Below are positions 1 through 64,000 of a stretch of 64,000 nt of DNA, piece after piece. Made by a program: the position numbers and the translations under genes. The DNA comes from Pseudisothecium myosuroides (lineage: Eukaryota; Streptophyta; Bryopsida; Hypnales; Lembophyllaceae). The notes beneath the pieces were generated by a model. The model was not told the DNA's origin and did no database searches. It saw nothing but the letters and a program-made list of their open reading frames with translations. The stretch covers positions 2,855,296-2,919,295 of the forward strand of contig OX637292.1 in assembly GCA_951799445.1 (NCBI GenBank), in the 5' to 3' direction. How positions within the stretch are numbered: position 1 is the first letter of the stretch; each line of letters opens with the position of its first letter.

Positions 1-66
1 TGTTGGAAATTGATTACCTCGGTGTCAAAATTCTGGGTTATCAACTACATACTACGTGTTCCAACT

Positions 67-895
67 GCAAGCTTGGAGCATCTACACACAGGATGTAACC
101 GAAATTTGATACATCGTGATGTGAAGAGCAACAGCATTCCAATTATGAGACGAAAGTGGCGGACTTTGGACTGTCAAGATTGGTGGGTGAAGAGAACGAT
201 TCCAAAGTGTTGATGTTTGTTAAGGGCACTGTCGGGTGCCAGTAAGATCTCGATCAGTACCACCTACCTTGGAGATTTACTGAAATCTTCGTTACAATTT
301 AAAACGAGGTATCCCTTGTGTCACACTAATCATATGTTGGCTTCTCCTCTCCATGATAGATAGGAAGGCCTCCCAGTGACTGAAGGAAGACCTTCCACTG
401 AATTTTGGTCAAGTTTCTCGTAATGATGCAGAAAATCTCTACTTGCATAACATTATTGAGTATTGCGTAGGCATTTTGGTCAATTTGACTTGAGTGGAAT
501 ATCACACTCTTTGTCAAATCTCAACCTTGAGCATAACCTTAAGCAGATTGTGACTCACTGTGATGGATGAACAGGGAAGTGCCCTGTGTTCGCCCTGTAC
601 GTGTTCTCCAGCGCCTTCTCCCAATGAATTCCCAGGGCTATAGCTTAATAATGTTTTTTGATTTTACAAAAGGTCTTGTTTATCCAGTCTTTCAACGAAC
701 GGATTGGTTCGTTTTGTACAATTTGTTGAACCATACATTGAACCATTCTATGAATGCAAAACCAATGTGCATGTACTACTCTACTCAATACCTCTCGGCC
801 AAGAGTAATGCCTACGGCATCGGAGTGGTGCTTTTGGATTTGCTCACATGACGTCTTCCCATCGACCGCACAATTCCAAATGAAACGAATCCGAA
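67..895 (+). pseudogene. Receptor-like kinase fragment, decayed
   Basis: Remnant of a plant receptor-like protein kinase catalytic domain, probably of the malectin/LRR type. Positions 85-150 read LEHLHTGC then LIHRDVKSN, the catalytic-loop region. A frameshift near 148 moves the activation segment to another frame, where 150-238 reads VADFGLSRLVGEENDSK and then GTVG. About 530 bases of non-coding DNA follow. A third piece at 766-873 reads YYSTQYLSAKSNAYG then VVLLDLLT, a stop codon TGA where such kinases have Gly (LTG), and RLPID. The N-lobe would lie before the window or is lost. The frameshift, internal stop and interrupted subdomain VIII make a functional kinase unlikely. The stretch 240-766 could be an intron or an insertion. 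The family assignment rests on motif recognition only. Confidence 0.75.
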
Positions 896-899
896 TATT

Positions 900-3000
900 T
901 GTGATTTGTGATCGGGTGTACCACCCTCTTCCATTGGGTTCCTTGACCTTCTTCTTTTGTCATGCATTACACTCTTGAAAGAAGCTGCCAACACCTAGGT
1001 ACGTTGCATGTGCTAATTCAAATTAGAATCAGGGTCACCAAGATACTCTAACGTCTCACATCCTCATCCATCTTAAGTTTAAGAATTTTGACGAAAGAAT
1101 CCTCTGACATCAATCACCTATATAGCTCCCAGATAATAGCTCCCAATTCAACACTAATCCTCTGATATCTCACATCCTCGTCCACTTGGAGTTCAACAGT
1201 TTGAGTTACCCCACGACATTAGAGGTTGACCGCAACAGTTTGCGCATGATTTCTTTCGTGGCAGAGCCAGTGTACTTCAGGCTTGAAATTGCTCCCCCGA
1301 GTCCTTGTTCTCCGATCAGTAGTGAGAATTGCTTTACAAGGAGAGAGTGAACTGCGGATTTTCTCATCAGAGTTTTGTACAGTACATTAGTATTATTGGT
1401 TTGTACAGTCCATTCTTGCAAGGAGTTTGATGTTTTCGTGGGTTTCAAACCTGAAGGAACGAATTTTTAGTGGTAGAGAATGTGGTTGCTTCAATCACAA
1501 CAGTCAGAAGCTTTGCGGACTCCAAGAAGAAGTTGAACTACACTGATTTAAGCGGAGGGGGAAACTACAGTAGCATTGCGGACGAAATTAGTGTCACGAC
1601 AATATTTTATTTTTATGGAAATTGGTACAGTAGAGTAATGTGATACATTAATTTTCCTGCGAAATTTTCCTGTTGAAATTTGAAGTTGAAGGTACCAGAA
1701 AATCACCGTTGAAAACAGAATGCACCAGTGGATGTCACTCATGGTTTTAGGGTTTAGGTAGACCACGGATGGAAAGTTGCTGCTGGGCCATGAGGGTACT
1801 AGATACTGACGGTTGAAAGCATTCACATTAGAATGCATCGCATGCAACAAAATTTGAATTTCAATATCGAATAACAAGTGCATCAACCCTACTCTGGAGT
1901 TCTGCCCTTTCAAATTTTGCGTTTAGAGTCTAGGTCAAGGTCGCATGCATGGTGAATTATAAGCAGATCAGGCCTTATTTGCATTCAAAGGAGCTCGTAG
2001 AACCTTGAGACCATCTCCTAATTGAAGGAAGTATCAAGGCACCAAGATGCTTGCATCTTCAATTGCAATCTTTGATAATCACATCTTGATTTCAAGAATT
2101 TCAAAATAAGAAGTTCCTACTACCAATAATTTCGATGGCTTCCTGAAAGACGCTCCCGGATTGACACTTGGGAGGCAAATCAAACTGACATGTTGCACGC
2201 CATTCTCATGCAATTTGATTGAATCCAAATCATATCCTGTTTTTTTAACATGCAACAACTCTAACAGATCATGCACCGTACTCGGTTTCCGTCGAAAATG
2301 GTTGGTACAAGTTCACCGGAAATGAAGGATCACGATTTTGCTCGGTGGGGTCGGTCCAGTCAGTGGTCATGCAAATCCGGTTGCATCATCAAATTCACTT
2401 CGGCGAGTCGTGATGAAGTCAGAACCGTGTTGCATTGGAGCACCTTCCCCTCGATCAGAGAAAAGCACGAATGCCGAGGACCACCAATCTAATGCAAGCC
2501 AGGACCACTGATGCATTCGTGGCTGCCAAGCGACGAATTCAAACGAGAAGTTTCGTAAAAGCAGCATCACGACTGAGAAAACGACGTTGAATGTGCATGT
2601 TCGACCAGAAAATCGTACAGTATCAATAATAAATTCTAGGATTGTTTTCTGACATGTAACAACTGTCAGTACCACGGTTGCAACCAAATCTGCATGCTCC
2701 AGGGCAACATGCCAACATCTCACCTACTGTACAAAAAGGGCCTTCAGATCGTTAAATAATCCAACTTCGAATTCAGCACGAATAAATGTGCATAGTTCAA
2801 ATTGATATAATATGATCTGAAGAGAACTGAAGCCAATTGAAAGAATTGGGTTAAGTGCAGATTAAAGTTGATAACCTAATTCTATAGCTAAGCACGGATT
2901 GGCTACGTAGATTATAAAACCCTATATGGATGTACAGAAAGCTTACTGACCTCTAAGTAGGGTTACGTCCAACACAAATTGCGTGACGAGACTATATTCT
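900..3000. other. Intergenic stretch without recognised genes
   Basis: No reading frame here resembles a known protein family, and the open frames are short and on both strands. I see no clear transposon termini. Distant, frameshifted remains of the neighbouring kinase fragment cannot be excluded. Confidence 0.5.
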
Positions 3001-4023
3001 CTGTTTTCGAATGTGGCCCCTCGCAAGTTTGAGAACCGTGTCTCACAAAAGCCCTTGTAGAAAATTCAAACTGCTTTGCCGAAATCGTCGTACTCTGGTA
3101 CCCGACAAGCATACTTACTTTGACGTTGGATGCTTGAAGATCAGCTTTGGGGGCATCGACATGCGAAGGAGCAGATATCGCAGCTGCGAAAGATTCTATC
3201 TGACACTATTTTTAGAGCAAGGAAAAGGTACGGAGGAATCGGAAGGAGCCTGGTGATGGCAGGTGTAGATTTGCGATTTCTGCATGCCGGAGTGGCTTGA
3301 GTGCATTTGGAGGAGTCTGGCTTCTTCTGCCCTTCTCTTTGGGCTGTTCTCCGACTTGAGGAGTGAGGAGACCTCTTCTGCTGGGGTACTAGCAGGAGTT
3401 TCTGACTGTCAAAAGAGCTTTGTGTCGTGTAGTGAGTGACTGCCAAATCGCGCAACTTGTGGCCAACGTTCGCCGTCCTTCACTGCTCAGGTTGGGACTC
3501 TGTCACTGCTCCCCTGCGACCTGTTTTGTTGCGTGCTTCTTCTTGTGCCACAGATTTGAGCCGAGTAGCAGACTGTGAACTCGAGATTGCCGGATGGCGA
3601 GCTTGAACTGCAACTGCATTTCGAAGAGGAGTTATCACAACACGTGTCGGCATAATTTTTTCCTGTTTGATTAGAGAGTGGAGAGGGAAGTTTCATTTGA
3701 CGCTGGAGTTTTGTTTTTGTAGGAGCCATTGCAAATGGGTATGAAGCGCGTTTTCACTTCCGGAGATTACTCTTCACTTCGGCGGCATTGGGTTGTGCAG
3801 ATTCAATCCAGGCACTCGCATTCCAGGGCCCAGGCGTGTAATTGAGAAAGGCTCGCCATGTTAAGGATGACGGGTTCACATGAGTGAGAGGTAGGGGCGT
3901 GCCAGGGAACGGAGATTCCCTTGATGACCGCATCGTAGGAGTTCTAGTCTCATTGATTGAAGCTTTCGTTGAGGGTATTGTTTTTTGAAGAGTAGACTAT
4001 CGATTCGCATACAATTTGGAGCT
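3001..4023 (+). promoter_or_regulatory. Upstream region of UVR8, probable promoter and 5' UTR
   Basis: This kilobase before the UVR8 start codon has higher GC than the distal intergenic DNA and no recognisable protein. By position it should carry the promoter and 5' leader of the photoreceptor gene. I could not place a convincing TATA box or transcription start. Several overlapping short frames here look like chance. Confidence 0.4.
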
Positions 4024-7000
4024 ATGGAGGAGACTTTGACGAATTTGGACAACCGTGGCAAAGCACTGAGTGCGCAAGGCGAATCGCGCCGTGTTCTTAC
4101 TATTTCTGCTGGCGCCAATCACTCGGTGGCTCTCCTTTGTAATGCCCCTGTTGCAACCCTCTCTGTGCATATGCTCATGGCTGTTTAAAGAATCTCCATT
4201 TCGGTATTGTCATCCCTAGAAGCCCAAATTGGGCCTATCGTGTTGGTTTTTTGCAGTAGCTTTGAGTAATTCACACAGGTTCGTAGTTTTATTTATTGTT
4301 TGACCAACGTTTGCAATGCTGTTCACTGATTTGGGCGGTATGAAACTTGACCATGTTACTCGGATTGGTCATTTGAGAACCACGAATCCTTGGGAAAGTC
4401 TGACGATGGGCCTTGACGATACTCTGTGCAGCTGGCGGCAAGGTGTGCTCGTGGGGGCGGGGCGAAGATGGGCAGCTAGGGCATGGGGACGCCAATGACC
4501 GCAACTTGCCGACTATTGTGAGTGCCCTGGATGATTGTGCAGTCTCCGCCATTACGTGTGGTGCTGATCATACCACGGCAAGGTCTGATTCCACCAGGAC
4601 AGTTTACAGCTGGGGATGGTAAGTTCGATACGCCTTGACGGGAGCACAATGTTGATTTTCGATCTCTCTTGATCTCTGTGAAGAATGTCTTGGTATTGGA
4701 TACGATACCGTTCTGTCAGATCACAACAGAATAACTCCAACCCTAAAGCAGGCGTGAAAGAAGAGTCTGTTAGTTTGTTAGTTTGTCGGCAGAATTCAAC
4801 TGGCTAGTTTGTACTATAGAGGACCCAGAGGAGAATACGCAATAGGGTTTCTCCTTCGAGGCCTGATGCTTTGAAGGCATCTGCAGATGAAGATTTCCAA
4901 TCTCGGTTTCAGACTGCTCTTCGGAGATCCTTGTATGTCGCAAACTCTACAGAAGGAGAAGGGTGCTTAGGGTTTGGTGGTAGGTATAAGGTCGGAATTG
5001 CCGCTAAAAAATTAGGGGTACCCTAGAGGTTGGTCATATTGGCCTTTGGTTTGTATGATTACCTTAGGGTTCTCTCTACTTCAGATAGGATTTTGTCGCC
5101 TTCCATAGAACGCTGAGACTGCACAGCGGGGTTCCTCTCTACTACTCCTGTCCCAGTTTAGACCTAGGTAGCAAATCCTTATTTGGTCTAGCCCATGTTA
5201 TTTTTCACAGATCACCAGGAGAGAACGAGTGCTGCTCAGGAGACCCCACCCCCTGAAATGTATGCTTCTGGTGCATTTTCTCTATGCGGGTCTCCTGAGC
5301 AGCACTCTAGGAGGTCTTATTTGTGAGAATCTAGGTTTTCTGTTCAGAAAAGAACATACGGCTTGAGGACACATGTGTACAGCAAATAGAGAGTAAGTTT
5401 TAATCCTTCACCCTGACCTAATAAGGCCGCTATGTACCCGTTCTATGACAATTATGGACCAGGTGTCTTGGTTATGGGTCATGATTCTGCATTAACCATA
5501 CACCAGCTTTCCTGTTACCAGGGGAGACTTTGGACGACTTGGACATGGAAACTCGAGCGACTTGTTTTTGCCCCATTCCATCAGGGTTTTTCAAAGTCTT
5601 CAGATCAAGCAAATGGCTTGTGGTGACAGCCATTGTCTTGCCATCTCAACCGAGGGTGAAGTTTATAGGTATGCTAAGAAATCCCTGTTGGCAGATGTTC
5701 TCTTGCTAGCACCTAGACTTTTTGTCTTTTAGTGATTGATATATATATATATATTCATTAAATCTTGTTGCTTTGAGGCTGATGGTCGTGTTTGGTGTTA
5801 TGTAGTTGGGGCCGTAACCAGAACGGCCAACTCGGACTTGGTCACAATGAAGATTCACTCCGACCTCAGAAGATTCCAACCTTTCAGGTACGCTCTCCGT
5901 GAATTTCTCGTTTTCTGCATGTACTCGAAGTGAAGCCACGAAAGGCAGATACTATTTGTATTACTTTAAGCATTTTTACTAATGCTTAAAAGCGTGCTTT
6001 TTTGTAAACTATTATAGAGCTTTGATTGATCACATTCTGTATATGAGCCGAATCTGTTGAGATCAAATTTTCTTTATATTTAAGGGTTTCTGATGCAACC
6101 CCATGTCCGTTCAAAGATCAGTGGCAATAGACATTTAGCCAAGTCATACTTCCATTCACTTGCTAATAAGTCCAACCAATTTTATGAGCAGATGAGTTGT
6201 TGGTAAAACAACGGGTCAGGTTATGTGTTCGTTATGTTTAATTGGTATCAGGATGGGCTTGTTTAATGATTGTTCGAACACAGGGTGTAGAAGTAAAGAT
6301 GGTGGCAGCTGGTGCAGAGCACACTGTTGCAATCACAGCCAGCGGCAAATTGTTTGGGTGGGGTTGGGGCCGCTACGGCAATCTTGGACTTGGCGACTGC
6401 AAAGACAGATTAGTTCCCGCTGAAGTCATCACTTTGAATGTATGTCCTCATTTCTGCACCATGTATTCTTTTGAGAAAATTCCAGGTTTCACTAGTAGTC
6501 TCCCCTCCCCCACCCAGGAAGCTTAGAAAATCTAGCTGCCTTACATTTGGTAGGGTTTACATTAAAACTACTTTAATGATTTCACAATTGACAAAGTTAA
6601 GTTTTCTAGAATGCTTCTGGGGATTTCTTACTACACTGGGGTTGAGGTTAAAATTTGGAAAATTTTATTGGTTACTTGTTCTGTACTAGTGTTACAACAG
6701 TAGTCTTTGGTGCAAGTGGTGCATGTCGGTGCTAATGGGATGCTCTTAAAGATATATCCTTATGCGTCTATCTATTTTTTTAGTATTTTAATGAATAGGG
6801 GTGTCCTCGTGTTATGTTGTTATCTTGTCAATAAGATTCTTGACCCAAAGGGAGACTGCAGAGGGAGAATATGAAAATGGTGGCCTGTGGGTGGCGACAT
6901 ACTATTGTTGTTTCCGATGTTGGGAACATCTATTCATACGGGTGGAGCAAATATGGGCAACTTGGGCATGGAACCTTTCAAGATCTTCTCATTCCGCACC

Positions 7001-10000
7001 AAGTCCTAGCTCTGAATGATCGACGAATTGAAAGTGTATGTTACGTTACCCCTATGGAGGCACTATACAGATGCGGATTGTTTAGGACGTAATATCCATA
7101 AACAATGTTCTATCTATTTTTTTGACAATGAGTTTATTCCCTTATTGCCTGAACAGTAAAAACAGTAATTTCGTTTTGAAAGCTCATTGTCAGTTATAGG
7201 AACCTCCAAAATATACTTTTACTGTTCAAAAGTGTAAAGAGTGATTTTTCTTTTTATTGGTAATTCTTGCTAATTTCCTAGAAGTTTCTTAAAGAATTTT
7301 ATTTCAACTCCTACTGATATTGAAGTGGCACTTTGACCATTTATTTGCTTAAAGGTTAAGGAGAAATTATTTTAGTGTTGTATCTTTGACATGGTAGTCA
7401 TTGACTTCCCTTGGAATTACTTAGATATCTGGCGGTTGGCGGCATTCGATGGCAATAGATGAGGAAGGGCGGCTTTATGCATGGGGATGGAACAAGGTGA
7501 GTTTCGGGACCTTATTGGCACCATTTTCCGCATTTCCTTTGTCCTTTGTTGCTTCGGCCTTCCAATTTTATTTTATTGTCTTTACTCGAGGGAAGAGACT
7601 GAGCATGTTTTGAATTTTTTTTTTGTCTCATGAGAATTGAGATATGTGTTACAAGTAATAGCAGCATGTCGGGGTTCATCAGGATGTCGGGGTTCATCGG
7701 GTTTTGCGTTTTCAAATAGTGAGGATTATACTGAGGATTATATTGAGGATATTGAGGATTGTACTGAGAATTAGAGTAAGGAACATATGGAAAGAGACTT
7801 GAAAATTTTACGCATCAATTTGGGGTAGACACTTACTTGACTATCCGGGATTTTATTTGAGCAATTTAATGTTTCCACTGTGATGATGAAATTGCATTGA
7901 GCTTCTCTGATAAGGCGTTGTGTGGACTCTTTACAGTTTCCCAGTCAAATTTAAACTTCTTTTCAGCAATAGGGCAAACATAGATAATAGGGTGAAGATA
8001 GACTTGATTGACATGTATTTGCAGGCAGCCGATTCATAGTATCTCATCTTAAACTGTCTGCAGTTTGGCCAAGTGGGATGTGGGAATAAAGTTGATCAAA
8101 ACATTCCCCAGCTTGTTGGATGCCTTTCTCACGAGGTATGTCTATCAAGCGCTGACCCTCGTAACCTCCTTTGCTTCGCACTGATCTCCGGGATCTGCAT
8201 AGAATTATTAAGCAAAGCAGAAGGTTCCTATAAGTAAAAGGCCTGCAATGGAATATTCATAGCTATATTCTTAGTTGTCAGGCTCTTTAACTTCAGGAAA
8301 AAGTGAATTGGGGAAGATGCACCAATTGATGAACATCTAACCGTCCACTTTACCCTTGTCAAGTGGTTGAATTACCTTATGCTGCCTAAACTTCATAGAT
8401 ACCCGGGTCTAGTGCTTAAATATGTTATGTGACAGTGTTGATGTAGTCTAGATGAGAGGGTTATGTCCGGACCCTCAACTGGTTATTGCTTAATTATTCC
8501 TGCATTTGGTTCTAAAATTCTTTACACCGGCAGCTCACTCTGCTAGTTGGTTGTAAATTCGTGGCAACCAGAGAGTGGTGCAAGTGGCATGTGGGTGGCG
8601 ACATACATTGGCAACGACTCAGCGTGCAAATGTGTACTGTTGGGGTCGAGGGACAAGTGGACAGCTTGGTCATGGAGATGCTGTGGATAGGTGCACATTC
8701 AATTCCTTCCGTATTTCATCGGACTAATGATAGAATCAGAAAACACGAGGGGTTGTCAAAGTTTGCAATTTCAGCTTGTATGTTCCAAATTTGGCCCCAC
8801 ATGATTTTGAGACCCAGAATTTTCTCCCAAATGGCCTCCGTTCTTGGAGCAAAAGTCTTGAACTCCGACACACCCACTAGTTCAAGCTCAAACTGTTACA
8901 GATATTGATATCCTACTCTTTCCTTGTTTAACCAGCTCTCCTGCATAAGGGAAATCTGACCTTGGTCATATCTTAAACTCAGTTTGGGAGTTCATTGCCT
9001 GCAGATTTACACCAAAGATGGTTGAGCTTCTAAGTGCAGATGGATTTGCGTGTCGACAAATTGCATCATCACGCTCCACAAGCTTGCCAGGTATTGCCTC
9101 ATATTCATTATTGCGAATTTCAAATATTGTGCCAAAATGCGACATTCAAGTCCTGAAAATTAGGACTATCAATTGCTTAGGTGGGTTTTGAATTGCCCGC
9201 TGAAACCTTAGAGCTTTACATGCTAGGATGGATATATATCTGAGAATTCAGACGAGCCTCATACCACTTAGGTTCCTAGGCGAGAGCCCTGTCAAAACCT
9301 CAGAGCTTTGAAATCTTGGATGATTATAGATCGGAGTACTCAGATGACTGCCTCAGACTTCTCCAGTTTCAGATGGCTGTGTCTAACCAGCTCAGGTTCC
9401 TAGTTGAGAGCCTTTTTCCAAATGCACCAATTTTCACTCTGCTCACAGTTGATTGCAATGGCTTGGACATGTGATGATGAACAGCTTCGTTCTTCGTTTC
9501 TCCTTCAGAGCGGTATGCAGTGGTTCCTGATGAAACATCTGCCATGCCTTCAAGAAGGATGACCCCGGACTCTTATGTAAGACGTTCATCATTCTTCTCT
9601 CTCTAGTTCACAGTCCTTGTGACATATTTTGGATTTTCTAATGAAGAGAAAACTCAGTCCCTCTGAACGTACAATGAACATCGAGGCTTCGCCCTGAAGT
9701 GATAAGTAGGGACACCCATAATGCCAAGTCTGGTGCTCACTGTGCCACTGTCTCATTGGCTTGTCAAAAATAGGATTCTAAATCATATTGTTTGTCTCAT
9801 CCTAAGCCATTAGATCGACTTGAAAATAAATGTGGATGTTCTTGATTCGGTAGAACTACTTTACATTCTGCCCAATAATGCTCTTGAGTCTCCTGGTTGT
9901 CGAGCGTCCTCTATTCCCTAATCGCCAGTAACCCAAAATTGTTACTTTAAAATCTTTGACATAGGTTACATATTGATTAGGCATGAAGACAACCTAACTA

Positions 10001-10435
10001 TCTATTCAAGGGTTGGTTTTGAGTCATCTATCATTAAAACTTTGAACCTTCACTATTTTTATTTGCAGCGCCACATAACTCGTTACTCTTCAATGCTTTG
10101 GAATAATTTTATTTGCTAACTAGAACATATAAGAAATTTGACCTGTCTAATAAGAAGAACTATGCTCAGCGCCAAAGTGGCAATTTTGGGCGCTCAGACT
10201 GTGCGTCTCATCCATCTGGTCACTCACGTCTTGGCCATTTCATCATCCTCTAGAATGTGTCCTAAAGTGCTGTGCAATTAAAGTGATTGGTTTATAGCAA
10301 ACAATGTTGTCACAAATGATTTAGTCCTGACATCGTGAAGAGCATTGCTTGTAGGCTGAATCATTTGTGGAGACGGAGACCGACAGCTTCAGCTCTGCGG
10401 GCGGCCTTGATGCCAATGTCCCAGATACAGACTAG
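4024..10435 (+). CDS. UVR8: UV-B photoreceptor UVR8, 12 exons, 452 aa
   Basis: Seven-bladed RCC1-type beta-propeller that senses UV-B through tryptophans; in known UVR8 the homodimer splits into monomers that bind COP1. Exons joined by GT..AG sites with phases that agree throughout: 4024-4138, 4432-4618, 5522-5668, 5806-5887, 6284-6439, 6862-7035, 7425-7496, 8064-8135, 8572-8690, 9005-9090, 9509-9576, 10355-10435. The sum is 1359 bases including the stop; Arabidopsis UVR8 has 440 aa. Key residues are kept with an offset of +7 from Arabidopsis: Trp240, Trp292 and Trp344 (233/285/337), and the dimer salt-bridge set Asp103, Asp114, Arg153, Glu189, Arg293, Arg345, Arg361. The COP1-binding VP motif is Val409-Pro410 in YAVVPDE. 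The pentapeptides read GWRHT, GWRHS and GWRHT, so the middle one has Ser for Thr. The protein ends ANVPDTD and lacks the basic KRVRI-type tail. The start is the first ATG in frame. Exon 12 is the least certain exon because its intron is 778 bp long. Confidence 0.93.
5227..5307. repeat. 20-bp perfect hairpin inside UVR8 intron 2
   Basis: Arms 5227-5246 and 5288-5307 are perfect reverse complements (left arm GAGTGCTGCTCAGGAGACCC) around a 41-base loop, within the 903-bp second intron of UVR8. Size and stem are compatible with a plant microRNA-like precursor, but a tiny MITE remnant is equally possible. No pairing extends beyond the 20 bp. Confidence 0.7.
9150..9420. repeat. Diverged direct repeats in UVR8 intron 10
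   Basis: Two to three diverged units share AACCTYAGAGCTTT, a GGATGATTATAGATC-like middle and AGGTTCCTAG followed by GAGAGCC. They look like an old local duplication within the intron. No coding sense is seen. Confidence 0.5.
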
Positions 10436-11376
10436 TCGCTTGCACATTGGGACTTGAACATTGGACAACATGAAGATCGAATACCACCATATATGAAGAC
10501 GACCGTCATGCCTTCATATCTGATCTTCTTACATCAAGACGGCGTTGTATCGGAAGGTCATTAACTAGGTGAACTTATTCAAGTCCTTATGATAACACAA
10601 GTCTCCTTATGAGAATTCCCTTCCTGAATGGATTTCGGCTTGTACTCATCCAGCAAATCTGCACATGCCCCTCGAGTTGCAAGCAAGGCCAACCCAGACG
10701 GAACTTGGGTTAGCAATTTCAATGGCAGTTCTATTGCACATTCTACATGTATGCCAAGTCACCATGATTCTTGACTTGGAAATAGAAGTCAAGCCATGTG
10801 GGATAAGAGCACAATAGGTAGATGAGTATATTACATAATGTTCTGTAAAGATCAGTCACTTGACTGTATTGGATGCATCCCTTGTTAACATTTCAGCTGA
10901 TTTGGTGCAGGTTTAGATTTTGCTTCTGTATTTTCTGATTGCAAGAAGAAGTCAGATTATGGACTTCCTGGTTCTGCAAACTACAGATTAAATTCAAAGA
11001 GGAATATTAATCATGGCTGGTTGTAGGCATTTATGTGGACTTACCTCGTTCTCTCCATGCTGATGAATGTATGTGGATATGAAGTCCTAAGATAGGAGTT
11101 GCAGAAACTGCCCATTTAAGAGCATGTTGGATTAGGATCTCTTCTACATGGATCAAAGCATTCTTTGACAAATTTTAGGGAAAGAAGATGGAGGGAGACA
11201 TAGCCATTACAATTTGATTTGTATGTAGTCATTTTTAGACCTAAGCTAAATTAGATATGATTTTCTAAAGCTCGTAGTAATAGGGTGCTATTTGAGGCCA
11301 TAGGTATTGCCATTAAATGTCAAACACTTGTCCATCAATGGTGCAAGTAGAATCCAAAAATGAAAGTATACAGACC
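10436..11376. other. UVR8 3' flank, no gene recognised
   Basis: This is the probable 3' UTR followed by intergenic DNA. A sequence at about 11112 (TTAAGAGCATGTTGGATTAG) resembles one terminal motif of the MITE that follows, so it may be a remnant of that family. Confidence 0.4.
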
Positions 11377-11379
11377 TTA

Positions 11380-11904
11380 AAGCATCTCCACCAATGTGTG
11401 TGAAAAGGGATGTGTTAGACTATGAATGACATATGTTAGGGGAGAAGAAGGCCCTACCTTATCACTGGATCTCTACCAACACCTTCCAAAACAAGTAGAA
11501 AGAATTAAGAACTCCCGCTTCCTAAGGCACAAAGTTAATGAGTTAAAATTTGTCGTTGACCTAGCACATCGGACTTTAGTAAAATTTCCTTTTGATGCTT
11601 CCCAACGCAGTCCAAGTAGCTTGTTCATGAGAGTCCATCAAGCTACTACGGTGCTTGTTACTCTTGCCTACCTAGCCCTGCCCTAACCTAAAAGCATCAT
11701 AAAAATTTGCGTTTTCCAAGCTTAACGTGGCGTAAGTCCAAACTTGGGGGCACTATAGGTCAAGTGTCTGGCTCAAATTGTGGCGTGGTTTGCGTTGAGA
11801 AATGACAAAGTTGCAACTAGTTGGACGCTTGCAACTCCTAAAGGGCACACCAAACCATTTACTGGGGCAATATGGCAAGCCCTAGTATCCTAGTGGAGAT
11901 GCTC
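11380..11904. mobile_element. PIF/Harbinger-like MITE with TTA duplication
   Basis: A 525-bp element. The left end AAGCATCTCC and the right end GGAGATGCTC form short terminal inverted repeats. They are flanked by TTA at 11377-11379 and again at 11905-11907, fitting the 3-bp TWA target duplication of PIF/Harbinger elements. An 86-codon open frame at 11426-11686 has no transposase motif I recognise. It is non-autonomous. Confidence 0.6.
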
Positions 11905-12024
11905 TTAAACCGGAACAACATGGTACATGTAATTGCCTATAATGGCACAAAGTATCCCACCACTCATAACTCCACATTATTTACATTGAAATTTTGTCTA
12001 CTTCCAAATTAAACTGAGCCCCAA

Positions 12025-14006
12025 CACTATAAGAAAGTAGGGGTATAAATGACTGGGAAAGAATTATTGCTTGTCCGATTTGACTAAAAAATGACTAGTG
12101 CTTTCATAATTGCACCAGTCCTATTTCTACCACAGTGCTCAAGTGATTTTATAGTCGTGATTGTGAGTGCGGGATGAAGTCTTGATGAACCTCCGATAGT
12201 CATCTGTGACTTTTCATTAGTAATGACGTGAAGGTTTTAGTGGGAAAAGTGGTGAATCCAACGTAATGGCCTTGGTCATTCTCGAGTAGCCGCCTATCAT
12301 TCTTTGTAAATGTGCTTTAATACATTGCCACTAGAAATTGACTTCCAAAGTTGCTCGAGTGCGTATCCTGGAAGTTTTGGAGCATTGCCCTGCACAACTT
12401 TGCGTTGACATGGACGGTAGTAATTGTCGTCTTACTGGGCTACGATTGCAACCACTAAAGTAGTTGCACCTTAGTCAAATCCGAGTACCGTACATTTGGA
12501 GGTTGCAAGTGTGGGTCACTCGGAGGTGACTACGGCATGACTTAGTGGTTACTAGCGATCGGCTTGTCAATCAAGTTTTATGCATTATAAGAAACCTCCG
12601 TTTTAAATGATGAGCCCTAATTTTTTATGACGGATTTTAGGTGATGTCAATGTTGACAACCCAAATTTTTTATGTCAACAAAAATGTACAACGTAACATC
12701 AATATTGACAATCCAATGTTTTTATGTCAACATTGATGTTACATTGGACATTTTTGTTGACATAAAAATTTTGGGTTGTCAACATTGACATCACCTAAAA
12801 TCCGTCATAAAAAATTAAGGCTTGTCACCTAAAACGAAGGTTTTTTATAGTGATGGTTTAGAGGTGCATGTCTCTACTTGCACAAGCAAGGCTTGAAATT
12901 ATGATTCCTGCTCTTGCATGAGTGCCTGCAAGCACAAGACACAAAACTTCGGTACGAAGAACCAGCCTTTTCTGCACGCCATTGCAAAATAGTAAGGTTG
13001 GGCAGGGAAAGTCATCTTGTCATCCATTCAAAAGTGGTTACTGAATGTTGTTATGCATACGTACCTAATGGCTCTTTGTCTTTGTGATGGCTTCTTTTTT
13101 AGCAACAAGCGGTCCATGTCCTCTGGGTTTTGCAAATCCAACTCGGAATTTCATACAATGCTTTCAATCCACTTTGCCAATCTGGGGTGCTTGCATTTTT
13201 TCATTCCTCCGTAGGTCACTTCCTAGACACAACAACACCGTTGATTGTAAGCAACCCTCGGGACAAGGAGGACAAGACTCATAGGCATTACAGCACTTTC
13301 AGGGGACTTCCTCAATGCTACTTTGTAGTCCACGCTCCTGTGACTTCAATATGACTTTGTCGTAGTCATTTAAAAGTCGTGGTGAAGAGTTGTACTATGG
13401 AAACAACATAGAAATGACTAACAAATGATTTCTTGACTACTAGCAACTGGACACTCAGCCCAGCATCCCCATAGACTGCACCTTCAGCAGTTCTAAAAGA
13501 CTACGTACCTACTCTACTACTACTTCAGCGTCTTGCGCAATGTGATTCTTGTGCAATTTGTAGACATCCTATTCAGTTATTGTCACACTTTCCTTGCACG
13601 AAGTGAGGAGACTTAGGAGTTGGGACAACTACATACCTAATGACTTTACAATGACTTACACATGATTATGACATGGATGTCTACATCAGCATTGCTTAGA
13701 CTGTATTGCAACTACAGAACGACTACATAATTGGCTGACATGGACATCCATTTCAGCAAAAATTCTTTTGAAAATGGAAAACTACCTGACCATTCCAAAA
13801 AACTTGCTCGTCCACTTCATCAGCCACATAGACCCTCCCATCCTTTCTTCATCCAAGGATGGTGATAATAAAATCACAGTCATTTAAAGAATGACTTGTC
13901 TACAATGACTTCAGGGCCTCAAGTCATTTTTGAATCATTTTTGTCCGGAATGACTGTTTTAGAGTCAATCTTTGCAGTGCATTTATACCCTGAATTTCTT
14001 GTAGTG
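12025..14006. mobile_element. Non-autonomous CACTA (CMC) element, about 2 kb
   Basis: The left end CACTATAAGAAAG and the right end, read on the minus strand as CACTACAAGAAAT, both continue into GGGTATAAATG, giving terminal inverted repeats of about 28 bp. The subterminal DNA is full of short repeated AATGACT/GACTAC motifs, as in CACTA elements. The 3-bp flanks (CAA and TGC) do not match, so one end may be altered or the two ends come from different copies. No transposase frame is present. A second CACTA MITE is nested at 12583-12852. Confidence 0.7.
12583..12852. mobile_element. Foldback CACTA MITE, nearly perfect palindrome
   Basis: A 270-bp element running from CATTATAAGAAACC to GGTTTTTTATAGTG, flanked by ATG at 12580-12582 and ATG at 12853-12855. 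Nearly the whole element folds on itself: the arm around 12640-12700 (TTTTAGGTGATGTCAATG) returns inverted around 12740-12810. Transcribed, it would give a hairpin of over 100 bp. It interrupts the CACTA element that surrounds it. Confidence 0.85.
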
Positions 14007-15008
14007 TGCATGTACTCATACAACTATACAACAATAATCCCAAATTGGCACCAATTCATTATTGGACAATTTTTCATTCCTATAATAACCATTTGTAGTA
14101 TAATCTAGGAGCAATTCTTGGAGCATGGATAGAATATAGACAGGCTACCTTACTTTAGTTTTCATGTTGTATTTTTGCCTTTGCTCTCTAGACTAATTGA
14201 ATCCTTAGGGATTTCATTTGAATATGTAGAATGGTAAGATGTACTCCTTTGATTAGTACTTACACTTGTAGAAGGTCAAAGACATATAAAATACACTAAT
14301 AGTGAAATTTATTGTTTGCAATACAAATTATGGATTCTAATACTAAATGGTGACAATGTTGCTAATGTTATCATCACTAAATGTCAAAATGAACACTGAT
14401 TATCAACCAAATTTCTAAATTAGTACCAAGTTAGTTCACCCTACACTAAATCAACATCCAACATGAACACTAATTGTCAAGTAAATGAAAATTAGAGTGA
14501 TTTACAAAATAGGGTAAATAAGACTATTGGTACCATAACACTAATTTCATTATTCGTGTAGAGTTGGAGTTATAGTTGGGCTTATAATGTAGGACATCTC
14601 AATCAATTGATAATTGAATTTTATTACTTTTTTTTAAATTGAAGATGTATTTCAAAGTGATAAATCTACAAGACAAGGAATGGTCCATACTAGCACAATA
14701 AAACCAGCTGTGATTGTGGATTTCGAATTAATGGATTCCTAATTACCATAGGTTGTAAAATCTTCAAATTGCATAATTTATCACAAACAATAACTCAAAA
14801 TTTATAATCAATTTTCTTGAATGTTTTGGATATATTTTTGTATGGGAATGTCCATCATCTTCAAATTAGAGACATAAATGATAGGTGGTGGACATCAAAA
14901 AAATATCCTAAATGAACTACAATCTAAGGTTTTATTGTGAGAATATTCTATGCATGCACAACACCGGCGCATTCTACATTCTATAAGTTTAGTTTTTATT
15001 GACTCATA
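14007..15008. other. AT-rich intergenic DNA, nothing recognised
   Basis: AT-rich sequence without credible coding potential or clear element ends. Confidence 0.5.
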
Positions 15009-15262
15009 TGCATCATTTAACTACTTCTGGACTATTCAATGAATTCTGGACAATGCACTTTAGATCTCCAGATGATTATCTCTTGATGTTTGTATATTTC
15101 TCTTGATGTTTGTGTATATCTCTCAATGTTTTGTATAGATCTTCTGATGTTTTGTATAGATCTCTTGATGCATCAGGAGATCTCCAGATGAATATCTCTC
15201 GATGATTATCTCCCAATGTTAATTCTGGACTTTCAAAAGTCCAGAAGTAGTTAAATGATGCA
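15009..15262. mobile_element. 254-bp MITE with perfect 25-bp inverted ends
   Basis: The first 25 bases (15009-15033) are the exact reverse complement of the last 25 (15238-15262); the ends carry TTAACTACTTCTGGACT. The interior is built from degenerate repeats of a TCTCTTGATGTTTGTATA-like unit, mainly 15075-15175. The 63-codon frame on the minus strand is a by-product of the repeats. Confidence 0.8.
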
Positions 15263-15377
15263 TTCATGATTGTGGTATGTTTTTCTTAATGAAATCAACT
15301 CTACCATTGACTCACTTTTTTAGCAAATTGTATATTTTTTTTCTATTTTTATTACTAAAGTTTGTGTTTTATTCAAG

Positions 15378-15381
15378 AAAA

Positions 15382-15424
<43 letters not shown>
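15378..15424. repeat. (AAAT)n microsatellite
   Basis: About eleven uninterrupted AAAT units. Confidence 0.95.
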
Positions 15425-18400
15425 GGTAGAAGAACCTAAAAGTAACACTTTTTTGGTCACATTATCTCAAAAGTCATGACAAAAAAATTTGATGAGATTA
15501 TTAGCAAAATTAAGAAAAACACAACCCAAATAATTACATAGTTTTTTGACGCTCTAGTATTATTTTACAAATTTTCAAAGTTGAAAACATATTGTAGCCT
15601 ATATATAACACTAAATTCACCTTGAATGGGCACCCTTGAAGCACAAAATGCCTCAACTCTCATTGGTTGCTTCAAAAATCTTTTCATTGCATCTAAAAAA
15701 TTATATTGATTTTGAATCAACAAGTGTTCATTTTAGCCTATTATTTAGGTGTCTGAGAAAAGAAAATGACACATATAGGAATTTCTTCCCTAGCAAGTTT
15801 AAATTTGAATTGTTGTGAATTCTTGTAATTGTAACATACAAGTTAATTCAATTGGTGCAAGAGTTTGATTGAACAAGTCACCTCTCACAAAATTACATAA
15901 ATGTTTGATGAATGTGGTCTAATTAGTGTAAACATATGGATAAATTTTAGTTGAAATTGGATGAAAGTTTAATGACAATTACACTATTTGAGATTGTATG
16001 AAGATAGAATAGACCATATTAAATCAATTCTATAAAAATACCACAACTTCCATATTAGTTAGTCTCGCAAGATAGCTAAAACCTAGGGAGATCATTCCTT
16101 GTAATTTTGCATATACACCTGAGTTAAGAGGATACTTGATGTAGGGCTATTACCCTTAATTATTGCATTTAAGATGACCGTATTTTTACATAAAAATTAC
16201 GAGGGACATATTTCCAATATCCTATGGTTTTGTAAGTTCATTCATGCAGTTTTTAAAGTGGGGCTATTTTACATATAAAATTTTTAAGTGTCCAATTTTT
16301 TCTCACCTTCACCCTTAGACTTCACAAATTTTGCCTTCCCTCTACTACACATGTGTATAGGGTATACACCATGAAACCAACAACAATCAAATTAATTCAA
16401 GTGCCATTGACCAAGTAGCAATTTTTAACCCCTAAAGGTCAATTGACCATTGAAAGAACAATTGTAAATTTAGGTACGTTCCTATAAAGTCAATTTTGGT
16501 CAAATGTTTATAAAATTATTTGACATAAGATGTGAATGTATACTTCCTTAGCGGGAATATAATTTCTTTTCCATACTAAATTTTTTTAGCAGTCCAAGCA
16601 ATTTGGGCATCTTTGCGGCATCTTTGCCAGAAATTCTCATCAACTATTGAAATTTAGCATTTATGTAACTAATAAAAGATGGCGTACAATTGTCAAAAAA
16701 AATTTAGTTCTCAAATCACATCCAAAGAGGAGTAACATTTTGTTACCTATGTAGAGGTGGTTTTGGAAAAAAAAAATTCTTCTAACCTCAAGCCCAATTA
16801 GTTGCAAGAAACACTTAACGCTTTTCCGTCAAAACTGCATTTTTTAGCCACATGACTGGCAGTACTATGCAATACTACTAGTATTATGTGTTAGCAGCAC
16901 CCCGTCAGATTTGAACCGTTGATTCAATACTATGCAATACTACAAACTACTATGGAGTATTACAAAAGCCACTAGGAGCAGAAAACAGCAGAAAAAGGGT
17001 CTGTGGAGTTTTTCATTTTTAGTAATTCAAAAAAAATTCAAAAAAATTCAAAAAAAGAAGCCATTTTGCTAGAGAAGGTTGTGCTTGCATTGCACCAAGA
17101 AATTCATGAAGGAAATTTTTTCCCTCTTTGTAGCCTTCGCGCAAAGGAAGGTAACTTTGCCCCCATGTGTGCAACCGACATGTTGCTATTTTCATAAAAA
17201 CTCATTGTCAACCCTTGTAATGTTAGTAGACCTCCAACATGTCCAATTTGTGGCTTCAAATTTGCATTTTTGGATCAAAAATAGGACTAAACACCACCAC
17301 CCCAAATGGCCACGGTAGACACCCAATTGGAGGCAAGTTAAAAATAGTATAGTAATTTGAAAAATTTGAAAAAATTACTCAATGTCTACAACTACCGCAT
17401 CTACCTTCATTCCAAATTTCATGCCAAACGGAAAAACAATACAAAAGTTATGAGCAAAAAAACACATGTCTGAGGACAAGGGAACAAGAAATAGGATAAG
17501 TGTTTCTTGCAATCACCCTAGCTATGTAGGGGTGGTTTTGAAAAAAAAAACTTTTTTTAAAACCTCAAGCCCAATTATCTTACAATATGTGAAGTCAAAA
17601 TTCTTGGAATTTTTCCCATACATTCCAATTCTTGTCTCTAATCTTTACCATTTGGATTTTAAATTAAAAAATTTCCTTATTGCACAAGAAATCATCAAAA
17701 AATGATTTGTGTATTGCCAATGTATAGTACTTAACCTCCTTGCATTGTAGGTTGATTTAGAATAAGTTGGACTCCATATTTACTTTTGAAATTTTTCATG
17801 AGTGAATCTTACATAATGTACTTATGAATAGTCAAAATCTTCATTTTTGTGGATTAAAAATTTTCCTCCAAGAAGGCTCGAAGTCTGTTGACTTTAATTT
17901 GCAGGAATGAAAAAAAAATTCTAACTTCAAACATTATAATCTTTCAATCTACAAGTGGGCATATGGGCTGAATAATTTTCCACACATTTTCTTAACCATT
18001 TAATACACTTTTGTATGGTTGGAATTCAAAAATATATATTTTTTGGACAATGCATCAAAAACTCGATAAAAAATTGGTAGTTTTGAATTTATTTTTCTTC
18101 CAAAACATCCTCTGGCCTTTAATAATTAATAACATTGAACACTTTAGAATCACTAATGAAACTATGCCATGAACGTTTCATTCAATATGAGTGTAATTAA
18201 CACAAATGGCTTCAAAGATTGGAGTTAATTGAATTATAAATTCTATTCTCGTGTTGTACAGTACAATTTCTAGTTCATTGAACCCACTAAAGCAAACCTT
18301 CCTATTCATGCAATGTGACAATTTTTGGTTAATGTTTTCCATTTATCCTTAACTTTTTTTTATATGTACACTACTTATATTGTGGCACAATTTCAATCAA

Positions 18401-19352
18401 CCATCCTTTATTGTTGATTTTCTTGACTATGCCCATTTTATATTCCATATGAAATCATCCATCTACATCTATACTACATGATTTTTTACATAGCCTAATT
18501 TATATATATAAGTATGTAGCATCTTATAAACCCTATAGTAGCCCTATACATTATATAAAAGAATTCCACTTCGAATTAAATGGACCCTATCACTTAGATT
18601 TCCAGAAATCAATAGTGATTTTCCTCAGGCTAGAAAACAATTAAACCTTATTCAATTTTTCAAATCTACAGTGAAAAAACAACCTTCTCTACATCAACAC
18701 TGACATCGACACCCACATCTTATTCTTTACAACCTCCATTCCCTAACCCCTCTCTTCTCCAACTTCTCCACTCCCTCCCCCTCTCTTCTCCAACTTCTCC
18801 TCTCCCTTCCCCTAAAAAACATCCTCCCCCCTCATTAAATATTATTCTTTAGGTAAAATAACATCTCTCTTTCAATAAAGATACTGAATTTAAGTGTCAT
18901 ACGTATTGTCTTTTTAGAGTTGTTTGTGAAACTTCAAATGAACATACTCTACATTACACCATCATAAGCAATGTGATTGGAGTTATTTTCTCTACTCTTT
19001 TTTAATTTGATCAATTTCCAAGTTATTTCAAGCTGGTATTAATACTAATTGAAATAACTTGTCTATTACAATCAAAAAATTTGAACAATTTGAGCTACAA
19101 TAATAATTGTTTGTGTTTGTGTTTAATTTTTTATTTTAAAATAAATTCTTTTGTTCTAATAGTTTACATTCTCCTTTGTGGAAATTGGTTTTATTCCTAC
19201 TTGTAAGATGGGCCAACCAGTCAAAGATCTAAACTTTCCTTTTATTTCTTTTACCCTTTCAGTTGTAGTTTTGTTTTCTGCTTAATTTTAGGTGTACTAT
19301 GACACAGGAAATGCCACCCACACCATGCTGTAGCTTTTGAATGACTTCAAAA
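15425..19352. other. AT-rich repeat-derived DNA, no gene
   Basis: No credible protein is encoded. Position 16425 begins TTAACCCCTAAAGG, one end of the TTAA family described below, with no clear partner. A segment of about 55 bp (CTATGTAG, GGTGGTTTTG, an A run, AACCTCAAGCCCAATTA) occurs at about 16750 and again at about 17520. This suggests two diverged copies of one older repeat. Confidence 0.5.
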
Positions 19353-19998
19353 CTAACCCCTAAATGCCCGAGGCACCAAAATCTGGTGTTTGCAAAACTT
19401 TGAAGTCAAACAAAACTCAACCAAGTTGCTATTTTTAGTAGTTTAATATTTTTGGAAAGGTCTTTGTGAAGTCTAGTTTTAGCATCAAAAATCCGATCTT
19501 GAAGATAATCAATAGTGATTTTTCTATTGAAGATTTTGTGCAAGGGTACCCATTACAATCTTGACTTCCCGTAGTGTTGAGAGCTCTTGGAAATGAGCCT
19601 CAAATACACTAGATCTTGGATCAAAAATCACATTCAAAATTCATTTAAAAAAACTATAGAGTAGATTTTAAGAAGCCATAAATTGATTGGGGTTATACAT
19701 GTTAGGCTCTTTAACCTCATATTTTTTTGGACACCATTTTTTTAGATTCAACTTGTGAAAAGAGGATTGAAAGTTTTTTGCAGTTTTAACACCCTCATGG
19801 TCAAACATTATAATCTTTCACTCTATAAGTGATATTGTTGTGTTTTCTTTTTCTATGAGATCTTTAGCATGTCTAGTTTGAATTGGTACGGTTACAATTT
19901 AAAAAAAATTGATACAACTTATCAAAATGTTGGCATTTTGTTCAATTTAGAGCAAATTCCAAGTCACTCAAAACAGGCCTTGGGCATTTAGGGGCTAA
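19353..19998. mobile_element. Diverged member of the TTAA/CCCCTAAA family
   Basis: The left end CTAACCCCTAAATGCCCGAGG and the right end GCCTTGGGCATTTAGGGGCTAA are inverted repeats of about 20 bp. The flanking tetranucleotide is CTAA on both sides (19353-19356 and 19995-19998) instead of TTAA. It is about 646 bp and non-coding. Confidence 0.6.
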
Positions 19999-21034
19999 TT
20001 ATGATGAAATCATTTTCCATCTGATTCTTGTATTGGGATTTGTTTCAATGGAAGTTGTTTCAATGGTATTGGAAATATGCATGATTGAAGTGCTTATGAT
20101 TTTTCAATATAAGAAGATATTGTAAAAATAAATCACCAGAAATTATTTCTTTTGTATATTTGGTCAACTTTAGTGACTTTTGAGTATAGAAATGATATTT
20201 TTTGAATGCCACCAATAAAAATGTAAAAAACTAGTTGTAATGTGAAGTTCAAACAATAAAATTTAATTGTAGTACAAACTATAGACATAACTAATTCCAA
20301 TAATTTAACATGCAACAAATGACAATTGAAACAGCCCACCATAGATTTTTATTAATTTTTTTAGTGACAATTTTTCTAAGGTGAAAGATGTATATTTGGA
20401 TATTTCTAACATAAATACCTATTCAAAATTCAAAACTATGAAATTGATTTTTAAAAGTTCATCAAAAATGGAGTTTTGTTTTTTTAAATTCAAAAATTGG
20501 TATGCTTGATTGAGATTGCAATGAATATAATGTTAAATTTTATGCACAACTAAAAGTGCCAATTATTCTTTACATTACGCAAAATTCTTTGAATGGTAGA
20601 ACAGAATTGAATGGTATATATCTTTATTGGCCCTCTACAATGCAAAAAATTTATGTTAAAAGGATTCAAATTCTCAAAACTTGATATGGCAAGGTGAAAA
20701 AAAACCATTCCTTTCAATTTGATCACTAAAATCTTATAATCCAACTTATTCAAGTTTCTGAAAAAAGTTCCACACATTTCCGTACAAGTTTAATGCAAGA
20801 TCCGATGGTTGGATATGTTTATTTCATTGTAGGTTTTCACAACAAAAAATGTTAGTTATGGAGAAGTTTTTGGTGAAGCATAATCTCAAAGCTTACCCCT
20901 AAGTGCCCTATGTGACCAAAAGTGTCCTCACATAGTTTGGAAGTCCAATTTGAGCCACCAAATCTAGTCATGCATAATTTCCAATATCCCGTAATAAATT
21001 GTCTCCACATTTTGCCAACCATTTTCTAAATACT
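19999..21034. other. AT-rich repeat-derived DNA
   Basis: No gene is recognised. GCTTACCCCTAAGTGCCC at 20891 looks like another degenerate end of the TTAA family. Confidence 0.45.
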
Positions 21035-21325
21035 TAAGGTAGGGTGCATTAAAGCAAACCCTACTCTAAAAGCAACCTCTAATACAGAGGTATATTTTGC
21101 TTTCATCAATGTACCAAAAGTGTACATTTTTGGAGGGGGTTGCTTTTAGAGACAACTATGTTTCAACTTCAAGAATTTGCAACTAATTCCACTAAGGTTC
21201 AAAAGATATGCAACGACTTTGGTTAGATGCCAATTCCATTTTCCTTCCTACAAAAATCTATTGAAAACTATTTCAAGGAGTTTAGCTTCTCCTCAAAATG
21301 CAATCAACTCTTAAGAGGTGTGAGC
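21035..21325 (-). repeat. Repeat R, copy 1 (TA-AGGTAG end), inverted
   Basis: A 290-bp repeat found again at about 24599-24915 and 36368-36665 in the opposite orientation. Shared landmarks are an AGCTAAACTCCTTGAAGC-like stretch, GTTGAAACACAGT and an AATGTACC stretch. The outer end TTAAGGTAGGGTGC carries the AGGTAG terminus common to several MITEs in this window. Confidence 0.7.
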
Positions 21326-21990
21326 TCCCAATTCGTAACTAGGGACTCACAGTTTTCTTTTTTTCGATTTTTACAAATTTAAGTATAATTTTATATACAA
21401 AAAGCCCAAAAAAGAGTGTAAAACCAAAATAGGTATGTCACATACCAATATTGCATTTGGTCCCTTATAGGTTATTTTCCCCCAAATAAACCCCATTTCC
21501 ACTTGTACATAGGTTAAAACGTGGAAATGTAGGTAAATAATAGAATTAAGGCTAGTCCAGCCCAAATAGCCCAAATAGACCAGTACATGTAACATCTTAT
21601 GGCTAAAATTGGTCCAAGGGAACACCGTTGAGGTCCTAAGTCCATTCCCAAAGATAGGTTTCACTTTCCCCACAGCATCGAAGAAATAGCGGAAACCCCA
21701 ATTGTTGGCCAACAGGAGTTACAAACTCAAGATGGACCCGTAAGAAGAATCTACGGGTAGAGTATGGTGTATTAGGGTGGAAATCGCATTTGGAACTCAA
21801 TGGCGAAATCGGCTTGCCAAGATTCTCTTGTATGTGAAAGATTTCCTAGTTGCCGGAATTAAAAGGAGAAGACAGAGTTTGATTCTCCTCTGACCTTTGT
21901 GCAAAGTAAGAATATGAGCTTGCACATCCTTTGTGGAATTCCATGAGAGGTTCCATAAAAAGTTTCAGAATTTTCTGACTTGCTAAAGAT
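21326..21990. other. Unassigned DNA with a 113-codon minus-strand frame
   Basis: The stretch 21371-21712 on the minus strand is open for 113 codons, with hydrophobic residues and no family motif I recognise. It may be part of the retroelement that follows or chance. No promoter or splice context supports a gene. Confidence 0.3.
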
Positions 21991-23353
21991 GCCTGTAGTC
22001 ATAGAATATATAGAGAATGTGTGAATAATAGCAAAATTTTGTTAATTTCTCTAATTTTTCTAATTCTATAGTACTTAAGATGTTAATATGTCAATATTAC
22101 CAGTATAATAGACTTTACTATAGAATGTCATCAATAGATGTAGAAAAAGGATGAATGGGGTGCGACTGTAGAAGCGGTTACAAACTGATCCAATGAAGCG
22201 GGTGAAATCAATTGTCGGGCGAAGTGGAAAGTCAATCTGGAATGGAAGTCCAGAGCTCCTGCGGTTGAGGCCGGTAGTGTGTGGATTGAGTGAGTGATCT
22301 ATAGTTTTTGTGTGATTTTGTAAGTGAAGTGAAGAGTTGAATTTCTATAGTGCTGGAGTCTGTAATTGTGAATGTGTGGATTGATAGTTGTCATGTAGTG
22401 AGGTTGAGAATACAGTGAGGATCAATTGTAAATTTCAGGCTGAAATATAATGCAGAGATTATGAGATGAGTGTACTGTTATCAATTGTGTGGATTTTCGG
22501 ATGTGTTATGCAATTGTGATTCTTGCTATTGTGATGTGAATGATTGAGTGTGCTGAAATTGTATATATCAATTGTGAGTGTGTGATTGTGCTGAGTGTTG
22601 AGTCTATGGATTTATTGGTGTGAGGAATTTCTATTGTCGTGATTGGATGTGAATGCAAGTTTGGATTCAGTTTCAATTGTTTTATCCATTGTGTATGGAC
22701 TGGTTGCATGGTATGTGTCAATGGTGTATGAGCATGATGTTATTGAGTGTTTTATGATGAAAACTGGGAGATTAATCTATAGAGACGGTGTAATTAGAGC
22801 AAGTCCGTAAACTGAATCAATAGAATAGTGAGAATAAGTGATATTACAATGGATAGCAAATAGTTTAAATTAAAGGAAAAGAAGTGCAAATATTGTTGTC
22901 AATTAAATAATATAAAGATGGAATGCCAAACTGTGGAGATAGTTTCAATGGAAGAAAGTAAGAATGAGAAGAAGAACACAATTGCAACAAAGCCGGAAGA
23001 AGCCGTGAGGCAAATCAATAGTACTTGAGCAAGTTGTTGAAGAAATCAATAGAAGCTCGTACCAGAGCGGTTGGTGAGAAGTGATGGAACAATGGAGAAT
23101 GAAAATAAAGCTATAGGATTTCCAAATGAATTGATAAGTTTCCAATTTTGACCATGATTATAATAAAATAGTCTATCTATTGAATTTGTGAAGTTGGAAA
23201 AATATTCCATGGTTTTCCTTCAATTGTGCAGAACTTGGGGTTAATTTAGTTTCCCTTAGGAATTACCTATAGTGCATCCAAACCTCCCTGCGAACAAACT
23301 CAAAACTATAGGAATTTTATTATAATTAACTGTATAGTAAAAATCCATCTACA
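21991..23353 (+). mobile_element. Probable 5' LTR of a retroelement, left edge uncertain
   Basis: The right edge is set by the primer-binding-site-like sequence that begins three bases after CA at 23352-23353, as expected for an LTR ending in CA. The left edge near TGTAG at about 21994 is only a guess from the TG..CA rule. The interior is TGTG-rich around 22240-22750. No second LTR lies in the window, so the boundary cannot be verified. Confidence 0.4.
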
Positions 23354-23356
23354 TAA

Positions 23357-23374
23357 TGGCGCCGCTGCCGGGGA
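23357..23374 (+). other. Primer-binding-site-like sequence of an LTR element
   Basis: TGGCGCCGCTGCCGGGGA begins three bases after the probable LTR end. It closely resembles the PBS found in many plant Ty3/gypsy elements of the Tat/Ogre type. This strong GC block is out of place in the AT-rich surroundings. Confidence 0.65.
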
Positions 23375-23455
23375 GGCAATGGATTAAACGCCAATAGGTA
23401 ATTCTATTAGTTGAGTCAATAGAGGAGGGAAATACATAAAATTAATGGCTATTAG

Positions 23456-23956
23456 ATGAGTTATAAGTGGCCATTTAGTCCTAAAAATTCTGTTAAAGAG
23501 CAAAGGGAAAAGGCTGCTCGAGAGGAGCGAGCAAGAGTGAGAGCATTAAGAAATTTAAATAAACAAGACACTAGTGAAAAGACAGAGAGTTCTATTGTCT
23601 TGCAGTCTGTGGCTGAGGAGAGTGAAATATCTATAGATCCATTAACCGCAGGAAGGGATAGTGTTCAGGATTTGTCTATTGTTACATCAGAGAATTTAGA
23701 TCAATTGGACCCTTCTCCCGATACAGGAGAACTGAGCCATTTTGACCCAATTTTTGATAGTCGGTCAGAATCATTAAGACCTATAGTTGAATTTAATCCA
23801 CAACAGAGAGCACCTTTTGTTGAATCATGTCAAAGATTTGGATTGTCTCATACATTGTGTGAGGGTATTTGTTTGTCAAATTTGCCTACTCCAGAAGGAA
23901 CTTTGAGTGGAGAACTTATAAGTGAGGAATTCAAGGTTCAAAGTCAAATAATCTAG
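23456..23956 (+). CDS. N-terminal part of a retroelement ORF, truncated
   Basis: A 166-codon open frame starts about 80 bases after the primer-binding-site-like sequence, where gag or an extra ORF1 of a gypsy element would begin. The protein opens with a basic, charged stretch (KEQREKAAREERARVRALRN) and continues acidic and Ser-rich. I see no zinc knuckle, protease or reverse transcriptase. The frame runs out where similarity to the interior of a TTAA element begins (about 23937), so the retroelement appears cut off there. Identity as retroelement protein is inferred from position only. Confidence 0.4.
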   Translation: MSYKWPFSPKNSVKEQREKAAREERARVRALRNLNKQDTSEKTESSIVLQSVAEESEISIDPLTAGRDSVQDLSIVTSENLDQLDPSPDTGELSHFDPIFDSRSESLRPIVEFNPQQRAPFVESCQRFGLSHTLCEGICLSNLPTPEGTLSGELISEEFKVQSQII

Positions 23957-24380
23957 TCCCGCAATGTGCTAAAAAAACTTGTATTTTTCACTTTCAATTC
24001 AAATATCTTGCAATCTATGCGGTCAAAATTTCTGAAATTTATTCCACACATTTTCATACTAGTTAGGTGTAAGATCCTATAGTTAGATGTGCAAAAAAAA
24101 CAATTTTCAAATTTTTTACTCTTTGCTATAGGAATGGCAGTTTTGAATATTTTTTGGTAGAAAAAAGGCCTTGGTCCTTTAGGAGTTAAAATGCAAGTAT
24201 CTTGCAATCTATGCAATCAAAGTTTCTGAAATTTCTTCCACTCATTTACATACGAGTCTTATGAAAGATCCTGCGGCTGGATATGCAAAACAAATTGTAA
24301 ATTTTTTTGCACTTCACAACAGAAATGACAGTTTTGAGTGTTTTTTGATGGGAAAAAGACCTTGGGACTTTAGGAGTTAA
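23937..24380 (+). mobile_element. Truncated TTAA element with its right end in tandem
   Basis: From about 23937 (ATCTAGTCCCGCAATGTGCT) to TTAA at 24186-24189 the sequence matches the right quarter of the full-length copy at 27288-28227. The last 190 bp then repeat in diverged form, ending at TTAA 24377-24380 with CTTTAGGAGTTAA. The left three quarters are absent. Confidence 0.75.
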
Positions 24381-24598
24381 AAAAAGGCTACTCACTCCCG
24401 TCTATCAAAACAGAGAAAGCTCAACAACAAGGACTGTGTGACTGAGAATCGTCCTTGCTGGCCATGTGCAAATGCTTGTCCGCAACTTCTTGGATCCAAC
24501 AAACCCATTCCGGAAAAGGGAGGTCTGATTGGCATGGACAAATGTACACATTTCCTTTGCAGCCCCCATGGCCCCATACATGACCTTTGCACTAACTA

Positions 24599-24915
24599 AA
24601 GGTAGTCTGCTCTTAAAGCCGGTGACCTTTTAAGAGCTGATTGCATTTGGGGAGAAGCTAAACTCCTTGAAGCAATTTTCTGTAATTTTCCATAGGAAGG
24701 AAAATGAAATTGGCATCTAACCCAAGTCGTTTCATATTATTTGGACCTTTGTGGAATTAGTTATGATTTTTTGAAGTTGAAACACAGTGGTTACTAAAAG
24801 CAACCACTTCCTAAAATGTACATTACAGGTGCATTGAAGAAAGAAAAATGTACCTTTGTGTTAGAGGTCGCTTTCAGAGCAAGGTCACTTTCTAAAGAGA
24901 CTCTGCCTTGGGTGA
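24599..24915 (+). repeat. Repeat R, copy 2 (AGGTAG end)
   Basis: It starts AGGTAGTCTGCTCTTAAAGC and is colinear with the copies at 36368-36665 and, inverted, 21035-21325. It is non-coding and the right edge is approximate. Confidence 0.65.
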
Positions 24916-26010
24916 GTGTTTTCGGAGCAAATTTTTGTTGAAAAGCGATACAAATTTTTCATAAGGTGGAATATTTGGTTGGCAAGATCAATTCTTCTTT
25001 TTCAATGGATGAAATGATCAAATTGCTACCAAATCTTGGGATGGTATCGCTCTACTTTCAATGAATGTATGTACATTCTTTTGGATGAATAAATGAATCT
25101 CCATCCATGTATTCCACGTTTCATCACTTTCCCTGGATGTAAATAGCTTCGTCGCTTTCTGCACTCAGTCCCCGAAATTGGTCTCTTTTGCAAGTCTTGT
25201 TGAACGCTGACCCTACCTTACCATCCATTGGCCCGGCCAGCCTTCAACAACAAGACTTGTCAAGAGACCCGCCACTGATTTCTCAAAGTGCAGAAGCCTC
25301 TACAGTACAGAGCACATGCAAGTTTGGGTGGACGGAAATCAAGTACTCATCGTATAACAACTACTGTAGAAGGGCCTTTGCTTTGCTTTGCTTTGCCTTG
25401 CTTTGGATGAGCTGGGCAAGCAGTCAACGCCCACTTTGGAAGAAAAAACCACAATGCCTTTAAACCTTTGTAAGATATCATGCAAGTGGTGGTGGATGGA
25501 AAATGAGTTGGGGATGAGCTGGGCAATCAATCAGTCAACTCTCACCTTTGGAAGCAAAAAAATATGGGCAGCTTTACCCTTTGCAACACCACATGCAACA
25601 AACATTTAACTATGGAAGAAGAAGAAGAAGAAAAAAAACATGCCCTGGAAAAGGTGGGTATCGATAAGAAGGGTTGAAATTCTTTTGCAATTCTACCCCG
25701 CATCATAGGCTTTGATATTTAGAAAATTCATGTGGCAGGAGAATTTGTGGAAGTGGGAAGCTTGTACACACCACAACAAACAACACATGAAATTGCATTG
25801 TGTGTGCAACAAACAAATATCTGACTATTCATTCAAAAGTCCATCGGGCTGAGGCAAAAGAACCGACCCAAAATGCCACACAAAAGGCTGTGATGTAGTC
25901 TCGGACACCTGTTGTGGAAAAGGAATACAAAAATGGAAACCTTGGAAACTGCAATAAGGTAACTACTACACCGAATTCCGACCGCTTTCTAAAACTGCAA
26001 CGCAGTGTTC

Positions 26011-26041
<31 letters not shown>

Positions 26042-26695
26042 AATAAAAACTGCAACGCAGTCTAGATTTTTGCCTAAAATGCCCTTTCACTATTCATGAG
26101 AGAAAATGGTTGGTTGCCACAAACCATATTTTCAATATTTTGTGAAAATGTATAGTTTATTCAATCACACAGTGTCCAAAAAATGCATTTTAAGAGAATC
26201 TAGAATCATCTTTTGACTACCAACAACACCCTGCAAAAAAAATCCAATATATTAATGGGAACTATGATGAATTGCTTATTTGTGCAATTTTAGGTGTAGT
26301 TTCCTAAGAGTATTTTAGCTAGAACCTCACTTTGCAAGATGGTAGAATGATATAAGGTGGGTACCTCCAAAACCACCATTTTTGCTTTTGTGTCTAATTA
26401 GGTACTATTATTAGACTAGTCACATTCTTGTATTTTCTAGTTGGCACTTGAAAGGAGGTTCCAACGCACCAAAGAATGTGACATTTGGATGCCATATGAA
26501 AAAATTATGAAGCAACAAATTTTAGTTCTGAAACAGTTTCTTCTACATAGGTACATAATTGATTTTGGAGATGCATGTAGAGTGAAGATGGCGACTTACA
26601 GTCATTGGTGCATTTTTGGGTGCCCACCATAAGGTAAACACTTGATTTCAAACCATTCATTAAAGGTCATAAATTTCGATGCTTGACTCCAAATG
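24916..26695. other. Gene-free stretch with small repeats
   Basis: No protein is recognised. It contains a hairpin (25159-25293), a duplicated GGATGAGCTGGGCAA segment (about 25405 and 25514) and A-rich runs near 26010-26050. Confidence 0.5.
25159..25293. repeat. Imperfect hairpin, microRNA-precursor-like
   Basis: The left arm (25159-25203, containing GGTCTCTTTTGCAAGTCTTG) pairs with the right arm (25243-25293, containing CAAGACTTGTCAAGAGACC) with a few mismatches and bulges. The loop is about 40 bases. Its length and imperfect pairing resemble a plant MIRNA foldback. There is no expression evidence. Confidence 0.55.
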
Positions 26696-27100
26696 TAAGG
26701 TAGTATGGCCTAAAAGCGACCATTTAAGGGCTGATCTGCCTTTTTCACAGGTTTTCTTGAACAAAAATATTTTTGGATCATTTTTCAGAGAAAGAAAAAT
26801 GGATGCAAAACGTTACACAAGTGGTTTCATATTTTTTGAACCGTTTTCGAATTACTTATAAATTTTAAAAAAAAATTGTTGTAGGCACCTATTTGTGACC
26901 CTAGGTCTTCCAAAATCTGACCACTTGCAACTTCTAAAGTGATTTGAGTAAATGACGGTCAATGATTGGCTCTTGCAATAAATAAAACTTTTCACTCAAT
27001 TCTCTCAATGGCTCGAGAGGTCCATTTAAGGACCACCTAAAATGACCTAAATATAGGGTCGATTTGAAGAGGCCGCTCGCTTTTAGAGCACACTACCTTA
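26696..27100 (-). mobile_element. MITE M, copy 1 (TA-AGGTAG family), empty site
   Basis: A 405-bp element with TAAGGTAGTATGGCCTAAAAGC at the left and GCTTTTAGAGCACACTACCTTA at the right; TA flanks both ends. It is inverted relative to the copies at 31308-32639 and 37336-37741. An intact single TTAA at 26724-26727 marks the place where copy 2 carries a 0.9-kb insertion. Confidence 0.85.
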
Positions 27101-27287
27101 CTCTGGGAACAACAAGAGCCTAGGATCAATAGTCAATCCTTTGAAAATACTTACTAAATTCAAAAAATATATATTAAGAGAATTTGGAATCTTCTTTTAC
27201 TTGTCAACAAGATTCAAGAAAAAATAGAGCAACTTATTATAATAGTAACATCTCATTTGGATGATATTAGATGTAGTTATCTTTATG

Positions 27288-28227
27288 TTAACCCCTAAAG
27301 GACCGGCATGCATTTTTTGGCCGTATAGAAATTTTGGGCAGGTCCGTGTGACTAGAGATTTCCATATTTTAAGCTGAAATTTTAATAGAAGGTAGGCGCA
27401 AGGAATATCTTTCATATGCACTAAATTTCAGGACATTTGGAAATAGGAGTCAAAAGTTATGGCCAAATATGTTACTTTTTTTCGTAACTGGGCAGTCCGG
27501 GTAACAAGAAAAATTTGGCAAATTTTTTTTTTTTTTTTTAATATTTTTTTTCTTGTAGATTATATTTTTGTCTATCTGGAAAGCTTTGATTCATTTCATT
27601 TGGATTTGTTATGAGAAAGTTATGGACATTCTTGTTTTTCGGGCAGTTAGAGCATCTTCTTGAAAAAAATAACTTGTAGGATTCATTTCTAAATGCTATT
27701 TTTGCAACTTAAAAAAAAATAAAAATTCTCATGGTTTAGTTTACTTGCTAGAACAATCTCACCATTGGGATTAGTGTATTTTAATTCCATCTAAAATATA
27801 TTAACGTTTTAGATTTTCCTTCTATCTCGTACCTACTTCTACTTAATAAATTTTTTAGGAATGATAATTAAGTTTTTTTGAATTTTTTTTTTCCCCTAGA
27901 CTCTCAACTCAATTCTCCACTATAAATATTTGAAGCACAAAACTCTATAGTGCAAAAATTTTAAGTTAAAAATGTTTAAAGTCAAAAAATCTAGTCCCGC
28001 AATGTGCTGAAATACTTGTTTTTTCCACTTTAAACACAGATATCTTGCAATCTGAGCGGTCAAAAATTCTGAAATTTTTTCCACACATTCTCATACTAGT
28101 TAGGTGTAAGATCCTACGGTTAGATGTGCAGAAAAGACATTTTTCATTTTTTTTTACTCCTTGCTATAGAAATGGCAGTTTTGATGGGTTTTTGGCAGAA
28201 AAAAGGCCTTGGGCCTTTAGGGGTTAA
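27288..28227 (+). mobile_element. TTAA element B, full length (piggyBac-like MITE)
   Basis: A 940-bp unit from TTAACCCCTAAAGGACC to GGCCTTTAGGGGTTAA. The outer TTAA pair (27288-27291 and 28224-28227) would be the target duplication and CCCCTAAAGG the terminal inverted repeat. TTAA duplication with C-rich CCC ends is the signature of piggyBac-type elements; Kolobok also duplicates TTAA. No frame over about 75 codons and no DDD/DDE transposase motif, so it is non-autonomous. Element C is the same element in the other orientation. Confidence 0.75.
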
Positions 28228-29042
28228 GTTCTTGGAATCTAGTTCACTTTGCACAACTGGGAACCATTGAAATTTAATCCTTGAGTATGAAGTTTTGTCT
28301 GCAATATAGGCAATTGGTCAATCTAATAACAAAACTATACTAATTGATGCTTATAGTTTCCAAATAAAATGTCAAGTAAATCATTGTATCTAGATCATAA
28401 TTTTTTATTTCTCCCCTTGAAGGATTGAGGAAGTACACCACATATTGATCCGTGGATTAAACATCTTCTTTTGTAAAATAATCAACAATAATGACGGAAT
28501 TTCCAGCACCAACCACTACAAATGTATTCAAGCAATTCTGCCCCAAACCAAGTGATTGGAATGATACTTTGCATTTCTCCATTCACCAAGGCTTTTCAAA
28601 GTCATCCATTGGTCATTTTTCAATTTGATGTAGCTTTCCACCACTCACCTAATTGCTTCACATTTCATTTTCACTATGATGGCAAAAGATATGAAGGGTG
28701 GAATTTGAGAAATTTCATAGAATGTGGAATTTGGTAGTTCTTCCTAATCCTACCAACCGGCTTCACAAAAGATCAAGTTTTTCTAAGCACAATGAAGAAA
28801 AATGAACATGTCCTTCCCTATCATGGAGAGCATAATCTCTTAATCAAAGGTACGTTCATCCATTATCAACAGTGCCCAAAATGCCACACCTAAATTTGGA
28901 CCAAAATGAATTACAAAAAATAGATGTTTATTACACAAGATGTACACAATCAAAGTATGAGAGTCTATGAGAGCCTGATGTTGTTTCTGAATACACCTAC
29001 AAAAATACTTAAAAATTTCATAACTTATTTGTACGGTGTCTA
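28228..29042. other. Gene-free intergenic DNA
   Basis: The short open frame at 28522-28737 has no recognisable family. No element ends were identified. Confidence 0.45.
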
Positions 29043-29045
29043 AAT

Positions 29046-29884
29046 CACTAGAAGAAAAACGTCTCCCACAACCAATTAAATAACAATTACATGTCCTATA
29101 TAACTATCATGCAACTATAGCCCTTATTATTAGCACCAAATTTTACATGTATATTCATGTAGTTGAAAAGTAGTCGTAGAATGAAAGGATTACGGGAGTA
29201 TAACAAAGTTCAAATTTAGAATTAATGTGAGTTATTCACCATCCAATATACATCTTAGTTGTCAATGTGGACAAGTCTCTACTCCGTGGAATCCACCATG
29301 TTGATCTCCAATCGCAAAAAAACTAAATTTGACTGAAAAGTATCTGTAGTTTGACTCAAAAATGACTACAACTGTACAATGATTGTGGTTTTCCCAATTG
29401 TCTTGTATCAATTGTCCAGAGTACCATTAGGTTGGACTTATAAGACTTGTAAGTTGTGTAATGAATTTTGTTAATAGAATTCTCAGATTTCAACAATCTA
29501 TAGAAATCTAAAAATATTTAAAATCTAAAAAATATTTAAAACCTATGAAATTGTAATGTTTCCTAGACAAGTTAATTCTATTAAATACCAATATTTGAAC
29601 TTTTGAAATCTGAAAAAGAAGCTAGATCTAAAATTTCAAAATCTACAAATCTATGTGGCACTCAATGCCACATAAGCAAATACGTCAGAAGAATATGTAA
29701 AAGAAGTTTCAACTAGTAGGCTATTGGATAAGAAACAACCCCATTGTACTTTACAACTACAATTCCAAGAATGACTTGTCCACAATGATTGCAAATCCTC
29801 AAATTAGCACCAGTCACAAATGTTCCATGCAACTAATAAAATAGTTGTTCTTTGTAGTTGCAAAACCTTCATTTTCTTCTAGTG
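29046..29884. mobile_element. Non-autonomous CACTA element with AAT duplication
   Basis: An 839-bp element. It begins CACTAGAAGAAAA and ends, read on the minus strand, with CACTAGAAGAAAA as well. AAT at 29043-29045 and 29885-29887 is the 3-bp target duplication typical of CACTA elements. Subterminal text (AAGAATGACTTGTCCACAATG) is shared with the right side of the 12025-14006 element, so both belong to one family. No transposase is present. Confidence 0.8.
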
Positions 29885-30269
29885 AATATTGCATGCTAAA
29901 GTGTTTAGGAATTCTCTTTTATTGCCAATACCATCCACTAAAAATGTTTTACATTTTACATTTAATAATAATAATTATACTTATTTGGAATTAGTGACAA
30001 TTACAGGTGTACATACCTTATTTATTGTATACCCCTTTATATTTTACATTGTATGTAGTGAGAGCATCGCCACCCCTGCTCAGCCAAGCAATCTAGCCCA
30101 GCAAGTGAGCGTCCAATTCTACTTTTCTTCCTCCCCATGCCTGCTTCCACATATATCAAACTACTGGTCCCATTCAAAATCAACATATATTCACTAGGAT
30201 TCAGAGCCCGTTTACTTCTTAGTTGAGCCTACATTCCACCACATTCTCGTGATACTAGCTTGTTTCTTC
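29885..30269. other. Short gene-free stretch
   Basis: The open frame at 29889-30197 has no recognisable motif. GAGCATCGCCACCCC at about 30062 resembles a PIF/Harbinger-type MITE end, but no partner was found. Confidence 0.4.
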
Positions 30270-30632
30270 TAAGGTAGGAGCACCCATTTCCCTCCATGTC
30301 CCAGAACCCATTCCATGCAATAGCCCCTCCAATCCACTCATCAAGAGACCAAGTTGTAGTTAGTTAGATGGTTTCATGGCAGTTGCGGACTGGTGCCCAT
30401 GTGAAAGCGGATACTGTTCAAAAATGGGACCCTTTAAGAATGGGCAATGGGTGCTTTTCGCCTTTGCACTTTGACCAAGCTTTCTAGAAGCAGTTTTTTA
30501 AATTCAAGAGTTTTTTTGGGGGGCATCTCCCACTCTTTCATTTGCCTTCCATTTTGTCCATTTAGTTTCCACATTGGCTTCATAGTCTACTCACCATGGC
30601 TTAAATAGATGGTTATGGGTGCTCCCACCTTA
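30270..30632. mobile_element. MITE with TAAGGTAGGAGCACCCAT ends
   Basis: A 363-bp unit. The left end TAAGGTAGGAGCACCCAT and right end ATGGGTGCTCCCACCTTA are inverted repeats with one mismatch and TA at the outer edges. It shares only the AGGTAG terminus with MITE family M, so it is a separate family with similar ends. Confidence 0.75.
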
Positions 30633-31307
30633 GTCAACCTTGTCATGCCCAATTGAATGTGCACATTACAACAAACTTAAGGAACTTGAGAGCCTCGAAT
30701 ATAGGGAATGCGCATCGAATTTTTTGGGTTTTATTAATTTAAGAAGTTGCAAGTCGGGACCGAGGCGGTGGAAGATGGTCAGGACCGGTAAAGAGACGAG
30801 CTCTTTTTGAGCCCACTCAACAGCCTTGGTCGGTCGGCAGGCCCACAGTGACAATGCTCTCATACATTGTAAGAGGTCATATATGCACCATCTCCATGCC
30901 CCTCTGTCTGTGATGCCTCTCTTTTTCCAAGCAGAGTTGGTGAAGCTACCAAGGACGATGGAGTCCGGTTGCATCAAGTCATGTTGACGTTCTAAAATGA
31001 AAATATTTCATGCATGATTTTTTATTTTTTATTTTATTGATTATTATTATTAATTTTAAATGAACGGACAATTTCCATTGTTCATGCATGAATTTGGAAA
31101 CTCAATCTCACTCGGTCTTGAGGGCCACTGCAACACAAGGTCCCAAGGTGTGTGGAATCACAGTGCATTATTTCAATGCTTTTCATCAAGTTGGTTCCAT
31201 CAGCTCTCCTTGTCCATCACTGTGCTGGCCAGAAGAGATTACTACTGCACTTTACTTGAAATAGAAGACACCTATAATTGTGAAAGAACGTCAGTGAGTG
31301 AGTCTTG
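30633..31307. other. Gene-free stretch
   Basis: It contains a GC-richer part (30720-30980) with a 103-codon minus-strand frame that resembles no family I know. It is probably not a gene. Confidence 0.4.
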
Positions 31308-32639
31308 TAAGGTAGTCTGCTCTAAAAGCAACTGTCTTCTTCAAATCAACCCTATAATTAGCTCTGGAATGGATATGAGGGGGTCCTTAAATTGACCTCT
31401 TTAGCAATTGAATGAATGGAGAATAAAGTGTTATTCATTGCAAGAGCCAATCATTCTCCTTGGTTTCTCTCTGTACAAGTTGCAAGGGAATGGATTTTGG
31501 GGGACATGCGGTCACGTATAAGTGCCTACAACAGAAAGCATGGAAAATTTGTAAATAATTCAATAATGCTTAAAAAATAAATGAAATCACTTGTGTTACA
31601 TGCCACATCTATTTCTCTTTGTCTGAAAAATGAGCTAAAAATCTTCCCGGCCACAGAAGCCCATGAAAATGGCGGACTAGCCCTTAACCCCTAAAGGACC
31701 AAGGCCTTTCTTCTGCCAAAAAACATTGAAAACTGCCATTTCTATAGCAAAGAGTGAAAAAAAAATTTAATTATTTTTTTTCTACATCTAACCGTAGGAT
31801 CTTACACCTAACTAGTATGAAAAAGTGCGGAAAAAAATTCAGAATTTTTGACTGGACAGATTGCAAGATATTTGCGTTTAAAGTGGAAAAAACAAGTTTT
31901 TCAGCACATTGCGAGACTAGATTTTTCGGCTTTGAACATTTTTAACTTAAAATTTTTGCACTATAGAGTTTTGAACTTTAAATATTTATAGTGGAGAAAT
32001 GAGTTCAAAATCTAGGAAAAAAAAATTCAAAAAAACTTAATTATCATTCTTAAAAAAATTGTTAAGTAGAAGTAGGTACAAGATAGAAGGAAAATCTAAA
32101 ATATTCATATATTTTAGATGGAATTCAAATGCACTAATCCCAATGTTGAGATTGGTCTAGCAAATAAACTAAACCACACAAAAAAACAATTTGAAAAATT
32201 TGAAAAATTGCATTTAGAAATGAATCTTACAAGTTATTTTTTTCAAAAGATGCTCTAACTGCCCGAAAAACAAGAATATCCATAAATTTCTCATAGCAAA
32301 TCCAAATGAAATGAATCAAAGCTTTCCAAATTAAAAAAATATAATCTATGAGAAAAAAATATTAAAAAAAAATCAAATTTTTGCAATTTTTTTTGCTGCC
32401 CGGGTTGCCCTCTGTCCCCTGTTTTGAGCTTATTTGGTCATAACTTTAGTTCCCAGGCACCGATTTTGAAAAAAATTATATTCCCACGAAGCTAATCAGC
32501 TTTTCTACCTCCAAAAAAAGTTTCAAAAAATCAGGAGAAAATTTCAGCCCGTAGGTACCTACCTGAAAACGCATTTGTCTCCCGAAGGGACAACGGTCCT
32601 TTAGGGGTTAAACGGTTGCTTTTAGAGCAAACTATTTTA
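31308..32639 (+). mobile_element. MITE M, copy 2, split by TTAA element C
   Basis: The left part 31308-31683 (TAAGGTAGTCTGCTCTAAAAGC) and the right part 32612-32639 (ACGGTTGCTTTTAGAGCAAACTA) together equal the intact copies. After removing the insertion and one TTAA the length is 408 bp, against 405 and 406 bp for copies 1 and 3. Confidence 0.85.
31684..32611 (-). mobile_element. TTAA element C, full length, nested in MITE M
   Basis: A 928-bp element from TTAACCCCTAAAGGACC (31684) to GGTCCTTTAGGGGTTAA (32611). It has the same architecture as element B in the opposite orientation. The flanking MITE copies show a single TTAA at this point, so TTAA was duplicated on insertion. Non-coding. Confidence 0.85.
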
Positions 32640-32707
32640 AACGGCCCAAGACCTTTTGGATATTCTTGGAGTTTGTTCAAGACTAAAATCCAAAGCCCAA
32701 GGGTTGT

Positions 32708-33636
32708 TTAACTCCTAAAATACCAAGGCATTTTCTGGCTCCAAAACCACTGAAAACTGCCATTTCTGCTGCAATCACTCCCTAAACCAAAAAAAACTTT
32801 TTTTTTAGAATCTAACCGTAGGATCTTGTACTTAACTTGTCTCAAATCATGTGGTAAAAATTTCAAGACATTTGACCGTTCCGATTGGAAGATATCAACA
32901 TTCAAAGTTGGAAAAAAAAGTTTTTAAAACTGTTTCCTGCAATTTCAGATGACTTTGACGGCCATTTGTGGATTTTTTTTTGCACTACACAACAAAAAGT
33001 TGTGATTTTTTATGTTGAACATATGAGTTGAGAGTTGGGGAAAAAAATTTCAGAATGTCAAACCTTGATTTTCACATATAAAAAAATTGTTAAATAGAAG
33101 TAGGTCCAAAATTGAACAAAACACTAAATTGTTAATAGCTCTTAGGTGGAACTAAAACAACATAATCCCAACGGTGGGATTGTTCTTGCAAACAAATTTA
33201 ACCTTGCCAAAAAAAAAAATTGAAAAAAATTGAAAATTGCATTCAAAAATGAATTCTATAAGTTGGTTTTTTTGAAGATGCTTAAACTGCCCGAAAAACA
33301 AGATTGTCCATAACTTTCTCATTATTAGTCCAAATAGAATGAATCAAAGCTTCAAATGTAGACAAAAACATGATCTTTGAGGAAAAAAAATTTATAAAAA
33401 AAAAATCATTTTTCTGTTTTTGTTTTTTTCTGCCTGCCGAACTGCTTTTTTGCTTTAGAAGGGCATAACTTTTGCTTCCGGGCACCGATTGAAAAACAAA
33501 TTATACTTTTAGAAAGCTACTATGATTCCCTATCTTCAAAAAAAAATTCAAAAAATCAGGTTAAAATTTCAGGTCGCACGAGCCTGCCCAAAATCTGAAG
33601 TGTCCCCCGAGGGGACTTTGGTACTTTAGGGGTTAA
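32708..33636 (-). mobile_element. TTAA element D, full length
   Basis: A 929-bp element from TTAACTCCTAAAATACC (32708-) to GTACTTTAGGGGTTAA (33636). It is colinear with C and in the same orientation but more diverged. Its last TTAA (33633-33636) is also the first TTAA of element E. Confidence 0.75.
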
Positions 33637-34189
33637 TCCCTAAAGGTAAAAATTGTGGTTTTTGGCAACATAGCAATTTTAGGCAGCTCATTACAAATGG
33701 GTTTTTAAAATAAATTTGACACAACATGTGCCTGAGTACTAGCTTTAAGGCCCAACTATTTTCATAACTTTTGACTACATAGTTAAAAAGTTATTGCATG
33801 ATATGTAATTTTCATTGCTTGGCGGGCAACCTGGGCAGCTCGAAAAACTTATTTTAAAATCATTTTTTTTAAGAAATAAAAATTTGAAATTGGTTCTCTA
33901 TATTTATATATATGTGGAAAGTTTTGAATCATTCCATTTTGATTAACGGGATGAAAGTTATGAGGAGTTTTAGTTTGTAGATAGGTATCGAGTCTTTGAA
34001 AACCATACCTATCCGCAATCTAAAATTCCTTGAAACTTTCATCTCATTAATCAAAATGGAATGATTCAAAGCCTACCGGCTCACGTTCCACTAAAAAAAG
34101 GTGCCAAATATAATATTTGGGTAAGATTTTGTTTACCTTCAAAGTTGAGTCAACACCAAAATATAGTGCCTTAAGCATTTAGGGTTTAA
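33633..34189 (+). mobile_element. TTAA element E, short foldback derivative
   Basis: About 557 bp, from TTAATCCCTAAAGG to CATTTAGGGTTTAA. The interior carries an inverted repeat of about 37 bp (33923-33959 against 34033-34070). Its text, AATGGAATGATTCAAAGC, also occurs once in elements C, D and F, so E seems to be a rearranged short form. Confidence 0.6.
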
Positions 34190-36367
34190 TCCCTAACAAT
34201 CCTTGAATTAGTTTAACATTCCTAAATTGTGAAGTCATAAAGTACAATGTAGAAAAAAAATTGTGATGATTTTCAAACAAAGTTGTAAACAATGACTTGT
34301 GAATCATATTCACATAATTGGATCTATTTCTACACCAACCAATTGATATTTACTGATTAAAAATATAGAACCGAAAAATTCCTTCTAAATTGATTGTATA
34401 TTGATTATTAGTGATTTTTAAGAAAGGATACCAATTATTATTAGATACTAATTTTACACCATTCACGACACCATTGGAATTAATAATTTTCAATTTCTTG
34501 TAAAAGTTATTAGCGGTTTAATTGTTTCTTTCATTTAGTATCACCTTCCACTTTATAATTTTTTAAGATGAATGTGAGAAAAAATGTTCAAATTTTCAAA
34601 TATATATTCTCGATACATTTTTCAACAAATCAACTACTATATATAAGTTATAGTGCATTCTTTTTAAATGTTGAAAGACAAAAATTTATCTCTTAGAAGG
34701 GCTAGAAAAAGCCTATTTTCTGAAATTTATGCACATTGAACTAGTAATTAGTGGGGATATTCAATTTAAATTGGAGAGGATGTACTTGAACAAGTTAACT
34801 AAAGGATTATATAGCTAGATTTATTAAAAAATAAATATAGACGAAGATTTTAGGCTTACTATAGGGACAAGTATTTTGAAGAAGTTTTGGACCTGTAAAC
34901 ATCAAAGAACTTTAGGGATTAAGATTTGAGCTAATAATAGTAGTTATAGTTTTTAATTTTCTTAGCTAGGCCCTTAGTGGAAAGTGTCCCCAATACAACA
35001 ATCTATAAAAAAATTGGTTGGATGTACTTGGGCATTGTGAAATAACAAAAGAATGTGTGCATGAATGATTCAAAATATTCCTATTGTTCCAAAATGATCT
35101 TCCAGTTGGACAAAATGTTTGGGACTTTAGGCTAAAAATAAGTTATTTCAACCCATTTCAAGATGTAAGTATAATTTAGTGCATTCCCATCGTCCTAAAA
35201 CTTTGAGTTTAATTTGGAGCCCTTTTTAAAATGTAGTATTGAGGGTAATCCATGAGTTAGGACCAATATGAACTAAGAGTCCTTTTATTCAAGAACCAAT
35301 TTCAAAATATTAATGCATAATGGGAGTGAGTATAAGATGTTAGGAACTAAATAATGTAGGGCAATCTATTTCCAAAAAAAAATTCAGTCACAATCAAGCT
35401 TGTGTACAAATGAAGTTGATATTTTAATCATTATACAATAAAATTGTAATAGCATTTAAATGAATTGCAAAAATAGCATTTGAATATTGTTATATATGAG
35501 ATCAAAGTTAATTGATATATTATCCAAGTCATGCACAATTTCCAATGCCCACGTGATAAACACTCTGCATTGAGTTTCTACTATTATCCAAATTTATAAG
35601 CTATGACTATTTCAATTTTTGTGAAGATTTGAAAAAAAATTGAGAAAAAATCAAATCAAATCAAGCTTAACAAATATGAAATTCTCACCATTGGCATACG
35701 TACATCAAAAATAATTCTATAGATAGAAAACCAATAATACTTATTTGAGAGGATTCTAAATAGGTAGCATTTGCTATAAACATATACAAAAAACTCTCCA
35801 AAAAAAATATTGGAAGAAAAATTGTAGTCCTTCATCTAGTATTATTCATTAAAATCACCTAAGTGTCATTTTTTGCAATTTAACAATCCAAAGATTATTT
35901 TGTATTTTATTGTCTCAATATGATATCAAATATGGTTGCCTCAATCAATAAGAAATGAAAAGTTGTTATTTTGAATCAAAATATTTCACTTGAATATCCA
36001 AATATTTTTTTATACATACATATATTTAAAGAAATTCGAAGCATAAAATATCAATCCAAACCCTTGAAATGGAATGGAAAAGAATAGAACATTGTACCTA
36101 CCATTAGAGTTTGGAATGTCCTTGGTGGAAAATCCAGTACAATTGCTATTGGTTGACCCATACGTCAGTGTAAAGTCACACAAATATTACTACGGTGAAA
36201 GTTTTTTGACGGGTACAAACCATTATCACCAAGAGTAAAGTAGATCTTGCATGCATAAGATCTATGGCACTCCTACACCTTGGTACTGTACTAGCCAGTA
36301 CGTATAGTATGCCAACATATACTACTGGTAAATATTATGTTCCCCATCTACCAAAGCATCCACAATG
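34190..36367. other. AT-rich stretch without genes
   Basis: No open frame of note and no clear element termini in over 2 kb. It probably represents old, diverged repeats. Confidence 0.5.
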
Positions 36368-36665
36368 ATAAAGCAACCTTCCAAGAGCTGATTGCATTTG
36401 GGGGAAGCTAAACTCCTTAAAGCAATTTTCAGTAAATTTTTATAGGAAGAGATATGGAATTGGCATCTAATTCAAGTCGTTTCGTATTTTTTGGACCTTT
36501 GTGGAATTAGTTACAAATTTTTGAAGTTGAAACACAGTAGTTGCTGAAAGTGACCTCCTCTTGAAATGTACACTGTTGGTACATTGAAAAAAGTAAAATG
36601 TACCTCTGTGTTACAGGCCACTTTCAGAGCAGGGTTGCTTTTAGAGTACTTTATTTTACTATGAG
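36368..36665 (+). repeat. Repeat R, copy 3
   Basis: It is colinear with 24599-24915: the AGAGCTGATTGCATTTGGGG start, the GTTGAAACACAGTAGTTGCT middle and a GGTTGCTTTTAGAGTAC right end. No coding capacity. Confidence 0.7.
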
Positions 36666-36671
36666 TACTAG

Positions 36672-36812
36672 TAAGGTAGACATACACATTCCTGTCCTTG
36701 CACCCAATTTCATCCTCATGTACCAATGTAGTACACTATAGGAAGCAAATGTGCACCACTGGTACATGAGGGAGGAGTTCATAAAAGGACAGGTATGAGT
36801 ATGTCTACCTTA
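36672..36812. mobile_element. 141-bp MITE with TAAGGTAGACATAC ends
   Basis: The left TAAGGTAGACATACACATTC and the right end, minus strand TAAGGTAGACATACTCATAC, continue in CCTGTCCTT, so the terminal inverted repeats are about 28 bp. TA flanks both sides. It is another family with the AGGTAG terminus. Confidence 0.8.
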
Positions 36813-37335
36813 GTACTGGTAGAGACCAAGGACAAAAGCCATACAAAGGTTGATTTCCAAATTCTTTTACCACTACAGTAGTTCGCCCTTTCACAAAAAA
36901 AACCCTGCAATAATGCATGCCATGAGTATAGTATGCTTTTACTTGTTCCATGGTGCTACCAACCTGTTTGCACTTCACGAGGACAACATGCCCCAAGATG
37001 TACACATGATGAAAAAAAATTGCAAAGAAATTAATGGAAGTGAACATCAGAAAAAACAAAAAACCAAAAGAAAAAAGGAGAATGGGTGGGTGCGACACTG
37101 CTTTGCTTTGTGAGTGGTAAGCTTAACAGTGGAACTCCCAACCAGGGCTTTTTCTTTTGGCTTTGTAGTGCACCAGAAAAAAAAAAATTGGGCTAAAAAT
37201 GGCAACAAAATGTGAACATAACATTCAGCAACATGTGTTGATGTTGCCTTGGTTCTACAATGGTGGTGTGCCTCTACATCCTCCACCTGTCTAATTCATC
37301 ACTAGCTATTGATGAAGCACTGTTGAGGTGTGGAA
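36813..37335. other. Gene-free stretch between MITEs
   Basis: Overlapping short frames on both strands without motifs; A-rich runs. Nothing further seen. Confidence 0.4.
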
Positions 37336-37741
37336 TAAGGTAGGAGGCTGTAAATGCGACCCTCTCCTTCAAACCGTCCCTATATTTAGCTGTAGAATGG
37401 ATTGGAGGTGATCTTTATATGGACCACTTTTGCTATTGAATGAATCAAGAAAAAATTGTTTTTTTTATTGTGAGAGCCAATCATTGGCCTTGATTTCTTG
37501 AAATCACTTTCAAAATTGCAAGGGGATGGATTTTGAGAGACCTAGTGTCACAAATAGGTACCTACTACTAAAAATTCATAACTATTTCAAAAATGCTTCA
37601 AAAAATATGAAACCACTTGTGTTACGTTGTGCATCTATTGTTCTTTCTCTAAAAAATGAGCTAAAAATATTTTGGTTCATGTGCACCTATGAAAAAGGCG
37701 GATCAGCCCTTAAAGGGTCGCTTTTTGAGCCTACTACCTTA
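37336..37741 (+). mobile_element. MITE M, copy 3, uninterrupted
   Basis: A 406-bp element running TAAGGTAGGAGGCTGTAAATGC to GCTTTTTGAGCCTACTACCTTA. It is colinear with copy 2. The single TTAA at 37710-37713 (GATCAGCCCTTAAAGGGTCG) is the unoccupied counterpart of the insertion site of element C. Confidence 0.85.
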
Positions 37742-38234
37742 TACCACACCATCACTGTAGAGCTACTGAATGTTATGAAGTTTTTCGTTAGAAAATTTCA
37801 AATTTCAAACAAAAATCTTGGATGAAATCACCAAATTGTGGATGAAAACATAAATATGGACATGTGGTATGGAAGGCAACCCTTGATCATCCCCCCATTC
37901 TGACAATGTAGGATGCTCTCTTTCCGTGCAGGAAGAAATGAATAGTGATAAATTATGGCACAATTCCCAACATAGTTGTAGCACTTTATCATTGGCTACA
38001 AGACTCTCAATATTGCAACCAACCCCTAGTGGATTTTGCAACCAATCCTTTGTCAAAAGTAGGAAGGTCTATATGACCAGTATGGATCAAACAAAGTCTT
38101 CAGCTAAAATTTCATACTAATTATGTTTTGAAAAATAAAAATTTGAAAAATTATAGAAACTTTCCAAACTCTATTTCTGCACACGGGAAATTTTTTCCAC
38201 TGAGAAAACCTACCCTACAAATACGTGAAATTGC

Positions 38235-39166
38235 GTAACTCCTAAAGTTCTATGACTATGTTTTCACCAAAAATGCTCAAAAAACTGCCATTTCTAGTAT
38301 GTACAAGTACCAAATTTTGGGGAAAAAAAAACATTTTTGGATATATGTAACCATAGGATCTTGTAGTATGTTGACTTAAGAACAAGTGGGAAAAATTTCA
38401 GAAATTTGCACCGCATGGATTGCAAGATATGAGCTTTTGAATTCATATAAATCTTTTTTTTGGCCTTGCAAAAAATAGGGCAGTTGTACTTTACAAGCTC
38501 ACATTTATATGAAAAAGATGTCTCTATTGGTGGTGCTTATTTGGATTCATTCTTCAAGGGAAGTTGGTTACGTGCTTGAAAAGTTTCACATCATTTGGAA
38601 TTCTACAACATAAAGAAATAAATAGGAAGTACTATAGAAAGTAATAGAGAATGCTTCAAAATACAAAATTGTTAAGAATTTAGTTATAGAATTGAAAAAT
38701 GCCAATCCCAATGGTTGCAATGTTGTAATAAACAATCTACATCCTATGATTTTATAAATATTGAATATTGAGTAAAATAAAGGATTTCAAAGTTTATTTC
38801 AGAGTAGAGAATCCATAACTACCCACAAATAAAAACTCCTCATAACTTTCATTACATTGATCAAAATAGAATGATTCAAAGCTTTCCACTTATATATAAA
38901 TCTTGGAAACCGATTTCAAATTTTTATTTCTAAAAAAAATGATTTTTAAAAATCTGGACTACCCATTTAGGAAAAAAAGTAACATATTAGGTCATAACTT
39001 TTGACTCATATTTTCAAATGTCATAAAATTTAATGCACATGAAAGATATTCCTCATCCACACCTTCTATTAAAATTTCAGCCTAGAATATGCAACTTGTC
39101 ATTCACACTAGCCTGCCTGAAATCGCTGTGTAGCCAAAAAACGCAATCTGGTCCTTTAGAGGTTAA
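38235..39166 (-). mobile_element. TTAA element F
   Basis: About 932 bp, the same length class as B, C and D. The left end is degenerate (GTAACTCCTAAAG); the right end is GGTCCTTTAGAGGTTAA. The interior matches C/D landmarks such as AAAACTGCCATTTCTAG and AATGATTCAAAGCTTTCC. It shares its right TTAA with element G. Confidence 0.65.
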
Positions 39167-39763
39167 CCCCTCAAGGACCGGGGGTGTTTGAGCATAGTCC
39201 TTGTTTTTTTGACTAGCTCTTGTAACAAGCATAATTCCTCATTTGTGTGGGATAATTTTGATGATCACCATTGTTGAAATGAAACAAGACTTATTGAGCT
39301 TTCTTATAAAAAAAAGATCAACAAAATCGGACAATTTTTGAAAAAATGCCAGCGTTGACAAGATTGATGAAAGATGTTCGGTTAGGGAGTACTTTGTATG
39401 TACACTAAAATCAAAATGTTGAAATTGGAATTCTCAAAAGTGCTCCAAAAATTCTGATTTTTTTACCACATATGTATATCATCATTATATTGATGTGTAA
39501 TTTTTTTCAAATCATTTTGAGGTGTAGAAAAAAAGATATGAGAATGTGAAGTAATGGCCCACAATGCCTTTTTCAATCTCAAAAAATTCACCAAAAATTG
39601 CACACTCAATCATTTCTCTATTGGATTGCGTCGATGGATTCAACAAAGAAAATCATCTAGGGTCTCTTTGTTGCTTACGGACTATGTGAGGTTCACATAT
39701 AAATTTTTTTACAAATGTAGTTGTAGAAGCCACGTGGTGGCCTTATGGTCCTTTAGGGGTTAA
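39163..39763 (+). mobile_element. TTAA element G (short subfamily)
   Basis: A 601-bp unit from TTAACCCCTCAAGGACC to GGTCCTTTAGGGGTTAA. The right end is preceded by GTAGAAGCCACGTGGTGGCC, almost the same as in element H. No coding capacity beyond a chance 69-codon frame. Confidence 0.65.
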
Positions 39764-39803
39764 GTGGTTAGAAACGGATTGCCTTCTTTATGTGCTGATG
39801 TGA

Positions 39804-40594
39804 TACTCTCTCCGTTCCAAAATAAATCTAGGGTTTCTAAATATAATTGTCCCAAATTAAATTCAACATTGACTCTCCACAACTTGATGGAAAATAATTG
39901 AAGCTAGTTCAAACACCCTAAAGCAAAAGAGTCCCTAGACATTAGAAGAAATTTGAGGCCTCCAAGGGTCTGTTTCAGGGCTGTTCCCGCTGCTGGAAAC
40001 AGTCAGAATATAAATTAATTAAAAATTAATTAAATTCTGACGTGGCACATTCTTGGCCACGTCTGATTACTGCTCCCAAGGCGTTCCCAAAGTTCCCAAG
40101 GCCTGATAACTTGCAGTCTCTTATTGCCCCCAAATTTCTTCTAATATATTATGCTCCAAAGACTATATAGCAATCCAATCCCTACAAAGGGAATTGAAAT
40201 ACAACTTGTAACCAACCAAAGGTGAAGAATTCATCCCAAAACTATATTGAAAGTGCTACTAACAAATCTCTTGTTGAGAATTTCCTTGAACTGAATTACA
40301 AGACAGTGTTGAAATTGAATACAGAGGACATCAATGGAAGTCATTGCAGCAACATTGATAAGAGAATGATCAAAATTAATACCAGTGGAGAACTTCCCAA
40401 AAGGGCAAAAATTTGTCACTTTCGCCACCTGTTTTCAACATGCGCCGCTTCACTATTGACTTCCATTCTTTTACACCTAGTGTGCTTTAGTAGAAGCTAC
40501 AATAACTATGCAATCCTTTGAAAATAGGAGCAACTCAGGTGTTAATCTAGTCATTTCTAGGAAACCCCATATTTATTTCAGGATGGAGGGAGTA
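39804..40594. mobile_element. Stowaway-like (Tc1/mariner) element, 791 bp
   Basis: The left end TACTCTCTCCGTTCC and the right end, minus strand TACTCCCTCCATCC, continue as AAATAAATMTRGGGTTTC, giving terminal inverted repeats of about 34 bp with the plant Stowaway CTCCCTCCGT core. TA is at both edges. A 99-codon frame (40222-40521) has no transposase motif. A small palindrome (40003-40042, around AATTAATTAAAAATTAATT) lies inside. Confidence 0.8.
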
Positions 40595-40989
40595 TTTTCT
40601 ATCCAATATGTGGATGAATGTTGAAATTTGGAGCACCACTATAACATTTTATATCGCCACTTTGGCAGTTCATAAAAAATGAAAAAGAATGAAGCTCTGC
40701 TGACCTCCCAACCCCTGAGCTACTGTAGCCAATTATATGTCCAGCTGGCGTGAGTATCTGGTCTACCTGGAGTCATCGTGTCATCCCATCATGAAGACAA
40801 GTAAGCTTAGATCATTCATCAGAGTGATTTGAGGAATTTGGACAGTTGAGCGGCAAACCGACTGGTAAATATTAAAAAAAAATATGAGACTGATTGACCC
40901 CATTTTTTAAAAATATTGACAGGATTGCAGGAACAGACTCTCCACTAGCAGAAGGCCCAGAGCATTGTTGATTGGATCAGCAGGATTTG

Positions 40990-41543
40990 TTAACCCCTAT
41001 AAGGTAACATAGCCCATTACAGACAAAAGACTCATTGTGGACACCTAGGAATGACCCCATTATGGTTTTCCTCCTGTGAATGAAATTTGGACCACAATCA
41101 ATGTCGTAGCTAACCGGAATGAAGAGATTAGTGACCACAATAGGAACTTTCAATTTTTATGTGTAAATTCACTATAGGAAGTGACTTTTTTAGGCCTTCC
41201 ATGTTAGAAAATTTTGTGATTGCTTTGGGTGAGTAAGATGAGCGTTATGGATACAATGTTTTGTTGGTTTTGGGGTAGTCTAGAGACTCTTTTAGGCCAT
41301 GATGACAATACACTTCAAAAATTCATAACAAATTCACACTTTGACGAAAAAATTTAATTTCAATTGCTCTCGCCATTTCTATCACTTGCCTTTATGTGGA
41401 AAAAAAATTAAATTTTTTTAGCAATGACATAAGGGCAAACTCCTCATTCTATCCATAATGGGTTGCTTTACCTTCTAACCCGGGTGCAAAAAAATGTGTT
41501 GGTAGAAGCCACATGGTGGCCTTGTGGTCCTTCAGGGGTTTAA
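40990..41543 (+). mobile_element. TTAA element H (short subfamily)
   Basis: About 554 bp, from TTAACCCCTATAAGG to GGTCCTTCAGGGGTTTAA. The right terminal 45 bp match element G (GTAGAAGCCACATGGTGGCC). Non-coding. Confidence 0.55.
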
Positions 41544-42789
41544 GGTATGCAATATGTTTCTGACAAGGGCCCCATTTGGGCAAGATAGGTTTACCTATTT
41601 TTGTGAATGAAACAAATATGATGTGGTTTTGCAACTTAATTTTTGTGTGACAATTAACACATTGACACGTTTTAATAACACATTTTAGTTTTGTACTTCT
41701 TAGAAATAGGTTTGCCTGTACATCAAGAACAAGTTAGACTATAATCTACAATTCTTTTGATTTTTACTAATTCCAAACTTAATTGAAAATTAGCAAAAAA
41801 CAGTGAAATCTTCATTTTTTCTATTCCGTGACTAAAGAAAATTATTCCCCCTTTCCCTCACTCAGTAAGACATATGCTAAAATACTTAATGTTATCAGAA
41901 TTCGGTCATATACCTTAGACTTGTACCCCTACTGGAAGATGAAAATACCCAAAACTATCAAAATATTCAATTCAACATAATTAGAGGTTCTTTTTCTTAG
42001 AAAAAAACATTTGTGTATTATTAGCAATTGAAAATCACAAATTTAAAATAAATAAATAAATTGGATGAAACATGTAATTACTATAAATTTTCAAAGTGGA
42101 ACTCCAACGGCCACTGAAAATGTCACAATAATAAGACCACCCATAGCCAATCACTTAAGCGATTTTGTGCGGCATATTCAGGAGCAATATAAGCCAATGT
42201 AGATTTTTTGTTATGTAGAAAGATCAAAATCATAGGGATTGCAAAAATTTTGGAAATTTTATTCCTTGAATTGAAATTACTATGAATATTGGGAGCCAAA
42301 ATGTGTTTAGGTACTATAGTCAATGTTTAGACTTTTTCAATTTCGATCATTCAAGAACTACTTTACCGTTAATTATTTCCTACTTTCTTGCTCACTACTT
42401 TGGGACATGTGTCATGATCTTATTAGTTCCAACCTTTAAAAGGAATACATTCCAAACTGTTGGGAATTTGTTCCAGCTTTAGTTCCCCCTATAGGTTGGA
42501 TATGGGTTCCTAGTTAAGAATAGGTGATCCTACCATAGTTTGATCATAATACCAAAATTTAGAGAATCAACAATCAACTAATTGCAATTAAGTATGTAAA
42601 TAGTTTAATTGCACTTTTGAGAGATACTTTCAATAAAAATTTGCCTTCCCTGTTCCTTTCCGTGCTTTTGTTGCCCCTCACATGTGTGCCTCTATGTCCC
42701 TCATAGTGTGCCCTTCTTGAAATTTGACAAAATTAGCTGTGACTGCCCTGCCCCCAATGTTTAAATTGTATAAGATTTGTAATAACTTT
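41544..42789. other. AT-rich gene-free stretch
   Basis: Nothing recognised. TTCCCCCTATAGG at about 42483 could be a degenerate left end matching the partial element that follows. Confidence 0.4.
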
Positions 42790-42947
42790 TGAATGACCAA
42801 ACCAATTGTCGTGAATTTTTTTTCCAAGTTGCCCTCCCAAACTTTGCCTTTTAAAAAAAATCGTAAAATTCAAAAAAAAATTCTGATAGTGAAAGCCTAT
42901 TCAATTTCCATTTGTCCTCGAGGGGACTTTGGTCCTTTAGGGGTTCA
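42790..42947 (-). mobile_element. Partial right end of a TTAA element
   Basis: Ends CGAGGGGACTTTGGTCC then TTTAGGGGTTCA, close to the right end of element D. The final TTAA is mutated to TTCA. The left part is not clearly delimited. Confidence 0.55.
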
Positions 42948-44766
42948 TTTATGCACATCTATAATTGTCACTAATTACAATTGAGCATAATTACCATTAC
43001 CAAATATAAATCGCTTTTATCGAATCTTATTGACCACTGATAGAGGATTCCAACACACTTTAGCATGCATTATTTGGGTACCTTATGAATAAGTTATGAA
43101 TTTCCATAGAATGGTCTCTAGATGTATCTAAAACTCCCAATACATGTGATGCATGTAGGTCTATAAAATAAAGACTAAAAAAATATCTTAAAAGTATAAA
43201 AAAACGGACTTTGTATTATAGACTGAGCTCTCATGTTTTGATTGTATACATCTCGTACACTAATCAATATCTTGATTTTTGTGACACATTTTGGTCCAAA
43301 TCTAAGTGTTACATTTTGAACCATATTGATTATAGGTGTGTATATCTCATTCACCAAAGACATTCCATGGTTAGACCTACATGCATCACCTTCATTGTCT
43401 AATAATGTCTTGACACATTTGTAAGCAACTTTCAAGATATTTTTTTAGTTTCACCTGCTATTCTTGCATAATTCCCATATTGAACCAATTTTTCAAGTAC
43501 CAAATCTGTTTTTTTTTCTCTATTTTTTTCTCTAAATAGAAATATTACAGATTTTTTTACTATTTTTTTTCCCCAATGTTTTCAAATTGCAAACGGATTT
43601 TTTCCCAATTCCACTGGCTACCAATGAACTAACCGGTAGTATCCCCGAACATTGTTTGTAAGAAAAAAAACATCCCTACTCACTTTTTATAGCAATTTTG
43701 TAGGGCAAGTTTTTTAAGGCATTCTAGAAGGGACCGAGTGATTTTGTGGTCGGTCAGTCACTGTACGTCCAAGAAGGAAGCCCTCGAACTCTGAGCAGAA
43801 TCGAATGTCAGTGCAGCTCGCTCGCCTATCGAGCCGTCCCGCCCGTCACTATCACAGCTATGCTCTTTCCTCGATTCGTCAGCGCTTGTATTCTCTCTGA
43901 CGTTACCTTGAGTTCAGTCGTATTCTCCCGCATTGCCGCATCCAAATTATTGGAAGTCGATTTTGTTCTGACCGTAGCTAGGAAACCTCGATCGCAGAAT
44001 GATTTAATTTGAATGTAACACTCTGCAACGGCTTGGCTGTGCTCCGGACAGTCAAATAGAGTGAGTGCACTTGCTAGGGTGATAGTACGAGAGTATTTGT
44101 AGCTGGCGTTCCTATTAGCGGCTGAAATATATGTGCCAAGGACGGGAAATTAAGACAGAATTGAGATATATTTTCAAATGCAAGCTAAGGTAGATAGGGG
44201 GATGGATTGTCGTACGTGATTTCTGTTGTCGAAGTTCGTGAGAGTGTGTGCTTCCGTTTTTGTATGGAAGATTGGAATCAAGCTCCGACCATTTGCAACT
44301 AATTTCATTGTGAGAATTGCGCTTAAGGTTTTAGTGGATTCAAGATCGCGCTCAGTTTCTGCTTCTTGAAGAGTACTCGGGAGTTTATCATTTAGTACAG
44401 CGGATTTGTAGCAGCGCGATTTTTTCAGGTCGGATTCTGTAGCAATAAGTGTCACGGATGTCACGTTCAGCCGCTGCCACGAGGATCTAATCTTTGAATT
44501 GAGAGAAAGATTGATTAGTGAATAATACTTTTTGTGAATCCGGTGGTGGAAATGGTTCTATTGATTAGGCCTGCAATAGTTTGATTCGGAGTTAGAACTG
44601 AAATTTGAGAGCGCACTGAAGTACTTAAGGTTTTAGCAGTTGTGTCATGTGTTTAGAAAATGAATCCAACAACTGTTGTTACACAAACTGTCACGAGAAG
44701 AACAGAATTGACTCCGAAGCTCTGTTTCTTGGAGACACATCCTCAAAATTAGCCTGTAAAGCTAAG
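42948..44766 (+). promoter_or_regulatory. Upstream region of the LRR kinase
   Basis: AT-rich DNA to about 43700 changes to GC-richer sequence that continues to the kinase start, so the promoter and 5' leader probably lie at 43700-44766. An 88-codon frame at 43746-44012 has no recognisable homology. It may be a chance frame or an upstream ORF in the leader. Confidence 0.4.
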
Positions 44767-47700
44767 ATGCATCTTGCGAGGGCCCTGGTCTTTCCTTTTC
44801 TGCTTGCGCTGCAAGTAATCGCGTCGAACGCAGTGACACCGGATGGACAGGCGTTGCTGGAATTCAAAGGCGGTATATCAAACGAGGATGCTGTGGTGTC
44901 AGCTGACGGCTCAGGCGTTCTTGGAGATTGGAACGAGTTGGACACGACGCCTTGCAATTGGACGGGAATCACTTGCACTGCACAAAGCTTTGTGCGCACT
45001 GTCAACTTGACATCGCAGGGACTTGAAGGAAAAATTTCTTCAAGTTTGGGAAGGTTACAACATCTGGAGGAACTCTACCTATCATTAAATCAATTCCATG
45101 GCAGCATTCCCCGGGAGCTCGGTAACTGCTCGCGCCTTGTGGTTCTGTATCTCGACAATAATTTTCTGTCAGGCACCATTCCAGCTGACCTCGGCAACCT
45201 GAAGGCGCTGGGAGACGTGTACCTCGCCTTTAACGAGCTCGAGGGCGAAATTCCTACCTCGTTAGCGGCCTCTACTAGCATATACTCATTCGATGTCGGA
45301 ACAAATTTTTTGTCCGGGCGCATTCCACACGAGCTCTTTGAGAATCCAAAGCTTACCGGCCTCTATATCAATAACAACAATTTCACTGGCGACATCACCG
45401 CAGGTGCATCTTTTTTTTTTTTTTTTCTCCCAAACTATTCCCCGAACTTCCCTGAAATCACCATAATTGTGGACTTTGTGGTTGAGTTCGATTGTATTGT
45501 TATTTTAAGTCCAATTTTTTGGTCCAGTCAATTTTTTTGAGTAGATTAGAGAATGATTAAGTGAACGTCCTCGACTGACCGCTTGTTGCCAACAAATTTA
45601 TGAGGCTTGCAATGTGTACTCGCGCTTGCAAATTTCTGATGGGAAAGAGTTGGAGCTTATATTTTTCGTATCTAATCAAAAGTTCAAACTGTAGGGACTG
45701 AGATTAGTTTCTGAATCAATGAATATTTGTCGCTGACCCTTCACCACCAACTGAAGAAAGTTATGAGGCTTGCAATATGTACTTGAGCATACAAATTCTG
45801 ATGAGAAGTAACCCCTGGATAGCAAGTTCTGCTGTAAATTGTTGACTCCGAACAAAACAAGAGAATTTCGTCGATTTTTAGCTGCATGTATATAATAACC
45901 TATTCAAAAACATCCAATTTTGGTACGTCCTCAAGACTTTCAAACTCTGAAGTAGATTGCGAGAAAGTCTTCACACTCGATGTCGTCATAATGCGTCATT
46001 TTCCATTAGGCTGGGCTGGACTCTGGCAAGGACCAACTGAACTAACAGAAATTCACCTTTCAGAGCATCGATGAAAATTTGAAGTGTGCAACGTGGATGT
46101 TTATGCCTCTGCTGAATTGCTTTTCAGGCAAGACATTTGGTCAGTCAACCATCCAAGTCCCGCCATTCAATGCTTCAGCAGCAGCATTTTTCATTACCAA
46201 ATCTGAAGACACCTTAAGAATTTTTTGCAGTAATTGACGGGATCGGGATCGTGACAAACCCGCTAGTGTCAATTGTGAGAATTATAATTAGCTGATTGAC
46301 ATTCATTATTTAAATGTTTGATTGAGGCAGATCTGGAAGCGTTGTCGAAGCTACCAAACATTACTGATGTATGGATGCAATTCAACTACTTCAGCGGCAC
46401 GTTACCACCATCGCTTGGAAACGCGACCTCGCTCAAAAGAATCCTCCTCAACAAGCAGGGTTTGGGCAACTCCAGTCTCGGGGGAACGATTCCGAAGGAG
46501 ATAGGCAAGCTCAAGAACCTTCAGATATTAGATATACGGGACAATAATTTCACTGGGAGCATTCCACCTGAGCTTGGAAGTTTAAGTAGCTTGCAATTCA
46601 TGTTTCTGTCCACGAACAAGCTCACGGGCAGCATTCCACGCGAGTTTGGCATGCTCAGGAATATGACATTGCTGCATTTGTACCACAATGAAATAACGGG
46701 GCCCATTCCAGCAGAACTCGGAGATTGCGAGCTACTGGAAGAGATTATTCTGTACGTGAATCTCTTAAACGGCACGATTCCCTCATCGCTCGGAAAATTA
46801 TCTCGGCTTAAAATTTTTGAAGTTTACAACAACTCGTTAACTGGATCCGTTCCCTCAGAGATCTTCAACTGCACATCGTTGCAGAGCTTTTATTTATCAC
46901 AGAACTCGTTCACAGGAAAGATCTCGCCTCAGATTGGGCGTCTGAAGGGGTTGCTGAGCTTGAGGGTTAGCGAGAACCAACTCTCGGGAGCTCTTCCAGA
47001 GGAGATAGGAGAACTCACGAGCTTGGTTGAGATAGTTCTCAGCTCAAACAGATTTACTGGGGTGATACCAGCAGGCTTGTCTAAAATGACAGCGTTGCAA
47101 GAGATTTTTTTCTTCGACAACCTCATGACCGGGCCCCTGCCTCCGGATATTGGTTTATTAATGAGCAACCTTACTGTCTTTGATATCCGAAACAATTCAT
47201 TCAACGGTTCGTTGCCTCAAGGTCTTTGCACGGGAGGTAAATTAGAGTTCCTGGATATTAAGGACAACATGTTCGAAGGCGCTATTCCATCGTCTCTTGC
47301 AACATGCCCTAGCCTGCTCCGCTTCCGAGCGGGGTACAACCAATTCACAAGCATCCCTGCTGGATTTGGCAACAGTACTGGGCTGAATTGGATAGAGCTC
47401 TCAAGCAACCAGCTGGAGGGTCTGTTGCCGCCTGGACTAGGTAGCAACAGTAACCTCACGAAATTAGCACTAGATGACAACAAGTTGTGGGGTGACCTGT
47501 CCCCCTTGGCATTCTCCAAGCTGCCAAACCTTGCGTTTCTTAATTTGTCATGCAACAATTTCACAGGTGAGATTCCAGCGGCAATTTCAAGCTGCAAGAG
47601 ACTTTTTATCTTGGATTTAAGCTTCAACTCTCTACATGGAATCGTGCCCGCGGAACTTGGGAACCTCACGAATTTGTTTGAGCTGAGACTGAAAGGCAAC

Positions 47701-49657
47701 AAGCTGACTGGAATGGATCTCACTATTTTTCCAGAATTAGTCAAACTGACCAGACTTAACCTTGCCCAGAATAGCTTCGATGAACCTATACCAGGCGAAA
47801 TTGGAGAATTGCCGACGCTGCAGTACCTCAACTTGAGCTATGGGGGATTCTCGGGACCGATTCCGGACAGCATTTCGAAGCTGGACCAGCTTGAGGTACT
47901 TGACCTTTCGCATAACAATCTTTCAGGTGGCATACCTTCAGGACTGGGAGGCATCCTTTCCCTGCTTACTGTGAACATTTCAGACAACAAACTGACAGGG
48001 TCGCTCCCTCCTTCGTGGGTGAAGTTTTTCCGTAAAACTCCAAACGGTTTTAAGGGAAACCCTGGGTTGTGCCTCCAGTACTCAGCCGAAAATAAATGTG
48101 TGACTGTCAGTCCGTATAGACCGCATCATAGGTATGCAAAGCTCCAAGTGGGCCCCATGATGGCAATCGTCCTGGGAAGTGCACTTCTCCTCCTCATCCT
48201 TGGAATAATAGGGTGGAGGTTTCTCCCAGGGCGACGTCATGTGCCATTAGTGTGGAAAGCGAAAGTCGAAGTCACAAGCGCGCCGGGCAACATGATCTCT
48301 TTCGACGAAATCATGGAGGCAACGCAGAACCTAAGCGATAGTTGTATAATAGGGAAAGGCGGCCATGGGACGGTCTACAAGGCGACATTGAAGTCAGGTA
48401 ATCCAATCGTAGTGAAGAAAATCGTGTCCCTGGATCGCAACACCCACATTCACAAGAGCTTCTTAACGGAGATCGAAACTATTGGGAACGCCAAGCACCG
48501 CAACCTCGTGAAACTGTTGGGATTCTGCAAGTGGGGTGAGGTAGGGCTCCTCATGTATGACTTCGTTCCCAATGGCGACCTTCATGATGTGTTGCACAAC
48601 AAGGAAAGAGGAGTGGTTCTGGACTGGGAGACGAGGCTTCGAATTGCTGAAGGCGTTGCTCATGGTTTGTCATACCTTCACCATGATTATATGCCACCTA
48701 TCGTCCACCGGGACATCAAGGCCAGCAATGTGTTGCTGGACGAGGATTTGGAGCCGCATATTTCTGACTTCGGTGTTGCGAAAGTGATGGCTATGAAGCC
48801 CAAGGACAAAAGTATGTTGTCCACGTCCACTGTCACGGGCACATACGGCTACATTGCTCCTGGTAAACTGCCTTCTCTAGTCTAGTTCGTACATGGTATT
48901 AATTGCATTCTGTATTCTTGATCTCTTCACCGTTCTAACCGTGGACTAGGAAACATGAAAGCACAGCATTATTATGAGAAAGAACATTTCAATCCATAAG
49001 AGCGGCCAGGGATATTCCATGTCAAGGTTATACTTTCACTTTTCCAGGCATAACCTCATGGATCTTGTTCAATAATGCTCAATCAATGGTCTTGGATAAG
49101 AAATTAAGAACACTGAAACGTCACAGGACAAGATTAGAAGATACCGTAACAGTAACCAATGTCGCGCTCTCTATATCCAAAGCACGGTTTCCACATCTCC
49201 TGAAATGGGCTGCACAGAGGTAATAATAGTGGGCCTAAACAATCAAAACTGTCATTACTTACCAGGATGTTTTTTCATTGTATTTGCAGAATACGGGTTT
49301 GGCACAATAGTGACACCAAAGGTAGATGTGTACTCTTATGGAGTACTCCTGTTAGAGCTTCTAACAGGGAAGCAAGCGGTTGACCCCAGTTTCGGCGATC
49401 ACATGCACATTGTTGCATGGGTTCGAGCAAGAGTGCAACAGAGTGGGTCACTCTCGCAGAGAACTGTAGGGGCAAATGTTGGAGAGGACATTTTCGACCC
49501 AAAGCTCCTCCACACCAAGAACAACGACCAGAAAGTGCACATGCTCCGCGTGCTTTGGATTGCCATGCGTTGTGCAAGGGAGACACCCGCAGACCGACCC
49601 ACTATGAGGGAAGTCGTAGAGATGTTGAGAACAAGTCGAACCGCAAGCATCGGGTGA
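44767..49657 (+). CDS. LRR receptor-like Ser/Thr kinase, LRR-XI/PEPR-like
   Basis: Single-pass plasma-membrane receptor kinase, probably a peptide receptor. Exons 44767-45403, 46331-48862 and 49290-49657 join in frame (3537 bases, 1178 aa). The start ATG is chosen because it opens a signal peptide (MHLARALVFPFLLALQVIAS); an in-frame extension to 44647 would bury it. Then come an LRR N-terminal cap ending NWTGITC, about 25 leucine-rich repeats of the plant GxIP type, and a transmembrane segment at about 822-844. The kinase domain has glycine loop GKGGHG 887-892, Lys908, HRD with Asp1007, DFG starting at 1025 and APE rebuilt across intron 2. All catalytic residues are present. The STSTVTGTYGYIAPE segment and PIVHRDIK resemble PEPR receptors. 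The ligand is unknown. Exon GC is well above the flanks. Confidence 0.9.
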
Positions 49658-51948
49658 TGTGGGCAGCGTTACTATCAAGCTCGAAGAGTATGATGGCCAC
49701 TGGGAGATTCCTAACGACTTCAGCGGATGCTTGGAATCAAGTCGGAAACATGGATCACGGTGCAATGACCTACACGCAACTACTGCAAATCCTCAGTCTG
49801 CTGAACGTTCAGTTCAGGTACGGGAGTGACTATGGAGTAGAACTACATGCGGGTCTTGCGTAGGCTAATTTAACACTCACTGTCAGTCTCAAGTCATTGG
49901 TCAAAATCTCTCTTGCAATGACTTGACTGCTGCTTTCACTAACGATCCGGGGGAGCTGCTCCGTTCACGTACGTACTCCCACCTCGTGTTACTCACCTCC
50001 TTCGCCAAATCACATATTTGCACATCCTGCTAGGTTGTAAGCCCAATTCCGCAGGCTCACTTGTGTGACTTGTAAAGATCTCCAAGATCTGCAAGTCACA
50101 AACCGCAGGATTGAGGAGGCTTGTTTCAGAAAAGACAGCCGGATTCACTCACTCATAGATTGAGCATAACCGCCCCTTCAATGGGAACCCACAAACTTAG
50201 ACACTAATGTAGGCTCTAATGCATCCAACCCAGAAGCTTTGATTGTGAGGATTTCTACCGAGTAGTCCTCATGTTTAGCAGTTCCTTTTGATGCGAGACT
50301 CATCCAAGGTTGATGACCATCAAAATGTCAGTAAACAAAAGTTTGCCTTCACCTGCGTTCCTTTTTGATGCGAGACTCACCCAAGGTTGATGAGCATCAA
50401 TCTGTAGACAGTATTTGCGTTAAGAGCTTCAATATATGTACCTTCGAGGTGTACATATACGTTCGTGTGCGACTTGTGACAGGTATTACACTCATTCTGC
50501 GCTTTTGAAGAGCACCCTCAGGGGCTGCTGCAGGGGGGGGGGGGGGGCACATGTAGAGTGCTTACTCTTCTCCATGGAGATTCAAGGTTGCCTTGTACAA
50601 TATTGTATTGTATAGTACAGTACATTGCAGAGGTAAAGATGCTACTCGTGTACTCTAGAGTAATAAATGTACTGTAGTCACTAATGAGCCTTTGGAGCAC
50701 CATTAGAGGTTGAGAGATGAGTACTGGACTATGCTCACAACCCTCTTGAACTTTAAATATCCATTCCAAAAACTTCTATCGCTGCACTCATCTTCAGGCA
50801 GAGAGGATGATGAGTTAAAGACTAGCTACTTATCAAATTCGTTCAACACTGCTGAGTAAGAATTCCGAGTCCCTTCTAGAGCGAATTAGATGTACAGTAT
50901 TGAGCTGCACTGTGCTAAGATCAAAATCAGTTTGTATCGGATAGTGCACTAGACACTGCGAAACAGGCAGATAGAATTGTGCCAATCGGCAAATGCAAAA
51001 TTTGTGTGTTACCACAGTTATCCTCTAAGAAATGGTGTCACCTCTATTTTGACCCTTACTTTTGAAAATAAGCAACCAATGGAGTTGTAGTTCTTTTCCA
51101 CGGGTTCGATTTTGAACTAGACAAGCAATAGCAAACACCAAGAGGTCAAAATGTTTTTGAGGTGCTAAAAACTCTTGGCCCTCGGATTTAGCTTGGGTAG
51201 GACCAAAAACCCCAATTGTTGTATAAGTGAACTCTATGTTAATAGATTGCAAGCAACCATGAGTTGTTAGGCACCAAAGCATAAAGTTGAACAAGAGATT
51301 AAAAGGCATTAGTAGGGGACACATCATCGTTTGTATACTATATACAGTCTACAAAAAAGAATTGGCATGCGCTCCAAGCGGGGGCAGAAAGCGGGGCAAC
51401 ACGCCTGTCTTATAGGATAACTCTACGATACAGGAATAGTTGCTACAAAGAATTTTTTTCTTGGAAAACAGAGTAAATATCTAACAACGGCTTACAGAAA
51501 CAGAATGAATTAAGTGGAAGCCAGTGGCCAACCGGCTCTCGGAAGCCCTTTTATCTGCAGCTCGGCAGCAACATTTCCACTTCCTACATCCATTTCTGTG
51601 AAACGCTACATATGAGTAGACAAACATTAAGGGTGATAAGCATACTCCAAAATAGGTCACTCGTTGGGCACTCCGTTGCTTCCACCAGCATACTCTAATT
51701 ATCCAAACAGGGACGAGATCAACTTTGATAATTCATAGAGCCACTCTAAGAAGATTCTGAATCTCCTAGAAGCTAAATTACATGTGCCTACCTAACATGC
51801 CCGTCATGGGGATCCATGAATAAATCGGTGAAACCATACCCAAGCTATACAGTGGCAGAAAGGGCATTAATCTAGTATACAGGTGATGACCCGAGATGTG
51901 ATGAGAGGCGAACCCGAGAGAAAAAACGGACCTGGTGCTCGCGAAGAA
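49658..51948. other. Convergent intergenic region
   Basis: It lies between the 3' ends of the receptor kinase (+) and the glucosyltransferase (-), so both 3' UTRs should be here. It includes a run of 15 G (50533-50547) and a near-direct repeat (TTTGATGCGAGACTCA, CCAAGGTTGATGA, CATCAA) at about 50286 and 50371. No gene is recognised. Confidence 0.5.
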
Positions 51949-54900
51949 CTAGAAGGCTTCTTTAACCACAGGTCGCCGGAAAAAAGGGAAGCAAGAACAT
52001 CCTAACTTTGAGACATTCTGATTGCGGCGCTGAGCTGGATCAATATTGCACACAATCCTGGGAATATGTACGAAAATATGCTTGTGGAAAGCATTGACAG
52101 CGCCTTGTATACCATCCTCGGATTCCATGGCTTTTGCTAGCTCCACTGCTTTTTCTTTGACCTGGCAAAGCACTCTGTAGTTTAAAAAAACGTGTCTGGG
52201 AGGTATACGTGCAGAAGCTGGCTACAAACCCTTTCAGTCATGCTCGACACTAGAAAATATAGCTGCAAATATGATACTTCAAATCACTCTAAATGGACAA
52301 TGATACAAATCTATGAATGCCTGTTCAACAAAAATGTTCACAATTCTCATTCTTTAGGCATATATACAAGAAAATCAGAAACATACCGTAGGGTTCAACA
52401 TAAACTCGATAGCACTGACAAGCTTGTCCAGACTGAAGTGGTTTACTGGAATAGGTGCTGGTCCTACGCCCTTCTCATGCACGCGATCACCCCAAAAGGG
52501 TTGATCTCCGAAGAAGGGAATGATTGTTGTTGGACACTGCGGACACAACAAAGAGAGCATTCTTCAATCAATTATCAAATGGTATTGACGGAACTCTTTG
52601 GCAATAAAGAAGACAACCAGCAACTGCAGTGGAGAACTGATATTCAGGTAAAGACACTCGTTGCTGACCCCAGGAAAGGCCGAGGGCAGAGCCTGATTGC
52701 GTATGTCGCCATACTGAGGTCTAGATTAAATCGAAGATGGAAAGATTCAGCTGCACCTATACGTTACATTTGAGTATACCAGACATTTAATGTGAACAGT
52801 GCTATGTTTCTCCAAGTCGTTTGACAAGGAGAATACAAAATTATAGCAACTCAGCACGTGACTTAACGTGATAAAGGCTAAAAGAACAGTGACACGAGGT
52901 AGGAGAGAAAAAGTACCGCAGCCTTGAGACCTGCAGAAGTGGTCCCTGCACCACCATGATGAATCTGGAGACATTCGAACAGGGTGTCAATCATGATACT
53001 GCTAAATATAACGATCCGAAGGCCTTGAAAAACATTGAACTGAACTCTTTAAGAGACTTTATAATCTGCAGAACTAAAAGAATGCACTCAGCGAAAAAAG
53101 AATGAGTCATACAAAGTGGAAAAAGAGTTTAGATACTGAATACGTACCACCGCAGCACACCGAGGAAACAGCCAATCGTGTGGGCAGTCCGACACAAGGT
53201 AAACATTCTCAGGTACCTCCTCCACTGTCAATAGTACAAAATCCCAAGGATGCGTCACGACATTGTAAAATTACGAGATATAATTTCTAGACAAGCAGAA
53301 ACGAAGTAATTATCAGATATCATCACTTCAAACGACAATGTTAAACAAGAGGATTTACTCCATGTCAAAGCCAGTCCTTGGGACGGAAAGAAAATGCAAA
53401 ACATTTAAAACTGAGATCAGAAATTCAGGAAAAGATATTCATAGACTGCATAGACCGTTAGCACAGCAAACACATAATATGGTCAAAAGCTTACAGTTTC
53501 CTATGCCACCCCAGCCCTTGCCAATTATTCCGCGCTGCCCAGTCTTGTTCAGTGCTTCAATAATAATATTCGTCATACCTTCTGGATCTTCTACAGGCTA
53601 CAGAGGAACAATGAGCAGATTAAATTCCACCCGCATCAGTAATGTCAAACCATCCTTCCTTGTTTGGCAATCAAACTTGTTGTCATGTGTTCATCACAAT
53701 GAATTCGAGATCAAACTTTCCAACATGTCTATGAGAAAGATAGTCGTTGAAGGCAAGGTCATTTCAACCTGACGATCAGTGTGTTGCAGCCAATAGCTTG
53801 CACAGAATCAAAAAACTTCTACTCACAGAATGAAGGCAGCCATATTTCATATATCATCAAGACATACGTAAATTAACTGGGTCAATGCCAAACACGGCAT
53901 GTTCCAAGTCGCATACAACCCCAATCAATAGGACAAACGATAAAAGAAGCTTACCAGACTTCCAAAACCAATATAAATCGGGGGTGGACCGGCTTGAAGC
54001 CACTTCACGAGGTCTTCTGGAGGTTTAAAATCCGTCGCAAGGTTTAAGAAGCAAAAGCCAACCACATCAACCAACGGTCCCCAGTCTGCAAGATAAAACA
54101 AAATCATGTAGGGAAGGCTGATAAGACAAGAAGCTTGCAAACTTATGAACAGAGAAAGCAGGTTAGAAGAAACCAAAATATAGCAGCCCGTTATCATCCT
54201 TGTCCTACAAATGATAAGGTGTCCACGGAAAGCAATAGACATCCTAGAAGAGCGCGGCGAACTCAGAAAGCTCATAAATATAGGAAGATATGAACCTTTG
54301 GGCTTCGGAACCAAGTGGGGGCTCCAGATGTAGCCTGTTGGCAATTCAGTGATAGAACCTTGAGAACCACTCAAGTAAGTGATAGGTCGTAGCTTCAGTT
54401 TCTTCTTACGCCAACTGTTGACAATTCCACGAATCCCCAACCAAATCAGCGTGTCCACCACTCCATAGGACATCTGACAGGAAAATGACAAAATTGCAAC
54501 ACATCAAGAAAAAAAAATGAGGTTTCAGACACAACAAACTCATGGTGTGAAGATAGGCGATATAGAGCTGCGTCAATGAAAGGCAATCACCGAAGATGAC
54601 TGACAAAGAAACCTGCTGTAGTCCGATCAATTCATGGGCACTTACTCGATATGCTTGTGGCTGCTTCACTCGAGCCAGGGGATGCGGAAACGCAGAAGTA
54701 GGCCTTTAAAATCCACAAAAGAACCAAAATTTGAGAAACAAACAATGGAGACACGCAAATGCAAATTGAATAGACCAACCATGTAAGGATCAATCGCTTT
54801 ATATCTCTTTCATTTGCCAAGTATAGCATCCCAAAGTGCACTAAAACTAAAGTCTTTCTACAACCAACCCAGAGAGGGCTGCATGAACCCTGGCAAGCCT

Positions 54901-57478
54901 AAACTTACGTCCAAGGCATCGTGAAAAAGATGTGCAACGGAATTTTGAGATACTCTGCTACATGCACATGTCCTGGAAAAAAGATCCAATTTTTCTTGTT
55001 AGACTTTAAAATGCCATAAGTCTTGCCATAAGTTAATGAATGTGCAGATTTCATCGAGTAACACACAATGTTCCGCACCAAGTACAAAGTCACAAAGACG
55101 TGCATTAAGATACAAGACCCTCAAACATAACTTAGCAGATACCCGCAACACAGGTCTAGAAGAAAACAAACCGATCATATCAACAAGAAAAACAGGAATT
55201 ATTGGTTCCGAATGCTGCATATACAGCATAACATTCAACGACAAGAATACAAAACTTGAGTTCATTTCAAAATCAGTATGTTACTTGGTCTATACAAGAA
55301 GACCTTTCTCCAAAAAATCTAAACAGAGACCTAGACTGACAGTTCGGTAACATGCATACCATATGCTGGAGGGTTGGCAATGATAGCCTGCGCCTGAAAC
55401 TTGATAAGAGTATCCAAGTCTGGCTCAGTGCAAGCTGCTAGTAGAGAATAGACAATTGACTTAATTTGCTCGCGTTGAACTGGGATCTCCGAAGGGTTTG
55501 AAGGCAAGAATCCCTTATTCTTGACCATATCTGTCAAGAAATCGAAAGAAAAACGCTTGATCAAATTCAAATATTTACATCGAGCAAATTAGATTGCTCA
55601 AGAAAGAAAATGCAGGATTAAATAATCAATGCTCATAGTTTGGAGATGAGAGTATACATCCAGCAAGGACCACAGGATCGCCTCCTAGAGGATAGAATTC
55701 CAAGCCCTCCCTCTTCACAAAGTTTTCAAAGTTCTTGTGTGATGCCAGTCTTACTCGGTGTCCGTATTCCTGTCACAACGTCATCAAGAAGTGTGTTTTA
55801 AGTCATTTTTCTATATTCAGAGTAAGAAAACCTATAAAATCAACTAATGGAAGGTACACACAGCTCAATGACCTCACACAACGCGGCCAGGCAAGCGACC
55901 TCACAAACCAGATAGCCACATTCTTGACAGGCGTTTCATGAACAGTGTGTAAATTGTTCATGAACAGGTCAGAACAAACGCACACAAGAGTGGGTATTGA
56001 GATCACCTGCAATTTTTTCCCAATAGCTATGAATGGTTGTACGTCACCACGGGTACCAACGATGAGCATAACAATTTTCAAGGGAGGAATTGCCTTATAA
56101 TCAAGTAAAAACTCCTCGTTCTTCTTATCCGATCGGTCATCTTCACCTTCTGTAGGTTGGGTTTTGTTTCGAGGTGTGAAACCAAACCCAAACAAGAACT
56201 TCGCTGCTTGTGAACTCTCGGTATAATCAAACTCTACTGCCCCATCTTTTTTTATAGTAGCTAGCTTTCTCAAAAGTTTTCTCTGCCACAAGGAAAAGTT
56301 ATATGACAGTAAGGATACAACACACAATATACTACAGATTGAAAATAAAACTGCAACAAAAAGTTGGTAGTAGAAGAGGAAGACACCTTTCTGCGGGTTG
56401 ACAAATTGGCCTCTGCAGCATAGCGAATACTCGCATCATCATCATCATTTTTTGCTTTTCTTCTCATTTCAGTGTGGGAACGTCTCAAACCCTTTCCAGG
56501 AGTATCACTCCCAGAACTTGCCAATGAAGGCATTGACGATGATCTCCCAACTGATTCGTCTGCAACACTCGTGATAAATTCAATGCAAAGCTCATGATAA
56601 TTTAAGAAGTCCAAGAAAATTGGAAAATTGGAAAATTTAATCCAAATCCCAAAATAGTGAACACTGAACCGAGTAGATTAACATTGCAAGTCGAAAAAAA
56701 ATTCTAGAATCTAAAAAAGACGAGAGTAAACAGCTTCAACTTCAAGAAGGAAGACGAATATAGTCTCACCTTGAGTTGAAACTTCGGAACCGGCATATAT
56801 TTTCTGGATGAGGTGGACACTCTCTGGAGTGTTTCCATGTTGAGAACTATCCAAAGCAGGAACAACTAATATTTTTCGTGCACCATCCTCTACAATTGGG
56901 ACAGAAGAAGAAGGCGGCATCGGGACAGGCATTGAGTGAGAAGTATGCAAAGCTGGTCCATCCTTGTCCGTTGACTCCCCCCGATTTAACTCATTCTCTT
57001 CCTCCGAAATTCCCATAGCCAAAGTCTCCACGCTTTCAAAAGATTCGAATCCATTCCTACTGTCCTCTGATAAAATTGCAGATACAACATCTGAGTTCAC
57101 GCTTCTATCATTCATGCCTTCATGATCGCCAGCGCTAGAAGCCAAATCAGGCAATACAGACGGTCGAACGTTGGTTGGAAAGGTAGTCATAAGCGGGAAT
57201 TCTGTTCTGGAGGATAAAGAATCGTCCTCACTAGACGGTGCACCAGGCGTTCCAGCAGGTACATATTGAGGAAGGGGGCGTTGATTTGCCATAAAATCAT
57301 TTGGGCTCGTCATGAGCTCTGAGGTAGAAGAGACAGGATTACTAGATGAAGTTGATTCGGTCCTTTGCTCTAATACTGGGGTAGGAGAAGGCATATCAGA
57401 CTGGGGAAATTGTGGACTCCTAGAGGGTGAAGTTTCAGACTGTGCTGTTTCATGCATATTCGTACCAGACGAATGCAT
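51949..57478 (-). CDS. UGT80: Sterol 3-beta-glucosyltransferase (UGT80), 820 aa
   Basis: Transfers glucose from UDP-glucose to the 3-OH of membrane sterols, giving steryl glucosides. Fourteen exons, high to low coordinate: 57478-56770, 56559-56387, 56282-56007, 55769-55658, 55530-55360, 54972-54909, 54703-54646, 54473-54296, 54085-53955, 53597-53495, 53224-53148, 52964-52917, 52536-52387, 52161-51949. Phases agree and the sum is 2463 bases. Residues 1-360 are a Ser/Pro-rich, low-complexity N-terminus. The GT1 fold starts at LKIVMLIVGTRGDVQPF (362-378). Next come IIANPPAYGHVHVAE, HIFFTMPWTPT, YLSGSQGS, IYIGFGSL, the sugar-nucleotide site HHGGAGTT (686-693) and PFFGDQPFWGDRV. Arabidopsis UGT80A2 is about 637 aa, so this N-terminus is long. 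An in-frame stop lies upstream; an alternative ATG is at 57457. Confidence 0.93.
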
Positions 57479-60400
57479 GAGGTACAGTAGGACACGAATC
57501 ACTAATGACTGAAATGGCTGCTACAAAGACTGCTCACGTAGCTGGTGCAACAAACATGAGCCAAACCTCCACGCATAACGTTCTAGATCGTATACGGTAT
57601 CAAATTCAATTCCTACAAGATCATCTGCATCCACAACAGTAAGATATTAATTCCCAGCCTGTTACGTTTGAACACATGTCACTTTCTCTTACTAGATGAA
57701 AAATTTCCAAATGCTAAGAGAAATCTAAGGTGATAAAACCTAAACAGTCATAAAAACAAACTGTGGAAAGCTTGTACTCAAGTACATATTTCAAACGTTT
57801 GAAAGCATGAAACTCTGGAGGCAGACCAATGCAATCCTCAAACAAGCAGAAGATGATGATCTATCTGACTTCTTCCTCACAATAACCAATGTTACTGGCT
57901 GGTAAAATGAAAGTCAGGAAGCTGAACTCAATCGAACTAATGAACCGTGTCCAACTTCGGAAGAAGGCAAAATTGGAAAATAACAGAGAAAAAAAAAACT
58001 ATTCTTCGTCTGCTAAACAGACAACAGCCAGAATGAGGAGAAGTAAAATCGCAGCACTAAAAGTGAATGATATCCCTCAAGAATGTCCAGAAACTCGCAT
58101 TATAACGTAATACACGAGGAAATTAGAGAGGAAAGGGTAGGAGTTCAAAATTTGAAATAACCACGGAGAGCTGAATCCAATCGAACCATGAAGTGTATTC
58201 AACTTTGAAGGACGACAGGATTCAAAAATTGCAGAGAAGAAAAACATGATTCCTTCAAAACAGACAACAGCCAGACTGAGTGACCATTTTCTGGTCGCTA
58301 CCAGGAGAAGCAAAATTCCTGCACCAGAAGTGTCTGATATCCCTCAAGAATGTTGGACAGCAACCCGCAAAGTAACAGAACACACGGTCAGACTAACGAG
58401 AAAAAGAATAGCAGAAATCGTAGAGATCTCGAAATGTTAATGCCTCGGGAGCCCCGTCTTCAACAATTCTCTCACAGCCTAGATGAAACAAAACATTCAG
58501 ATCGCGGCATCACCTCTCGACTCTGGCGTTTCTAAAACCTTTCAGTCATCATAACCACGATTCCTACGCTATACGCCAGAAGCTCTAAGAGAAAGAAAAA
58601 AAAAATTTAACTTAACACGAAACCTCAGCCTTAGCTACACTCAAGCCAATAAAAAAACCCGCAAAACGACTAGAAAAAAAGACCTGAGAAAATTTCCACG
58701 CGAGAATCTCCAGGTTCCAAAAAAGTGTCCGATTGGAGCGTACTATATAAACAAAAAGCACAACGACGACGGTGGTCGAACCGCAACTCACTCACCCGAC
58801 AGAAGCTCGAAACTCCAAAGGAAGCCTCGCGAAGTGCGCGCTGCGACACGGGCCAAGCCCGAGCCCCGCGAACGCACTGTTCCTTTAGCGTTCCCAGACC
58901 TACCCTCACGTTCCCACCAACCAATCTCCCAAGCATCATTCTCGGTGGTGTGATTCCACTTCACAGGTCTCCCTTGCGCATTTTGGAAATCTAGTGTAGA
59001 ATGTGACGAATTCCGCAAACAAGTATGCTGCCGTTAATTAGGTTATACCGTTACTCTAGTGTGGCAAGTGTCACTGCCACAACTACACCGGCCCAGCCTT
59101 TTGCGCTCAAACCTTTTTTCAGGACAGGTTTCCAAATCGCAAGAAAAGCACACCAGCACTCGGCCACGGTTAAGTAGCATACTACCGTTATTGCAGCTCG
59201 TTTCTCTATCAGTGAACTCTGGTCGGAGACGTTTCTTGGACCATACGCTAATTTCCTTTTAAAAAATCATTTTCAAACTGAAGATGCGTGCGTCGCAAAA
59301 ACTCAAGCAAACTAGATTCGAAGAAAAGTCGGAGAACGGAAACGAAACTGCGCAACTCCAGGCGTCACCGTGGTTTTGAACCTAATATATTAGATGCTCC
59401 CATTTAAATCGCAACCCGGAATAAATGTCACATGATCAGCTCTCCCTTCCGACAGACAACTAGGAATCTCTGCAGAATTTGCATCCCTCGCCAACAACAA
59501 GCATATCATTCTGTTTCAACCTCAAAACCTCACATAGGAGGCCTAAATAGTAGACGCCTGTACCTTGACTAAGAATCGGAGTTTTCAAGAATTGAAAAAG
59601 TCGTAGCTGAATACTCCATAACCAGAGTTGAAGCAGATCTAGCAGCAATAATACTACACTCCGCGAAAAGAAAAATGCCGGAAAAGAACAGTCCACAGAA
59701 ACAGATTAAGAGCCACAACTTTTTCCGCAAAAGTTCCGGGAAAATCAATGATTCAAATTACAATAAGCACCACGACTCCAACGTCAAATGGCAAACCCTG
59801 AACGCTCCATCAGCGCAGTGCCGATTCCTAACACAAGCTACAACACTCAAATTCTACACACACACGTCTCTGCGCAACCGACGAGGAGAGCTTTTCGATT
59901 CTGCCAAAGTGAAAATTCTCTTAAGGGGCCTGCCTGACAAGTGTGGTAGGGTCCAATCCAGCTAGCGAGACGGAGGGTCACGACGAAAGCCGACAACTGA
60001 GTCAGTGCTACGGAACTTGCACCGAGGGTACACGAATAATTGCGGGGTTCCTTCACGTTTTGACTTGCACTAGTACTTGTTCCGCAGTACTCCACAAGAT
60101 TTCGGTCGTATAATTCCAGAATCCAGATGCAAACAGCGTGATAATAAGTTAGTAAGCTTACAGAGCCTTTCTTCCTCGTTCATGCTCGAGACACTACTCA
60201 CAGCAAAAATATCTTCAACGGCGACACTTCCCACAACTTTCTGCGAAAAAAAATTCTCCGTCCGTCTCTCGCTTGCGCCTCACTGCGCGATCAGTCGCAT
60301 CGGCTCCTCTGTTTCAGGTCCCACCATGGACGTGGTCATTCCTGAGTCCTGCCTGAGACGCAGGGACGCCTATTGGATTTTAGTGCATGCCCGCTTTGTA

Positions 60401-60531
60401 GGGTCTGCTGCGGGGTTGGCTAAATTTAGCGAAAGCTAGCTGCAAGGAAAGGACGAGCCTGTCACCGTGTGTGAGAAGAGGAAGGGCGCTCTATAATCGT
60501 GCTTTTTGATTCGCTCAGCCTTTGCAGCGGC
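57479..60531 (-). promoter_or_regulatory. Upstream region of the glucosyltransferase
   Basis: Probable promoter and leader of the minus-strand UGT80 gene. GC rises around 58750-58980 and 60000-60530, but no coding exon is recognised. Two diverged copies of a block of about 220 bp sit at 57905-58110 and 58160-58370. The transcription start is not located. Confidence 0.4.
57905..58370. repeat. Two diverged copies of a 220-bp block
   Basis: Common words are GCTGAAYYCAATCGAAC, CAGACAACAGCCAGA and GATATCCCTCAAGAATGT, in the same order in both copies. The second copy has about 20 extra bases (CATTTTCTGGTCGCTACCAG). Confidence 0.75.
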
Positions 60532-60761
60532 CGGGGTGAACTGACCCCCTCGCTCGGCCGCGAGGGAAAAGCCTGAAATTTTTTATTTGCCACACATGAT
60601 AAAATTTGCAAATTCTGAATTCATATTTGCAATCAGAGGCCCCAAATTAGCAAGGAGAGGTCTAGAACATACCCTAGAGACTGCCCAAAATAGGGGACTT
60701 TTTTTTCACATGCACCCCTGGGATGACTTGGGCGGCCGAGCGAGGGGGCCAATTCACCCCG
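60532..60761. mobile_element. 230-bp GC-ended TIR element
   Basis: Inverted repeats of about 30 bp: left CGGGGTGAACTGACCCCC then TCGCTCGGCCGC, and right, minus strand, CGGGGTGAATTGGCCCCC then TCGCTCGGCCGC. They enclose an AT-rich core. No target duplication is visible at the edges, so the superfamily is unknown. Confidence 0.7.
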
Positions 60762-61521
60762 ACGTCTCAATCGTTTCTTGGATAAGCCACTCTGTGAGTA
60801 GGACGGTAGGGGAGGTGGCATGAGTGAGGTGGCTATGAGGTTTGTAGAGGTAAAAGAGGTAAACAATGAATTAATTGGCAGTTCTCTTCAAACATTTCTA
60901 AGCCAAGATCTGGTTTTGGATCTTCCATTTTTACACTCCAACTAATCATTTTTTCAAAGGCACTACACAAAATAGTGAAATTAGATTGCCCCTCACTAAT
61001 TTATTGACATTGTGCACTATATAAATATGTATTGTTACTATAGAAGGATGCAAGAATGTAAAAACCATGTGTGTCACATGGATTGGTGCATTGGTTCATG
61101 GCTTAGGTTTAGAGAGTCGCATGCGCCTCGATATAGACAAGTAGTGAATCATGAGGTAACTTTTCTAGGTAAGGCAACCTTATTGTTTAAGGCAACCCAA
61201 TTTCACTATTTTGTATAACCAACAATAAATTAACCGGACAAAAATTGGTAGGACCGGCAACCAACCGTTGTGCAAAAATAAAAGGTGGATATGTGGCCAC
61301 CGCTTTAATGAAATTGTCAAATTTTAGGCACTTGCCAATTCGACTCCAAGGCTAATATCCAAGTTCCTAGAGGCGGGTATGTTCTTAGACTTAGAGTGCA
61401 TAACTCCCAATTTTTTACATTAAAAATAAATTTAGAAATTTGTTATTTACAACCAAATGATCAAATTTGAAAATTTGGAATTTATATTTGAACTCATAGA
61501 CCCCATATTCACTTGTATAGA
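60762..61521. other. Gene-free stretch
   Basis: AT-rich and without recognised coding or element ends. Confidence 0.45.
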
Positions 61522-62307
61522 CTTACAATGACTCCCCAAAGTAGTTGGCTACCCTAAAAATTGCTCTCATAAATTGAGAAATTGGAATTATGAAGTGAAA
61601 TTTAGACATGTTGTTGTACAAAACAAATTCTTCCCTCATGAGTAATTTCACTTTAAATGGACTACATTTAGACCTATTATTAATTGAATGAAATTTCTAT
61701 GAAATTTTTTTTTTTTTGTGAGAAGTCAAAATGTCCCATTTCTTTTTATAGGAAGAATGTACATCTTGACAAGAATCACATGTTACAAATTTCATGAATT
61801 TTGGATTTTTATTGATTGAGATCTAATTGACTAAAATTTGACCCCAAAATTTTGTTTTTAAAATTTTTCACTCCATAAATTGCAAAAAAATATGTTTTTG
61901 ACATATATAATCATTTTATGTTATTTTAAATTTTTGTTTTATTTTTTTTCAATTTATGGAGTGAAAAATTAAAAAACAAAATTTTGGGGTCAAATTTTAG
62001 TCAATTAGATCTCAATCAATAAAAATCCAAAATTCATGAAACTTGTAACATGTGATTCTTGTCAAGATGTACATTCTTCCTATAAAAAGAAATGGGACAT
62101 TTTGACTTCTCACAAAAAAAAAAATTCCATAGAAATTTCATTCAATTAATAATAGGTCTAAATGTGGTCCATTTAAAGTGAAATTACACATGAGGGTAGA
62201 ATTCCTTTTGTACAACAACATGTCTAAATTTCACTTCATAATTCCAATTTCTCAATTTATGAGAGCAATTTTTAGGGTGGCCAACTACTTTGGGGAGTCA
62301 CTGTAAG
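61522..62307. repeat. Long inverted repeat, arms about 360 bp
   Basis: Arms 61522-61882 and 61950-62307 are reverse complements with few differences; the loop is about 67 bases. The outer ends are CTTACAATGACTCCCC and GGGGAGTCACTGTAAG. No clear target duplication flanks them. It encodes no protein. It may be a foldback transposon or a source of a long double-stranded hairpin RNA. Confidence 0.9.
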
Positions 62308-63756
62308 AACGCAAAATTAACAAACCAAAATACAAGGCAACTTTTCTATTTATACACAAAGATACAAAAATAAGAATTATGTATACCTAGCTAAGCCCAC
62401 ATATTAGACTACTAGTAGTATGAGCAATAACTTGAACCTTCACCAATATTGAATCACTGACATAATAATATATAATCATTTTCCTCAATTATGTCATCTT
62501 AGGATCTTTTGAAGGATTATTATTCACTGTGGAATGCCTTCACTTTTATATTTGGCGCAAAGTGGATGTAAATAATAGAGCCTCTTGCTAACATTAACTA
62601 CAGAAAAAGAGGTTAGGAGCAACAAACTACAACATCAAGGCTTGGTGCTGAGGGCTCAAGGGTAAAAAACTCTAGTTTTACTTCAATATTCTTGAATAGA
62701 GGTTTTAAGGCACCAAATCTATAGTAGGAGAGTTTGGTTCCACAAGTTCATATGCTATTACCTTGGTGTATATATGGGCAAGCAGAACCAAGTCCGTAAC
62801 TTGTACTAATAGACCTACTTTTTGACTAGTAGTTTGAAGACCTCCATGATTTTATTAGTAGAATGAATTTTAAATCTTTTGAACATGATTCAAAAATGCA
62901 TGTATGTGATACTCCAAGGTTTCTTCAAATCTTGACTTTGAAAATTTGCAAAATTTACAAAATAACTCTAATTCAATCCATTCATGCAAATCATCTAGAA
63001 AGAACAACTTATACTAGTAAGCCTTGTTTAGATGGTGATCTATTCTAAAATCAATTTCAAGAACTGCTGAAGTTGGACTAAAATATTATTTTCTTATTGC
63101 CAAAAATTTCATCCAATTTGAGTGATATCATCCAATTCACTACTATTGCAATTGATTTTATTTAGTTTCAAAGACCAAAAAAATTCCTTAATTGAGTGCC
63201 ACTCTAGCCACATTCAAGAATTTGCAAAATCAGTCCAAGATGACCCTAAACTATCGGATGATGGCGGTGAGGTACCCAAACCAAATGGCATGGATGCCGC
63301 CATTTGATAGCTAGTGGCGACAAGTTCTTTACCTTGTGTGAAATCAACCTCGCTCCCTAACAAAAAAAAAAACTTGCACTGTGTTTCCTAAATATGCTTG
63401 TTTCAAAAAAGAATAAATTTTTAATTTTTTTTTTTAAATTTAAAAATTGCAGGAAAGGCCGAACTGCCTCTCCCTAGCCTTTTTTTTCAGTTTTTTCTGT
63501 GCCCGCTGACCGTCCTTCTCTCCTCCATAATGGAATAAGATGCAAGTGGACTGCCACGTCAGTTAAATTTTCTGGAGGGGGAATCTTTTTTCCGGGTCTT
63601 CAAAAGATGATTTCCAAAGAAACAGTCCTGGCAATTTCCCCGGCGGCAGCTTTTCTCAGTTATCCGAAGCCCTTGGTTCTCGTTGGCCAGAAATGGAGTC
63701 TTGCTCAGGAAGACAAGTGTCAATCAGATGGGGGAGAACCGCCGGTTAGTTCATTG
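62308..63756. other. Gene-free stretch
   Basis: AT-rich to about 63440, then a GC-richer block at 63450-63756 containing a 90-codon frame without recognisable motifs. Confidence 0.45.
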
Positions 63757-64000
63757 TTAACCCCTAAATGATGGACCTATGACCATTGATTTCAAACCTC
63801 ATTACCCATCACTCAATTTGCTGCCATTTTTCAACTAGGTATGTATGAAAAAAATTATATTTATTTTTCAAAGATGAAATTACGTGTCTCCTTTACTTCA
63901 CAAAAAAAAATTATTTTTTTGTGAAAAATTGATTTTTTTAGGAATTTTTGAAGAAAAAGTGAAGAAAAATCATATTAAATAGAAAATTATTTCAAAAAAT
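63757..64000 (+). mobile_element. Left end of a TTAA element, cut by window edge
   Basis: TTAACCCCTAAATGATGGACC opens here and A/T-rich sequence like the interior of the family follows. The right end lies outside the window. Confidence 0.5.

Follow-up and report, generated by a model that had tools for sequence, protein, structure and literature searches.

TTAA-targeting transposons in animals and plants

In the cabbage looper moth, the transposon piggyBac (structures 6x67/6x68) targets TTAA and moves by a mechanism outlined in passages of PMC7351741: the 3′ ends are freed, hairpins over TTAA are opened to TTAA overhangs, and these are joined to a new TTAA, leaving a scarless donor site. The TIRs of piggyBac elements measure 12–19 bp with CC[C/T]T at the end, according to passages of a study of Acropora corals (PMC2872659). 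The same passages describe coral CMITEs, TTAA elements of ~100 bp with CCC-type ends, for which an empty and a filled allele are known and which stand in rows ascribed to replication slippage; CMITE family III starts with CCCCT. A further solved transposase is that of piggyBat, from the bat Myotis lucifugus (9c0f). Kolobok, the other well-known TTAA superfamily, produces the same duplication and is characterized, in passages of PMC9587614, by 5′-RR..YY-3′ termini; its transposase is different by definition.

Land plants are assigned six TIR superfamilies (PMC9033089) and plant MITEs five (PMC12550479), and the words piggyBac and Kolobok are absent from the relevant passages of both surveys. 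Brief mentions of piggyBac in plants occur in passages of PMC10794571 and PMC10813416, and a table of fern repeats (PMC6890710) contains 1,230 PiggyBac hits that are short and total 122 kb. No description of a moss piggyBac was found among the open-access literature matches listed.

We analysed a window of 64,000 bp (C6:2855296-2919295) from the moss Pseudisothecium myosuroides, whose genome comprises 388 Mb in 222 contigs, together with a sample of 25 spaced 10-kb stretches (250 kb; 21 along contig C1, 4 elsewhere) and genome-wide searches. The element family found there resembles the moth piggyBac (as described in passages of PMC7351741) in its TTAA target, its TIRs on the 13-bp scale, its ends that are unequal inside the TIRs and the presence of Asp at all three catalytic positions. 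It differs from the moth element in low sequence identity, in ends that start with CCCC, in full-length sizes of 5.4 and 10.2 kb, in the long N-terminal extension of a 1056-aa moss frame and in the thousands of short copies. With the coral CMITEs (PMC2872659, in part) it shares short TTAA elements, CCC-type ends, an empty/filled comparison and rows of elements. Neighbours in the moss rows are of unlike sequence and have a TTAA in common. The piggyBac superfamily is already known. Relative to the open-access matches listed, what is new is a moss lineage that has open transposase frames, is present in thousands of copies and bears traces of recent movement.

An insertion in MITE M and its target duplication

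The preliminary description had reported a 928-bp unit inside a copy of the repeat MITE M, flanked by TTAA on each side. Its coordinates and ends are right, and the 928 bp correspond to an element of 920 bp, which we call E1, plus both TTAA (Table 1). Subtraction of E1 and one TTAA from the interrupted MITE M leaves 408 bp, compared with 405 and 406 bp for two uninterrupted copies in the window, which are ~73–77% alike. Since TTAA stands only once at the corresponding point of each of these two copies, the insertion of E1 duplicated the TTAA, as had been proposed. E1 has no transposase frame; its strand is given with the counterpart of the 5′ end of full-length elements placed first. MITE M itself is ~406 bp long with ends TAAGGTAG/CTACCTTA, and several diverged relatives of it lie within the window.

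Table 1. Positions of E1, MITE M and related elements in the window, and full-length elements elsewhere in the genome (contig given)
Feature	Position	Strand	Description
E1, non-autonomous piggyBac element (probable)	31688-32607	-	920 bp; TIR CCCCTAAAGGACC 13/13
Left TTAA copy of E1 target duplication	31684-31687
Right TTAA copy of E1 target duplication	32608-32611
MITE M copy interrupted by E1	31308-32639	+	1332 bp, from alignment
Uninterrupted MITE M copy	26696-27100	-	405 bp; empty-site TTAA 26724-26727, read on minus strand
Uninterrupted MITE M copy	37336-37741	+	406 bp; empty-site TTAA 37710-37713
E2, E1 family	32712-33632	-	70% to E1; TTAA both sides
E3, E1 family	27292-28223	+	80% to E1; TTAA both sides
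E4, other interior	39167-39759		TTAA both sides; one TTAA common to E5
E5, E1 family	38239-39162	-	57-64% to E1/E3; GTAA and TTAA
E6	19357-19994		TIR CCCCTAAATGCCC; CTAA both sides
E7	33637-34185		TTAA both sides; one TTAA common to E2, one to E8
E8	34190-34918		TTAA both sides; one TTAA common to E7
E9	40994-41538		right end resembles E4; TTAA and TTTA
Two truncated family copies	23906-24376		one end and TTAA each (24185 and 24376)
Element A	contig C6		10,301 bp; CCCCTAAAGGACC both ends; TTAA both edges; 583-aa open frame, PF13843 E 2.6e-80
Element B	contig C10		10,234 bp; CCCCTAAAGGACC both ends; TTAA both edges; 589-aa open frame, PF13843 E 5.3e-81
Second-lineage element	contig C2		5,406 bp; perfect 14-bp ends CCCCTCAGGGCCGG; TTAA both sides

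The window contains nine two-ended elements (E1–E9) plus several truncated copies. TTAA flanks six of these on either side, and the other three are without exact TTAA at one edge at least. When all matches to CCCCTAAA with at most one mismatch are considered, 17 of the 77 in the window are flanked by exact TTAA; by chance, 200 order-1 Markov sequences gave 0.36 on average and never more than 3. The duplication of a single TTAA is also visible inside the family: two sampled copies carry a further insertion at one common internal TTAA (L018 8771-9665 and L005 8979-9773), which is present as a single TTAA in E1 and E3.

If a Tc1/mariner-like element duplicated only the 2 bp TA and preferred T-TA-A, it would leave the same sequence as a 4-bp duplication, because TTAA is palindromic. 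This reading is nevertheless very improbable. The CTAA found at either edge of E6 indicates a duplication of 4 bp, explained without extra mutation; under a TA duplication an additional matching mutation would be needed. Moreover, only 8.8% of the TA dinucleotides of the window lie within TTAA, against 89% of the exact ends in the genome, and the transposase of the full-length elements described below belongs to PF13843.

In two rows of the window, E2-E7-E8 and E5-E4, adjoining elements have one common TTAA between them. Such a single TTAA implies that the target duplication made by one element served as the insertion site for its neighbour. This arrangement occurs in the window at 33632-34190 and 39162-39167, in the sample at L008 5275-5280 and on contig C1 (C1:3409578-3409607).

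Full-length relatives and their transposases

The preliminary description had tentatively assigned the insertion to a plant piggyBac-like lineage, an assignment to be examined through a genome search for its ends, through full-length copies with a DDE_Tnp_1_7 (PF13843) transposase and through comparison with Kolobok termini, and to be given up if most copies had no TTAA at one edge or if full-length copies encoded another transposase class. The ends, the TTAA and the PF13843 domain of full-length relatives now support this lineage. A genome-wide search with PF13843 returned 899 candidates. Scores were obtained for the best 116, every one of which lies above the curated cut-off (best E 1.7e-83); among these 116, matches are located on contigs C1-C11. 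The same profile matched none of 14 control genomes. Two of the full-length elements, A and B, have the ends of E1, TTAA at both edges and an open PF13843 frame, which runs against the second of the two grounds for giving up the assignment. They are 98.6% identical over 9.9 kb with differing flanks.

The 589-aa frame of B is similar to the solved transposases of the moth piggyBac (6x67, E 1.1e-29) and of piggyBat (9c0f, E 7.7e-28), the latter sharing PF13843 with the moss frames and differing from them in sequence and in its animal host. The three catalytic Asp of the moth protein (268, 346 and 447 in the numbering given in passages of PMC7351741) all face Asp in the alignment with this frame. 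Towards the C-terminus, pairs of Cys are visible in the frames of both moss lineages; the zinc domain PF13842 was not reported there by Pfam.

The link between E1 and the full-length elements extends beyond the TIR. Positions 1–301 of E1 match the last 298 bp of B (70%) and positions 773–920 match its first 148 bp (69%), so that the two unlike ends of E1 correspond to the two ends of a full-length element; E2 retains ~560 bp of the last part of B (68%). Because the divergence is ~30% where they align, B is a relative and not the parent of E1. E1 and its relatives are also nested within A and B, showing that the family inserted into its own full-length members. In the 314 kb formed by the window and the sample, no transposase relic was detected by tblastn (best E 1.1) or with a PF13843 profile built from 60 of 120 proteins (best E 0.79), a profile that did score five held-out proteins used as positive control.

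A palindrome at bp 15–35 of the 5′ ends of A and B lies near the position of the left-end palindrome of the moth transposon (bp 17–33; PMC7351741, in part). At these 5′ ends 4 of 5000 shuffles were as good for B and 32 of 5000 for A, and at the 3′ ends 146 and 101 of 5000, respectively. In the short copies it is weak on single ends, and a consensus of 11 ends is not significant (1,169 of 20,000 shuffles as good). The correspondence between the 5′ ends of A and B and the moth element is suggestive.

Three features of the piggyBac superfamily are found in this moss. The TTAA target duplication is seen at the empty sites, at the ends across the genome, in A and B and in both copies of the second lineage described below. 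The TIR is 13 bp long in E1, A and B, whereas the second lineage has a TIR of 14 bp; the ends read CCCCT, with CCCT from the second base, and a third sampled family (L022 2514-3089) starts with CCCTTT. PF13843 with the DDD triad is present in the full-length relatives and absent from E1 itself. From these comparisons, E1 is almost certainly a non-autonomous, internally deleted piggyBac element that duplicated a TTAA when entering MITE M and that full-length relatives likely mobilized in trans through their transposase.

By analogy with the moth piggyBac, the transposase of related full-length elements would have acted on E1 in trans, pairing both ends and cutting via hairpins that leave TTAA overhangs; these overhangs would then have been joined to another TTAA and the donor site restored. 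The parts needed by such a mechanism are present: the elements have TTAA and paired ends, and the full-length copies also have a DDD transposase.

Two other superfamilies could be proposed on account of the target alone. Kolobok has the TTAA duplication in common with piggyBac (PMC9587614, in part), but the termini here are 5′-CC..GG-3′ and not 5′-RR..YY-3′, and the full-length elements with the ends of E1 hold PF13843; a Kolobok origin is refuted for A and B and has next to no probability for E1. Sola3 elements target TTAA as well. This target is what speaks for a Sola3 assignment; the PF13843 transposase between E1-type ends speaks against it and makes it most implausible.

The PIF/Harbinger superfamily prefers TTA/TAA. 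A gene of this type in the sample (L014 3317-4628, DDE_Tnp_4) was considered as a source and rejected, as no E1-type ends surround it. This Harbinger-like gene is part of a segment with an adjoining Myb-like frame (L014 2059-4628), and a hAT-type frame lies at L010 7291-8862.

A second lineage of full-length elements is represented by the element on contig C2 (Table 1). Its 1056-aa open frame matches PF13843 (E 2.5e-84) and piggyBat (9c0f, E 3.3e-37). A copy on contig C3 differs from it by one mismatch and one gap in 5,417 bp (99.945% identity) and has TTAA on both sides in a different flank. This near-identity points to recent movement. Three further places have a PF13843 score equal to that of the second lineage among the best 116 of the 899 candidates. 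Another six places have equal PF13843 scores and a 1091-aa open frame (C1:12694405, C4:26656011, C5:9238704, C8:18677768, C9:10081009 and C10:14546048); judging from these scores, they perhaps correspond to a third lineage with near-identical copies.

Bases 1650–2120 of element B (L032 4282 to L030 252) also contain a frame of 157 aa that resembles inositol monophosphatase weakly (PF00459), its E value of 5.6e-4 falling short of the curated cut-off. This frame is possibly a captured fragment of a host gene carried by the 10-kb piggyBac.

Abundance, age and origin

The exact 13-bp end CCCCTAAAGGACC occurs 14,269 times in the genome, and 12,717 of these occurrences (89%) are directly preceded by TTAA; for the reversed control the corresponding numbers are 6 and 0. 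Among the first 100 TTAA-preceded ends listed, all on contig C1, there are 23 inward-facing neighbours less than 3 kb from each other, and 17 of these 23 are 897–943 bp apart as elements. In the sample, 22,965 of 250,000 bases (9.2%), at 38 loci, belong to relatives of the nine elements of the window. Exact TTAA is found at 17 of 24 left ends and 16 of 20 right ends. For sampled copies reached at both ends, 11 of 14 have TTAA at both, and three are without it at one or both. Together with the 89% of exact ends, this runs against the first ground for giving up the assignment, a lack of TTAA in most copies. The preliminary description is extended here by this high abundance and by the reading of E1 as a non-autonomous derivative, both of which are new.

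Other TTAA elements with different CCC-type ends are present in the sample. They include L022 2514-3089 (CCCTTTAGTGACC, 13/13), L006 5333-6303 (CCCCTCACCGCCC, 13/13) and L008 5280-5502, whose ends read CCC[A/T]GTAAGGACG. These elements appear to be more piggyBac-like families of the same genome.

The sampled copies of the family differ from the window elements by 4–31%, so that the family is not all recent. This bears on the possibility that the elements are piggyBac but foreign, that is, derived from contamination or from a recent horizontal arrival from an animal. Such an origin has in its favour that piggyBac is reported mainly from animals and that the only relative of the 589-aa frame with a named organism is a butterfly protein, with 25% identity. 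It conflicts with the divergence of the copies, with the distribution of PF13843 over contigs C1-C11 and of the ends along C1 among the matches listed, and with the moss-like genes of the window, such as a receptor-kinase gene (46318-48885) that is 87% identical to Pohlia nutans, 82% to Ceratodon purpureus and 77% to Physcomitrium patens. We therefore consider a foreign origin unlikely.

The phylogenetic position of the transposases argues in the same direction. The 589-aa frame has 107 relatives at E ≤ 1e-10 among 5.8 billion proteins, nearly all of them environmental (the best 73% identical), with no annotated protein of a moss or other plant among these 107. Transposon masking in gene sets may be responsible for the missing annotated plant relatives, although this is a guess. 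A generic piggyBac protein search (120 rows) gave few named rows, all animal. In a midpoint-rooted tree of 69 domains, prepared from 53 of the 107 relatives (after a length filter) and 17 of the 120 rows of the generic search, the three moss rows group with 39 environmental ones in one clade (100/99), which speaks against a foreign source. The tree includes 18 outside rows labelled animal, with an animal named in 6 only. With the midpoint root and 6 of 18 comparison rows animal-named, the tree is compatible with an old horizontal origin of the clade as well as with vertical descent.

From the sequence comparisons as a whole, it is probable that a piggyBac clade native to plants, comprising at least two lineages with open transposase frames and in very recent or ongoing movement, has filled this moss genome with TTAA-targeted miniatures (more than 12,000 exact ends; ~9% of the 250-kb sample). 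If true, mosses would be a natural host of a superfamily left out by land-plant transposon surveys. One plant genome combines the ends and their target with empty sites, with transposase frames and with copies that are nearly identical, and this combination makes an active plant piggyBac directly testable. It would also offer plant-derived pairs of transposase and ends for a tool currently borrowed from the moth. Annotation with the usual plant superfamilies alone would miss or misfile ~9% of the sampled sequence.

The remainder of the window contains several other features. The receptor-kinase gene belongs to a segment encoding an LRR receptor kinase on the plus strand (44647-49657). A gene with RCC1 repeats over several exons lies at 4404-8724 (PF00415 in five frames, E 1.9e-9 to 1.2e-15), and a frame at 53925-57502 has a weak match, just under the cut-off, to glycosyltransferase family 28 (PF03033); we presume that it could encode a sterol glucosyltransferase. 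Finally, a large inverted repeat is located at 61526-62303, with mirrored frames at 61526-61696 and 62133-62303.
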